Source of the DNA: Corythucha ciliata
Taxonomy: Eukaryota > Arthropoda > Insecta > Hemiptera > Tingidae
Assembly: GCA_038030265.1 (NCBI GenBank)
Contig: CM075943.1
Span: forward strand, 26,784,001-26,848,000
Direction of reading: 5' to 3'
DNA length: 64,000 bases
A model generated the notes under the pieces. It saw only the letters and a program-made list of their open reading frames with translations, searched no databases and was not told the origin of the DNA. Positions 1-64,000 of the stretch are shown in pieces. Both the position numbers and the translations under genes were made by a program. How positions within the stretch are numbered: the stretch's first letter is position 1; each line of letters opens with the position of its first letter.

Positions 1-1208
1 ATGTGAAAGGCCTCATAGAATTCTATGTGGTTTTACTACAAGAGTTGGACGCTGACGCGTGCGTCAGCGAATTTTCACCTGGTGCGTGAATGGGGTCCTA
101 GGGGTACTCATGACAATCATTATTTCGGGTAAAGAAGTAAACAGATAAAAACCGAGTTTCTATTGTGACGCATGGGCAAGGGGGTGGAATTTTACTGAAA
201 TAGAAATACTTCTTTACCGGTTCGTTCACAGCGTCATTACGCGAGGATCTATTGATTTTATATTCTTGAGAGAGTTTTCCCACGTCATTTTGAATTGCAA
301 GATATACATACTTCACGAAACTGATGAAAAAGTTCTGGTGAAGTGAGAAACTCAAGATTTTACAAAAGCCAACATTATGTATATACATGGATTAATTTTC
401 CTGTCATTCTTCGAGAAAAGTATAATAATTATTGGGGCCTTAGTTTATTCATTTAAGGGTGGTCGGGAGAATGATTCATTGTACATGCTCCTCTAGGGAA
501 TGGAAGTATGGTGTTCGTGGAAAAAATCGAGTCCGAGCTTTTCCTTTTCGTAAAAAAAATGAAATTCGAGGCGGCTTCTTCTGTAGATTTAGCTTTGAGT
601 GAAAAGCCATAAACGTAAGGACACTCACCACTCGCCACTCTTTGTCCCCAATGAATTCGCGGTCACTCACTCTGGATTATTGAGTTGTAAAGGGGGAAAA
701 ACGGGGAAATCCTCAAAAGACACCGCCTCACATTTTAATTTGTCAACTATTTTCAAATGAACCAACACAGGTCTCGATCAATAAACCCTTCAATTTATTC
801 TTTTCTCCAGTCATCCATTCGATTACCGGTGACTTGCTACCACTGTAAAGCTTGCACTGTGTAGGGCGATCACATAAAAATTTCAAAAAATATTTTTTTG
901 AAAATAAATAAATTAATTTTAACGCATACCTACTAATAAATTATTAATTACCTATACCTGCCTCTCTACAACCAAGATAGCTGAACCTACAATTTCAGAA
1001 AAATATTTAACATTATACAAGGCACATACACGTCTGATTTGAATAGAAATAAATTGCTAAATGTGTGCCTCACTCACGTTCACTAGGATTTCGAAGTTCG
1101 CTAGGTTTTCCGGAAATAATTACTTCTTTGTTTTATTTAACAATTAATTGACTAATTTGATAGGGACACTCAATACATTTTCAGATGAAACCGAACTCCT
1201 GATGGTTC
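1..1208. other. Upstream Pax intron (no gene seen)
   Basis: AT-rich sequence without a supported exon. A short perfect palindrome (gctgacgcgtgcgtcagc) lies near position 50. Since the first Pax exon seen (4619) starts inside a codon, this stretch is presumably intronic. Confidence 0.5.
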
Positions 1209-1530
1209 GGTCATACTGGCGGACCCACCGCTTTGTCCGGAACCGACTACGGTCATATTGGTGGCCCACCAATTTGCCCGGACATTCTGGTGGCCCACCA
1301 ATTTGTCCGATACACTACGGACAAATTGGTGGCTTCACCCACCAATATGACCGCCCACCAATATGTCCAAAGTGTTTCGGACAAATTGGTGGGTGAGGGA
1401 ATTTTTCCCATCCACCAATATGACCGCCCACCAATTTGTCCGATACACAACGGACATATTGGTGGGTGCGAGAATTCCTTTCATTACCGCACCCACCAAT
1501 TTTTCCGCCCACCAATATGTCCGGACCCCG
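1209..1530. repeat. Palindromic minisatellite (CCACCAATNTGTCCG and its complement)
   Basis: About a dozen copies of a ~15-base word, CCACCAAT(A/T)TGTCCG, alternate with its reverse complement CGGACA(A/T)ATTGGTGG. Adjacent copies face each other, so the array can form a ladder of hairpins. Clear back-to-back pairs are at about 1290-1332, 1350-1402 and 1427-1469. It opens reading frames on both strands, which I regard as artefacts. Confidence 0.85.
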
Positions 1531-4500
1531 AATTTTCAGTTTCTTGGCGAAAACGTCAAAAATAAATAAAAGGGCACCTCATTCCATTTTCGCGGTCATG
1601 CCACCTTAGCTGCTCTGTCTCCTGAGACTTTTCACTGGAATGTATAGGAGAGGGGGAGGGCGAAGCTTTTGGGCTTTCTCTCACGGTTGGGCTTTAATCA
1701 TTCAATTGACCCGTACCCTTAATACATATACAATGCTTTCCACGAGGATCGATAATGCACAAAACACAAACAACAAGGGCCACATTACGCGACGGCGAAA
1801 TCCCTTTCAATCCCCCCTCCACTACCAACCAGCCCACAACCTCCGAACGGCTTGTGGAATATTATCATGACAAATGAAACACCTGACAGCAATCACATTA
1901 AACAGGTCATGTGATACCTGTTGACTTCCGTTTCCGGTTTTACACCCCCTTCCATCCCTTGACTATTAAGATAATTGTTTTGAAAGGAAGGATTAAACCC
2001 ATTGGGCCGAAGGAAATCACTGCCCTTACGCCCTGTGGAGTGAAGTTTCCCATGGAGTGCGTCAAGAGTGGTGCGGTCGGGGGTGGGAGACCCCGTAACC
2101 TTTCTGGTCATTAGTCATGTTCATGCTTTATGAGCGTGTTTTTCAATAAAAACTGAATAAGTTGAATCAATATACGCGTAACGAAGTCGATTGATATTCT
2201 CTTTCCGTGTTTTGGGAAAATTTCCCGAATTGAAATGAAATATTGGGGGTGGTAGCGGTGGGGGAGGGGTTTTTTCCGCTGACGCGGCCACTTTAAAACC
2301 GGGCATTAATTTACTAAAGTTCGCCGGTAACACGCGGAAAGGATTTTAGGGAGATATTGGGCAATAACTCACTCGGTTTGCAAACGTAGGCGTAATTAGC
2401 CAAAACCCCAACCATGAATCCCCCCCCCCTTCGGTGTATTCCGTTGGCATGAAAATTTGATTGATTAGAAGGAGGAAATGGAAGTTTTTTTAAACTCCCC
2501 CATCCTTCCTCGACCATAAAACCAAAGCCATCAAAAGCGTTTCCAATTCAAAAAAAAAATTAGCGACGGAAGTTATGCGGTTCGCCGGTATAAAGAGTCA
2601 AAAATGCACTTGTTAATGATTAATCTAAAAAATACCCTCCATCGGACGGAGTGGGAAGGAAGACGGGAACGACGTTCGAGAGCTCCGCGCGCGGCCCCAT
2701 GTTGGGCATCCATCAAGCACGGGCCACGCGACTTCTATTCATTTCGTTGAACAACTCACCCTCGACAAATTAATTTAATCTTAATATGGGTATGAGGAGA
2801 TGAAAAATAGTGTCATATTTCTCTGGGGGTGTGGTGTGGGTGGGAGGGGGTGCGTGTGTGTTATGGGGGGGAGGTTAGGAGGAAATGGAATTGAATCCGA
2901 TTTGTGTATATGGCGTTGTCCGGGGGTGGTGGTGGAGGGAGGGAGGAAAACTTCTTTCCCTCAAGATGTAAAAAAGGGAAAAGAGTGAGGAGGGAGGATT
3001 GAATAATAGACGCTATTTATTTAAGAGGTGGTTTTCTAGAAAGCGACTCCTATAATGTAAGTTTTTCGAGTTTGTTCCTTCAAGTCCTTTCCTCCCCCTT
3101 CACGTCCCCCCCCCCGCTGCACCATGCTAAAGGCGTTAGAAGTTGTAAGTCCGAACAGCCCCCAAGGGTCCGATACTCAACTTGGATTTTACTCTCACCC
3201 CCTAACAACTTACGGCCACCGAATCCGTTTCCCTCTCATTCTCTCTTTCTCTTTTCAAGAAGCTGTTTCAGAGAGAGTTGATACAGTTTTAAAAGGGTGC
3301 CCCCTCCCCTACTTTTCTACCCCCTTAGAAACGTTACGCTTTGTTCTTCGCGATAATTGAGCCTTCTAATTTGCCTTCCCTTCTAAACCATTCTACAGTC
3401 CCCCCCACAACCCACCCGCAAAACCTTTAAAACTTCCCTCTTTAGACGCATTTGGATCGGATTTCTTAACTTTTTCTCGCCTGAAAATCTTTCGAATACG
3501 AGGTGGACCAAGAAACTCCCTTTTTGACAATAACCACCCTCTTTGTGCACTCTCCCGCAGGTAAAAACTGTTAATAACAAACGAATGACACTGGAGGACT
3601 TCTTAACTTTTTATTATTTAGCTTTTGTAAAGAAAAACGAAGCACCTTTACACTCCCAAACTATCCTATACCGGGCGCACTTAACAAGCGGGGAGGGTAC
3701 AGGCGTTTAATAGACTTTCCTAAGTTATGAGCATGAGGATGAAGGGGGGGTGCACACTCGGTTCCAGGGAGAATGGGGGAGAGAAGCCTATGGGGTTTGA
3801 ATAGACTTGACACGTATTGATGTGATTTAAAGTCAGTGAGGAGAGGACATCTGCCTTTTTTTTTTAGGGGGAAGTATTCGCTATTGTGAATTCGTGTAGA
3901 GAGGGTGGAGAGGGGTGCCTTTTGGTGCTTGGACGTGTGAGACAAACTGGTATGCACTCGAGACTAATCAAGCACCTTTTGAAATTTGTTGTTTATTTGT
4001 TTTCATGGATCTAAGAGTTGGAGAATTTGTGTAAATTTCAATCTTTAAATTCGTCACTCACGTGGTGGGGGAGGGGGGTGCAATTTTTGATTCGTCGTGT
4101 ACTTTGAAGGACAACAAGACGACATCAATAGTGAAAGCAAAAATAATTGATGATTCGCTCGTTTTCAACATTTAACGGCTGTTTTTGTTTTGTTGGGAAT
4201 AGGAAAAAAGACGGCAATGCTCGCTCCCAAATTTCTTGCCAAAAAAAGATTAACGCTCGTCATTTGGTTAACGAGAAAAAGTTAACAGATGACGTATGAC
4301 GCCTTCTGAGACTTGTTCCATTTCAAGGTCCATTGCTCACCCTTCATCCCTCTATTTCGCGTTACTGTGACAGAAGGGGGGGTATTATTATTAATTAGAA
4401 TGTACATTGAACTTGGGTGGTATTTTTTTTTTTTTTTAACGCGACCCTTCTGAGACACCAACACCCCTCCATAATTTTGACTTCCACGTACTTATATGTA

Positions 4501-4618
4501 TATGTTCAGCCCTTAATTATTTTTGATTTATATACGACAATGTTAAAACTGGTTTCTTGTTGTTTTTTCACACGAAATGACTAACATCGATATGTTTTTG
4601 TTTATTTTTTTCCCCCAG
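1531..4618. other. Upstream Pax intron (no gene seen)
   Basis: Low-complexity intronic sequence with many C/T and G runs and no recognisable protein. I looked for paired-domain exons (motifs such as GGVFVNGRPLP or GGSKPKVAT) and found none. Confidence 0.5.
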
Positions 4619-4830
4619 GATTGTAAGGAACAAAGCAGCGGAAAAAGCGAAACACGCCGTCCAAAACAATAATACTTGCAGCCCTCCATCAGGAGCTCAG
4701 GGCCCTGTATCTGTGATAGCCCACGCACCAGCCTCGCAACACGACAGGTATAGCATCAATGGAATTCTGGGCATTCCTCAGCACCATGAGCATCCGGTTA
4801 AACGGAAACGGGACATCGACATTAATCCAG
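4619..4830 (+). CDS. sv (Pax2/5/8): Pax2/5/8 exon: paired-domain end plus octapeptide
   Basis: The acceptor is a long pyrimidine tract ending in cccccag at 4618 and the donor is gtatgt at 4831. The first base completes a codon begun in an exon upstream of the window. The exon encodes the last residues of the paired domain, a linker, the Groucho-binding octapeptide YSINGILGI and a basic stretch (HPVKRKRDIDINP). The last base starts a split GAT codon finished in the next exon. Confidence 0.93.
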
Positions 4831-7800
4831 GTATGTGGCAATGAACTGTATACGTTATTGGTAGGTAAACTAAGGAAGTGAGAGCCAACCTTTAAGTGAA
4901 TTTGTACGATTCGCATTAATCGATACAATTCGTTTTGTCGATATCGCTGCATGTGAATACTTAAATTTTGCCCCCTCACCCTTCCAATGGACCATTTTCC
5001 GGAGAAATAAAAAAAAATTAAAATGTATGGAAATTGAGTTATTAGGATGAAATGATCACGAAAAAAACACTTTAAAACTTTTTTTGCCCCACTTTTATGC
5101 AGATAAATGAAAAGATGAAAAGTAGGGATGTGACGTCACAACATTGTAAACAGAGGCTAAAGTAACGAACCTTTAAAGACGAGTAGACGCATACGGCGCC
5201 ATGTTCGTCTTATCAGATTAATAAGATGGGTTGGGGGTGGTTTGTTGACATCCACAAAACATCAACAAAAGGTGGATTTTACAAGACTGATAATTGATAA
5301 GAGCGAACATGGCGTCTGTGATTTTACCTGTCTGATTATAGGTTCACAGACCTGATTATAGGTAATCTTGTGGGTTCTATATTTGAACGAAGTATCGAAC
5401 CAGGCGCTTATGATAAAAACTTACACAATACAGAGGTAGTCCAGATCCACTTCTACCACAACAATCGCCCCACTTCCACCCCCTTAAACTTAATGTGTAT
5501 AGTGACATAACACTGAGCGAAGATTTCATGTTTGTGATGACTGATGACAATTGGGTCTGCTACACTGGAAGAGCGCACCGTGACAAATTTGACAGCCCCC
5601 CCCCCCTGTCAGCTAAGAATAAAACCGTATTTGACTCTTACTTTCGAGTGTCTGGTGACCAAGTTTCACGGTCTGATAGTCCGTTTTTGGAACTAGAATC
5701 GTCAGTTTTTAAAGCCAAACCAATCAAGCCCTGTGGGCTATATCTGGTTTCTAGAGCAAAATGAACAGTTTCTGATGAGTAATGGTCATTTTTGTACCAG
5801 CTCAGCCTGCAAGCAGTGAACTCACCCGCAGCCATGAGCTATAGGCACAAACTGGTGCCAAGGACCACGGTGCTGTCATGAAGCCAGAAATCTGGATTTT
5901 TCATTTTCGGATCAAAAACGGATAACTACGTCACATAAACAATTCCTAGCCCAGAAACCAATTAACCGCAAAGTAGACCCACAGAAATGAACCCACTGTC
6001 GTCTAAGCTTCTGCGTATGATTCTAGATTATTGCTGTGGCCAGTGCTTCACAACAAAAGCATCCCCCCTCCCTTTCCATATTTTTTGGAGGTTCGATAGT
6101 TCAAAATTGACGACTAGCCGTCACTATTACTCCGCGAGGGAATCAATCGAATACAAAAAGAAAATATTTTGTAGTCACAACCATTTCAAAGCGGCCATGT
6201 TGTAACTGTCGCTTTTATACAAAGTACAAAGGGCGTCATAACTCCCTTTTGTACCGACAATTACATTGTTTCCCAACATATGGGCCCCCTGGGAGAGTTT
6301 TGAAGAGAGTTTAAAAGAGAACTCCTTCGTAAAAGATGGAAGCGACATTTTAGGATGAGCGGGAGTCGGTAGAAGGGGCTTACATTAAAAGGCATTTATA
6401 TAAGTGAAGTGTGTGAGTGAGAGAGAAGAGACGGGAAATAAACGACCCCCTCCCCATCACAAAACTTTCCCACCTCCCACCCCTCCCAACAAACCCATGA
6501 AACGAGCGGAATTGAACCCGGGTAATGCCTTTTACAATGGGAATATTGTTACCGATAGGGGTAAAGGCCTCTTCCCCACCCCCTCACTCACTCCTGACCA
6601 CATTTAAGATTACAAAAGAAATGTCTCCCGAAAACTTTTCTCTTTTGTGTACAACTTTTCCTTCCTAATAAAACGTTCTTCAACGCCCCCACCCTTCCCA
6701 ACTGCTACCGACAACCACCACTCCACCAGCATCCTCATCACGCCTAATCCCTTAAGGGAGTTTCTCCGCGCCTTATTATACGCTTTAAGGGCTCCTTTTT
6801 CAAAACCCATCAAATCCTTCTCCTTTTAAGAACAGTATGCTTGAATTTGATCGGAATGTCATCATCTCAGTACTACGGGCAAAGACATTTTCGAAACCTC
6901 CCCCCCCCCCCAGCATAAAGCGCGTGATTTTACGACTCGACGCAAATGTGTACCATTCTCAAGAGGGCTACGCCGCCGAGGGGGGAAAAAATAAAGGACG
7001 AGTCCCTGTCAGTACGATGGAAATAGGTTGAGGGAGGTCGCGAATAGAGGGGAATATAGATGTATTCTCCTTGATCAGTCTCTGGAACCGAAAAGGGTGC
7101 CCTGGAGAGGGGTGGGGGAATAAGGGTATGATAAAGGGAATGGAGGGGGGTGAAATGCATTTTTCTGACCTTTGAACGTTGGTGAAGGGGGGAAAAAACT
7201 TCCTCCCCTTTCGTCGTTTAATTGTGATTATTTTGATTTAAAAAATAAAACGGATCAGTTGACTCTGTGACATGGTTTTGAACAACGTTCAAAACATCTG
7301 CTGTTGAGGTTTAAGGGCCACGTTTTCGACAAGAAACCAAAAACCTGCGGGGGAATTTTCCGTTTGATCCTCCTTTTCCACTACAAGAGAAAATAAAAAT
7401 GGCGTCGATGCAAATCCTAGCATAAAAACGCTTGGAATAGCCCCTCAAAGTATAGAAAGCTTCTCTCTTTTTTCCCATTTTAGATGGCGAGGTAGAAATT
7501 TAAGGAGAGGAAGTTTATATACACCCGCAGCCAGTTCCGTAAGCAATGGCGCAGGGGCGGTATGGGGGGGGGGCAATATAAAAGCTTTCACGCCGAAAAA
7601 AAAAAAAAAAGACAGAAAAGGCGGCAGCAGGGTGGTAATACTGGGGACTGGAACTCCCAGGGAGGGGTTACTGCTAGGGGTGGGTTTAATGGTGGTTGCC
7701 GGGTAACGTTCAAGTATGAAGGGGGTAGTTGTTGAGGGGTCTGAGTGGTGGAAGTTCTTTTCTTCCTTTCCATTGGTCAGACACGCCGCGGTTTATGCGT

Positions 7801-9090
7801 AGAACGGTGACGGGGGTTAGAAGCCTGCGGGGATTTCTGTCTGCCCTTATACCTTTTTTTAAAAAATTGAGTTTCCACCCTCCTATACCTATACCCTTAA
7901 CCAAATTGATTGTACACACTTTTCCAGAGACTCGTCATCCCTGCTATCATGGCTAAAATAGCACATTTTGATACAAGCAGTGTGGTAACACACATTGGAT
8001 TGCCATATAAAATGGCAGCTCTGCGGGATTTTGAATGAATGAATTGGGATTTTCTGTTGTAGTTAATTCACCCACAAATCTCACTCGTCAATTCATCTCC
8101 TAGGGTCTTCCATGGCAACTCGTTCATCCAGGCCCGTCTCTCGTGACCACCGCCTAACGCCTATCCATCCGGTCAAATGCCTTAGCATCGTAACGATCTT
8201 GACAGCCCTTGCCAAGTTATCACTCTGGCCCTCCTTGTGATGGTCTATATCCATTCACTGCTCAACCATCTGGCCACTCGACATCGATCTCCCAAAGTGT
8301 GTGCAGACTCAGCGTTACACAACGTCCATACTCCTACCGTTGTGCATTGCACTGCACGAACGCAGCGTTCTTCCAGCGTGGCAGATCGAGTGCAGAGAAA
8401 ACAGAGCCGTCTAAACTGCTGCACCCTAAATGTTGCAGTCGACTGGCACACCCACCAATTCATAACAGTGTCCTGAACCGAAGCCTTACTCACCTCTTAT
8501 TCTCAAGTTTAGCCGAAAATTAGAGGATTTTCTCGAATTAATCCTTGAACCAGTTTTTCTCCATTTGAGCGTTGAATGAGCGCATTTTCTCAATTTGTAG
8601 CGGCGAATTATTGATTTTTCCCCGTTTTTGTCATAAATTAGCAATTTTTTGCGATTTTAGCCGCGAATATTAGCACTTTTTCTAAACTTGTCACCGCGTG
8701 CTTGGCCCAACGATTAGCACACTAGCCTGCCTTCATAATTTTAGCCAATTAAGGGCCTTCCAAAATTTATTGTTAGACATTAGGTGTACTTTACATACTT
8801 GATTGTATAGCAGCAAATGGGCGCTTGTTCTCAATATTAGCCGCGAATCAACGCTTTAAAATCCAAAAATCTATGTTTGTATATCAACCTTTTCGGGGTT
8901 CTCCCTCTGAGCAAAATGGTTTTATTGAATATTTCAGGCTTTTTTAGAGTTCATTTCGGATTTTTTAGTGCTTTTTTTTATTTCGGAACAGAGTGCTCTG
9001 TTGGTTTTCGTCGGATTTCGGCCTCGCCCGTATCCTCTCGTTTGGTGGAGATCGAGGGGCTTTGAAATTGTCCTTTGAAGCTTTAGCTCA

Positions 9091-9142
<52 letters not shown>

Positions 9143-12100
9143 GTGAAAGAGGAAATTTAGGGTGAAAAAGTGACTAACGCACGGCCAGTGCGAAGCCTTC
9201 GGCTCCTTGGAACTCCGTCCTCGAGGGTGGGTAGATGGGTAGTGGATTTGTATTGTGTCAGTGCCAAATTTAACTATCGAAGAGATTTCCGTGCTTTTCA
9301 CTGACGATTAGGCCAGTGGCAGCAGTTGCCCCTCCGGGAGTTTTGCTTTCAATTCTCGGGGAGTGTTCGCAGTTGTGATGTTCCCACTTTACACACAACT
9401 GGAAAAAAAGAAGTTATATTTACCCAGTAATCACCCCTATGTCTGAAGGGTTTAGGGGTCGATTCCTATAAAACAAACTATAGAAGACCTCAAAGTTCGC
9501 ATATTACCGAAGAAGTTTACAGCTTAAGGAGTTTACAGTAACCCACATGGGGCGTTAAAAACGAAAAAAATTGGCGACTAATTTACGGTGAAATATACGC
9601 GAGAGGCCTCAAACTGAGTACATCTTGGGTCTGCAGGACAACGAAGCAGCCATTATGAACGAACAGAAATTTCGATTGAACTTGAAAGGAGGGTGGGAGA
9701 GTTAAAACAATTCGAAAACCTGCACATTAATTGACCGTTGGTCCGTGGCGATTATGATGGGAAAAATCCGCCCGGCATGCCTGTTAGTTGGAGATTACAT
9801 TCAAATAAGGGACACACTATAACGTTGAAGTGTTTCTCGGCGATGTATGATGTTGGAGAGTGTGGAGGGGTGGGTTTCTTTTAATTCTCACCCCCTTTGG
9901 TGTGGTTGGGAGGGGGTGAGGGCCGAAAACAATCGTGTCGAGCCCTTTCATATTGGCCAGTGGCAAATGGTACTATCTAACCCTTTGCGCTTATAAAGAG
10001 TTTACAATTATATCGTTTTCAATGCTGTACAAGTTCAGGGTCTTTATCGGTATAAGCGCAGGGGTGTGTTCAGCAGGGGTATAGGACATTTATTTTATTA
10101 CCGTCCCATCCCCCAAAGTTGGGACATTTGGAGAAATTGACCCCTTAAAAAAACCTGCTCGATTTAATATAAAATTCCTTTCTAGACTATTTATATTATT
10201 ACGAAGTAGTCCTCCCAGCCCTTTCCCTTTGTAGCAACCCTCAGACTCACGCCATCCTATACCGAGTTTCTTCCCTAGGAACCCACTCCCCTTCTTCACA
10301 TTATAATCGTGACAATGAAGATGTGTAGCGACGGGTGGGAGGGGTGGAAATGGGGCAACGAAGAGCTTAGGTATAAATCTCAGCGTTAAAGGGGGTTGTT
10401 GTAGACTTGCCAAGACTATGTAGTCGCAACAAGGAGGACGACTTAAAACCCTCCCAAGAGCAAGTTCCGCCATTTCTGATGGTCAAGTAAACGGAACCCT
10501 CTCTTCTCCTTGCTTGAAATATATAAACTCCTTGTCATTTATTACTTTCGACCCCCCGACCCCAACCAACCATTCATCACTGATTTATTTATTGTTTTAG
10601 TGCATTTCATTCAAAAAATGCACTATTGGTCTCGCCCTGATGGTCGCACATATGGGTTGTGATACTTTTTTTTCACGTTTCAGAACCCCTAGAACACGAA
10701 TCCGAGGTCGGTTCGATTTGCTATATATATATATATATTTATATATATATTTATGGCCCCTCGCTTGTTAGCACGATCACGGTCGCAATTTTTGACTTAG
10801 GGCAACCAAATTTGGTCTAAAAATCAATAGCGTGAATATCTCGGACGAGTTCGTGATCCAGATGAATCGGTCCACGGGAACGGTGTGAAAGAGGGGTTTG
10901 AATTAGTTGAAAATTCGCTACCGCACGGCTGTTGCTGCAATTGCCCCCAAAATTGACACGAGTAATGAAAAATGAACGCGCTTTCGTATGAGACCCTTGT
11001 GAACCAAATCCGTTGATATGGCAGGGGAGTTCTCGGCGGAGGGGAGCTATTAAATTAACGCTATGCCTTACTGGACCACCCAATTACCACAAAATTTCAT
11101 TGACACTGAATTTCGAGCCGTCTCTTTTATTTTATTTGCCTACAGCCTAATAAATATTGAGTAAAAAATCCTGAGGTGGGCCAAAAAGGGAGGAACAAAA
11201 AAAAATTAAAAAAAAATTGTTTCGGATTCGAACCCAGGCACTCCGCATTGCGCAATGGTGAAATTGTGACATGCCATTTAACCTAATTTAACTGATCTGA
11301 AAATTAACGTAACCTGAAAAAAGTTTTGTTCCGACAGCAGCCTGTCGGGAAAAGTGCATTTCATTCATGCGACAATCGAGTCAAACCTCATAAGTTAGAA
11401 CGATATCAATCAATTATGAATGAAATTTAGGCCGGGATAAAGATTTTAATTGCAAATAACTCCTCTAACAAGAGTCCACCTTCCTATATCGTATAGGCAA
11501 CCAAACCGACTGTGTTTCATTTTCATCATTTTGTTCCCCCTCAGTTGGTGCCAAAAAAAGGGGCCTGCGGTAAAAAGAAACACGATTTTATGATTTTGAC
11601 TTTCTATACCACGGCCTAAATGTGATTCATAGTTGATTGATATCGTTCTAACTTATGAGGTTTGACTCGATTGTCGCATGAATGAAATGCACTTTTCCCG
11701 ACAGGCTGCTGTCGGAACTTTTTTCATTTAAAAATGCCCCCCGCCCTGCACAGTTGAAGGAGAAGCTTAATAAAATCGCGTTAGCCTGAATGAGTGGATC
11801 CTATAGCCATATGTTAAAGGATGGATTCCCTTGGGTTTTAAATAGTTCTCCCAATTAAGTGGAAATGAGAGAGGGAGGAGATCGTTAAAGTCCAATTCCT
11901 TTGGGAGAACAAAATGTCAGCGAGTTGACATTAGCTGAACTGATTGAACGTACAAGTTATTTCAATTCTTATGAGTTTTTTCTCCTCCCCCGCGCCGTAT
12001 TTCGCGTTGTAAAGCTACCAAGCAGTCAATTATTCTTTTCTAAGCGAAATCCCACGCCCAGGGTGGTCTTCCTTTTTATATTTCTCTTTATTTTGCTCCA

Positions 12101-15100
12101 CGAAGTCTAGGGAATGGAGAGAATTAAGTTTGATCATTCCCTAACCAAAGGTCTTTCTTTAAATTGTTGGGTGGACCATCTTATTGTCTGGGGCGGGGGG
12201 CCGTTATACCTGACCAAGAGTGAGACGTCTTCGAAACATTTTTGTGAATAGTCAGCTGAATAATGATGTCAAACCATGTCAACCTCAATTCTTTCTATTT
12301 TTACTGTTCCAGATGAGAACCGAGATTTAAACGGACACGCTGAAGAGGAAATAAAGAGGCAGAGGACGCAATACAACGGAGACCAGCTTTATTCAAACGT
12401 AATTCTTTCTTTCCTTTCGCCGCCCGATTAAAATCCAATAAAAAATATAAAAAAAAAAACTTCCCAGTGATTTGTGTTTAACGACTTTCCCCCCACTTAC
12501 CAACCCACCCATGTTTCTCTGACCGTCTCTTTTTTCGGTTTCACAGCTCTGGTCCGGGAAATGGACAGTCAAAGAGGAACACAAATTGTTCTCCGAGCTG
12601 GGAAGCGCCGGCTCGGGAAGTTCACCCTATTACGACTCGCCGTCCGGTTTTCCAGCGACTTCGACCACGTCGGGGGATATTTACGATACCATTAGTACTA
12701 TGAGCCAAGCTCAAAGCGCGCACATATACAACCCGCCAATTGGAACTTCGTTAGGTGAGTTATACGATAATTCCAATGTGTCCAAACGTTTTCCCCGTAA
12801 TGGGACGCACTTACTTCATTCGTCCACTATTTTGCTGTTTCAGTTGGAGGCGTAAACCCATTAACACCTATTAGCATGCAAGAAATACATAAATTAGGTA
12901 CGACCACTGTTTTAGACCCTGGGTCGCTATCCCCCGTCCAGTACCAGCATACAGGTGAGATTTTCAAAAAAAATTTTTTATTCGAGTAAAGTCAAAATTA
13001 AAGGCATGATTTTACCGTTTATATGTATAGCGTGCGTATAGAAATAGACAAAAAACGCATTTTTTCTACATTTTTGTTTGCATGGGCGCCTGTTTTTTGT
13101 TGTTGAGTATGGCTATTTTTTTGTTTTGGTGTGTTGCATGGAATCGTGTAGAGGCGTACAATGGTAATTCAGGAGGAGGTGAAGTCGGTTCCCCCGGTTT
13201 ACCATTGTCCCTGCCAGCGGATCAAGCACCAAGCCCTAACAACCCACAGGACCCGTCGGGGTTGACCGTGCTACAGTCACCGTATACTACCACTTATTAC
13301 ACGACTCCAGGTTAGTGAAAATGTTTTGTTTTGTATTTTCCCCCTCTCTCTATGTTTTACGCTTCTCTGTGAGCTGTAGATACGCTTTGAATGCCGCGTG
13401 GCGTAGAAAATCTTTCCAAAAACCCACGTAAAACGTCCTTCTAAAATCCATCACGATGAAGTGATCCAAGTGGACTGGGTGGGCCACCATCGAACCTTAG
13501 TCGTAATTGTGTGTGGCGCATGGCGTAGTTCTGCCCCTTCTTGACCAAAGTCTCCGCAAAAATATTCACGCCCAGGAGCTTGATATAATCGGTCTGGTAA
13601 CTGGCAATTTCCATCGAAAAAGCAATTCCACCGGTTTGGCTATTTCAAAAACCGAATTTCACTCGTTTTAAACAAGAAGGGTGGGAAGGTTGGATGTCAG
13701 CGGCTAACACTGTCAAGTTTTCGGCAAGGCTCTCCACTTACTTGTTGATCAATTTCACACGTTCACCGGGTGCGAATGGCGAGCCGTCAACCCGAAACCC
13801 GATAGACTCGAAATCCTCATCCATTCGAAATCCAGCGGCGATTCCGATGTTTTTACCTGAGCTTTGGCCCCTTTTCAGGGGCCCTTTGAAATTCCCTGAC
13901 TCGTAAACAGTGGCCCTGAAGTTCAAGGAAAAGCCTCGATGCAAGTGGATCTCGTCTCTGGCCCCCGCGTAACGTTGAAAGAAGAAATTCGGCCGAAAGG
14001 AACGGGGATACGAAAAGCTCTCTTTTTTTGTCACTTTGAGGGGGTGGTGACGTCCACACTTTGTTACGTTTTTTGGCCAGGACCGCTACATTTATCAATT
14101 TAGCATTGTCCGAGAGCCTCACAAACCGTGTCCTGCTCAAATCAAAGTAGAAAAATGGTCAAAATTTAAAATTGGAGAAAACACCAACAAATGGAATCCG
14201 AAAATCCAGACGAATTTTCAATCAGTTCAAGGGATTCTCACTGCGAGATCACCATTTTTGGCCACTTGTGCACGTTTCCAGGGGCACCAATATTTGACTC
14301 AAAGACCACATCCTGAATTAACGGAGGCTGCAGCGAGGGTCCACCACTGTCTCCATGTGATACCCACCACAAGCCTGAAAAGGGCATGAAACCTGATGGA
14401 CTTCCAATAGTTGTGTCCCCCCCCCTCTTCTCGCACCTTTGATTCATTTCCATCTGGCCCCGACGGTTGTCTGGCGTCAGCTGAATCTTACTGAGAGTGC
14501 GAGCCAAACCTGCGAAATTGTTATTTTTCGTGTTGTTATATTTCGAAATTGTCAATTCCGTGAAAATGTGTTTTTGAAAATCTGAATCCGCAAAAGAGCC
14601 CCTAGAAATTGGTTTCTTGAATGTGGAAGCCGCACATTCCCCACATTGATTTTTGATGACCAGCAGGCCCGCAAAATTGACTTTTCAAGAAGCTAAGCAC
14701 ACTAAAACCTGTTTTTAAGTGACTCAACCAAACGAAATTATTGTTTTCAGTAACGTAAAACCATTGAAATCAAAATTGCGTCAAAGCAAAATTGGATTTT
14801 TCTATAACTAAACCACGAAAAATTAATTTTATGAATGTGGGAACCAAATAAAATTGGTTTTGGTTACAAAAACTCGAAAAATTCACTTTTTATGGTGGGT
14901 TTCTCAATCACTGGATATCTCAGGGAATAAGAATACCTTGACTAACTTTATAGCGTTTTCCATTTACGTAAAATTCTGCTCCAGAGCAATTCATTTCCAC
15001 CTGTCTTCTCCTGCTGCTCTAGAGCAGAATTTTATTTAAATGCAGAACGCTATTACATAGATGTTTGTAAAAATGCCCATAGCAACCAGACTTATCCTAT

Positions 15101-17086
15101 CTTTAGCTCGGTGCACACGATGCATTATTCGAAGCATGTTTACTTGCATGGTGAAAAAAAACATATGATCCCCAGCAGTGACCGGATGTTTTTTAGAACA
15201 GGCAAGCCATCATGCTTCAAAAAAATGCATCGTGTGCACCGAGCTTTAATCTAGGCTCCTTTTACACGAGTATTAAGTTTTTTGTTCAAAAATTATGTTC
15301 AATCCGAATTTTTTTTTAAACGGCTACTTGGATCAAAAAACTTACTCGTGTAAAAGGGGCCTTTTAGGGATGAGAGCATGATATACTTAAAGAGACGAAT
15401 ACGTGAAATTCGATTTTTCAACTACTGAACCCCGGGAAATGTCGTTTTTAGTGTCTTATCCCCGCGAAATTAGTTTTTTCAAGAGCCAAATCCGCAAAAT
15501 TGGTCTTTCAGCGGCTAATTGATTTTTGGAAAATCCAAATCCACGAAATTGGATTTTAAGAGTGCTAAACTCACGATATTTGCCACATTTAGAGCCAGTT
15601 TAGCAGCGCCACAACACTCGTCCAGCAAGAGCCAGAGCACCGCTGCTGGTCTCCAGGGAGAGCTCCTCACAAGCCATCCATGGACGCTACATCAGCGACG
15701 CGATGAAAACTTTCAGAGCCCCACCGCCGAGAGCAGTGGAACAAAGCGGGGGGGGGGGCACCCCATGTAAGGTCTGAGGTCACCTGCCGCCCCTCTTCCA
15801 TCTTGGCCCTAGCCGAGAAGTTCGACGCCGATACTCCCTGGACTCCCACAGAACCCTCTCGATTCTCCCAAGAGGCCCTCATGACCCGCCAAACACCAGC
15901 AGCAAGGCTGATACCTTTTATTTCCCAATATGCGTGAAAATAAGCTCCAATAATCACCAACAAGCGCCAACCAGCGTCGTCAAGAGCCAATATGCACCCC
16001 AATAACTGAAAATAAGCGCCGCTTCCGTCGACGCAGAATAAACTGACACAGATCCGGTTCAAGAGGAGGCGTTCAAGCAACTTGCTCTCACAAGGGCAAG
16101 AGGCTTTTAGCTATTAGTACATATATGTATTATGAGCCTGAAACTGTCCGGGAGCTGACATGGTTGGGTTCACGCGCTGTCAAAGGCAAACACTCGCGTT
16201 ACCGCGATGTTGGTGTGTGGACAGCTTGGGGGTGTTTTTTTCTGGTGGTCGTGTATACGAGGTACGGACCGCAGAGCACCAGGAGCCAATGAGGAAGACA
16301 ATCAACGCGCTGCGATGAGGCCCGCATGGTCGATCAGGCTGAGAAGGGACGTAAATCATTTTGGGAGCATCCTACCCACCCCACCACAATAACCTAAAAA
16401 TATCAGAATTTCCTGTTTCGGATAGATAGGCAGTTCTAAGTTTCTTGAGAATACCAACCTATTTAATCGTGGATAGTCGGTTTCTGGGACTTAATTACCA
16501 GGTTTTGGACCATCCAGCCCGAATTTTAATATTAAATGAGTTTTAAATAGTTTTATTATTATCAATTATTGTTGTGTTTCAGGAGCCGGCGGTGGAGTGA
16601 CGGACTACGCATACACGACGCCTTATACGCAATACACGTCGGCATCACCGTACGGTTATAATTACCCTACCGGCCCTGGAGGTCTCCTCAGTAAGTAAAC
16701 AGTGAGTATGGCTTAACGACACCCTTGCCTTTCAGTTCCTTTCCATTTCTACGTCTCCCTCTCTGTATATTAAATTTTGCCTCTTCTAAAATATTAACAC
16801 CTTTTTGATTTGAAACAAATTTTGGCTTTGTCAGAGGGCCTCAACCAAACTTTCTTTTCCTGTTTTTTTAACGACAGATTCCTGTTATTTTTACGGAAAT
16901 AACAGCGGGAGCGATACCGAATCATCTGTGATCGGACGGGACGGGTGTTCTTCTGAAGAAGCAAGATCACCACTGGCGGCCACTCGAGCCAATTCAGGAG
17001 CGAGCGCCTCATCACCAATTGGAACTTCGTCCTGTTTTAAGGTTGAAGCTCCACCAATGGTGCAAACGTACACCGTCACCAAGTAG
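4619..17086 (+). CDS. sv (Pax2/5/8): Pax2/5/8-class transcription factor, 3' part (7 exons)
   Basis: Spliced coding region join(4619..4830, 12313..12398, 12547..12754, 12844..12954, 13152..13310, 16583..16690, 16878..17086), 363 residues plus TAG. Every junction is AG/GT and keeps phase, which strongly supports the model. Seen: the first residues (IVRNKAAEKAKH) correspond to the end of a paired domain; the octapeptide YSINGILGI is at 4749-4775; a basic KRKRD patch follows; exon 3 begins LWSGKWTVKEEHKLFSELG, a segment I recall as conserved in arthropod Pax2 proteins, where a partial homeodomain lies in vertebrate Pax2/5/8; the C-terminus is rich in Tyr, Ser, Gly and Pro. Family knowledge: Pax2/5/8 proteins are nuclear DNA-binding regulators of eye and sense-organ development, and the octapeptide recruits Groucho corepressors. 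The start codon and most of the paired domain are not in the window. The C-terminal exon borders rest on splice signals and phase only. Confidence 0.92.
5194..5316. mobile_element. Small inverted-repeat (MITE-like) element
   Basis: The ends ggcgccatgttcgtcttatc (left) and gataagagcgaacatggcg (right) are imperfect inverted repeats around a ~75-base core. Short, non-coding and AT-rich inside; the family is unknown. Confidence 0.5.
8505..8870 (-). repeat. Degenerate ~30-33 bp tandem repeat, family B
   Basis: Repeated phrases of the type ttagccgcgaattaNNgNttttt recur about every 30-35 bases with much divergence. The same unit in the opposite orientation, tcgcggctaaaattgagaaaa, fills 50470-50945, so this is a dispersed family and not local slippage. 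Confidence 0.5.
9092..9140. repeat. Poly(A) tract, ~48 bases
   Basis: An uninterrupted A run. It could be the tail of a + strand retroposon whose body I do not recognise, or simple slippage. No target-site duplication was evident. Confidence 0.7.
11315..11726. mobile_element. Foldback MITE, ~410 bp
   Basis: Terminal inverted repeats of about 100 bases: 11315-11424 pairs with about 11628-11726. Each end carries tgaaaaaag, then ccgacagcagcctgtcggg, itself a small palindrome, then a shared segment ending in cgatatcaatcaa. The core is non-coding. It sits inside a Pax intron. I could not fix the target-site duplication or superfamily. Confidence 0.75.
12313..12398 (+). CDS. sv (Pax2/5/8): Pax2/5/8 exon: acidic/basic linker
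   Basis: Acceptor ttccag at 12312, donor gtaatt at 12399. Reads DENRDLNGHAEEEIKRQRTQ and continues nine residues to YSN, ending in phase 0. A short charged linker; its identity comes from phase continuity with the octapeptide exon and the following LWS exon. Confidence 0.85.
12547..12754 (+). CDS. sv (Pax2/5/8): Pax2/5/8 exon: conserved LW-x-KW region
   Basis: Acceptor tcacag at 12546, donor gtgagt at 12755. Begins LWSGKWTVKEEHKLFSELG, followed by a Ser/Gly/Tyr-rich stretch. From memory the opening resembles insect shaven proteins after the octapeptide. Open reading frames overlapping here in other phases are shadows. Confidence 0.9.
12844..12954 (+). CDS. sv (Pax2/5/8): Pax2/5/8 exon: VGGVNPLTPISM segment
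   Basis: Acceptor tttcag at 12843, donor gtgaga at 12955; 111 bases with split codons at both ends (phases match the neighbours). Encodes VGGVNPLTPISMQEIHKLGT, then a Ser/Pro-containing tail. Short introns (89 and 197 bases) separate it from its neighbours. Confidence 0.87.
13152..13310 (+). CDS. sv (Pax2/5/8): Pax2/5/8 exon: Pro/Ser-rich transactivation segment
   Basis: Acceptor cgtgtag at 13151, donor gttagt at 13311. The first codon is split (G from the previous exon plus AG gives Glu). Reads EAYNGNSGGGEVGSPGLPL and on to a Tyr/Thr-rich end (SPYTTTYYTTP). The composition fits the transactivation region of Pax2/5/8 proteins. Confidence 0.84.
14950..15053. mobile_element. Short MITE with ~38-bp inverted repeats
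   Basis: The left end agcgttttccatttacgtaa continues into aattctgctccagagca and pairs with the right end, tgctctagagcagaatt through gcagaacgct. The core is only ~25 bases. A related sequence (ctgctccagagcagaatttt) occurs at about 50430-50455, so the element is dispersed. Confidence 0.65.
15105..15245. mobile_element. MITE with agctcggtgcacacgatgca termini
   Basis: Perfect 21-base terminal inverted repeats (agctcggtgcacacgatgca plus t) enclose ~100 bases with a partly paired interior (gcatgtttactt/catgcttc). The flanks are tt/a-rich but no clean target duplication is visible. Confidence 0.7.
15253..15364. mobile_element. MITE with ccttttacacgagta termini
   Basis: The left arm, aggctccttttacacgagta followed by ttaagttttttg, pairs with the right arm, caaaaaacttactcgtgtaa followed by aaggggcct. 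About 110 bp, non-coding, 8 bases beyond the preceding MITE. Confidence 0.65.
16583..16690 (+). CDS. sv (Pax2/5/8): Pax2/5/8 exon: Tyr-rich segment
   Basis: Acceptor gtttcag at 16582, donor gtaagt at 16691; 108 bases. Reads GAGGGVTDYAYTTPYTQYTS, then ASPYGYNYPTGPGGLL. Aromatic low-complexity sequence of this kind is usual in the Pax2/5/8 C-terminus. The preceding intron is 3.27 kb and holds several small inverted-repeat elements. Confidence 0.86.
16878..17086 (+). CDS. sv (Pax2/5/8): Pax2/5/8 terminal exon with stop
   Basis: Acceptor acgacag at 16877; the TAG stop is at 17084-17086 and a second TAG follows at once. Begins with a split Asn codon and ends PPMVQTYTVTK. Ser- and Gly-rich with one acidic stretch (SSEEARS). 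The stop is in the phase dictated by all upstream exons. Confidence 0.84.
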
Positions 17087-18400
17087 TAGTCTTAAGCTCT
17101 GACTTTGTATTTTTTAAAAACAGCGTTTTTCGTTTTACTTTTCAATGCCAACTTGATAGAGCCCCCCCTCACATGAAAACCACCATATGATGAAGAATGC
17201 GAACGCATATCAATACACCGGTTAATGAACCCTCAAAGTCAAATATTCATAACATTGTTTTGTCTTTTTTTTCTAACGTGCAACGAATTTTAAAAGACTC
17301 GAAATGTGTGGCCGTGGGCGAACGAGGTGTACGATCTCAAATTTAATTTTATAATATCGCCAGTAATTTTTTTTAAATAAAAAAAAATACGTGTAATACA
17401 GCTGAGTACATACCAAAGAAAGTTGAAACTTTTTCTTTTAGCTATGTGAATATTTTGTTATAAGGACGAAAAAAAATGAGTGTACCTACGTCAACATTTA
17501 TTATTTATAGAACCGAAAAAAGGTACGAAAATGGCCCGGTTCATTCACGTGACTGTCATGTACATTATAAACGAAAGAACCAGTGAATCTGTCGACAAAG
17601 CGTGTAAAAAAATATATATTTTTAGTACCTAGATACACACTCAAAAAAAAACACAAACATTTTACCAAAGACAAAATCTTCCGTAACTTAGACAAAATAT
17701 TTCTCTTTTTTATTATTTTAAGCAGTCACATTTGTGTGTTCAAATTTTAAGTTCCAATTTTTAAACACTTTTTTTAGCACATCCCCACGAGTCCTGCGAT
17801 TTAAACGAAATTGTACAGTTTTTTTTTCTGTTTGTTTGTTTTAGATTTGTAGTGTAGGCAGTTATTGCACAAGCACAATGCACACGTCACTGTTATTATT
17901 AGGACACTATTACTATTTTATACGGTTTCTTTAAAGAAAAAGTTGTAAAAAAAAATTAAGTTATTATTTTTATACATAAACAAAAGTCAAACTTTTAAAC
18001 TCATTTATAAGCTTGCTGGAATTATCTCAAAACGAATTCAAAATGGTACCCCCTTCCATTTTCTTTTTTTATTGTGTGCAATGCGGTGTATGCACCGACT
18101 TAAATGAATGGCACTAGTCATAAAATGTAAAGACTCTAATAAGTTACTCGTTTGATCAGTTTTTTCTTTTTAAAAAAAGTAACAAAATTGCAATTTTTAT
18201 TTAAGACTATGAAAATTGTCTCCTTCTGAACCAAAGATTATATTTTTAAAAATAAAAATGTATTTGTGCCCACAAAAAAAAACTACTTCTTTATTCGAGA
18301 AACAACAACAAAATGTATACATTTTAGCCCCCGGAAATCCGTTGAGATTTTAAATGTATGAAATATTTGTAGAATAATACAAAATATTGTCCCATGATTT
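17087..18400 (+). other. Probable 3' UTR of the Pax gene
   Basis: No open frame of note after the stop. The sequence is AT-rich with many T and A runs, as expected for a 3' UTR. AATAAA hexamers at 17376-17381 and 18251-18256 are candidate polyadenylation signals, the second followed by a short A run. The true cleavage site cannot be read from sequence alone. Confidence 0.5.
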
Positions 18401-18965
18401 AAATGGTTTGTCTATACGAAGCACCTCCTTCTCAATCCTGGTAAGTTGGGTCATGATTGGTGGGACTGGCGGGAGAGGGGTTCATCAAATTCTGCAGCAC
18501 TAACTCTGCAGGTTCAAACAACTTAACCATGGGTGCTTCCCCTGTGACTGTCAGTTTGTGGGAGTGGGGACGTAAAATCCTCTAAAAGGACGATAATGCG
18601 TATAGAAATCCACGAGGTTATTGGAAGAGCAACAGTCCCAGCGGCGCAGCGTAACAAGATAAGTGACCACATGGGGCGCACCTAAAATGTACACCCCCCC
18701 CCCCTCAACACCACACTCATATACCTTCGTAAACTAAACCACTGAATTATTGTACAATAGAGGTTATCAACCATATAGGTTATCAACAAGTGGCAGACTC
18801 TCTCCATCGTCAAATGCGACATAGGTGAGCCCAGACGACCGTTTTAGCCTTTCTGGTAGGGTCCCAGTGAGATTGGGTTTTTAAGGAGCAAAATTTGCAA
18901 AAGTAGGTTTTGAACGAGTGAAAATCCGCAGACCAGAACCGTGTAGATGTGTCAAAATGACATAA
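18401..18965. other. Intergenic, no gene seen
   Basis: Downstream of the Pax 3' UTR. A fragment of the ~30-bp family A repeat is visible near 18870-18950. Nothing else is recognisable. Confidence 0.45.
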
Positions 18966-19100
18966 GCTCCGTTCCATTGTTTTGCTATTGCTACACTAGT
19001 GTAGAAAACCATGTGATTTGATTGACTTATTCCGAAAAATTGAATGAAACCACATGATTTTCTTCAAAAGTGTAGCACTAGCAAAACAATGGAACTTTGA
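18966..19100. mobile_element. MITE with gttccattgttttgct termini
   Basis: gttccattgttttgctattg, then ctacact, at about 18971-18997 pairs with the complement ending at 19095; arms of ~45 bases extend to ccatgtg/cacatg. The interior is short and AT-rich. Confidence 0.6.
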
Positions 19101-19190
19101 GTACCAGAAAAAGAAAAATCAGTTTTTTGAACTGTGACAAACTTGAGAAACAGATGTTGGAAAGAGTTAAAACTGTACGGGCTAACGTAA

Positions 19191-19434
19191 AGCCCAGTTC
19201 ACACCTATCATGCACGCTTCCGATCCGACACCGATCATACATTTTTTGATAGGTGTGGGGACCGTAATAGGCGTTAATACCGAATAATTGACGGCTATAA
19301 CGCTTCTCAGCCCTCTCAGATTGCCTTTCCTACCCAAATATATTCTAACCGTCACGAGGGTTTCCACAGTCTCCGATCCGACATGCATGACCGGTGTCGG
19401 ATCGGAAGCGTGCATGATAGGTGTGAACCTGGCT
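19191..19434. mobile_element. MITE, 244 bp, with TAA target duplication
   Basis: Terminal inverted repeats of about 45 bases begin agcccagttcacacctatca and run through cgcttccgatccgacaccg. The flanks are TAA at 19188-19190 and TAA at 19435-19437, a 3-bp duplication of the TWA type used by PIF/Harbinger elements. Non-autonomous; no transposase inside. Confidence 0.7.
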
Positions 19435-19437
19435 TAA

Positions 19438-21124
19438 GACGGTACAATAAGAAAATTTCTATTCGTAAAACAAGCACAACTGATGATTTTATTTTTGTTT
19501 TATAATAATTAATGGAATTAATTATGGCGTCGCTACACTACCCTCCTCCCAGTGACGCTTCCCAATTGGCAAAGTATTATTTCAGAAATATTTCACGAAA
19601 CATTTCTGATAAGTTGCTGACTTTATTTCAGTTACGTTTTCATAAGACTGTTTCGGAAAGATTTCTTTGTAATATTTCGATAACATGGCAGAGTAACATT
19701 TCTGTCATGTTTCCACGAACATTTCATTTCTGATATGTTCCACGAAATATTTCAGACACGATTCGGGTTCCATTTCAAATACGTGTCAGTTACGTTTTCA
19801 TGATGTTTCGGCAATATTTCTTAGTAATATTTCTTAGTAATATTTCAATAACATAACAAAGCAGCGTTCATGTCAGGCTTCTATGGGACCGTTCTGAAAT
19901 GTTTCACGAAATATTTCTGACACGATTCAGGTTTTATTTCAAACATGTGCCAGTTATGTTTCATGAAACAGTACTATAGTTGAACCACATTCTAAGGAAA
20001 CCAGCAAATCAATAAAACCAACTTGTTTTACATATGATACGGTTCATGTCCATCTGGAAATTTTGTTAAAAAGTGTCATTAGAAAGTGGTAGAGTTATAC
20101 TAATATTTCAAAAACATAATAGAGAAATGTGAAGAACTTGCGTTAGAACCGGGCTCTGGGAGTGAACCTCTAGCCAGACAAATACGTACAGAAACTAACA
20201 GTTAGAACTGTGCAGTTAAGCTCCTACGTACATGGGTATTCCAGTATCAGTTTAGCCAGAATAGTTTCACAGTCAGTTGAAACTGCATATCTACCGCAGC
20301 AACCGAACCGAAAAGCACGGAGTTCACCCAAGACTCACGGTTCACGGTTCGACTACTTCAATGGGCTCTGAATCGTCCATCCTCTTAAAACCGCTTAATT
20401 TCTTCTCTGTAATTAATAATAACGCATGAAATAATTTAGCAGGCAAGTCAGAAAAAATTTTACCTCTTAATCCTGAGTGCCGCTCCCGCCAGGTAAGGGC
20501 TAATTATTTTTATCATTTCCCGTTTTCCCAAATTTGGAAATTTTGAAAGGGCCGCAGCTGCGACACAAATCACCCATGATGAGTCGACAACGAAACAAAT
20601 TAATTCCACATGCATCTAAATGGATTCTTCCAAGAAATCGAGAGAGAGTTGACAATTTGAAAACAAAGATGCACTGGCGCAAAATAAGGAAGAAAACCGT
20701 TATACGAGGGCTGGTTGTTTGTTGTTTAGACAATACTGGGAACTGAACAATTCCAGTGAATCGGGATTGCATATTATGATTATGACCCTCACGAAACGTA
20801 TGATTTGCGTGGATGCAGCTGACCACAGCAAACATCCCAATTGTCCCGGTGTAATAAAATGCACGCATCAGGCTAGCAAATGAATACCAGAATGAAATTT
20901 AAGTACCAGCGATAGCTTACTTCGAATTATTTTAAAAATCTCCGTTCTTTCCTCGATTTTTTTCTTTTTCTTTTGCCCAGCCCACGAAAACTGGACGGCC
21001 AACGTGACGTCGCCATTGGCAAGGGTACATTTCAGAAATCTTTCTGAAACATTACAATGTTTCAGCTTTAATGATTGCATGTGAAATATTCCTGAAATAT
21101 GTCTGAAGCATGCCAAAAAATGGT
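19438..21124. repeat. Degenerate repeat block, no gene
   Basis: Phrases such as cacgaaatatttctgacacg recur. A longer direct repeat is visible at about 19741-19803 and 19907-19970 (period ~167). cgcttcccaattggcaaagt near 19556 resembles cgtcgccattggcaagggt near 21008. From about 20100 to 20990 I see nothing I can name. Confidence 0.45.
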
Positions 21125-21725
21125 GGGTCATTCCACCTCATCTCACCGGACTTTTGCAGTCGACCCCTCCGATTTCGCTCATTTTTGGTGTGGAGGCTCA
21201 CTTTTATGGTTAATGAGGCCACGCAAAGTATTATTGAGAGAAAAAATTTTTTCAATGACTTACGGCGTTTTTACGATTTTGGACATTTTTCGAAAATGTG
21301 GTGACTGTAAAAGCGTTTTTGACCATATCTCCGGTTCTAATCAAGTTATTTTCCTTCTCCTTGTCTTATTTTGTTCGGAAATAAGTAAAATTTAAGAATA
21401 TTAGCATATAAAATCGTTAATTGCTTTTAAACAATTTTTAGGGCGTTTTCCGCACTAAAAATGTTCAATTTTGAATTTCTCAAAATGGGTCAAGTCGGGA
21501 ATTTTTCGCGCGGTGTTATAATGTGCATTAGGATCTAGTGAAACACAGCCTACAAGGGTTTTTTGTGTTATTTTTGTATATCGAAGTTACAGTAATTTTT
21601 ATAGTCTTAAACGCCTGTTTGCCTATCCATATTCGCGTTCCGGCAACACTTGCCTTTCCATTATCTCTCAAATGACCTCCTACGAGGCATAGTTTCATTA
21701 AATATTATTTTTTCACTCCTCTTTG
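21125..21725 (+). repeat. Left terminal inverted repeat of the DNA transposon
   Basis: Pairs with 32015-32615 in inverted orientation. Differences are scattered single bases (for example ttttccgcact against gcgtttgttgcact near the middle). Open frames in both arms are shadows of the repeat. Confidence 0.85.
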
Positions 21726-22335
21726 ATCCTTAATGGAAATCATAATTTGGAATTCAATTGACAGCCCATGAAGATATTTCGGACATCGTTATGTGCCTGG
21801 TCTTCATAACTTAGGTAGGTACGAAATATTGACTCGCGGTTTCTCCAAGCTTGAAATTATGAAATAAAAAATGTATTGTATTTTAGAGTATACAAAATAT
21901 TATGTAGGAACATCTTTGTTTAAGGCGTTTCAAAAATAACGGCCTTTCCTTTTCCCGTCGTAGCTGCTCAGGCCCGCAGAGACTATTCTATTGCTTCTTC
22001 AAGTGTCGGAGCTCTGTCCACATTCAGCCTTCCGCTTCATGGCTCTAAAGAAAAAACAAAAAAGAAAACGTACATTTGAATTTAATTTGGAATGCAAATA
22101 ATCTCATAAATTTCAGACAATGACGACTCACCTAGTTTCTACTCGACTCTCCGGATTTTGACGAACTTGACGTTGAAAGGTGACCGTTGTGTGAGTGGTG
22201 TCAAGAGAAAAGTTCTTGAAAATTATGCTGTCTGGCTCTGAGGGGATTATTGTGTGGCATGATCTTATCCCGGTTATAGGAATCTATTTATTAGGTATTA
22301 GGTTATAGGTATCTATTAGGTTATAGGTATCTTTC

Positions 22336-22399
22336 CTTAAACGTATGGAAAACTTCTTTTAAATTGCCAAGCACTAGACGCTTTTGTTTGCGTTCCCGT
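22336..22399 (-). pseudogene. Continuation of the transposon gene beyond the Gypsy insertion
   Basis: On the - strand from the insertion point the frame continues as KQKRLVLGNLKEVFHTFKER and ends at a stop shortly after. This is what the family has directly after the MPG...VRE segment found on the other side of the Gypsy element. The frame is unbroken if one copy of the CCGT duplication is ignored, so the Gypsy element hit this gene. Further downstream a short repeat (ataggtatctattaggtt) replaces the expected sequence. Confidence 0.65.
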
Positions 22400-23469
22400 T
22401 GTGGCGTTCCACAAAGGGAGTACATAAAAAATACATTACATACAAAAATTCAGAACTTTATTTAAAACTAATAGTGAGACTTGAATAATGTAAAAACCCC
22501 ATCGTCGTAACCAAATACTGTTCGTCCCTCTGTTGTGTTCGATGTAGCTGTCATACCCTGTATCGCCGACCTGTCGTTTAACGGAATATTGTTCGTTCCC
22601 CTGTCGTGTTAATTGCAGTTGTTAACTAAAAACAAAAAAAAACATAAGAACAAATAATTAATGAATAACAAAAATACGTACAATCAACGAAAAATGTAAA
22701 CAATAGTGATAACCATGGTAGTGACGCGATAAACTTACCTGCCACCGCGCCGGGTCTCCCCGCATATTCCATTTCTGGAGCCAAAATTTAGGCGGTCGAA
22801 GTCGTAAATGTGGAGGTGGTCGTCGCCATTAGAAAAAAGGAGTCGAGCGAGGAACGTCTAAGGAGGAAGGACGTCGGCCAAGAGGTCTGAGAAAAGGCAT
22901 CTTCGTGTGCAACCCATTGTGGCTTCCTGGTTTCCCGTGAAGTTCGACGGACTGCTCAGCAAGGTAAAGAAAAACAGGCCCATCACTATAACGAAGATTA
23001 TAAGAATTCTTTAAATAAAAAAAGGGCTAACCTCTCATCACCACGGGCCCACGAGGGAAGTATCGGGCGCCGAGCAGAAGATCCTTAGTCGGTGCAAAAG
23101 GGAGACTTCAAAGTAAGCTCCGAACGGAAATCTCGATGACGAGGCCGGCATTTGTTAAACGACATTTATTGCAGGTCTCCCTTTTTTTTTGTTTTCTTGA
23201 CTCCTGTCTGGTTCCGTCCTCTTCAAAAATTTTTACATCACGAGTGATCGTCCATCTTTTCCTGCGCGTCAACCGTCGCCTCCGAATTCGACCATCGCCT
23301 TCCAATCGGGACTTTGTTAAAATTAAGGTAGATATTTCTAAACTTGTAAGGGTGCGCATCTCAGAATTTATAAAATTTAAAGATAAATTTAACGTATTGG
23401 TTTTTGTTTAATAATTAATTATTCACACGTTCAAAAAATAGTCCGAATTTTCTTAAAGAACCCGCTACA
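22400..23469 (+). repeat. Gypsy 5' LTR, 1070 bp
   Basis: Starts TGTGGCGTTCCACA, a short palindrome, and ends ACCCGCTACA. Same length as the 3' LTR; reading them side by side I saw a single difference (ctggtttcccg near 22930 against ctgggttcccg in the 3' copy). Open frames inside on both strands are identical in the two LTRs and look non-coding. Confidence 0.95.
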
Positions 23470-23472
23470 AAA

Positions 23473-23490
23473 TGGTGGCCCAAGGCGGGG
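23473..23490 (+). other. Candidate primer-binding site
   Basis: TGGTGGCCCAAGGCGGGG starts three bases after the 5' LTR. Reverse-transcribing LTR elements usually have an 18-base complement to a tRNA 3' end (starting TGG) here. I did not identify the tRNA. Confidence 0.5.
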
Positions 23491-23607
23491 AAGAAAACTA
23501 ACGGAAAGTAAACTTAATCGTGACTAATCTGTGACTAATTTTCCTTGTGGTTACTAACAAATATAGCCAGTTTGATAGTGGGAATTTAAATCAAATCGCG
23601 TTGTGGC

Positions 23608-25280
23608 ATGCCGAACAAAACATCTGACCCGAAAACAACTACTTTAAGGTCAAAGAACACCTACGTATTCAGAAACATTACCGATAATAGCGTAACAATG
23701 TCTTCAACCGATAGTGATTCTTCAAATGAAACAATAGTGCAAAATGACCCCTCCTACTCCTCACTTGAAACCAATCCGTTAATCACACAAATATCATTCT
23801 AAGCTCGCAAACTCATAACCCAATTGAGCAAATAACCACTCTTAACGACATACGGGACTTAATAATAGAAATGAACAGAAAAATTGAACTAGGTCAAAAG
23901 GAAATAAAAAGGGACATTCAAGAAATTAAGGAGGACGCCCGACGTCAAAGAGAGCTATACGACTCAAAGTTCGAAAACGTTAACGAAGAGTTCAAGAGCC
24001 TACATGACATTTGCCAGGGAATGACTAGGGATATGACGAGACGTGAAACCCAGTATCAAACTGACTTACAAGTGGTCCAGGAAGATATAAATTATGAAAG
24101 ATTGCGAATGAACGAGATTGAGAAACAAGTCAAAAACCTTACTCATACCAGAGCTATACACGAAGGACGATTGGCGAATTTGGAGAAAGACGCTCGAGCG
24201 ACCCGCACTGAACACGAACAAATAATTAATTTTTTGCACACGGACAGCATTAACACGAACGATAAACAACAAACAACACTTCTTCGCGAACCCGTCGGAA
24301 ATAGTGTCGAAGCAGACCGTACCCTGGTAGCTACTTTAAAAGAAGTTTTTCACACACAAATAAATAATTTAGACCTTTCAAAAATAACATTCGACAACTT
24401 TAAAACTGATTGCCCCCATAAATATTTAAAAAAATTGAAGGAGGCTTGTAGCCAAGGGCGATACACTAACAGTGCTTTCGCTGATAAGGTCACTGATACA
24501 CTAACAGGGCAAGCTCATCTTTGGGGGGTTGTAAACAAGGAAAAGTTCGTTGATCTCGACAGTTATCAAAAGTTGTTTACGGATAAATTTTGTGGTGCCG
24601 AATATAAACTCTTTATAAATAAAGTCCTGTACGCTCAAACTTTTAAGGAAAATTCTTCTGTGTCACCGGAGGTGTACGTAGTAAATTTAGCAACCCGCGC
24701 TCGAATAGCCGACCCGAACTTAAATGAAAAGGATTTAGTTAGAGCTTTGGGGGGGCATTTTGGTCCTACCGTTCGGCAAACCGTTCAACTCCAGAACATA
24801 GTCTCCCTAGAAGATTTTGTCGAATACATCCATCAGATAGGACAGGAGGCTATCCTAAGAGACCTCAACAAGACAACTCAAAATCCTCCATATCAAAAAA
24901 GGGAAGTCTCGGGTGAGCCCAAACCGCCTTTTGAACAGAATTATTCACAGGGGAGTCAAATTTACAATAATACAACGTCTAATCAAAATAAAACATTTTA
25001 TCGTCCCGAAACAAAAGACCACTATAGCAAACCCTATAATAGAAATGGCCATAACTTTCAACAAAATTACCATCAAAACAGGCGATTTAACAGGTTTCAT
25101 GGTGAAGAAAATAGAAATTTTAGTCAACAAAATCAAAGAAACCCTCAAATCAATGCGATTAGCGCCGAACAGGTTGGTGGACAAAACGAAGACCCTGATG
25201 ATAAACCAACTCCCGGGACAAGGGATTGTCAGTCAAAAAACTTTCCCCAAAATAGTGAAACTGTCGACCAAAAAAACTAG
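23608..25280 (+). CDS. gag: Gypsy Gag
   Basis: The main frame is 23871-25280 (469 codons from the internal Met) and stays open upstream to about 23750. A separate frame, 23608-23802, begins MPNKTSDPK and probably is the true N-terminus, joined by a one-base shift in this copy. Seen: a charged coiled-coil region (about residues 1-110 of the main frame), a capsid-like helical region (about 160-340, with FCGAEYKLFINKVLYAQTF), and an Asn/Gln-rich tail. There is no CCHC zinc knuckle. The TAG stop at 25278-25280 directly follows a slippery heptamer. Gag would form the intracellular particle. Confidence 0.85.
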
Positions 25281-26692
25281 AAGAGGGGGGGCTAACAGGC
25301 TGTGTAGCCAACGAAGCTTCCGGCGAGTTAGTTCCCACTAATATCCATCTAAACAAATGTATAGAGAAAAAACCTACTGTTAGCGATCCGATCTCTGCGA
25401 ACACTATATTAAAAAATGTAAACGTCCCATCAAGTTTAGTCGAGTCTTTCATAGATTTAGCCCGAGTCAATACATTAAATAACGTCGAGACGTGCGGTAT
25501 ACTGGCAGGGAAACTTATGAACGACAGCTATGTAGTGACACATTTAATCATTCCCGAACAAAGAGGCACGGCCGATATGTGCGAGATGACCAACGAGGGC
25601 ATTGTTAGCTCGTATATAATAGAAAATAAAATCATTCCTCTTTCGTGGATTCATACCCACCCATCGCAATCGTTGTTTTTAAGTTCGGTCGACTTGCATA
25701 CCACGGCGGTATTTCATAGATTTTTGCCAGAGTTCTTTGCTATTGTCGTTGCCCCCCACCTCAAAAGTACAAAATCATTTGCCATAAAGTCCCAAGAAGT
25801 ATCGAACGCGATAAACAAATGCTCATTGAAAGGTTTTCATGAACACCCTTCCCTTCTCGAGATCTATGGTGAAGCAAGCCATATAAGACAGGGTATCCAC
25901 CCGCTAATAATTCAAGACTTCCGAACAACAGTCAGTACTCCAGTACTAGTAAAAAACAATAAGATTCGAAGCAAAAATCCACCTACCGAAACAAATAACC
26001 GATTGTCGCCACTCACTATAACTGAGTTTACCGAAGATGTCTCCAAGGAAAACCCAAATTGTGAATCCCCTGTATTAAAATCACCCGTTGTAATCGCAAC
26101 AGTTTTTGAAGATTCAGAATGGTTGCTTGACGAGCCCGAATCGAGTGTTCAAATAAAGAGAAAGCGCCTGACATGTCCGATCGTTGAGGGATGTGTCGGG
26201 ATGGAAACCGTAAAAATCCTTATCGACACAGGCTCTCAGGTTTCGGCTGTCTCGGAAGATTTTTTCATAAAACATATAAAAGACCAATCAAGTTATGAAC
26301 TACTTCCGGCTTATACCACTGACGTGAAGTGTGCAATATCTAAGAAAACTTTCAGAATTACACACCAGATCATGATTAACCTTAAATTAAACCAAACCGA
26401 CATAGAGGTCATTTTTTTCATTATCCCCGGCCTGAACACACCGGTGATTGTGGGTTCCGATTTTCTTTTCGAGTGGGAGGCCATTATAAATTTTGAAAAT
26501 AAAGGTATACAATTAACTGTAAAAAATAAAACCTTCATTGTAGATTTCAAGACGGTTGAACAAAAAAAACAAATATTAAGCATAGAAGTTGGACAAACAG
26601 AATCACCGCAAGAAGAGCCCCACTCGCAGGGAAGACCGGAAAGCGAGGACATTTGTGAAAAACCTGCACATTTCATCGAAAGCAAAACTTAA
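25259..26692 (+). CDS. pol: Pol part 1: AMSH-type JAMM/MPN+ domain and retropepsin
   Basis: The frame is open from 25259 and is -1 relative to Gag. JAMM domain about 25445-25870: FIDLARVNTLNNVETCGILA with the catalytic Glu at 25487; WIHTHPSQSLFLSSVDLHT from 25646, giving H-x-H-x7-S-x2-D; then CSLKGFHEH near 25820. AMSH/STAMBP proteins have these same elements, with the second zinc held by the His after DL, the Cys and the FHxH histidines; all are present. AMSH enzymes cleave Lys63-linked ubiquitin chains. The retropepsin follows (KILIDTGSQVS near 26215, VIVGSDFLFEW near 26445). The role in the element is unknown; trimming ubiquitin from Gag or countering host tagging is my inference. Confidence 0.88.
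   Translation, partial: NCRPKKLEEGGLTGCVANEASGELVPTNIHLNKCIEKKPTVSDPISANTILKNVNVPSSLVESFIDLARVNTLNNVETCGILAGKLMNDSYVVTHLIIPEQRGTADMCEMTNEGIVSSYIIENKIIPLSWIHTHPSQSLFLSSVDLHTTAVFHRFLPEFFAIVVAPHLKSTKSFAIKSQEVSNAINKCSLKGFHEHPSLLEIYGEASHIRQGIHPLIIQDFRTTVSTPVLVKNNKIRSKNPPTETNNRLSPLTITEFTEDVSKENPNCESPVLKSPVVIATVFEDSEWLLDEPESSVQIKRKRLTCPIVEGCVGMETVKILIDTGSQVSAVSEDFFIKHIKDQSSYELLPAYTTDVKCAISKKTFRITHQIMINLKLNQTDIEVIFFIIPGLNTPVIVGSDFLFEWEAIINFENKGIQLTVKNKTFIVDFKTVEQKKQILSIEVGQTESPQEEPHSQGRPESEDICEKPAHFIESKT
25271..25280 (+). promoter_or_regulatory. Candidate -1 ribosomal frameshift site at the Gag stop
   Basis: A AAA AAC at 25271-25277 is in the Gag frame (codons AAA at 25272, AAC at 25275), followed at once by the TAG stop. 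Slipping back one base enters the frame that opens at 25259 and runs to 26692 (JAMM and protease). X-XXY-YYZ heptamers of this form are classic -1 sites. I did not verify a downstream stem-loop or pseudoknot. Confidence 0.7.
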
Positions 26693-29384
26693 ATTGACGT
26701 CCCTTATTAAACGCTATAGTAGCATATTTCGAGACCGGCCCGGACTTATTCCCGGATATAAACATAAAATCCAACTTACAAACAAGGAGCCGTTCAAATG
26801 TTTTCAGTATCCGTTACTTGCAATAGACTTCCCCAAAGTTGATCAAGAGATACAACGCCTTCTTGATATGGATATAATCGAAAGGTGCGATAGTGCTTTT
26901 TTGAACCCGATCCTGATAGTAAAGAAAAAAGACGGAACCGTTAGAAAGTGTCTGGACGCGCGTAAAATCAATTCAAAAATGCTCCCCCAATATGACGTTA
27001 CGAGATCGTTCGACGAAATTATAAGAGATGCGAGTGGTTGCGTCTGGATGTCCACTTTGGACCTTCAGGCTTCGTTCCATCAGGTGGCCCTAGATGAAGA
27101 AAGTCGGGATTTTACCGCATTCCGTTACAAGGGGTTAGTTTATCGTTACAAAAGAGTCCCCTTTGGGATTAAGACGGCTTCTTGTGCTTTAGAAAAAGCT
27201 TTGCGGCCATTAATACCCGATGACCTTTCAAATAATGTTAAGTCCTACGTAGATGACGTTCTGATCTATTCACGGTCTGAAGAAGAACATTTAAACCACC
27301 TTGAAGCTTTGTTTCAAATCTTTGAAAAAAATAACATCACATTAAATTTTAAAAAATGCACTTTCTTCCGTAAAGAATTGAAGGCCCTAGGTTTCAAACT
27401 GACTACCACCGGTATTCAAAAGGATTTAGAAAAAGTAGAATCAATAATTAAATTCCCACGCCCAAAAAACATTAAACAAACTCAGAGTTTCTTAGGATTA
27501 GTGAATTTTTATGGTCGATTTATCCCCGACATGTCGAGTATAGCTGCTCCCTTGTACGCGTTAACACACAAAGGTAAAAAGTGGGAATGGGGAAAGACAC
27601 AAGAAGACGCATTTGAGAAAACTAAAAACGTTATTAGTAAAGATTTAGAGCTAGCGTACCCAGATTTTACTAAACAATTTTATATCGAGTCAGATTCTAG
27701 CGACACTGCGGTTGGTGGTATGCTTTACCAAGAATACGAAGAAGTCGGTAAGAGGCCTATTGCTTTTATGAGTAAAACTTTAACCCAAAGCCAAATTTCC
27801 TACACCACGACTGAGAAAGAGTTACTAGCGACCGTGGAATGCCTAAAAAAGTTTCTTGTTTATATCGGTGGGTTTCCTTGTGTTGTGAGAACAGACCATA
27901 AAGCCATAATTTTCCTACAGCGTTGTCGAAACCCGTCCCCGCGCCTTTTAAGATGGTTACTTTTTCTACAAGATTTCAATATCAATTTTGAATATATCCC
28001 TGGTAAATTAAATAAAATGGCAGATTTATTAAGTAGGGTTAAGCCCATAACGGAATTGAATTTTGAAAGTCCAAACAATTTAACTATGTTCTCGTTGAAA
28101 ACATCCCAATCTATGCATGAAAGGTTAATGAAGATTATAAGATCAATCCCTCAAGAACAATATCGTGATCGTGATTTACAGTTGCTTAAACAAAAATTCC
28201 CTGAGAAATTTATCGAGTCGAATAATGTCACTTACTATAAACCAGGAGGTGCATTCCTTGTTTACATTCCAAAAAACATAATCCACAGGCTAATAGAAAC
28301 AATACATTTAACAAATATCCATATAGGCATCGCAAAATGTTACAAGTTAATTCGCGAAAGTTTTTTTCACAAAGGTTTGAAGGCAGAAATAAAAAGAGTT
28401 GTACGTGCCTGCCATGAGTGCCAGGTGAATAAGGCGAATAATTCCAACTTTCAATTCCTCGCGGGGATAATCGAGTCGAAGAGGAGACTGGACATTTGTT
28501 CAATCGATCATGTAGGGCCACTACCCAGAGGGAGTTTTGGTAATCAATATGTACTTACGGTTATCGACAATTTAACAAAATATGTAAAAATCTATCCGAC
28601 TAAAACGACTAAAACTGCTGAAACAATCGCAAAATTAAAAAAATATTTCAAGGAGGTAGGCAAACCTAAAAAAATTATTTCGGACAGAGGATCTTGTTTT
28701 ACAGCAAAGAAATGGTTACAATTCAAGCAAAATGAAAATTTTGAACACATTCACATTCAGTTTAAACGACCCAACGCTAACCTATCGGAAAGGGTGAACA
28801 AAGAAATAGTAACTTTCCTTAGAATACTCGTAGGTAAACAACAGAGCGCATGGTGTGACTGGATACAAAAGATTGAAGACACGCTCAATAAGACATTCCA
28901 TTCCGGGATCAACAGGACCCCGTACGAAGCTTGGTTCCTGAGACACCCTCCACGAGAGTGGGACGCACTCAAGTACCCTGAGATGACTTTATCAACACCA
29001 GAACATCCTAATAGTGGAAACGTTGACCCAGGGTTACACGGACCGAAACATAATAGTGAAGACTCAGACGATAAAATACACCTAACGACCGATGCAATGG
29101 ACGACGAACTTTACCAAATCACCAAAAAGAAGCGACAAGATGTAGCTGACAAAAAAAATGCGGGGAAAAAACAATACTATTTCAGAATCGGTTCTAAAGT
29201 CCTCGTTCGACAATTTCAACAAAGTAGTAAATTGACCCAAAAAAATGCAAAACTAACACCCCTTTACAGCGGACCACACATAATCGAGAAAAAGATTGGC
29301 GTCAACACGTACCTCATCAAAGACCGTACAAAAAACCGAATCATGATCTTCCACGGTACCCTTATGAAACCCTACCACGAATAA
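26589..29384 (+). CDS. pol: Pol part 2: reverse transcriptase, RNase H, integrase
   Basis: 931 codons in the +1 frame relative to part 1, overlapping it by 104 bases, so it is made either by a second shift or by a one-base lesion in this copy. RT: KKKDGTVRKCLDARKIN, LDLQASFHQV, FGIKTASCALE and the active site YVDD at 27246-27257. RNase H: IESDSSDTAVGGML, TTEKELLA, RTDHKAI, LADLLSR-like end. Integrase: an HHCC finger (H-x4-H then CHECQ), the DDE core (IDHVGPLP, ISDRGSCF, Glu in SERVNKE) and a GPY/F-like tail (LYSGPHII). No chromodomain was seen. Full length, with no internal stop. Confidence 0.93.
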   Translation: MDKQNHRKKSPTRREDRKARTFVKNLHISSKAKLKLTSLIKRYSSIFRDRPGLIPGYKHKIQLTNKEPFKCFQYPLLAIDFPKVDQEIQRLLDMDIIERCDSAFLNPILIVKKKDGTVRKCLDARKINSKMLPQYDVTRSFDEIIRDASGCVWMSTLDLQASFHQVALDEESRDFTAFRYKGLVYRYKRVPFGIKTASCALEKALRPLIPDDLSNNVKSYVDDVLIYSRSEEEHLNHLEALFQIFEKNNITLNFKKCTFFRKELKALGFKLTTTGIQKDLEKVESIIKFPRPKNIKQTQSFLGLVNFYGRFIPDMSSIAAPLYALTHKGKKWEWGKTQEDAFEKTKNVISKDLELAYPDFTKQFYIESDSSDTAVGGMLYQEYEEVGKRPIAFMSKTLTQSQISYTTTEKELLATVECLKKFLVYIGGFPCVVRTDHKAIIFLQRCRNPSPRLLRWLLFLQDFNINFEYIPGKLNKMADLLSRVKPITELNFESPNNLTMFSLKTSQSMHERLMKIIRSIPQEQYRDRDLQLLKQKFPEKFIESNNVTYYKPGGAFLVYIPKNIIHRLIETIHLTNIHIGIAKCYKLIRESFFHKGLKAEIKRVVRACHECQVNKANNSNFQFLAGIIESKRRLDICSIDHVGPLPRGSFGNQYVLTVIDNLTKYVKIYPTKTTKTAETIAKLKKYFKEVGKPKKIISDRGSCFTAKKWLQFKQNENFEHIHIQFKRPNANLSERVNKEIVTFLRILVGKQQSAWCDWIQKIEDTLNKTFHSGINRTPYEAWFLRHPPREWDALKYPEMTLSTPEHPNSGNVDPGLHGPKHNSEDSDDKIHLTTDAMDDELYQITKKKRQDVADKKNAGKKQYYFRIGSKVLVRQFQQSSKLTQKNAKLTPLYSGPHIIEKKIGVNTYLIKDRTKNRIMIFHGTLMKPYHE

Positions 29385-29401
29385 ATCCTTCGCACGTTCA
29401 A

Positions 29402-29453
<52 letters not shown>

Positions 29454-29468
29454 GTAGGGGAGGGCAGT
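29385..29468 (+). other. Post-integrase A run and polypurine tract
   Basis: A run of ~45 A (about 29408-29452), then gtaggggagggcag, abuts the 3' LTR at 29469. The purine-rich tract is the expected plus-strand primer. The long A run just before it is unusual and could be slippage. Confidence 0.7.
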
Positions 29469-30538
29469 TGTGGCGTTCCACAAAGGGAGTACATAAAAAA
29501 TACATTACATACAAAAATTCAGAACTTTATTTAAAACTAATAGTGAGACTTGAATAATGTAAAAACCCCATCGTCGTAACCAAATACTGTTCGTCCCTCT
29601 GTTGTGTTCGATGTAGCTGTCATACCCTGTATCGCCGACCTGTCGTTTAACGGAATATTGTTCGTTCCCCTGTCGTGTTAATTGCAGTTGTTAACTAAAA
29701 ACAAAAAAAAACATAAGAACAAATAATTAATGAATAACAAAAATACGTACAATCAACGAAAAATGTAAACAATAGTGATAACCATGGTAGTGACGCGATA
29801 AACTTACCTGCCACCGCGCCGGGTCTCCCCGCATATTCCATTTCTGGAGCCAAAATTTAGGCGGTCGAAGTCGTAAATGTGGAGGTGGTCGTCGCCATTA
29901 GAAAAAAGGAGTCGAGCGAGGAACGTCTAAGGAGGAAGGACGTCGGCCAAGAGGTCTGAGAAAAGGCATCTTCGTGTGCAACCCATTGTGGCTTCCTGGG
30001 TTCCCGTGAAGTTCGACGGACTGCTCAGCAAGGTAAAGAAAAACAGGCCCATCACTATAACGAAGATTATAAGAATTCTTTAAATAAAAAAAGGGCTAAC
30101 CTCTCATCACCACGGGCCCACGAGGGAAGTATCGGGCGCCGAGCAGAAGATCCTTAGTCGGTGCAAAAGGGAGACTTCAAAGTAAGCTCCGAACGGAAAT
30201 CTCGATGACGAGGCCGGCATTTGTTAAACGACATTTATTGCAGGTCTCCCTTTTTTTTTGTTTTCTTGACTCCTGTCTGGTTCCGTCCTCTTCAAAAATT
30301 TTTACATCACGAGTGATCGTCCATCTTTTCCTGCGCGTCAACCGTCGCCTCCGAATTCGACCATCGCCTTCCAATCGGGACTTTGTTAAAATTAAGGTAG
30401 ATATTTCTAAACTTGTAAGGGTGCGCATCTCAGAATTTATAAAATTTAAAGATAAATTTAACGTATTGGTTTTTGTTTAATAATTAATTATTCACACGTT
30501 CAAAAAATAGTCCGAATTTTCTTAAAGAACCCGCTACA
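29469..30538 (+). repeat. Gypsy 3' LTR, 1070 bp
   Basis: Same length as the 5' LTR and nearly identical, ending GCTACA and followed by the CCGT target duplication. Transcription end signals cannot be placed with confidence. Confidence 0.95.
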
Positions 30539-31588
30539 CCGTTCGCCATTTCGTTCCCTCACAGTCACATAATCTCGGGCACCTGGCATTATCCGGCTGA
30601 TATCATCGCTCGTATAAAAATCGGCAACTTTCTTCTTTACGTCGTCGCTTAGCGGTTTGCCACGCTTCTGGTTGGGACTCGATAAAATGCCCTTTTCTGT
30701 AACAAGAGCTTTACTTCTGCGGGCTAAATGCTCCGTAACATTGAACACTTGCTGTACTTGAGCAACTGACCATGTCTTTGGTAACACGGAAAGTATTGTC
30801 ACTTTTTCGCTCTACTTTACACATATTTCTAGCCTTTCTTGAAGCTGCATTATCATTTCTTTTCCTGCCTGAGCGAAGTTGATATTTTGTGCAAGGTCTT
30901 CGCTTTCAGATGAGTCGTCAGCATGCACAATTTTCTTGAACAATCGCTCTACAGAATGTGTGACTCTAGTTTGCTTGAATGTTGCCAAAGATCGATTTCT
31001 GCGCAATCGGTGTGGTACAACCGGGGATTCGCCGATACCTTGCAGCCCTTCATTTAATTTTTCGACGAGTTGGTGCACCGGTGATTGCATTCCCCTGGAA
31101 TGGGTGCTATCAGTGCTCGAGTATCAGTGCTCTCTTGATAATCGGTGCTGCTAGATCCCGATCCTTCCCGCGGCGTTGGCAGCCCTTGCGATGCACACTG
31201 TTTTTTTTACAGCGCCTGAGCACGCACGGCACAGCAAACGTCCTGGCGCCACCGTTGGAAACTTTTCGCGGCACATCCGGTGAAAATCCTCACTGACTTT
31301 CCTAAGGCTTCTATTTTTCACCGGTTTTAAGTGGACATTTAATGGGTCACAACACGCTCTTTGGGACGACGCAAAACGTCTCAGATAGTAGTCGGTGTGA
31401 GAAGTACAAACCGTACTAATTTCAGGAACACCACTGCGCACTTCAAGCAAGTACAACTCTTTTTGTGAAAACGCACTTCTTACTTTAAAATCTGTTTCAC
31501 TTGAACACCCGCGTTGCAACTTGACACCGATGGAACATCGAGGTATCCTCTCCGTCATCACAGCAACACTTTCATCCATTACGTACAC
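30539..31588 (-). pseudogene. DNA-transposon gene, upstream part, decayed and interrupted
   Basis: Reading down the - strand: 31588-31151 encodes a domain with Cys/His pairs (CTSHTDYYLRRF, CCDPLNVHLK, LLCRACS), possibly zinc-binding; 31090-30812 is a linker; after an in-frame stop at the CVK/SEKV junction, 30802-30539 encodes TILSVLPKTWSVAQVQQVF and DDISRIMPGARDYVTVRERN. The frame runs straight into the Gypsy target site. The motif order (LP-x-x-W-S, D-D-x-S-R-x-M-P-G) matches a family of transposon-like proteins I recall but cannot name. Stops and a frame break show it is not functional. Confidence 0.6.
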
Positions 31589-32014
31589 TTCGAACGTTTC
31601 AGACCGAATGGAAATTTGTTAGGACAAGTTGGCTTCTTTCTTCTTTTAACACATCATCTCTGACTCCTTCCGCCCCCCTCATCATCAAATGTTGCTTTAG
31701 GATAAAACAATATGAGCTCACTAAGCCTTTTTACCATTAACGATTCAAGCACTTTCTTAAATCACATTTTGTCTTGTCCTTATTTTTTTTCTTAGCCCAG
31801 TCAGCCTTTCGTATCCACCCAAGATCTACGTATTAAAAAAAAAAAACGTTTCTATCCACTCTACATCCTTAACTTCTTTTTATAATTACCTTTCCTCCCC
31901 AACACCTCTCACAAGACTCTCGCCCTCTTATGTGTGACCCTCCGAACCGTATACAACAGCGCTTAGAATATCTAGGCTTCGGAGCAGGCATTCGTTAAAC
32001 TGAACAAAAAGCGA

Positions 32015-32615
32015 CAAAGAGGAGCGAAAAAATAATATTTAATGAAACTATGCCTCGTAGGAGGTCATTTGAGAGATAATGGAAAGGCAAGTGGTACCGG
32101 AACGCGAATATGGATAGGCAAACAGGCGTTTAAGACTATAAAAATTACTGTAACTTCGATATACAAAAATAACACAAAAAACCCTTGTAGGCTGTGTTTC
32201 ACTAGGTCCTAATGCACACTATAACACCGCGCGAAAAATTCCCGACTTGACCCATTTTGAGAAATTCAAAATTGAACATTTTTAGTGCAACAAACGCCCT
32301 AAAAATTGTTTAAAAACAATTAACGATTTTCTATGCTAATATTCTTATATTTTACTTATTTCCGAACAAAACAAGACAAGGAGAAGGAAAATAACTTGAT
32401 TAGAACCGGAGATATGGTCAAAAACGCTTTTACAGTCACCATATTTTCGAAAAATGTCCAAAATCGTAAAAACGCCGTAAGTCATTGAAAAAATTTTTTC
32501 TCTCAATAATACTTTGCGTGGCCTCATTAACCATAAAAGTGAGCCTCCACACCAAAAATGAGCGAAATCGGAGGGGTCGACTGCAAAAGTCCGGTGAGAT
32601 GAGGTGGAATGACCC
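32015..32615 (-). repeat. Right terminal inverted repeat of the DNA transposon
   Basis: Inverted copy of 21125-21725, ending gaatgaccc at 32615 and followed by the TGGT duplication. Confidence 0.85.
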
Positions 32616-33628
32616 TGGTACCATTTGAAACGTTTGGTAATATTTCTGACGTGATTCCATATATCAAGACGGTCACATTTTATTGAAATATTGCGCACAT
32701 ACTGTTGGTCATGTAGCAGTTATACAGGGTGTTCAAAAAATGGATGTCAATATTTTGCCCTGTGAATGTACGTCCAAAATGCGTCAAAATTATCCGTATT
32801 AACCATAGTCCGATTCCTAATAGTTTCCGAGATATTAAGGAAATAAGCACTTTTGTAATGGGCCTCGTTTTTACGGATAAAATCGTTCGTAGCTTGGCAA
32901 CCAGAGCTCTCACGTCAAATTAAGTGGCACCATTGGAAAGGACAGACTTTTTTCCATTAGACTTCGTGTTGTTCAATTCAATTTTGTTCGTACGCGCTGA
33001 GGAAATCAGCTGCGAACTCAAAATTATGTTCAAGTTCATCATCGTTGGCCATAATTTGAAGTCAGATTTCTGCTCAACAGGTGCTTTCCGAGGTGACATT
33101 TTTTGAGAAAAGTTGGCGCACGTTACCATCGTTAAAGTAACATATTCATCCCCACCCTTTACCCACAATTTTTCAGAGTTTCTCTATTCATACTATAAAA
33201 AACGCTACATGCATCCTCATGTAGTCATTACATTAATGACCAGAGTAGCTCCTAATAATTGTAACCTCATGTTTTATTACTCTTCTTTATTGTGATAGGC
33301 GGATCATTTTTCTAGATTCTCATTTCTAGAAAAATTTGGAAGTTCTGAAAAAATGAATTTTTTAAATTTCCACTTTTCGGTGATTCATTAGGGTTTTCCG
33401 AAAGTAAACCCCTAGAAAACACGAATAGATTCATTACAAATTCTAAAATTAAGTTATCCATAGAAGTTTTAGTACATAAAAGGGATTAAGTAATTTTTAA
33501 TTCAAAGAAAAAATTCGAATTGCCTCCCTTGTTAGCGGATACAAAGTTGTGCGCGTCTTCCAACGACCGGTGGACCTTATCGAGCAATTCATCACGGATA
33601 CTGTTGCACGTGTTGGTTATTTTTTGTC

Positions 33629-33829
33629 TTATGTCTCGATGTCTGGAATAGGATCTGCGTAGACTATATTTTTGATGTGTCCCCGTGCGTAGAAGTCTAA
33701 AGGGTTCAAGTCAGGTGAACGCGGCCGCCATAATGTTGGACCAGCTCTTCCGATCCATCGGTTCGGGAAAGTCGTGTCCAGAATACGGCGGGCTAATCTA
33801 CTAAAATGAGGAGGAGCTCCATCATGCAT
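33629..33829 (-). pseudogene. IS630/Tc1/mariner-type transposase fragment
   Basis: Encodes HDGAPPHFSRLARR, WIGRAGPTLWRPRSPDLNPL and DFYARGHIKNIVYADP, the last third of a DDE transposase of the IS630/Tc1/mariner superfamily, with the second Asp (HDGAPPH) and the SPD third Asp. Unique spacer of the palindrome plus the first bases of the left arm. The N-terminal two thirds are missing, so it cannot encode an enzyme. Confidence 0.8.
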
Positions 33830-34039
33830 GCAGATCCTATTCCAGACATCGAGACATTAAGACAAAAAATAATCAACACGTGCAACAGTATCCGTGATGA
33901 ATTGCTCGATAAGGTCCTGCACCGGTCGTTGGAAAGACGCGCACAACATTGTATCCGCCAACAAGGGAGGCAATTCGAATTTTTTCTTTATATTAAAAAT
34001 TACTTAATCCCTTTTATGTACGAAAGCTTCTATGGATAA
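33806..34039 (+). pseudogene. Transposase C-terminal fragment in the right arm
   Basis: Reads DPIPDIETLRQKIINTCNS, then RRAQHCIRQQGRQFEFFL, the usual C-terminus of this transposase type (IDELR...I...C...GGHFE). The matching sequence on the - strand forms the other arm. Non-functional alone. Confidence 0.7.
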
Positions 34040-34774
34040 CTTAATTTTAGAATTTGTAATGAATTTACTCGTGTTTTTCTAGGGGTTTTCTTTCGGAAAC
34101 CCTACCGGATCACCGAAAAGTGGAAATTTAAAAAATTCATTTTTTCAGAACTTCCAAATTTTTCTAGAAATGAGAATCTAGAAAAATTATCCGCCTATCA
34201 CAATGAAGAAAGAGTAATACAACATGAGAGTTACAATTATTAGGAGCTACTCTGGTCATTAATGTAATGACTATACATGAGGATGCATGTAGCGTTTTTT
34301 ATAGTATGAATAGAGAAACTCTGGAAAAATTGTGGGTAAAGGGTGGGGATGAACATGTCACTTTAACGATGGTACCGTGCGCCAACTTTTCTCAAAAAAT
34401 GTCATCTCGGAAAGCACCTGTTGAGCAGAAATCTGACTTCAAATTATGTGCAACGATGATGAACTTGAACATAATTTTGAGTTCGCAGCTGATTTCCTCA
34501 GCGCGTACGAACAAAATTGAATTGAACAACACGAAGTCTAATGGAAAAAAGTCTGTCCTTTCCAATGGTGCCACTTAATTTGACGTAAGAGCTCTGGTTG
34601 CCAAGCTACGAACGATTTTATCCGTAAAAACGAGGCCCATTACAAAAGTGCTTATTTCCTTAATATCTCGGAAACTATTAGGAATCGGACTATGGTTAAT
34701 ACGGATAATTTTGACGCATTTTGGACGTACATTCACAGAGCAAAATATTGACATCCATTTTTTGAACACCCGTA

Positions 34775-35978
34775 TATCGAAAGAGATGACCATGAAGAGT
34801 GGTTATCCGGACACGCCACGATCCTAATATGTACCTGAAATATTTCTGAAACCATGGATAAGTAATACCGAACGAATGACTTCGAATTTTCGTATTGGTG
34901 GAGGGTTAGTATTAGCCACGAAAATAGTTCTCATGTGTTTCATCATAATACGATGGGGAAGCGAGGTTCGATTTTTCAAAGGTAATTCGACTCATAACAA
35001 ATAAGAAGGTTAGAACCCACCTCACCCCCTTTCAATGTTTAGAAGTTTCGTTTAGATATTTTTTGTGTTGGTTAAAGTGAATAGTCCCTCGCCTTTTTAT
35101 TTATTTATTTTTTCGGAGATTAGAAAAATGGCTCGTGAACTTGGTGCCCGGCGAAGTAAAGGCTCACAAAGAAGGAGAAGCCAGCTTTAAAAAAAACCAT
35201 GTTGATATTGTTCTACGATGATCGTTGTAGATTGCAGTCATCGCAGAAAAACTGTAGCGGCTGAATTGAATACGAATATGTCAAAGAAGAAAGGGCAGTC
35301 GTTTCTGGTACACCGAACACTGAATCCCACCAAAAACTTTAAAAAAACACACACAGTGTAGTGAGCTCAACGGCCAGAAAATAAGTTTTCATGGGTGATG
35401 GTGATACTCACAGTTTCACAAGTGCTGTACACCGTACCCTGTGTCTCGAGTTTGCTTGTCACCCGAAAGTCATCAATTTCGACTAATCCCGGAAGAAACC
35501 AAACCCGACATTCGTGTGCTTTTGACGGTGGTCTCTGGAGGGTGTAAAGGTGTCGAACACGTCTGTTATGACTTCAAAAGCATAATTTATTACAATCAAC
35601 TCATAAATAAACGATTCAATTTGACTACACGAAGTGTTTTTACCGTGAGCTGCGCCGGAGTGAAAAGGCATTTTGGTTATCTAGAATTCTAGAGAGAGGT
35701 GAGGAAAATAATGTTCATCTGAAGCCGGACAGATTCAAAAAATCAAGTAGCCCCTGTCGATTGCGAATCAGGTCTTCCCGACACTAATTATTACGTAGAG
35801 AAATTTAAAAAATATGTGAAAAACACTGAACTGCCTTAAAACGTGGGATTTGTATCAATAATGTCAAACTGTCCTAGGGGTTGATGATAAGGTGATAAGG
35901 TTTATTATGAGTCGAAACTTCCCCGACGTATATTACCGCATTATATTCATCATAACAGTAAGATTTTGAAATACATAC
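34775..35978. other. No gene seen
   Basis: AT-rich sequence between two transposon clusters. Open frames such as 35441-35692 show no family features. Confidence 0.4.
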
Positions 35979-36130
35979 CGCACCCTCGCTACAATAGTGT
36001 CGTAACTCAAAAACATATTTTTTCCGGAAAACACCAAAAACAGTTTTTGAAAACTTGGCTGAAGACTGTTTTTTGTGTTTTCTAAAAAAAATGTGTTTTT
36101 GAGTTACGACACTATTTTAGCGAGGGTGCG
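35979..36130. mobile_element. MITE with cgcaccctcgcta termini
   Basis: Terminal inverted repeats of ~38 bases (cgcaccctcgctacaatagt and onward through gtcgtaactcaaaaaca, partly imperfect). The interior has further pairing (ccggaaaacac / gtgttttct). 152 bp, non-coding. Confidence 0.75.
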
Positions 36131-36153
36131 AACGTAAAATAGCAAAACGTTAA

Positions 36154-36290
36154 AGCCGGTTTCACATGTGATCTGAAAAAAGGTCAGCTTTGAGCTGTAT
36201 GCAATGAAATATAATTCATTCCAACGAGGGTTGCTCATTGGCTACAGCTCAAAGCTTGAGCTGTCCCTGACCACATTTGTGAAGGCGGCT
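36154..36290. mobile_element. MITE with agccggtttcacatgtg termini
   Basis: The left end agccggtttcacatgtgatc pairs with the right end accacatttgtgaaggcggct. An internal pair (agctttgagctgt / acagctcaaagct) extends the stem. Flanked by TAA and TCA, near a TWA duplication. The GCC-GGTTTCACA end resembles the 19191-19434 element. Confidence 0.6.
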
Positions 36291-36349
36291 TCAAGGCCAG
36301 TTCACAAGCATATAGTAGGAATGTTATACGGCACCATCCCCAAAATATA

Positions 36350-37792
36350 CAGGGTGTTTCTGAAATGGATGTCAATATTTAGGCTGGTGATTCCACGTCA
36401 CAAATGCGTCAAAAAAAGTCATATTGACCCTAGTCCGATTCCTAATAGTTTCCGAGATATTCAAGGATTTAGTAGTTTTCAAAATGACCTTGTTTTCTTG
36501 AAGAAAATCGTCCGTACCTTAGCAACCAGGTGAGTCACGTCAAATCTGATGGCACCGTTGGAAAGGCCAGACTTTTTTCCATGTCGTTCAGTGTTATTTG
36601 CTTGAATTTCTCCCACTCCTGCTGAGAAATTCAGCGTCAAACTTGAAATTGTTTACAGTATTACCCATGTTGACTAGGTTTTGAAGTCGATGTTCTCAGC
36701 AACAAGTGGTTTCCAACATGACCTTTTTTCAGAAAAGTTGGCGCATGGTGTCAGAATCATTATGGTATGTTGACATCACCTTCCGTCTCGGATATTTTTC
36801 CGATTATTGCAAAATGATGACTGAAAAATCCGTTTTGGTGCTCATTACTCCAATAGTCCTTCTTCACGAATAACTCGAGAAAAAACTTGATAAATTTTTG
36901 CTACCCATTCTTGACTAAAAAGAGCCTCTGAAAGTGAACATTTTCCAATGATGAAGGACTCAACTGTGCTGAAGACGCAGTAGGTGGTGACACACAACAA
37001 GTGGTGATTTAGGCCTATAAAGAAATGCCCTTATTAATCGTTGAATGGTCCTCAGAGTCGGGTCTTCCGCGACTACTATTAATAAGGATGAATATAACGA
37101 TTAATAAGGACATTTCTTTATAGGCCTAAATCACAACTTGTTCTTTGTGACCACCTACTGTGTCTTCAGCACAGTTGAGTCCTTTATCATTGCAAAATGT
37201 TTACTTTCAGAGCCCCTTTTTAGTCAAGAATGGATGGCAAACATTCATCGTGTTTTTCTCGAGTTATTCGTGAAGAAGGACTATTGGAGTAATGAGCACC
37301 AAAACGGATTTTTCAGCAATCATTTTGGAATAATCGAAAAAATATCCGAGATGGAAGGTGATGTCAAGATACCATAATGATGCTGACACCATGCGCCAAC
37401 TTTTCTGAAAAAAGGTCATCGTCGAAACCACTTGTTGCTGAGTAAATCGACTTCAAAACCTAGTCAGCATGGGTAACATTAAAAACAATTTCAACTTTGA
37501 TGCTGATTTTCTCAGCAGGAGTGGGAGAAATTCAAGTAAATAACACAGAACGACGTAGAAAAAAGTCTGGCATTTCCAACGGTGCCATCAGATTTGACGT
37601 GACTCACCTGGTTGCTAAGGTACGGACGATTTTCTTCAAGAAAACAAGGTCATTTTGAAAACTACTAAATCCGTGAATATCTCGGAAACTATTAGGAATC
37701 GGACTAGGGTCAATATGACTTTTTTTGACGCATTTTTTTTTTTTTGACGTGGAATCACCAACCTAAATATTGACATCCATTTCAGAAACACG
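36350..37792. mobile_element. Palindromic mariner-type derivative, ~1.44 kb
   Basis: Left arm from CAGGGTGTTTCTGAAATGG (after TA at 36348) to about 37050; right arm about 37081 to 37792 is its inverted copy. Only ~25 bases separate the arms (cagagtcgggtcttccgcga). The outermost six or so bases of the right end are gone, where a foldback element begins. Related to, but clearly diverged from, the 32725-34772 element. No transposase remnant seen. Confidence 0.8.
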
Positions 37793-37952
37793 AATTTCAG
37801 AAAGAAACGTGAATTTCCATCAAGAGCGTAGCAACGTTGGTTGAGGCGCTAGATTCATATTCCTGCCAGAGATCGGAAGAGCAAGGTTCGACACCCAATT
37901 GGTGCAATCTTTTTTCTAATAACAAACAGACGAAAATACTAATACGGCTATA

Positions 37953-38969
37953 CGGGTGTTCAAAAAATGGATGTCAATATTTTGCCCTGTGAATGTACGT
38001 CCAAAATGCGTCAAAATTATCCGTATTAACCATAGTCCGATTCCTAATAGTTTCCGAGATATTAAGGAAATAAGCACTTTTGTAATGGGTCTCGTTTTTA
38101 CGGATAAAATCGTAGGTAGCTTGGCAACCAGAGCTCTCACGTCAAATTAAGTGGCACCATTGGAAAGGACAGACTTTTTTCCATTAGAATTCGTAACGTT
38201 CAATTCAATTTTGTTCGTACGCGCTGAGGAAATCAGCTGCGAACTCAAAATTATGTTCAAGTTCATCATCGTTGCCCATAATTTGAAGTCTGATTTCTGC
38301 TCAACAGGTGCTTTCCGAGATGACATTTTTTGAGAAAAGTTGGCGCACGGTACCATCGTTAAAGTGACATGTTCATCCCCACCCTTTACCCACAATTTTT
38401 CCAGAGTTTCTCTATTCATACTATAAAAAACGCTGCATGCATCCTCATATAGTCATTACATTAATGACCAGAGTAGCACCTAATAATTGTAACTCACATG
38501 TTTTATTATTCTTCTTCATTGTGATAGGCGGATCATTTCTCTAGATCATCATTACTAGAAAAATTTGGAAGTTCTGAAAAAATGAATTTTTAAATTTCCA
38601 CTTTTCGGTGATCCGGTAGGGTTTTCCGAATGTAAACCCCTAGAAAAACACGAATAAATTCATTACAAATTCGATCCATAGAAGTTTTCGTACATAAAAG
38701 GGATTAAGTAATTTTTAATTTAAAGAAAAAATTCGAATTGCCTCCCTTATTGGATTGCGCTATTGGATTGGCAGATTGCCCCCAAACTTGGATTGCGAGC
38801 TGTGAACCCGCTCTTTGTGTAAAAAAGTCACGAAGAGCGTGAAAAACAGGAGAATGCCGATATCTCGTAAGGTAACCACTTTCGACCATATGCTCATATG
38901 GTATTTTTGGTGCGTCCAGGTGTGTTCTACACATGGCAAAGTATTGCACATTCCTCCTGAAACACCCTG
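37953..38969. mobile_element. Chimeric mariner-type insertion
   Basis: 37953-38740 is a copy of an arm of the 32725-34772 element. 38750-38969 is the inverted counterpart of a different element whose other copy starts at 57614 (cagggtgtttcaggagga). The ends CGGGTGTT and CACCCTG face outward, and TA flanks both sides. The host foldback element has an uninterrupted partner arm at 40350-40390 (ggctatatatata), showing the site before insertion. Confidence 0.75.
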
Positions 38970-39147
38970 TATATGTATATAAATTCTGTTTTCCAATTAT
39001 TATTTTGGACATCAAACACCTTCGTCCATCCATTCACTGCAAAATGAAGGTGATCCTACTTACGTCTGAATGAATATAACTATGATTCTCCTCATAAAAT
39101 TCCATACAACCAGACTGCAACATTATACAAAGAGAATATTCAGCACC

Positions 39148-40010
39148 TGAGATTCCTAGTTCCATAGGCTCCCCCGCCCACGAATCCATCGGCAAAATTA
39201 AAAATTTGCATGCGGGGGTGGCACCAGAGGCTCTGACTTCTGCCGCCTCCTGTCACATTCAAGTTAACCGAATTGGACTTTAAAGTTGAAAACTTCAGCA
39301 GCCCCTGAGATTCTCAGTTCTATAGACTCCCCCGCACATGTATCCATCGGCAAAGTTGGAAATTTCCATCCGGGGGCGGCGCCAGGGGCTCTGACTTCTG
39401 CCGCCTCCTATCACATTCAACTTAGCCGAATTGGACCTTAAAATTGAAAACTTGAGCAGCCCCTGAGATTCTTAGTTCTATAGACTCCCCCACACATGTA
39501 TCCATCGGCGAAATTGGAAATTTCCATCCGGGGGCGGCGCCAGAGCCTCGCGCTGCTACCTTCTCTGGTCACATTCAACTTAGCCGAATTGGACTTCAAA
39601 ACTGAAAACATGAGCAGCCCATGAGATCATTAGTTCTGTACACTCTCTTGCCCATGAATCCGTCGGCAAAATTAAAAATTTGCATGCGGGGGTGGCACCA
39701 TAGGCTCTGACTTCTGCTGCCTCCTGTCACATTCAACTTAGCCGAATTGGACCTTAAAATTGAAAACTTGAGCAGCCCCTGGGATTCTCAGTTCTATAGA
39801 CTCCCCCGCACAAGAATCCATCGGCAAAATTTGAAATTTTCATCCGGGGGTGGCGCCAGAGGCTCTGAATTCTGCCGCCTCCTGTCACATTCAACTTAAC
39901 CGAATTGGACTCTAAAGTTGAAAACTTGAGCAGCCCCTGAGATTCTTAGTTATGTACTCTCCCCCGCAAATGAATCCATGTCACCATGGCATCATGTGCG
40001 GAGGAGTCTA
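39148..40010 (+). repeat. ~158-bp tandem array, about 5.5 units
   Basis: The phrase ctgagattcttagttctata recurs at about 39150, 39306, 39465, 39622, 39780 and 39938. Each unit also holds catccgggggcggcgccag and cacattcaacttagccgaat. Units are about 85-95% alike by eye. After 40005 the same unit appears inverted, as part of the right arm of the foldback element. Confidence 0.85.
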
Positions 40011-40507
40011 TAGAACTAAGAATCTCAGGGGCTGCTCATGTTTTCAACTTTAAAGTCCAATTCGGTTAACTTGAATGTGACAGGAGGCGGCAGAAGTCAG
40101 AGCCTCTGGCGCCGCCCCCGCATGCTTTTTAATTTTACCGACGGATTCGTGGGCGGGGGAGCCTATGGAACTAGGAATCTCAGGTGCTGAATATTCTCTT
40201 TATATAATGTTGCAGTCTGGTTGTAAGGAATTTCATGAGGAGAATCATAATTATATTCATTCAGATGTAACTAGGATCACCTTCATTTTGCAATGAATGG
40301 ATGGACGAAAGTGTAAAGATGTCCAAAATAATAAATGGAAAACATAATTTTTATATATATAGCCGTATTAGTATTTTCGTCTGTTTGTTATTAGAAAAAA
40401 GATTGCACCAATTGGGTGTCGAACCTTGCTCTTCAGATCTCTGGTAGGAATCTGAAGCTGGCGCCCCAACCAACGTTGCTACGCTCTTGGTTGGAAATTC
40501 ACGTTTC

Positions 40508-41274
40508 TTTCAGGTTCAGGGTTATGCTGTGTAAAATGTACTAGTTTATTGAAAAACATCGGTTTTAGCGTTCAATTTGCTGTCCTTAGACATTCTTCAT
40601 GTGTTATTCCTTGTTTTCTCCCACTTTACCATGGTATCACTTCCCCAACCTGTATATATACATATATATAGGGTTTTCTTCACGCTGCTACTCGCGCTGC
40701 TAGTTTCTTTTTCGTGTTTTCCATTTGATATTGTTAGTATGGTCGCTTAGACTACGAGGGTTAGTAGGTAATGCATGCACAGTTGTACTTACAGACGCTG
40801 AAGATGGCGAGCAGCCGAAACCGTTTCGTTTCTAACGCATCTCAACGAGGGAAGACAGACAACGTAGGCTCCTACGGCCACAGTTTCATGCATGTTTTCA
40901 CTTTTCACTACCTTCGTCCATGTTTTTTTCCCGCGTTTTTGCTACCCACTTAGCTCACTTACCCCTCGACTGGTACTATACCAGGTTCTGCCTGCCGAAA
41001 TCGAACCGAGTTGTCGCGCGTGTGAAACGGTTATTTTGAAGTTTCAATAATTTTCGGCTTTGTGTTTTATGACGGATTCTTTCATCGTGGCCATTTTGCC
41101 TTACGGGTGAGCTATCCCTTTTCTATTCTATCGTCCCCTTTTTCCTTTTTTTGCTTAATTGTTTTTCTAGTTTTTGCTAGTATACTTTTGTCGCATTTTT
41201 CACCATTTTCAGTTACTTTATAATACAGTCCACTCAATTCGAGAACATTCGGCTGCCGTGTAGTCGGTGCTATT
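40508..41274. other. No gene seen
   Basis: Between the foldback element and the Gypsy fragment. A short AT microsatellite (about 40650-40670). The frame 40771-40953 has no family features. Confidence 0.4.
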
Positions 41275-42138
41275 GGTAACCGTGCGTAGACCAAGGAGAA
41301 CTGTTGGATTTGGCGTACCAATCGGGAGATTCGTGGCACTTGAGAGCGGCTTTGAGGGATCTGTGCCATCGTTCGACTTTCCCGTTGGATTGAGGGTGGT
41401 AGGCAGTGGTGAGGAAATGTCGAATGCCTAAGAGTTCGTTAAGGCTACGGAGAAGACTGCAGTCAAACTGTCGGCCTCTGTCAGTGATGAGTCGAGAGGG
41501 TGTACTGTAACGAGCGATCCATTCTCTGAGGAAAGTTTCAGCGACAGTTTCGGCGGAAACGTCGGCGATTGGTATTGCTTCCAGCCGAGATGAAAATCGG
41601 TCTATCATCGTAAGAATGTATCCGGCATGTAAGCCGGCAGGGGATCTATGATGTCGAGGTGGATACACTGAAAACGAGCGTCGACTGGTGGACAATTTTG
41701 AAGTGGGCTGCGAGTTTGACGACTGATTTTCGATTTTTGACACGGGACGCAATGTCGGGACCACTCTTTGGCGTCTCGCTTGATTCCGCACCAAACAAAA
41801 CGATCGAGGAGTAATTTCGAAGTTCACCTCCTGGAAGACGGATGAGACGAGTTATGAACGAGAGGAAAAGCTTGTCGACGAAGAAGAGTGGGGATGAAAA
41901 CGCGTCGTTTGTCGTCACAGTTAAGTGAGTAGTCGCGGCCAGGAAATGTTGTGAGATAAGATTGAGGGACGAATCGTGAGATGAAAGGAGTTTTTTTGAT
42001 TCGCAGTCGTCTTTTTCAAGTTTAGCGACTTCGGCGAAATCAAAGAGAGAAACCGATTTGAGTCTGGAAAGATAATCGTCTACGACGTTGTCTTTTCCTC
42101 TGATATGTCGAATGTCAGTCGTAATCTGCGCTTATTGT
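41275..42138 (-). pseudogene. Decayed Gypsy pol fragment (RNase H end and integrase)
   Basis: On the - strand from 42138: TTDIRHIRGKDNVVDDYLSR (end of RNase H), a connection segment, then broken integrase: YILTMIDRFSSRLEAIPIAD, LITDRGRQFDCSLL and TAYHPQSNGKVERWHRSLKA, which hold the second Asp and the Glu of the DDE triad. Frameshifts are present near 41830-41900. It stops at about 41275 with no LTR. A different Gypsy lineage from the JAMM element: its integrase reads HPQSNGKVERWH where the other has ANLSERVN. Confidence 0.85.
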
Positions 42139-42184
42139 TTTATCCAATTCAATAATTAATGGAATTAATTCTGGCGTCGCTTCA

Positions 42185-43025
42185 AAACCATAGAATTTGG
42201 TGCGAAAATCCAATTAAATGGGTTTTAAGGAGCCCAAATCCACGAAATTTTGTATTGAAAGAGCAAAACCGTCTGAAATAGGGATTTGAACAAGACGAAT
42301 CCCCAAAATTGGGGTTTACTGGAAAACTGGGGTTAGTAACAGTATGAATTAACGAAATTTGGGTTTTTGCATTACCCAAATCCGTGATTTGGTTGAAAGA
42401 GCAAACCCCACGAAATTTGGTTTCTGAAAGTCAATTTTTCTTATTACGCCACCAAACTGAATTCAGAAATTTGGATTATGAAAGAGTGAAAAAAATACGT
42501 AACATTGAAAAATGAAATAGAAAAAGTTTGTAAAATTGTGTTTTGAAGGAGCCAGATCGATTCACGACATTTGGTTGTGGAAGAGTGAAAATATGAGGCA
42601 AAATTGCGGTTTGAAGGATCCAAAATCACGATATTTAGGTCTTCGAATGAACCAAAATTATGGAAAGGGCTAAATCCATGTTTGGTTTTTCATTGGATGT
42701 AAATCCCCAAAATTGTGGTACGCAGCAGCCAAATAGAATAAATTTGGTTTGGGAATCGCGAGTGCCCACTAACCCGAAAACCATGAAATTTTGCTTTCGA
42801 AAGAGCAAAACCTACAAAATTTGGTCTTTGAAAGAGCAAAACTGCCTAAAATTGGGATTCGAATTGGACGAATCTGTAAAATATGGTTTTATAAAGTGAG
42901 AAAATCGGCGAACCTGGTGTTTGTTAGAGCCCCAAAATCCATAAATTTTTGGTTTGTAAGGACAAATATCCTAAAATCGGTTTGGGAAGATCTAAACCTT
43001 CGAAAGGCTTATATGAATTTCTCAC
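42185..43025 (+). repeat. Degenerate ~30-33 bp tandem repeat, family A
   Basis: About 25 loose copies of aaatttggttttgaaagagc followed by aaaacc and 3-5 variable bases; spacings I counted are 28-33 bases. It makes long but meaningless open frames on both strands. Confidence 0.7.
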
Positions 43026-44430
43026 GATGAACATGTGGCTAAGGGTTCAATAATTCCTCCTTAAATTCTTCGTATATGAATTTCAATTTTTTGTATAGTG
43101 ACTCATATATGGGCAGATAATTTTGACAGATTTGATCGGCCGAAATTTTCGACAGACATCGTTAACGATCTAGATCGGTCGTCAACCCTTACTGTACAAA
43201 AGTTATCTGCGACCGATATCTGTTATTCGATCAAATCTGCTCATTAGTGGGGGCACATCTGGCAGATTGAGATCTGTCGCCGACCGATTTCGCTGGTCAC
43301 CATGAGAATAGTTACAGGAAAAAACTCCGGGACTAAGTTTGATGACTGATTTTAATGTTTTCAGGTGTGCTGAATCTGAATTTCAACTTTGCCCAACCTT
43401 ACAACCCCGGCAACACGCCGACATTTTAGTGGATTTTTAATTATCTTGTTCTGGTGGGGGGGGGGGTTTCACCACGCCAACGCTTGTAACGTTTTTTAAA
43501 ATCAGGTTTCCGCTCATTAATGATGTTTTTAGAAGTCCTTAATCGTAATGTTAACCCCCCAAACCCTAACAAGAGGCGCTACAGCCTATAAATAGAAAAA
43601 ACTGCAAAAACCTCCGATTTCAAGCTTTTTTTCAGTGTATTATGCATTCAAAGTCAAAATTGATGTAGTTCACATTAGTTTTCCCCGTTTTAAGGTAATT
43701 TCAATCCGAACATCAAATGTCCTGCCCCCTACGCTAAGTCAAGTATCAAGAAATATTCAAGGGTACAGAAAAACCTCACATATCAGCACTTTTTAACTTA
43801 TTTCTCGCTAATTTGCTGTTTTTAATCTAGCTTCCATTTTTTATGGAGTGCTGAATCCGAATGTCGTTTCTCAGACCCATCAGAGTGACATTCGTAATTA
43901 TAGTACGAATACCGTAAACATCCTCATAGAAGTTATTTTTTATCCTACTCGATGTAAAAACGCGTGCTCTCATGACTCGCAACTGTCATTAAAATACGAT
44001 TTTCATGTCTAGGCATAAAAATTTTCGCCACAATTTGTCACCAAGATGCGCTTCGGATAGCTATTGCATTTTGGTTCCTATTCTTGCAGGGGTTTTTCTC
44101 GTTGCCATGCAACGCACCTCTCCTCACTCCTCCACACCGACCGACGTCGTTCCCACTCACTAAGGCGTTAACGTTTGTCTAGATGCACTTTCATTTTGTC
44201 AAGAACAGATGGGCAAACGTTTCATTTTTATTCCACCTTTAAACTCAATAGTTTTGAGTTTTAAACTCAATACTAATTTATTATTTTTTCCCCCTTCTTG
44301 CGTAGGATAAAAAATAATGTGTACGCCTCGACAGAAATGCGTATTCTGAGCCTCGAAAAATGGTCAGCCTCGACTGCGTCTCGGCTGGCCACTTTTTTTC
44401 TCGGCCCGGAAAAGTACGCCTTTCATACCT
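43026..44430. other. No gene seen
   Basis: AT-rich. A phrase of the form gtgctgaatccgaat recurs near 43368, 43848 and 44656, suggesting an old repeat. Nothing coding. Confidence 0.4.
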
Positions 44431-44573
44431 AGGGCCCGTATTCATAGTCGATACTTAAGTTAAAATTTTTCTAAGTAAAAGTCAATTAAGTTTTTGTTGG
44501 AATAAAATCATCCGTTTTGACGCCCACTTAGGGAAATTTTAGTTTAAGAAATGTCTATGAATACGGGCCCTAG
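44431..44573. mobile_element. MITE with ctagggcccgtattcatag termini
   Basis: ctagggcccgtattcatag at the left and its complement ctatgaatacgggccctag at the right, with imperfect pairing further in (acttaagttaaaattt / aaattttagtttaag). About 143 bp, non-coding. Confidence 0.75.
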
Positions 44574-45104
44574 TGTACAATATACTATTTTTTCATTTTC
44601 AAGCGAGATTTTATATGTGCCTGTATTTCTGACAGTTTCTACCCGTGTTTTTGGTGTACTGAATCCGAACTCATAGGTCGGGGGCCGTGAAATTGGCCAA
44701 ACCCATCTATTTTTTAAAAAATCATGTTTCGAAATGCTAAACAAACGAAGATTTTGGCTAAAGAAACGAATAGGAGCGTTTTCGTAGTTTTTTGCGTTAT
44801 GGGTCGGGTCAGGTTCACTAGTTCATTGGTGAATAGGCAATTTACCCTCCCAGCGTAGAGTTCGAGTCGATAATGTGATGGCCCTTCCCACCAGCCACGA
44901 TACATGGTGACGACTCGTATGGTAACGTAGTGCTCTCTCCCACTGCTCGGCGAATTTCCTAGCGGTGGGCTAATATATGCTGCGCTCTCGTCTGTGAACC
45001 TTAGAAGCTTGCCCTACCCTTTGGGAGGTGCTGCCACCACCGTAGAAGTTGGCGGTTCGCGAACTTTTTCGGATGAATAAATTTTTAAAAAATCAATGTA
45101 ATTC

Positions 45105-45313
45105 GGGGCGGGCAGGTGGACCGGAGCGCGCTCAGGCGGATTTAAGTGAAGGAGTCCCTGGGAGATTGAAGGTTTCGGTGTCATAGGTTTCCCATACAAA
45201 TTGTGAATTCGGGGCAAGCAGGTGGACCGGAGCGCGCTCAGGCGGATTTAAGTGAAAGAGTCCCGGGGAGATTGAAGGATTCTGTGTCATAGGTTTCCCA
45301 TACAAATTGTGAA
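45105..45313 (+). repeat. 106-bp tandem duplication
   Basis: Two copies begin at 45105 and 45211; each holds caggtggaccggagcgcgct and cataggtttcccatacaaat. They differ at about eight positions. The 5' half opens a - strand frame that I consider incidental. Confidence 0.85.
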
Positions 45314-45348
45314 TAGTAACGTGGTTGATTGCTCCAGATAGTGGTTTT

Positions 45349-46310
45349 TTATTTTTTGATTAGTTTTCATTGACTCGAATTGTGTTGAAAAAGGATGACA
45401 ATCAAGTCTTAATGTGACCTGTATCTAAAACGAACGTTTCGGTTGATGGAATCAGGTAGTATTGATGTGTTTTTGGTTGCCACTTGGGAACGAAGGATGG
45501 CGTCAGCCTTCACAACTTCCCTCGCCGGAAAAATTAGTGTTTATTGCGAATATTATAGCCATTGACTCTAGCTAGCTGCTACTGAATCATGAGTTGCGAC
45601 TTACATTAATTCCAAATAATTCATTTTTGAACGTCCTTCAATAATCAATATACTTGTCGGACCGCCGTTACGTAAATTGATAGTTGAGCGCAGTTTCTAG
45701 AGAAAGTATAGTGTACACTATACTTTCTGTGGAGTCTATGCAGCCAAACAAATTTACTCCCTCGAAAAATTAAGCATTTTTATAGGTTGCATAGACACCA
45801 CACAACACAAACATAGAGCTTGTGAACAGGGCCTTACACTATACTTTCTCTCTAGTCTATGCAGCCAAACAAATTTACTCCCTCGAAAAATTAAGCATTT
45901 TTATAGGTTGCATAGACACCACACAACACAAACATAGAGCTTGTGAACAGGGCCTTACACTATACTTTCTCTAGAAACTGCGCTCAACTATAAATTTACG
46001 TAACGGCGGTCCAACAAGCATATTGAAGAAAGTTTGAATTATTTGGAATTAATGTAAGTCGAAACTCATGATTTAGTAGCAGCTAGCTAGAGCCAGTGGC
46101 TATACAATTCGCAACAAACACTAATTTTTCCGGCGAGGGAAGTTGTGAAGGCTGACGCCATCCTTCGTTCCCAAGTGGCACCCAAAAACATCAATCCTAC
46201 CTGATTCCATCAACCGAAACGTTCGTTTTAGATACACGTCACATTAAGACTTGATTGCCATCCTTTTGCATCAATTCGAGCAAATGAAAACTAATTAAAA
46301 AATAAAAAAA
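45349..46310. mobile_element. Foldback element with ~360-bp arms and 120-bp central repeats
   Basis: Left arm about 45349-45712 and right arm about 45958-46310 are inverted copies (for example gaacgaaggatggcgtcagc in the left arm, its complement in the right). The centre has two direct copies of a 120-base unit starting cactatactttct at 45718 and 45838, with a third start at 45958. No coding sequence. Confidence 0.85.
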
Positions 46311-46393
46311 TTTAAGTAATAATGTTGAGACCATGATTTGTTTCGTTAATGTTTCAGCCTTCCTCGTACTGTTTGCTGCCGGGTTTGTTTAAG

Positions 46394-46941
46394 CTGAACT
46401 TAATAGGAATCAAAGGCTACTTCAAAATTGAATCATGTACCGAACATAATGCATCTGGTATCAACTGGTGATTTGTAGTGATTTTTTTTACCAGTTCAAA
46501 CCATATTACCCCCCCCCCACCATCCAAGTCGACCGATTTGGCCCAAATGCAATACCAACCGAGGTCGTATGACTACTGATTTCTGGGCCAAATCTCGTCC
46601 CGCTAAATTAATTTCTTCGAGAGTTATCGTGCTAACAAGACCACTCACTTACTTTCACCCCGGGGGCACCACCCCCTCCGCCTTGACTTTTTCAAAAAAT
46701 TAAAATAGGAATCAAAGGCTACTTTAACATGGAGTATACGTACCGAATATGATGCTTCTAGAATCAACTGGTGAATTGCAGTGATTTTTTGACCAGTTTT
46801 ACCCCTATTTTTCCCCCCTCCACCTTGACCGATTTGGCCTAATGGTCCAATAACGACCGGGGTCTTATGACAACTATTTTTTGTGCCATAGCGCGTTCCA
46901 CTAAATTAACTTCTACGAGAGTTATCGCGCTAACAAGAAAA
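46394..46941 (+). repeat. Diverged ~245-bp direct repeat
   Basis: Blocks of about 46394-46645 and 46701-46941 begin taggaatcaaaggctact and end gagttatcg(t/c)gctaacaaga. They are about 75-80% alike by eye. No gene. Confidence 0.75.
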
Positions 46942-47583
46942 CGGCCATAAAGATATACAGGGTGGCCCAGATAAACTTTACCACCCCCTTATCTTCTAAA
47001 ATATTGGAAATTCGGGAAAACGGCTGGAAGCAGACTCCCCCTTATCTTTGACACAGTTTTCGAATCTGCAATTATTTTTTTTGTCAAACGGCTGGAAATA
47101 TGATAACTTGACAAAACTTTCTTATTTCAAATTGGACCACTACTTTTTGAGCACACGAAAAAAAACTACATATTTTTCTGAGACAAATGAGCCATTATTG
47201 GCCAAAATCGGTTAACATCCGGCTGCGAATAAATTACATTAGTCGGGCTCCTGAAGGACGGGTCATTTTCAAAAATCAAGCCGCTAATTTTTCTAACGAT
47301 TGCCCTCTCACTCACTCTTCCTCTTTCTTTACATCTGATTTCATTTCTAAAGCTTCACTTCACCGAGGAAGCATTTTTATGCGTCCTCTCTACAGCACGA
47401 TTTTTAAGCGGGATAATTCCTTATCACCCATTCATTCAAATTTACGAGTACCATCAAGTGCCTCATACTCTTACATTTCATCTACAGTCCACCGTTCGGC
47501 TTAAGGAGGGGTTTCAGATGTCCCGTCATGTCAGGTGTCCCGAAAAATTACAAAAGTAGAAAAAAAGAAAGAAAAAACCCGTT

Positions 47584-48663
47584 TTACATAAGGTGTTCAA
47601 ATTGCTGTCCATTTTGTTCTACACACAAGGACGCTCTCTTCAACCACTCATCGTTGACAGCATCTCTGATTGACTGCTCTTCAATTGAATGACAAGCATC
47701 TACTATTCTTCTTCGCAGCTCGTCAATCGTTGCTATGGGTGGAAGATGACCCGCATAAACCTTATTTTTAAGATAGCCCCAGAAAAAATAGTCCATGGGG
47801 GTCAAATCGGGTGAACGGGCAGGCCAGGCAATCAAGCTCCGGTTTCCTAGCCACCTTTCCGGATAATGCTCGTTGAGGTGTGCTACTACGGGCCTAGCGT
47901 TATGAGCAGGACAGCCGTCTAACTGGATCCGCATGCGGCGTCGGGTATCCAAGTCCAATTCTTCCAACAAACCAGGAAGAACATTTACTAAAAAGTCCAA
48001 AAAGCGTGGTCCATTAAGACTTCCCTCGTAGATCCAAGGACCTATAATTCTGCCCCGCAACAACCCACACCAAACATTCAGTTCTATTCTCACTTGGTGG
48101 TGAGTGGCATAGCTTTGGCGAGGGTTGGAATCCGACCACGTTCTGAAGTTCCACCGATTCAGAATTCCATTGTTTGTGAACTTGGACTCATCCGTCCACA
48201 GCACGTTATCGAGAAACCATGGCGTCGCTTCGATTAAAATGGACATTTCAGCAAGAAAAGCTGTCCTCCTTTGTGGATCATCAGGGCGTAAGCCATGAAT
48301 CAGATGGGAGCGATAGGGTAAAAAATTGTTCGCGTGGAGTATTCTTTGAACAGACGATCGGCTGATTCCTAGAACTCTGCTCATTTCGCGTGTTGAAGCA
48401 TGCGGGTTTTCTTCCACGTACAGAAGAACTTCAAATTCACTTTCTTCACGTCTCGCCGGCGCGATTCATCTTCTACCCGCAGCAGTAGCAACGTTTCCGG
48501 TGTTCCGGAAACGGCGCACGGTATTCAAAATCGTCTGATGCGAGACGGCTCGGTGATGAGGGAAGAGTCTGGCAAATTCTATCGCGCTCATTCGGGCCCG
48601 CTGGCCACTTTCGAAGAAAATTCTGATCATTTCGGCCCCTTTCAAAAATTGAAATTTTCCCAT
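47584..48663 (-). pseudogene. Transposase, DDE type, one in-frame TGA
   Basis: The frame runs from ATG at 48663 to a stop at 47584, broken only by TGA at 48466-48468. The N-terminal part (FQFLKGAEMIRIFFESGQRA onward) is a helix-turn-helix-like region ending AAGRR; then a second HTH (STREMSRVLGISRSSVQRIL). Catalytic motifs: WTDESKF (first Asp), IQLDGCPAHNARPV (second Asp), WPARSPDLTPMDYFFW (third Asp, 36 residues later by my count). The C-terminus ends QQFEHL as usual for the family. Transposase cuts and pastes its element at TA sites. The rest of the frame is intact, so inactivation looks recent or the stop is a sequence error. Confidence 0.88.
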
Positions 48664-48725
48664 TTTTTATGACCCATAATGATTCAATTACATCATCGGC
48701 AGCCTACCCCACCAACAGAAAGAGA

Positions 48726-49009
48726 AAAATCCCAGTATTTATGGTACCTCCCCCCGCACTTATGTCAAACAAAACGCCCGGCACCCCGAAAAAAAAAGTA
48801 TTTTTTGGTATTTTCCTACACACGCGGAATCCACTACCCAATAGGCAGGAACGTTCTGAGATATAAGTATGATTTCACCGGTTAGGTAGTAGTCAAAGCA
48901 TGAGCAGGAAAATACCCGAGAAAATCCTTTTTTTTTGGGGGTGCCGGGCGTTTTGTTTGACATTTTCCGACTTGGGTGCGGGGGAGGTACCATAAGTACT
49001 AGGATTTTC
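48726..49009. mobile_element. Inverted-repeat insertion inside the transposon
   Basis: Left arm about 48726-48803 (tatttatggtacctcccccc, cgcccggcaccccgaaaaaa) pairs with right arm about 48925-49009. An adjacent pair (acccaataggcaggaacgt at about 48837 against acgttcctgcctattggga at about 49026) extends the symmetry beyond the arms. Confidence 0.7.
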
Positions 49010-49069
49010 TGCATTATTTTTAAGTACGTTCCTGCCTATTGGGAGATGGATTCTGAAAATATGCACAAG

Positions 49070-49279
49070 TGCATAAAACATCATTACTTATTGGGCATGA
49101 AAGTGAAACGTCTCGATAAAGCCATACATGCTATTATGAATTATTTAAGGGACAAAATGTATAACCGAATGATATACCTCAACAAAGGGCATATACCACA
49201 CAAATTGAAAATCCGTATTGCTCCATTCAGAACCCCCTTATTAAAACACAGAATAAGCCCCTTAATGAAAATAATTTGA
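49070..49279 (+). pseudogene. Possible remnant of a transposon-linked protein
   Basis: Reads MKVKRLDKAIHAIMNYLRDK, then MYNRMIYLNKGHIPHKLKIR. I recall similar stretches (DK-x-I-x-x-L-x-x-LLRDK...R-L-I-x-x-x-KGK) in anonymous arthropod transposon proteins. It is short and has no start of its own, so this is tentative. Confidence 0.3.
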
Positions 49280-49885
49280 ATAGCTGTTTTTCTCCCTTGA
49301 AAATGTTAATTTTCTTGTGTAGCTAGGTGTAGCAAATGATAAAAAAGTTGGAAACCGAAACACTCTTTTTATTGGAGTTTGGAACTTGAAGAACAAATTT
49401 CCAGACGGACTGAAGCTTTTTGAAACCCAGTTTAAGAGGAGAGGACGCATAAAAATGCTTCCTCGGTGAAGTGAAGCATTAGAAATGAAATCAGATGTAA
49501 AGAAAGAGAAAGAGTGAGTGAGAGGGCAATCGTTAGAAAAATTAGCGGCTTGATTTTTGAAAATGACCCGTCCTTCAGGAGCCCGACTAATGTAATTTAT
49601 TCGCAGCCGGATGTTAACCGATTTTGGCCAATAAGGGCTCATTTGTCTCAGAAAAATATGTAGTTTTTTTTCATGTGCTCAAAAAGTAGTGGTCCAATTT
49701 GAAATAAGAAAGTTTTGTCAAGTTATCATATTTCCAGCCGTTTCACAAAAAAAACAATTGCAGATTCGAAAACTGTGTCAAAGATAAGGGGGAGTCTGCT
49801 TCCAGCCGTTTTCCCGAATTTCCAATATTTTAGAAGATAAGGGGGTGATAAAGTTTATCTGGGCCACCCTGTATACATATATGTC

Positions 49886-50346
49886 GCATCCACTTGGCGA
49901 AATTATCCACTTCATGAAATGGACGTCCATTTCACGAAGTGGCTGCACTGGCCGTAATTTCGAAAAATTACGACATATGGACAAAAAATTGTCCATTTCT
50001 TGAAAAGGAAATCGTGTTTGTTCAGTTGCTGAAATCAAACTTCCTTACCGTAAGTGGATGGGATGCACAACGTCATTTTTTAGCGGGTTTTTGAGTGCTC
50101 AATAAAATAACATTTTTAAATAAAACAAAACTTGTTTCAGCATCTGAGATTCCTCACTCATCCATTTCACGAAAAGGATGATTTTGTGCATCCACTTACA
50201 GTAAGGAAGTTTGATTTCAGCAACTGAACAAACACGATTTCCTTTTCAAGAAATGGACAATTTCTTGGTCCAGATGTCCTAATTTTTTTAAGTTACGGCA
50301 AGTGGAGCCACTTCGTGAAATGGACATCCATTTCGTGAATTGCACA
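49886..50346. mobile_element. MITE, ~460 bp, with long inverted repeats
   Basis: Arms of ~160 bases (gcatccacttggcgaaatta left; pairing segment ending ccatttcgtgaattgcac right) with internal pairs such as tggacaaaaaattgtccatt and gtttgttcagttgctgaaat. The core around 50085-50150 is unpaired. It starts 13 bases after the 46958-49871 element. Confidence 0.7.
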
Positions 50347-50469
50347 AATATCTGCGATGGAGCGAATCATTTCCACCCGTCCTCTCGGAATTAAAACGTA
50401 TAATGTTAATGGAATAGACGGGTGTGAACGAACTGCTCCAGAGCAGAATTTTATTCAGATAAAAAACTC

Positions 50470-50945
50470 TACAAAAAAAGTGCTCAATCGCGGCTAAAAT
50501 TGAGAAACAACACAACGCTATTAAGTGGCTGAAAAAGAAAAATAAAAAGGCTAAATTCACGGCTAAAATTCAGGAAAAGGCTAATTAGTGGCTAAAATTT
50601 AGAAAAATCGCTTTTTTGTGACTAAACTTGAGAAAAAGAAGTAATCGCAGCTAGAATTTTTAAAAAGCGCTGGTTTACAGCAAAAATTGAGCAAACGCGT
50701 AATGGAGGCAACTTTCGTCGCTAAAAATTAAGAAAAACGCTTATTCGCGGCTAAAATTAAGAAAAATCCCTAACTAGAACTGGTAACACGCTTGAGAAAA
50801 AGCGCTATTTCGAAGATAAAATTGGAAAAAAAACGTCAATACGGCTGACATTGAAAATTACGCCAATTCCCGGCAAAAATTGATAAAACGCCAATCCATT
50901 CGTACTGGAAGCAACTTCGTGGCTGAAACTGAGAAAAAGAGTTCA
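50470..50945 (+). repeat. Degenerate ~30-33 bp tandem repeat, family B
   Basis: Loose copies of cgcggctaaaattgagaaaa followed by acgct recur about every 30-35 bases. The reverse-orientation array is at 8505-8870. Confidence 0.6.
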
Positions 50946-51027
50946 TTAGGATATTAAAGGAGCACTCCGAACCTTAATGAGACATTGAGATTGAACATTG
51001 GTCGTTAGACCTTTGCTCAAGCGATGG

Positions 51028-51325
51028 CGTCTCGATGGTGTAATGGATACAATGCTCGCCTCGCAACCCAGCGAGCCTGGGTTCGAATCCAGCTATTGCC
51101 CATTACACTACATATATAAGGCTGCGGCGAGCTGTGACACGGCTCACTCGGCTTCGTCTGGGCGCGTTCACGGCGGTGCACGTATGACAAACCGCATCAC
51201 CGAGAAACGCCCGCGTAGTACGGGTGTGAAGTGCACAGCTAATGGGTTCTCAGGGTATGGCGTAAGAGCCTCTTATGAGTTTAGGCGCCAGCGGACTCGG
51301 TAGATCCGAGTCCGTACCCTATCCG
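51028..51325 (+). mobile_element. tRNA-derived SINE
   Basis: The head has pol III promoter boxes: A box tggtgtaatgg and B box ggttcgaatcc. The body (ggctgcggcgagctgtgaca, cgcccgcgtagtacgggtgt) matches the inverted copy at 59145-59442. No clear A tail here. The head folds poorly as a working tRNA, so it is not called as a tRNA gene. Confidence 0.82.
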
Positions 51326-51394
51326 GAGCACTATCAGTCGAATTGATTTTTACGAATCAGCCAATTATCCTGCGTGAGACACAAAGTCAACTCG

Positions 51395-51740
51395 ACGACA
51401 TTCAACCTTTGAAATTGGGAAACTGCGCGAAATTTGTTTTCAAAAGGATTTGTTTTAAAGGGCGAGAATCAACATACCTAGTTTGTGTATTGAAAGACCC
51501 GGAATTGCAAACATGTGGATTCCCGAAATACCCGGAATCACGAAATTTGGACTCTGAAAGAGCGAATTTAGCAACATTTTCGATTGGATTGGGCCAAAAT
51601 CACGAAATTTGTTTATGAATGATTGAAAAACAATGAAATTTGGTTTTGAAAAAATCAATTTCACGTTAAGGTTCGGAGTGGCCGAAAATCCGCTAAATTT
51701 TGGATAAACGAGCTAAATTGAAGAAATTTGATTTTGGAAA
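51395..51740 (+). repeat. Degenerate ~30-33 bp tandem repeat, family A
   Basis: Phrases such as cacgaaatttggactctgaa and agagcgaatttagcaac recur as in 42185-43025. It begins soon after the SINE. Confidence 0.55.
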
Positions 51741-52404
51741 CTTTGCCTGTTTTTTATGAGTGAGAAGGAGCCATGGTGGTATGTGGGATTGCTCCTCCTC
51801 CCCCTGCTGGCAATCTAAATTTCATGTTAAACTTATGACGATGACCACTCGGAATTACTTTCCCCCAGACATGAGACATCAAAAATTGGTCCCCATGGGC
51901 CGAATATCAACTACTTGGTTTTTTAAAAAAAACCGTAGAAAAACATAAATAAGATTGCCTTTATAATAATATCAATATAAAAAGCTTTCTACATGTGCCA
52001 GCGATGTAAATCTACACCTAAAAATTAGGTCCGCCATGAAACTAAAATGGCACGTACATGTAAATATATAAAGGTATATGGCAATCTAATTCTCATTTTT
52101 TCATTTTATAACTGTAAATAATGGAATGAAAGACATTATTCCATTTTACAATCCAACCGAACAGTATAAACTGCCTAAACCGAGCAGTGGTAACAACTTG
52201 TGATCTGCATCACAATGAAATCCTTCTCTCTCAACTTTTTCCCCCACGAAGTCAGTCTCTTAAAGCTCGTCCACTCACCACTTCTTTTCTCCTTTTTTAC
52301 ATTTCGAGTATCGTGTCGTGGTCCAACTGCGACAGATTATCGTGAAGCAGAGGCGTCGGTAGCGAGTCATCCATTCCTTCGTTCATGTTGTCAAACCTTG
52401 TACG

Positions 52405-52445
<41 letters not shown>

Positions 52446-53040
52446 GTACATTTTGGGTTTAGACATTTTGTGAGTGTGTGTTTAGTTTACTTGTAGTCCT
52501 CTTGGCTGGGCGAGTGACTCCGAAGTAGCCTCGGGGACGGTGTCATTTTTGTCTGCGAGCAAGATCTGTAGGTGAGCAACAAGTACATGGCTGCTAGAAG
52601 TAATAATTGAACACCTGGAAATTAAATGACACGCGGGGTTGTTGATTTTAGTGAAAAATGGCTCGAAAAAAGAGGAGTTCAGTCGTGAGAGGGGGGGTGG
52701 CAGATACGGTCCTAAGTCGTTAGTCATTTGTGTAGAATTAATTACACGGCCAACTCCCGAAAATAATTCGGGCGGAAATGAAGGGCCATTTTTGGTTTCA
52801 CGTACCCGCAACTATAGACAGCCACAATCGGTGGGGTTTTATGAATAGGACGACGGCGAAAATCGTATAGAGAACCGAACGCTTCCACAGGCGAAACCAT
52901 AGGACTTTGTCCCAGCAAGTATAGCAGCTGTTGAATTCATTCCTGCGGATCAAAGACACAAAAAGTTAAAAGTTGACATTTTATGCAATTTCATGATCCT
53001 TTTTTTGTATTTTTTTTTTCATTATTGTTCTTTTTTTTCT
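51741..53040. other. No gene seen; poly(A) at 52405-52444
   Basis: Open frames here lack family features. An A run of ~40 bases at 52405-52444 may be a retroposon tail or slippage. Confidence 0.4.
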
Positions 53041-53058
53041 TTATATGTCCCAGCAAGT

Positions 53059-53393
53059 AATTAATTACTTGAAATTTAGATGACCCATGTCTAAGGACTT
53101 TTCAAGGGATTACTCCCCCCTCACCGCACCACCCTAGTCACGCCTGTGAATTTAAGGGGGAGGGGAGGCTGAAAATAAAGAATTAAACTTTATTGAAGCT
53201 AAATACTTACTATTTTTACTTGTTTTGAGTTAAGTAAAAATAGTAAGTACTTAGCTTCAATAAAGTTTAATTCTTTATTTTCAGCCTCCCCTCCCCCTCG
53301 AATTCACAGACGTTATTAGGGTGGTGCGGTGAGGGGGGAGTAATCCCTTGAAAAGTCCTTAGACATGGGTCATCTAAATTTCAAGTAATTAAT
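53059..53393. repeat. Near-perfect ~335-bp palindrome
   Basis: Arms 53059-53220 and 53235-53393 are inverted copies with few differences (for example cacgcctgtgaatttaaggg against cctcgaattcacagacgtt) around a ~12-base loop (ttgttttgagtt). Could be an extreme MITE or a recent inverted duplication. Confidence 0.85.
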
Positions 53394-55399
53394 TTTTTTT
53401 TTCTTTAAATACGTACTAACTTCGAGCAAAGTTGAATGAACAACGTTATGACCCAAGTGATTTCGAGAAAAAAGACTAGAGCCGCGGATGAACTGGAAAT
53501 ATAACACAAATTTAATTGCAACAATCAACAAATTAATTAATTACGTTTCTTACAGGTAGAATATGCCGATATTATATTTATGCATTGCGATGTCTACGCC
53601 AACGCCAAATGTAACTGAAAAAACCAACAACAATCAAGCAAAAAACGCAAGCTATAAAATTTTAGTCAATAGTTGCTTTTTGAAGAAATTGCCAAAGTTT
53701 AAAATTGAGGTGTCGTGGGGTTTTACGACACGGAGAATCCAAAAATTGAACGAGATACCCCCCCCCCCCATCATTTCCCGACTGATGTAATTTTATTATT
53801 TTTCGTACAAACACTATTATTTTGCCTTACAGAAGACTCGACGGTTTTTATTTTTCCAATTTCAAGGCCCACTATCGACACTATTAGCCCGATATGTTGG
53901 CCAAGCTACCTGACGGTCCCAAATAGCTGCATCTTGAGGTACACACATGTCAAGTTTTACCATATCTTTAGGGACGAATTTATTATATGTCTGGGTTGAA
54001 TCACACGCTTTATGGCCAAACCAATTAGGTTTTGGCGTCGAACTTGTCCGTTTTCAGTCACTTAACCTTTTTTATTTTTATGGCAAGAGTTGACAGTTTC
54101 CGACGACAAATAGCCGTTTACAGTGAGGAAAAGTGTGTTTCTCGAGAAAAATTTCCAAGTTATTTTGTTATTTAAGAACAAAAATGTTTATTATTAAGGG
54201 GGAGTTGTACATCAATCATACCTCGCCAACTCCGCGTTACGGATATTACCGCCGTATTACTGCACCAATCGTGGACTTCAAGGGCTCATTTAAATCTTCA
54301 GGAAATTCCGCACAAGCGTACGATCTTCCTTTTTCATATTTCCTCCCTAAAATAACTGTAAAACGCACACAAACTTTTACCTTGAAAATTCACACTCTTT
54401 CGACGACTTATTCAGGAAAGCAACTCCCTCTTAATTCCAAGAAGCCGGTTTAAAGGCTAAATTGATCGCACCTTATCGCATTTCCATTCTCTGATTTAAA
54501 ACTCAGCGAGGGGGAAATAGAGCAAGGGTGTTGAGGATTGGAGAGGGGGCTGAGCTCTAACGCCATCCTATTCTCCTAATCAAGTTGAAAGGAAAATCGT
54601 CACCCTATACCCCAAAAATGGGGTAGAATCGTGGATTTTTGGCAAGTTGGGAATAAATGATGATGATGACTTAATCATTTCAAGAGAATAGGTTGGCCTA
54701 GAAAAGTCGCACATCTTAAGGTTTTTCGGGGAACTCAAAAATCGAATCGGTCAAGGATTCTCCCTGTGATTTCAACGTTTTGACCGTTCCCCGAAGCCCA
54801 CGAATTTTTCCTCCGAGTGGCAACGGTGGAGGGAGGGGGAGAGATTTACTGCGAAATTTTTCCCGAGTCTCCCTCACGGTCCTACTTGAAGTAAGTCTAG
54901 GCATTGCTCGATCTGATTTCCTTTTTACCAAAAGTTGCCCCCCCCCCTCACACGCTACACACGAAAACCTCTCAGAATGCTGCACCCTCCTCCTCCGGTG
55001 CATTAGGACGCGGGTTTTCTCGATTATACGTAATTACAGAACTTGCAGTGCAGTCTACTCCCCTCCCCCCAGTGAGGAGGAAGCTCATCCGGCCGCGTAC
55101 TCGTACTGCGCGTGTTGGGCGCGACTTTGGTATTTCATATTTTTTGAGCGGATTTGGTGACCAATAAAATACGGGCTAGAGATTTTTTGAATGTTTGTGT
55201 TGTAAACCCCATTCCCTCCTCATATCGTTGATTGAGATGAGATATATCAATTCACTCCGGCAGCTGGCGGTCAAGACGTTTCTCATTGTGTGTTGTGCGT
55301 GCGAAATGTACTTCGAGGGTTTGGCCCATTCAAAGCCCAAATTTTGCGAATTATTTGAACTTACAGAGAGCCGAACGTATTTTGCTCGACTGATGAAAA
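53394..55399. other. No gene seen
   Basis: Frames at 53563-53790, 54133-54453 and 54780-55160 have no domain or family signature and poor codon texture. Confidence 0.4.
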
Positions 55400-56100
55400 G
55401 GTAATTTTACGGGGTTGGCTCATTCAAAAAAAACTTTACGAGTTTTGGTCTCTTTTGAAGTCCAACTTTCGCGGAATCGATACTATAAGCCTATTTCTGA
55501 CAGAAGGCAATTTCGTGGACTGGGGCAATTCAAGAATGAATTTCGCCTTTAGTTCATAAAAAGCACAATTCCGCGGGGCTGGCTCCCAAAAAAAGGCAAA
55601 CTTCACGAATTTCACACGCTCAAAATTTTAGAAAATCAAAGTTTCCAGAGTTTTGGCTCATTTCAAAAAGCCGTCATTCTTTCTTTCAGTAATTTTTCTG
55701 GGCCTCGCTACTTCAAAAACTAAATTTCGCAGGTTCGGTTCACCTGAAAAAACAATTCACGGGTCACGGGTCTACAGGCCCACTTGACTAAGTAAGACAA
55801 TTTCGCTGAACTGAAAAAGTCAATTTAGCACGGGATAACCTATTCAAAAATCCAAATCTCTCGAGGTTGACTCTAAAAAAAAAGCAGTTTCACGGGTGTA
55901 GGGCCTTCAACAAAGCAATTTCATGGATAGGGCTCTTTTGGAGTTCAAATTTGGCCGGATATGACCCTAATTACAATTTCTCAGTTTTGCCTGATTCAAG
56001 AACTCGTTTCACCATCGACTCCTTTCAATCAGAAAAAAAGCAATGTCAACGATTTAGCACTTTCAAATACCAAATTTTGCACATCTAGCACGCCAGAAAG
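55400..56100 (-). repeat. Degenerate ~30-33 bp tandem repeat, family A, reverse orientation
   Basis: Phrases such as aatttcgtggactggggcaa and ttcgcggaatcgatac recur about every 30-35 bases; they are the complement of the family A unit. Confidence 0.6.
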
Positions 56101-56119
56101 TAATTTCTCGTATGTATAA

Positions 56120-57104
56120 GGCCGGGTGCACACGAGCGTCAATTGACGCTCGTTAGAACAGATACCTAGAAGCCTTGGGGCAGTGCACTCGTAACACCGC
56201 TGCAAGAGACGCCCGACGGCAAGCTTGAATTGACGCCGGTTTCTGTGGAACGCGCATCCCTTTTTTACCGCTCGCTTACCCTCCGATACCTACAAATACA
56301 CAGAAGTCTATGGAGCAGTGCACACGGGCAGTCGGGCATCACTTGCCGCTCGGCTTCGCAGGAGTGAGACAGCTGTTGTTCTTATTCATTTTTTTCAAAC
56401 ATTTTCTTTTTTTGCTTAGGTATTATTTCTCAATAATAAGTCTTTGTAATCGTATCGCAAAAACTTTTTTTTGACCCCTCCCCCCTCAAAATTTGTAGTT
56501 TTACGTTTCAAAGTGCGTAGAATCCAAATCTGAAATAATAAAAAAATGTACGTCCGCCGTCCGGGCCATATCTTGCCCTAGGAAAAAAAACTCGTTCTTT
56601 CGCACATAGACTCCATTTGGGGTCTAGTTTGTCCTAACATCTGATCAGTTTGATCAAATAACTCGCTGGGGTTTTATGGGCCAAAAACGGGTCCAAAATG
56701 GGGATTTTCAAAGGATTTGGGATCATAGGGGTGTGGGGTGTCGATTTTCATGTAATTTCAAGCCGGATGAATAATAAACCCATAAACAGTCGAAATAATA
56801 AGGCATTGTTCGATAATTCGCAACGTTTTTTTTAGTTTTAAAAAATGAGTGAATAATTGGAAGTCGAAGTCCAAATTCATCCCTCAATTTGGAATGTGAG
56901 GAGTGAGGAATACAAGGATAGACAAGGATAGAATACAAGGATAGAAATTCGGTATTACGGTGTATATACCTATACACGGCAGCCGAAAAAATTATTTTCT
57001 TCTTCAACAATTGAGCCCTGCGATCCATCTTGTTCAGTGGAAGAGGAAAGACTGCGCCACGCGTCAAGTGACGCGCGTCAATTTACGCTCGTGTGCACCC
57101 GGCC
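56120..57104. mobile_element. Harbinger-like non-autonomous element, 985 bp
   Basis: Ends GGCCGGGTGCACACGAGCGT and its complement (57070-57104), flanked by TAA at 56117-56119 and at 57105-57107. A 3-bp TWA duplication is the PIF/Harbinger hallmark. The interior - strand frame (56723-57067) shows no transposase or Myb-like motifs. Confidence 0.7.
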
Positions 57105-57119
57105 TAAAACAGCCAACGG

Positions 57120-57263
57120 AATTCACTCCTTTGGAATGAAAATTTCCAGGGTGGGGATCTTCATGAAAAGAAATATCAGGGGTCTTGCTATATATCTTTC
57201 TTTTCTTTTCTTTTTTTTTAAATTCCCAGAGTTGGCCCATCCAAAACCAATATTACGGGACAC

Positions 57264-57297
<34 letters not shown>

Positions 57298-57480
57298 GCC
57301 GGTTCGGCTCACCAGAACAAAGGCCAATTTAGTGGTTCCGGCTTCTTCAGACATGAAAATTCGTGGGTCTGGCTCATTAAAAACCCTAATTTCGTGGATT
57401 TCGCTGGATAAAAACCCATTTTCATGGTTCCGGCTCGCTAAAACGCCCATTTCGCAAGGTTCCCTCGTTGAAAAACCGCC
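57120..57480 (-). repeat. Degenerate ~30-33 bp tandem repeat, family A, reverse orientation
   Basis: Continues the 55400-56100 array on the other side of the Harbinger-like element, so that element apparently inserted into one array. A ~28-base A run lies at 57267-57294. Confidence 0.55.
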
Positions 57481-57613
57481 GTTACCGCAGGCCTGGGCTC
57501 TCTAAACAAGAAACCTTGGGGCCTATTCTCCAACATGAAAGCAATATACTAGTCCAGTCAATAGGGGATTTGGCCGGGACAAACGTATAGAAGTAGTTTT
57601 GTCAACGTATATA

Positions 57614-57805
57614 CAGGGTGTTTCAGGAGGAATGTGCAATACTTTGCCATGTTGTAGTACGCACCTGGACGCACCAAAAATACCATATGAACATATGGTC
57701 GAAAGTGGGTACCTTACGAGATATCGGCATTTGCCTCTTTTTCACGCTCTTCGTGACTTTTTTGCACAAAGAGCGGATTCACAGCTCGCAATCCAAGTTT
57801 AGACA
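57614..57805 (+). mobile_element. End fragment of a mariner-type element
   Basis: Starts cagggtgtttcaggaggaat after TA and matches the complement of 38770-38969. Only one end is present; the other is lost where the BEL/Pao fragment begins. No transposase. Confidence 0.7.
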
Positions 57806-57916
57806 AAAACTAATGACTGATTCGGAAAGAACAGAAAATTTCCTTCTCGAATCTGTCATTGGAATGGATTTTCGGAGTTAATTTGAAACACAGGAAAAAT
57901 GAAATGCCAATGGCTA

Positions 57917-58555
57917 AGAGAGTTTACTCGAGAAGGGGTGCATCTTCCGTTTTTCGCCAGAGTATATGCTGAAACTTGGTGTCATCAGGATGAGTCCATA
58001 TATGCCTATACATCATTTTTAAATCCGTCGAAAGCGCCACCGGTTGGAGGCGAAAACGAGTGAGAATTTCGCCAATATCTTTTTGTAGTGGAGGACCAGC
58101 TAACAATCGATCATTGAGAGAGAGACCGGAAGCGTCGGGACAGGAGGCGTCAAACACCACTCGAATTGGTGAGGTCGGGGAGTCACGTTTGATAGCAAAA
58201 TGCAGAATAATGTAGAGACCAGGGTTTTCAGAGAGTCGCATGTGACGAGATCGAGGTAATTCTGCATGAAGTCGTGATAGGCTAAGCGTTTAGTTTCGTC
58301 ATGCCGTAATTTTCGTTCGACTTGGCACCACCGTTTTACGGCTGTAGTGCGGCTATCACCGAAGTGCTCCTGACTGGAGGAGTCTTTAAATGGGAGGCGT
58401 ACAATGTAAGCATCGGAGGGGGCGCGACTGTGAGTATTGACGAAGAGTTGCTCCGCTTCGATGTGCTCAGGTTCTTCTGAAGGAACGATATTTTCTACTT
58501 CTTCTATTTTCCAGAAGCGTTCTACTTGGGCGTGGAGTCGGTCTGATGACACCAA
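57917..58555 (-). pseudogene. BEL/Pao pol, upstream segment, inverted
   Basis: Reading down the - strand: LHAQVERFWKIEEVENI and LPFKDSSSQEHFGDSRTTA (region after the Pao protease), a frame break, then RVVFDASCPDASGLSLNDRL, LSTDLKMMYRHIWTHPDDTK (start of RT). It ends in the ~71-base segment that also opens the + strand portion, so this block is inverted relative to the rest of the element. Confidence 0.85.
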
Positions 58556-59126
58556 GTTTCAGCATATACTCTGGCGAAAAACGGAAGATGCACCCCTTCT
58601 CGAGTATACTCTCTTAACCGTAACATGTGGTTTGACTTCATCACCTTTCCAAGCTCAGCGGCTCCTTCAGCAATTGGTCAAAGACCATGGACTTAAATTT
58701 CCTCTCGCGTCGGAAGCTCTCTTAAAAAGATGTTTCATGGACGATGTTTGCACAGCGGTTCGTTCAGAAAGCGCAGCGGTTCAGCTAAAACAGGAGCTTG
58801 ATAGCCTCTTACACTTGGGTGGGTTCGAGCTGAGAAAGTGGGCATCAAACTCAACAACTCTGCTTCAAGATATTCTACCGGAGCATCGCGCTGGCGTTCT
58901 TTCTCTTCATTCGGACGAGTCTAGGCCGATTCATATTCTCGGGCTTGAATGGAATCCCAAAAAAGATATTTTCACCTACAAAATCTCACTCAATTCCAAC
59001 GCACGTACGAAACGGAGTGTACTCGCTCAAGTGGCTTCGATTTTCGACCCTTTGGGGTGGGTGGCACCAGTGGTTTTCAAGGCGAAGGCCTTTCTGCAAG
59101 ATTTGTTGGCCGCCGGGCTCGAATGA
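58543..59126 (+). pseudogene. BEL/Pao reverse transcriptase segment
   Basis: Reads DDTKFQHILWRKTEDAPLLE, LTVTCGLTSSPFQAQRLLQQ, the active-site-like FMDDVCTAV, and QVASIFDPLGWVAPVVFKAK, all typical of Pao RT. It ends at TGA 59124-59126 where the family has Trp (LE-W-D), probably a point mutation. The frame otherwise continues past the SINE. Confidence 0.9.
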
Positions 59127-59144
59127 GACACCCCTCTGCAAGAG

Positions 59145-59442
59145 TTTTTTTTTTTTTTTTGTCGGGGGCACCGGGCTTTGAACTCGGCAGGCGCCTAAGC
59201 CTCACTTGGGCTCCTACGCCATACCCAGATCTAACTGTGCACTTCATACCCGTACTACGCGGGCGTTTCGGTCGGTGCGCGGTTTGTTGAACGCACACCG
59301 CCGGGAACGCCCATACGAAGCCGAGTGTGCCGTGTCACAGCTCGCCGCAGCCTTATAGTGTAAAGGGCAATGGCTGGATTCGAACCCAGGCCCGCTGGGT
59401 TGTGAAGCGAGCATTGTATCCATTACACCATCGAGGCGCGCT
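59145..59442 (-). mobile_element. tRNA-derived SINE inserted in BEL/Pao
   Basis: The complement of the 51028-51325 SINE: head ctcgatggtgtaatggatac near 59436, B box near 59385, body, then an A tail (T run 59145-59160). Target duplication ctctgcaagag at 59134-59144 and ctctgcaacag at 59443-59453 (one difference). Element plus one duplication is 309 bases, so the Pao frame is kept. Confidence 0.88.
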
Positions 59443-59453
59443 CTCTGCAACAG

Positions 59454-59862
59454 TTGCTACGGTGGGCGAAATTCGCCACGGAACTTAACCAATTAAGTGC
59501 ATTGGAGATTCCTCGATTCTGCGCTCCTGTGGATACATTTCGTTTTCATCTAGTAGTGATGTGTGACGCCAGCCGACTGGGATTCGCCGCATTACTGTAT
59601 TTACGCTGTGAGTTTAACGACTCACGTGAAGCCACAGTCCACCTTCTGAAGGAAAAAACCAAAGTTGCTCCCCTAAAACTCCAAACGATCCCTAGATTAG
59701 AGTTGAACGGCGCGTTGCTCTTAGCCAAATTAATGCAGTCACAAAATTATTTACTCGACAGCTTGTCAATTCAGTCTACTACCTTATTCACAGACTCCCA
59801 AGTGGTCTTAGCGTGGTTGCGAACGCCCCCGCATCGTCTCAAAACGTATGTTGCCAATCGAG
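59454..59862 (+). pseudogene. BEL/Pao RNase H segment
   Basis: Begins LLRWAKFATELNQLSALEIP, then VMCDASRLGFAALLYL (first Asp), TIPRLELNGALLLAKL (Glu), LFTDSQVVLAWLRTPPHRLK (Asp) and TYVANR. It is cut at AATCGAG (59856-59862) by the non-LTR insertion and continues at 61846. Confidence 0.88.
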
Positions 59863-61699
59863 CCAAAGGAGCAGAGGTGTTGATCCATCTTCAGTGAAAT
59901 GGATCAAGGGGATGCTGGAATGCCGCGTCGTGACTTCGGAGCTGGGAGGGGAGACTGTTTCCGTGTTGCCCTCAAGGGGGTGTCCCCAGGGGGGAGTGCT
60001 CTCTCCTTTGCTCTGGTTGCTCGTGGTGGACGAGCTTCTCGCTATCCTAAAGGAGCAGGGTTATGAGGTAGTTGGTTACGCGGATGACCTTGCGATTCTA
60101 GTTAGGGGCAAATTTGATGATACCATATCCAGTAGGATGCAGGGTGCCCTTAACATAGTGCAGCGATGGTGCAGCAGGTATGGTCTCAGGGTTAACCCTG
60201 AGAAGACCACCCTTGTTGCGTTTACCAGGCGGAGGAAGCTGGCATTAAAGGTAGTTCGACTGAATGGAGAAGTGTTGAAAGTAGGAAAAGAAGTCAAGTA
60301 CCTTGGAGTTACCCTGGATCAGGGGCTCAAATGGACCTCGCATGTCAAGAGGGTGCTGAATAAGGCCACGTTCGCATTGTGGGCTGGTCGGAAAATGTTT
60401 GGCAAAACATGGGGTCTAAAGCCAAAAATGGTGTTGTGGCTGTATACAGCCGTTGTTAGGCCTATCGTCACCTATGGCTCACTCCTATGGTGGCAGAAGA
60501 CGAAACAAGGGACAGTCCAGGCCTTGCTGAGTAAGTTGCAGCGCCAGGCCTGTCTTGGAGTAACGGGTGCTATGCATTCGTGCCCGACGGCAGCCATGGA
60601 GGTGTTACTGGACATGCCTCCCCTGCACTTTCATGTGCAGGCGACCGCATATATGGCGGCGGTGAGACTGCTGCGGGCGGAGTACGTGAAGCGGGGTGTC
60701 CAGGTTGGGCACTTGCGTGTTCTGGAGGAAGTTGCATGTAGTGAGGCGGCTGAAGTCGTTACGGATCTCATGCATGTGAGGATGGATTTTGAGAAACCCT
60801 TTAAGGTCGACATAGGCAACCGCGACCTTTGGGATAAGGGTTTGCCGAGGTTTAAGCCCGGCACGCAAGTATGGTATACTGATGGATCTGTGAAGGATGG
60901 GGGTGCTGGCATTGGGGTCTTTGGCCCCAGGCTTCAGCATTGGGAGTCCCTTGGGACGACCGCCACCATCTTTCAGGCGGAGATCTATGCTATAGAAGCC
61001 TGTGCGCGGAAGATTAGTGAGAGGGGTCTCCGGAAAGCGAAGATCTTTATCCTGTCTGACAGCCAGGCGGCTCTTAAAGCCCTAGGCTCAAGCGTCGTGA
61101 ATTCGAAGCTAGTTTGGGGATGTCTTGAAGCCCTCAGGCCTGTGGCAACGGCAAACAGCCTTACTTTGATGTGGGTGCCGGGTCACAAGGGGTTTGAGGG
61201 GAATGAAATGGCTGATCAACTCGCGAAGAGAGGATCAGAGATGCCTTACGTGGGCCCGGAGCCAAGTCTCGGGGTCACGAAGTCCTTCACGAAGAGGCAG
61301 GTGCAGGCGTGGTTGGACGAGAGGCATCGTGAACACTGGGTTAGACAACCAGGTCTCAGGCAGGCCAAGCTCTTTGTCACTCCAAAGGGACGATCGGAGA
61401 AGGGCCTGATCTCTCTGAGCCGAGGAGACCTTAGAATCTTGGTGGGACTGCTAACGGGACATTGTGCCCTTCGATATACACTCAGACTAATGGAGAAGTC
61501 TGACACGGACATTTGCAGATTTTGCGACCTGGCCGTGGAAACAGCAGAGCACGTACTGTGTGAGTGCCAGGCTCTGGGGCGGTTACGCTTTCAACATCTT
61601 GGAAATGATGTGCTTCAACCGGAGGACATCTCCAGGATGGCTACGGGAAATATCCTCAACCTCGTTAAGGAGTGGTGGTGGAGGACGCTTGAAAACTAG
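59863..61699 (+). pseudogene. Non-LTR ORF2 C-terminal part: RT, RNase H, zinc knuckle
   Basis: Uninterrupted frame to TAG at 61697-61699. RT: RGCPQGGVLSPLLWLLVVDE, GYADDLAILV (YADD), LGVTLDQGLKWTSHV. RNase H: VWYTDGSVKDGGAGIGVFG (Asp), FQAEIYAIEAC (Glu), LSDSQAALKAL (Asp), WVPGHKGFEGNEMADQLAK. CCHC-type end: CRFCDLAVETAEHVLCEC. RT with RNase H places it in the I-like group (I, Nimb, LOA and relatives). Lacking its 5' half it cannot move, though what is left has no stops, so the insertion seems recent. Confidence 0.9.
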
Positions 61700-61838
61700 C
61701 GTCTTTCTTGGCAGGGCAACCTGAGGGGACACCACAATAGATCTTATAGGTCGAGTTTGGTAGGAGATAGTTTCTTCTGGGCTTCCCTCCCCGTTTAATA
61801 AAATAAAAATAATAAAAAAAAAAAAATAAAAAAAAAAA
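59863..61838 (+). mobile_element. 5'-truncated non-LTR retrotransposon (I-like)
   Basis: Flanked by AATCGAG at 59856-59862 and 61839-61845 (the first As of the second copy merge with the tail), a 7-base target duplication. It ends in an A-rich tail (aataaaaataataaaa type, 61797-61840). The 5' end is missing: no ORF1 or endonuclease, RT starts mid-domain. Confidence 0.9.
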
Positions 61839-61845
61839 AATCGAG

Positions 61846-62990
61846 TGGTGCAAATTTTCAGAGATGACGACTGTAAAGCAATGGCATTATATTCCTACAT
61901 CTTATAACGCAGCCGATGTAGCTTCGCGAGGCTTATTACCTTCCCAAATAAAGACAAATAAGCTATGGTGGCACGGTCCTCAATTTTTGCAACAGTCTCC
62001 TAACAGTTGGAGAAAATACTTGACCGCTTTCGAGCCTCCCACAGATATTCCAGAACTAAACGCTCACGCACCGGTTTCACTGGCACTGACTACATATTAG
62101 AGCAAAACGACTTCGTCTTGAGAATGGTCGATGATGTCTCCTCTCTCACTAAAATAAAACGTATCCTGGCCTGGGTTCTCCGCTTCATCAAAAACGTAAA
62201 AACTCCAATTCACGAACGGCAAACAGGTCGGTTAACGGTGACAGAATTGGAAAGGGCCATGGTAACCTGTATCCGGCACACCCAACGAAACTACTTCTCA
62301 AATGATATGAACTCTCTTCAACGTAACGGACCACTTTCAGCCAGATTTCGAACTCTTTCTCCTTATATCGACACGGACGCGGTGTTGAAAGTGGGTGGCC
62401 GTTTAAAAAACGCTGCGATTCCGGTTATAATGAAACACCCTATCCTCCTACCGGCTAAAGCTCCGTTGTCAGCCAGGATTTGTGACGACGCACACCTAAA
62501 TTCTCTACACGCGGGCCCCCAAACAACGCAAGCCGTAATACAGCGTAAATTTTGGATTCCATCACTTCGCTCACTTGTTCGCCAACGTATTCACAGCTGT
62601 CTCATTTGCTACAAGTTCCGAGTTCGCCCCCAACACCCATTAATGGGAGATCTACCTGCAGATCGCGTCACTCCCAATCGAGTTTTCTTAAACATGGGTG
62701 TTGATTTGGCCGGTCCATTCCCCATAAAAGAGAGTAATTGCCGAAACGCCAGGATTGGGAAAGGTTACATGTGCATTTTTGTGTGCATGGTCGTTAAGGC
62801 CGTACACATTGAGCTCATTGGCGACATGACTACGGCATCGTATCGAGGTGCACTTGACCGGTTCATAGCCCGTCGTGGGCTGTGCAGTAAAATATATTGC
62901 GACCAGGGACGTAACTTTGTGGGTGCCTCAAACGAAGATAAAGTTTTGTTGCAGTTTCTACGGACAACTGAACCGGATGTCATAGACTAA
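61846..62990 (+). pseudogene. BEL/Pao RNase H end and integrase
   Basis: VKQWHYIPTSYNAADVASRG closes RNase H (one frameshift after the insertion site, another near 62060-62100). Then FRTLSPYIDTDAVLKVGGRL, an HHCC finger (H-x3-H ... C-L-I-C), VDLAGPFPIKE (first Asp) and IYCDQGRNFVGASNED (second Asp). It ends at an in-frame TAA (62988-62990) but the same frame goes on beyond. Confidence 0.88.
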
Positions 62991-63629
62991 CTCTCAACGA
63001 AAGGAATTGAGTACAGATTCAACCCTCCCGAATCGCCTTGGATGGGCGGACTGTGGGAAGCCGCTGTGAAGTCAGCCAAACATCACGTGACTCGCTATTT
63101 AACCAACCGCGCGTTAACGTACGAAGAAACTTCCACTCTACTTTGCAGTATCGAAGCTGTGCTCAACAGTCGGCCCCTCTGTGCCAACGACATTGTCGAT
63201 CCTGAAGTCAGTGGAGAATATTCAAGTCCGGGTCATTTCATCATCGGTGCCCCACTTCTAAGACCGCCAGAACCTAATCTTCTAGATCAGCCAGAAACAA
63301 GCGTGCGGCAGTGGCAACTCGTCTTACGTTCTACGCAACAATTTTGGAAGCGGTGGTCAACTGAATATCTCCATACCTTAATCCAGCGTCAAAAATGGCA
63401 GGAGCGTACCAAACCGTTAAAGGTAAGCGAGCCGGTCTTCATACTTGGAGTGGACACCAAACCACTGGATTGGCCTCTCGGCAGGATTGTCGAATTATTT
63501 CCCGGTAAAGACGGAATAGTGCGTTCCGCTCGCGTAAAAACCAATCATGGTGCGTACCATCGTACTACAGCAAAGCTAATTCCGCTTCCTCCAACTCAAG
63601 ACATGAATTCTGGCACATTTTCCAATTAA
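62991..63629 (+). pseudogene. BEL/Pao integrase C-terminus
   Basis: The frame after the TAA reads EYRFNPPESPWMGGLWEAAV, with the Glu of the DDE triad in GGLWE, then LLCSIEAVLNSRPLCANDIV, PGHFIIGAPLL and a tail KPLDWPLGRIVELFPGKDG typical of the Pao C-terminal domain. The stop at 63627-63629 is the natural end. Confidence 0.88.
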
Positions 63630-63783
63630 TACTTATAAGTATATATTCTTTCTTATATTTCGGCTCTCGCGAAATCGTTCGCATTATTTATATTATATAA
63701 TTATTTATTCTTACAATCACTTATTATCGTTGTTGTTATTTATAGTTTAATCTTGGCAAAATTAGTTAATTTTGGGTGGGCGG

Positions 63784-64000
63784 TGTTTACGACTGTTCAA
63801 CAAAAACAAAAGAGTACAACGGTCAGAAATCTCTTACAGTTCAAGTTTTTATACCACCAAATTCTAGTTAGTTCCCTTTCGTCTCTTGTTCTCTTAGTGC
63901 GTAACGCGAGTCGCAAATTGATTTCCATAAAATCGTAAAACGTTCGAGCAAATTGTTCGTAATACAGTCCACTTAGCCAAACGTCAGATCAACCCAACCG
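63784..64000 (+). repeat. Probable start of the BEL/Pao 3' LTR (cut by the window end)
   Basis: The purine-rich tract gggtgggcgg is followed by TGTTTACGACTG, a plausible LTR start about 155 bases after the integrase stop. The other LTR is not in the window, so this cannot be confirmed here. Confidence 0.45.

What the first reader, a model, noticed from the sequence alone, without database searches (positions are those of the whole stretch)
25445..25870. AMSH-type JAMM/MPN+ deubiquitinase domain inside a Gypsy Pol polyprotein
Between Gag and retropepsin, in one frame with the protease, lies a domain with all hallmarks of AMSH/STAMBP: catalytic Glu in ETCGIL, WIHTHPSQSLFLSSVDLHT (H-x-H-x7-S-x2-D), and the second-zinc residues (His after DL, Cys, FHEH). 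AMSH enzymes are specific for Lys63-linked ubiquitin and act with ESCRT on endosomes. No MIT or SH3-binding part is visible, so only the catalytic module was captured. The element has intact frames and nearly identical LTRs, so the domain was probably kept by selection. Possible roles (inference): removing ubiquitin from Gag, escaping ubiquitin-dependent turnover, or acting as an extra isopeptidase in polyprotein maturation. OTU and Ulp1-type proteases have been reported in transposons; I do not know of an AMSH-type JAMM in Gypsy.
Basis: partly seen in the sequence, partly recalled or inferred. Interest (0 to 1): 0.95.

Follow-up and report, generated by a model that had tools for sequence, protein, structure and literature searches.

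The report
Retrotransposon clade carrying a ubiquitin-removing enzyme
A group of gypsy-type jumping genes in one animal genome carries, inside its polyprotein, a copied cellular enzyme domain of the kind that removes Lys63-linked ubiquitin; its active site has been kept intact across many diverged families, which suggests the jumping genes use it, perhaps to resist the cell's ubiquitin system.

The parts
22400..23469 (+). 5' LTR (TGT...ACA)
   Evidence: 1072-nt match to the 3' LTR at 99.9%; boundaries and CCGT TSD read
23473..23490 (+). putative primer binding site TGGTGGCCCAAGGCGGGG
   Evidence: read; tRNA not identified
23769..25280 (+). gag main ORF (503 codons, stop TAG 25278-25280)
   Evidence: its residues 171-400 find a homologous ORF beside the JAMM in 17 of 20 loci by phmmer; no Pfam match over cut-off
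25271..25277 (+). slippery heptamer A AAA AAC in gag register, directly 5' of the gag stop
   Evidence: same heptamer in gag register at 10 of 16 other junctions examined
25287..25336 (+). predicted frameshift-stimulating stem (10 bp) 9 nt after the heptamer
   Evidence: fold -25.8 kcal/mol, z -3.03, 1 of 200 shuffles as good; z -2.35 for a longer segment
25259..26692 (+). JAMM-protease ORF (477 codons)
25400..25924 (+). AMSH/STAMBP-type JAMM (MPN+) domain
26177..26536 (+). retropepsin (DTGS active site)
26586..29384 (+). RT-RNase H-integrase ORF (932 codons)
   Evidence: RVT_1 2.3e-26, RT_RNaseH 1.5e-29, Integrase_H2C2 2.3e-13, rve 2.1e-11
29457..29467 (+). polypurine tract-like GGGGAGGGCAG before the 3' LTR
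   Evidence: read
29469..30538 (+). 3' LTR

Best explanation
An ancestor of one Ty3/Gypsy subclade captured the catalytic domain of a cellular AMSH (STAMBP) deubiquitinase at the N-terminus of Pol, between the gag frameshift site and the protease. Since then the domain has been inherited with Pol and kept catalytically competent in sequence. It is predicted to be translated by -1 ribosomal frameshifting, as Gag-JAMM-PR-RT-IN, so Gag carries it into the assembling particle (Gag replaces the lost MIT targeting part). There it trims Lys63-linked ubiquitin from Gag, Gag-Pol or neighbouring proteins and so spares particles or their contents from ubiquitin-dependent turnover. Shown by computation: identity, predicted fold, intact active site, position, single RT clade, purifying selection between families, frameshift signal. 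Inferred: activity, K63 preference, actual frameshifting, packaging, target and benefit.
Against: No biochemical data. JAMM proteins alone do not resolve one origin: 19 element JAMMs form a clade (100/99), while window+L016 fall elsewhere on long branches; one clade is not rejected (p 0.26). The donor is unresolved: oomycete-like 98/94, yet a tree with the window JAMM inside Metazoa scores 2.7 log units better than the free tree (p 0.53). At the position I recall as human Thr313 the window has Met (40 hosts: 31 T, 4 M, 4 A, 1 S), which could weaken distal-ubiquitin binding. Young copies show little constraint: L018-L028 0 synonymous and 3 replacement changes, L025-L031 2 and 9 (ratio 1.36), L028-L030 ratio 0.62; against these L021-L022 5 and 0, L033-L034 ratio 0.31. 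The stem is not significant in 3 of 10. In L016, L031, L032, L033 and L034 JAMM and PR are not in one open frame. The PEG10 paper itself says that it is unknown whether ubiquitination of PEG10 is needed, and whether Ty3 inhibition acts through Ty3 protein degradation.
Confidence: 0.55

Rival explanations
1. The JAMM edits K63 ubiquitin on endosomal/ESCRT proteins to steer Gag trafficking or vesicle release of particles, as cellular AMSH acts on cargo before scission.
For: AMSH-class enzymes act with ESCRT (passages of PMC9313428, and PMC2768365).
Against: No MIT domain found, no env-like ORF in the stretches held, and a late-domain motif in only 1 of 10 JAMM-element Gags.
Confidence: 0.15
2. 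The JAMM blunts host K63-ubiquitin signalling (innate immune or DNA-damage signalling) rather than protecting Gag itself.
For: The Phe of GFH, part of the K63-setting Ins-2, is kept in 20 of 21; OTU/Ulp1 domains of DNA transposons were proposed to act on DNA-repair signalling (PMC2836005 passages).
Against: In the families with long ORFs the JAMM is fused to PR and RT and predicted to be made only at frameshift level, tethered to Gag; some loci have JAMM in its own open frame, which I take for decay but did not prove.
Confidence: 0.15
3. A non-catalytic passenger or spacer: the captured domain is tolerated and only folds.
For: JAMM replacement rate is higher than RT (dN 0.387 vs 0.152, window vs L016); young copies show little constraint.
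Against: All nine catalytic and zinc residues intact in 18 of 21 JAMMs although the 13 groups are only 33-58% identical; strong synonymous excess between families.
Confidence: 0.07
4. Two separate AMSH captures at the same place in Pol, one for window+L016 and one for the other families.
For: JAMM tree places the two groups apart.
Against: All 14 JAMM-bearing RTs tested form one clade with window+L016 as its deepest branch; one JAMM clade is not rejected (p 0.26); same insertion point.
Confidence: 0.12
5. Assembly or annotation artefact: a host AMSH exon or pseudogene fused by chance.
For: None beyond the host AMSH gene not being found by six-frame search.
Against: 38 match rows on several chromosomes, JAMM beside Gypsy PR in 20 of 20 loci read, 13 JAMM groups.
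Confidence: 0.01

Closest known systems
AMSH/STAMBP, AMSH-LP, Sst2 (cellular JAMM deubiquitinases)
   Different: No MIT/USP8_dimer domain found; inside a retrotransposon Pol ORF; 39-44% identical to 40 hosts.
OTU/Ulp1 domains in Ginger, Mutator and Helitron transposons; Ulp1 in NeSL/Utopia LINEs
   Same: Ubiquitin/SUMO proteases carried by mobile elements (passages of PMC2836005, PMC4640811).
   Different: Those are cysteine proteases in DNA transposons or LINEs; here a zinc metalloprotease in an LTR element.
Accessory enzymes of LTR elements: dUTPase, GDSL esterase, DEDDy exonuclease (rotifers), AlkB (orchid Gypsy), Burro giant Gypsy
   Same: Captured enzyme or regulatory domains kept by LTR retrotransposons; Burro has ubiquitination-related MATH_TRAF and RING motifs (passages of PMC5408684, PMC9289625, PMC6431247).
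   Different: None of the passages seen names a deubiquitinase in an LTR element; rotifer dUTPase lies between PR and RT, other rotifer enzymes and orchid AlkB in separate ORFs. The JAMM position (first after the gag frameshift) resembles betaretroviral dUTPase in pro (recalled).
P0246, R2-like LINE protein with C-terminal AMSH JAMM (unnamed ENA contig)
   Same: AMSH JAMM (STAMBP 3.7e-55) fused to an RT (R2 1.7e-27).
   Different: Non-LTR element, C-terminal position; a common origin with the window JAMM is neither supported nor rejected (p 0.39).

Membership tests
AMSH-type JAMM/MPN+ deubiquitinase domain | JAMM motif E...HxHx7Sx2D | tested here: met
AMSH-type JAMM/MPN+ deubiquitinase domain | second zinc site (His, Cys, His, His) and Ins-2 GFHxH that sets K63 preference | tested here: met
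   role of Ins-2 from passages of PMC9313428
AMSH-type JAMM/MPN+ deubiquitinase domain | AMSH fold closer than other MPN proteins | tested here: met
full-length cellular AMSH/STAMBP | N-terminal MIT (USP8_dimer) domain | tested here: not met
   no PF08969 in the gag, JAMM-PR or RT-IN ORF
AMSH-type JAMM/MPN+ deubiquitinase domain | cleaves K63-linked ubiquitin | not testable with these tools
   needs a biochemical assay
Ty3/Gypsy LTR retrotransposon | LTRs, short TSD, PR-RT-RH-IN order, retropepsin | tested here: met
   no Pao-type Pfam model in these ORFs
Ty3/Gypsy LTR retrotransposon | RT closest to Gypsy RTs | tested here: met
   120 of 467 matches listed, with RVT_1 and RT_RNaseH domains; few are named, and no named Gypsy reference set was put in the tree
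-1 programmed frameshift signal | slippery heptamer in register, spacer, downstream structure | tested here: met
   window; other families: (structure not significant in 3 of 10)
-1 programmed frameshift signal | measured frameshifting | not testable with these tools
   needs a reporter assay

The most novel reading that the evidence does not exclude
A whole Gypsy lineage packages its own Lys63-specific deubiquitinase as the first domain of Pol to defeat ubiquitin-dependent restriction of its particles, and AMSH-type enzymes have been recruited at least twice independently by retroelements (Gypsy, and an R2-like LINE). That would reveal a general arms race between retroelements and the ubiquitin system.
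Probability: 0.4. Interest if true: 0.92.

Novelty: new variant of a known kind. Interest (0 to 1): 0.84.

Why it matters
Captured ubiquitin-family proteases in mobile elements were, in the passages I saw, cysteine enzymes (OTU, Ulp1, one C19) in DNA transposons and LINEs. A zinc JAMM deubiquitinase fixed as a Pol domain through the diversification of an LTR clade makes the question of whether ubiquitin restricts retrotransposon particles directly testable: the enzyme is small, its cellular form works without partners, it has a one-residue catalytic knock-out, and a JAMM-less sister clade lies in the same genome for comparison.

Tried and rejected
Looked for the family elsewhere: viral contigs with the JAMM-PR ORF, the RT alignment and the AMSH alignment: no confirmed locus. 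Bacterial genome contigs with the RT alignment: 7 loci at 28-32% identity, no JAMM over the inclusion threshold. Of 467 RT relatives 120 were listed; none has JAMM in the same ORF (best 7.7 bits), including 0 of 15 with at least 450 aa upstream of RT; most ORFs are too short to exclude a JAMM in another frame. Of 33 JAMM proteins of 553-1712 aa, only P0246 is a clear RT fusion. P0273 (Tanacetum) has MIT + JAMM + zf-RVT and is probably a gene-model fusion; P0241 is a fusion with unrelated domains. In one search, 774 proteins matched the JAMM-PR ORF, and the 120 listed are JAB proteins, most with the cellular MIT-type domain.

Donor lineage: trees put the window JAMM with oomycetes, but constraint tests do not separate this from a metazoan origin; long branches, so no donor is claimed. 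Host AMSH gene: queries P0006 and P0118 found no MIT-side exon, and the family search PF08969 rang in none of its controls either, so absence is not claimed; C5:39.53 Mb (L055) holds only a duplicated JAMM-like fragment with stops. Rejected: polyprotein-maturation protease (a retropepsin is present), chance ORF, lone pseudogene fragment. Dating by LTRs: window 1 difference; L025 99.8% over 839 nt and L035 99.2% over 657 nt, both cut by the end of the stretch. dN/dS was printed only for pairs with JAMM amino-acid identity of 50% or more; more distant pairs were dropped. Rfam: no match over gathering score in 21000-33000. PHROGs: none. BFVD: only distant JAB proteins, best E 2e-6, TM 0.52.

Literature: ten searches of open PMC text. 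Those bearing on novelty (9, 12, 25, 50, 61, 70) listed no title or abstract reporting a JAMM/AMSH/MPN domain in a retrotransposon; this library lacks most subscription papers and Repbase reports. For nine papers I saw passages found by term; for all others only search listings.

Full report

Element. LTRs of 1070 nt (TGT...ACA) with one difference, a CCGT duplication, a PBS-like TGGTGGCCC and a PPT-like GGGGAGGGCAG enclose gag (23769-25280), JAMM-PR (25259-26692) and RT-RH-IN (26586-29384). Gag to JAMM is a 22-nt overlap in the -1 frame. It holds A AAA AAC in gag register, directly before the gag stop TAG, and a stem 9 nt downstream (-25.8 kcal/mol, z -3.03, 1 of 200 shuffles as good; z -2.35 for a longer segment). 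PR to RT is +1 in this copy and the 5' end of gag is also unclear, so the copy is not plainly intact. I describe this only.

The genome. The window lies in a 400.9 Mb assembly of 57 contigs, unnamed; animal, probably arthropod (inference from its mobile elements). The JAMM query gives 38 match rows including itself, the next best 56% identical (lower bound by the tool's own note). I fetched 9-kb stretches at 20 of the others. In 20 of 20 the JAMM lies with a Gypsy-type PR on the same strand; RT was recognised in 17 of 20 and Gag in 17 of 20. JAMM, PR and RT share one ORF in 9 of 20. Three families have JAMM-PR-RT-IN as a single ORF: 1298 aa (L019, L020, and one other place by the open-frame column), 1348 aa (L025 and four other places), 1289 aa (L035 and two other places). 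In L016, L031, L032, L033 and L034 JAMM and PR are in separate open frames. The 21 JAMMs fall into 13 groups at 80% identity, 33-58% identical to each other. LTR identity of 99.8% in L025 and 99.2% in L035 (cut LTRs) shows recent insertions, and no ORF over 120 aa follows Pol in the 695-1171 bases held at 5 loci. The window's own family is otherwise represented by LTR matches (30 match rows including its own two, several of them pieces of one LTR); no second copy with the same JAMM was seen.

Single capture and vertical descent. In a tree of 14 JAMM-bearing RTs (7 of 21 loci left out for short or missing RT) and 57 database RTs, the 14 form one clade (100/99.5), with window+L016 the deepest branch. 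Whether the two nearest database RTs (P0121, P0129) had JAMM upstream cannot be seen. In the genome, of 68 RT rows at 41% identity or more (of 140 listed), JAMM lies within 3.5 kb upstream in 28 of 34 at 49% or more and in 0 of 34 at 41-48%; the cut was set after seeing the list, and the six without it were not read. One JAMM-less sister (L054) has a 482-aa gag ORF followed in the -1 frame directly by PR and RT, so the JAMM occupies the gap between frameshift site and protease. JAMM and RT distances correlate at 0.92 over 14 loci; with one locus per family (11) the value falls to 0.75, reached by 1 of 5000 permutations. Against one capture, the JAMM tree alone puts 19 element JAMMs in one clade (100/99) and window+L016 (100/100) elsewhere; one clade is not rejected (p 0.26). 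I read this as long-branch noise on 162 columns, but two captures at the same place are not excluded by the JAMM data.

Selection. Nine catalytic/zinc residues are complete in 18 of 21 JAMMs (L029 has His to Arg, L030 Cys to Trp, L034 is cut). Between families (pairs with at least 50% amino-acid identity) synonymous sites are saturated or nearly so while replacement dN is 0.33-0.50: window vs L016 86.4 of 102 synonymous and 112.6 of 372 replacement sites changed; L032-L035 dS 2.86, dN 0.33, ratio 0.12. JAMM changes faster than RT (0.387 vs 0.152 for window-L016) and PR (0.211). Young copies differ too little to judge: some look unconstrained (L025-L031 2 synonymous, 9 replacement; L018-L028 0 and 3), others not (L021-L022 5 and 0; L033-L034 ratio 0.31), as a mix of dead copies would.

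Expression. Of 17 gag/JAMM junctions examined (4 of 21 loci left out for want of a usable gag ORF), A AAA AAC stands in gag register in 11: directly before the stop in 8, 24 nt before in L019 and L020, 33 nt before in L035. A AAA AAA stands 21 nt before the stop in L032. The remaining five (L023, L024, L026, L027, L030) have interrupted frames but AAAAAAC directly before, or in L030 just after, a gag-frame stop. I folded 10 of the 17: a stem with z below -2 in 7 (window, L023, L025, L028, L029, L033, L035) and not in L019, L022, L024. So the JAMM should be made as Gag-JAMM-PR(-RT-IN) in low ratio to Gag, tethered to Gag; this is predicted, not measured.

Mechanism. AMSH cleaves K63 chains without partners, and its zinc-held Ins-2 sets that specificity (passages of PMC9313428); the zinc residues and the Phe of GFH (20 of 21) are kept here. 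No MIT domain was found, so Gag is the likely targeting part. With no env-like ORF seen and a late-domain motif in only 1 of 10 JAMM-element Gags, protection of Gag/Gag-Pol from ubiquitin-dependent turnover is likelier than budding. Proteasome-dependent control of the Gypsy-derived PEG10 Gag-Pol and inhibition of Ty3 by an SCF subunit are precedents, though the same paper says it is unknown whether ubiquitination of PEG10 is needed and whether the Ty3 effect is by degradation (passages of PMC10076021). This step is inference.

Relation to the known. Ubiquitin/SUMO proteases in mobile elements are reported as OTU and Ulp1 (passages of PMC2836005, PMC4640811). LTR elements are known to carry dUTPase, GDSL esterase, DEDDy exonuclease and AlkB (passages of PMC5408684, PMC9289625). 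My PMC searches listed no report of a JAMM in a retrotransposon. A review of viral deconjugases has 'JAMM' in one passage, as a family of deconjugating enzymes in general (PMC7464072). P0246, from an unnamed 5-kb contig, is an R2-like RT with a C-terminal AMSH domain, possibly an independent recruitment; one contig, so not secure.

Noticed in passing
window 21125-21725 and 32015-32615: The element sits inside another repeat with 601-nt inverted arms (98%), probably a DNA transposon; minus-strand ORFs at 30500-31618 match no Pfam family over cut-off.
   Followed up: partly
P0147 (database protein, RT 42% identical): Between PR and RT there is a stretch that I read as SGNH/GDSL-hydrolase-like (motifs recalled; no Pfam hit): another accessory hydrolase in a related Gypsy.
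   Followed up: no
P0246 (ENA contig, 1407 aa): R2-like RT with an endonuclease-like stretch (my reading) and a C-terminal AMSH JAMM keeping 39 of 40 host-invariant residues.
   Followed up: partly
G000 (own genome): Full-length insect AMSH queries found JAMM matches but no MIT-side exon; the host's own AMSH gene was not located.
   Followed up: partly
L055 about 2378-2614 and 5563-5799 (C5:39.53 Mb): A JAMM-like fragment present twice about 3.2 kb apart, identical at the amino-acid level, with stops upstream.
   Followed up: partly
window 58434-63629: BEL/Pao-type element (Peptidase_A17, H2C2, DUF5641) overlapped or interrupted by a LINE-type RT-RNase H ORF at 59696-61699.
   Followed up: no
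window 47584-48465: Mariner/Tc1-type transposase ORF, minus strand (DDE_3).
   Followed up: no
window 32727-34771: Nested long inverted repeats (448 nt at 98%, 277 nt at 91%).
   Followed up: no
C3:49790080, C2:45868621, C3:52190041, C2:1000910, C4:2755664, C4:18228384: Six RTs of the JAMM clade by identity (50-54%) without a JAMM match upstream: truncation or secondary loss not resolved.
   Followed up: no
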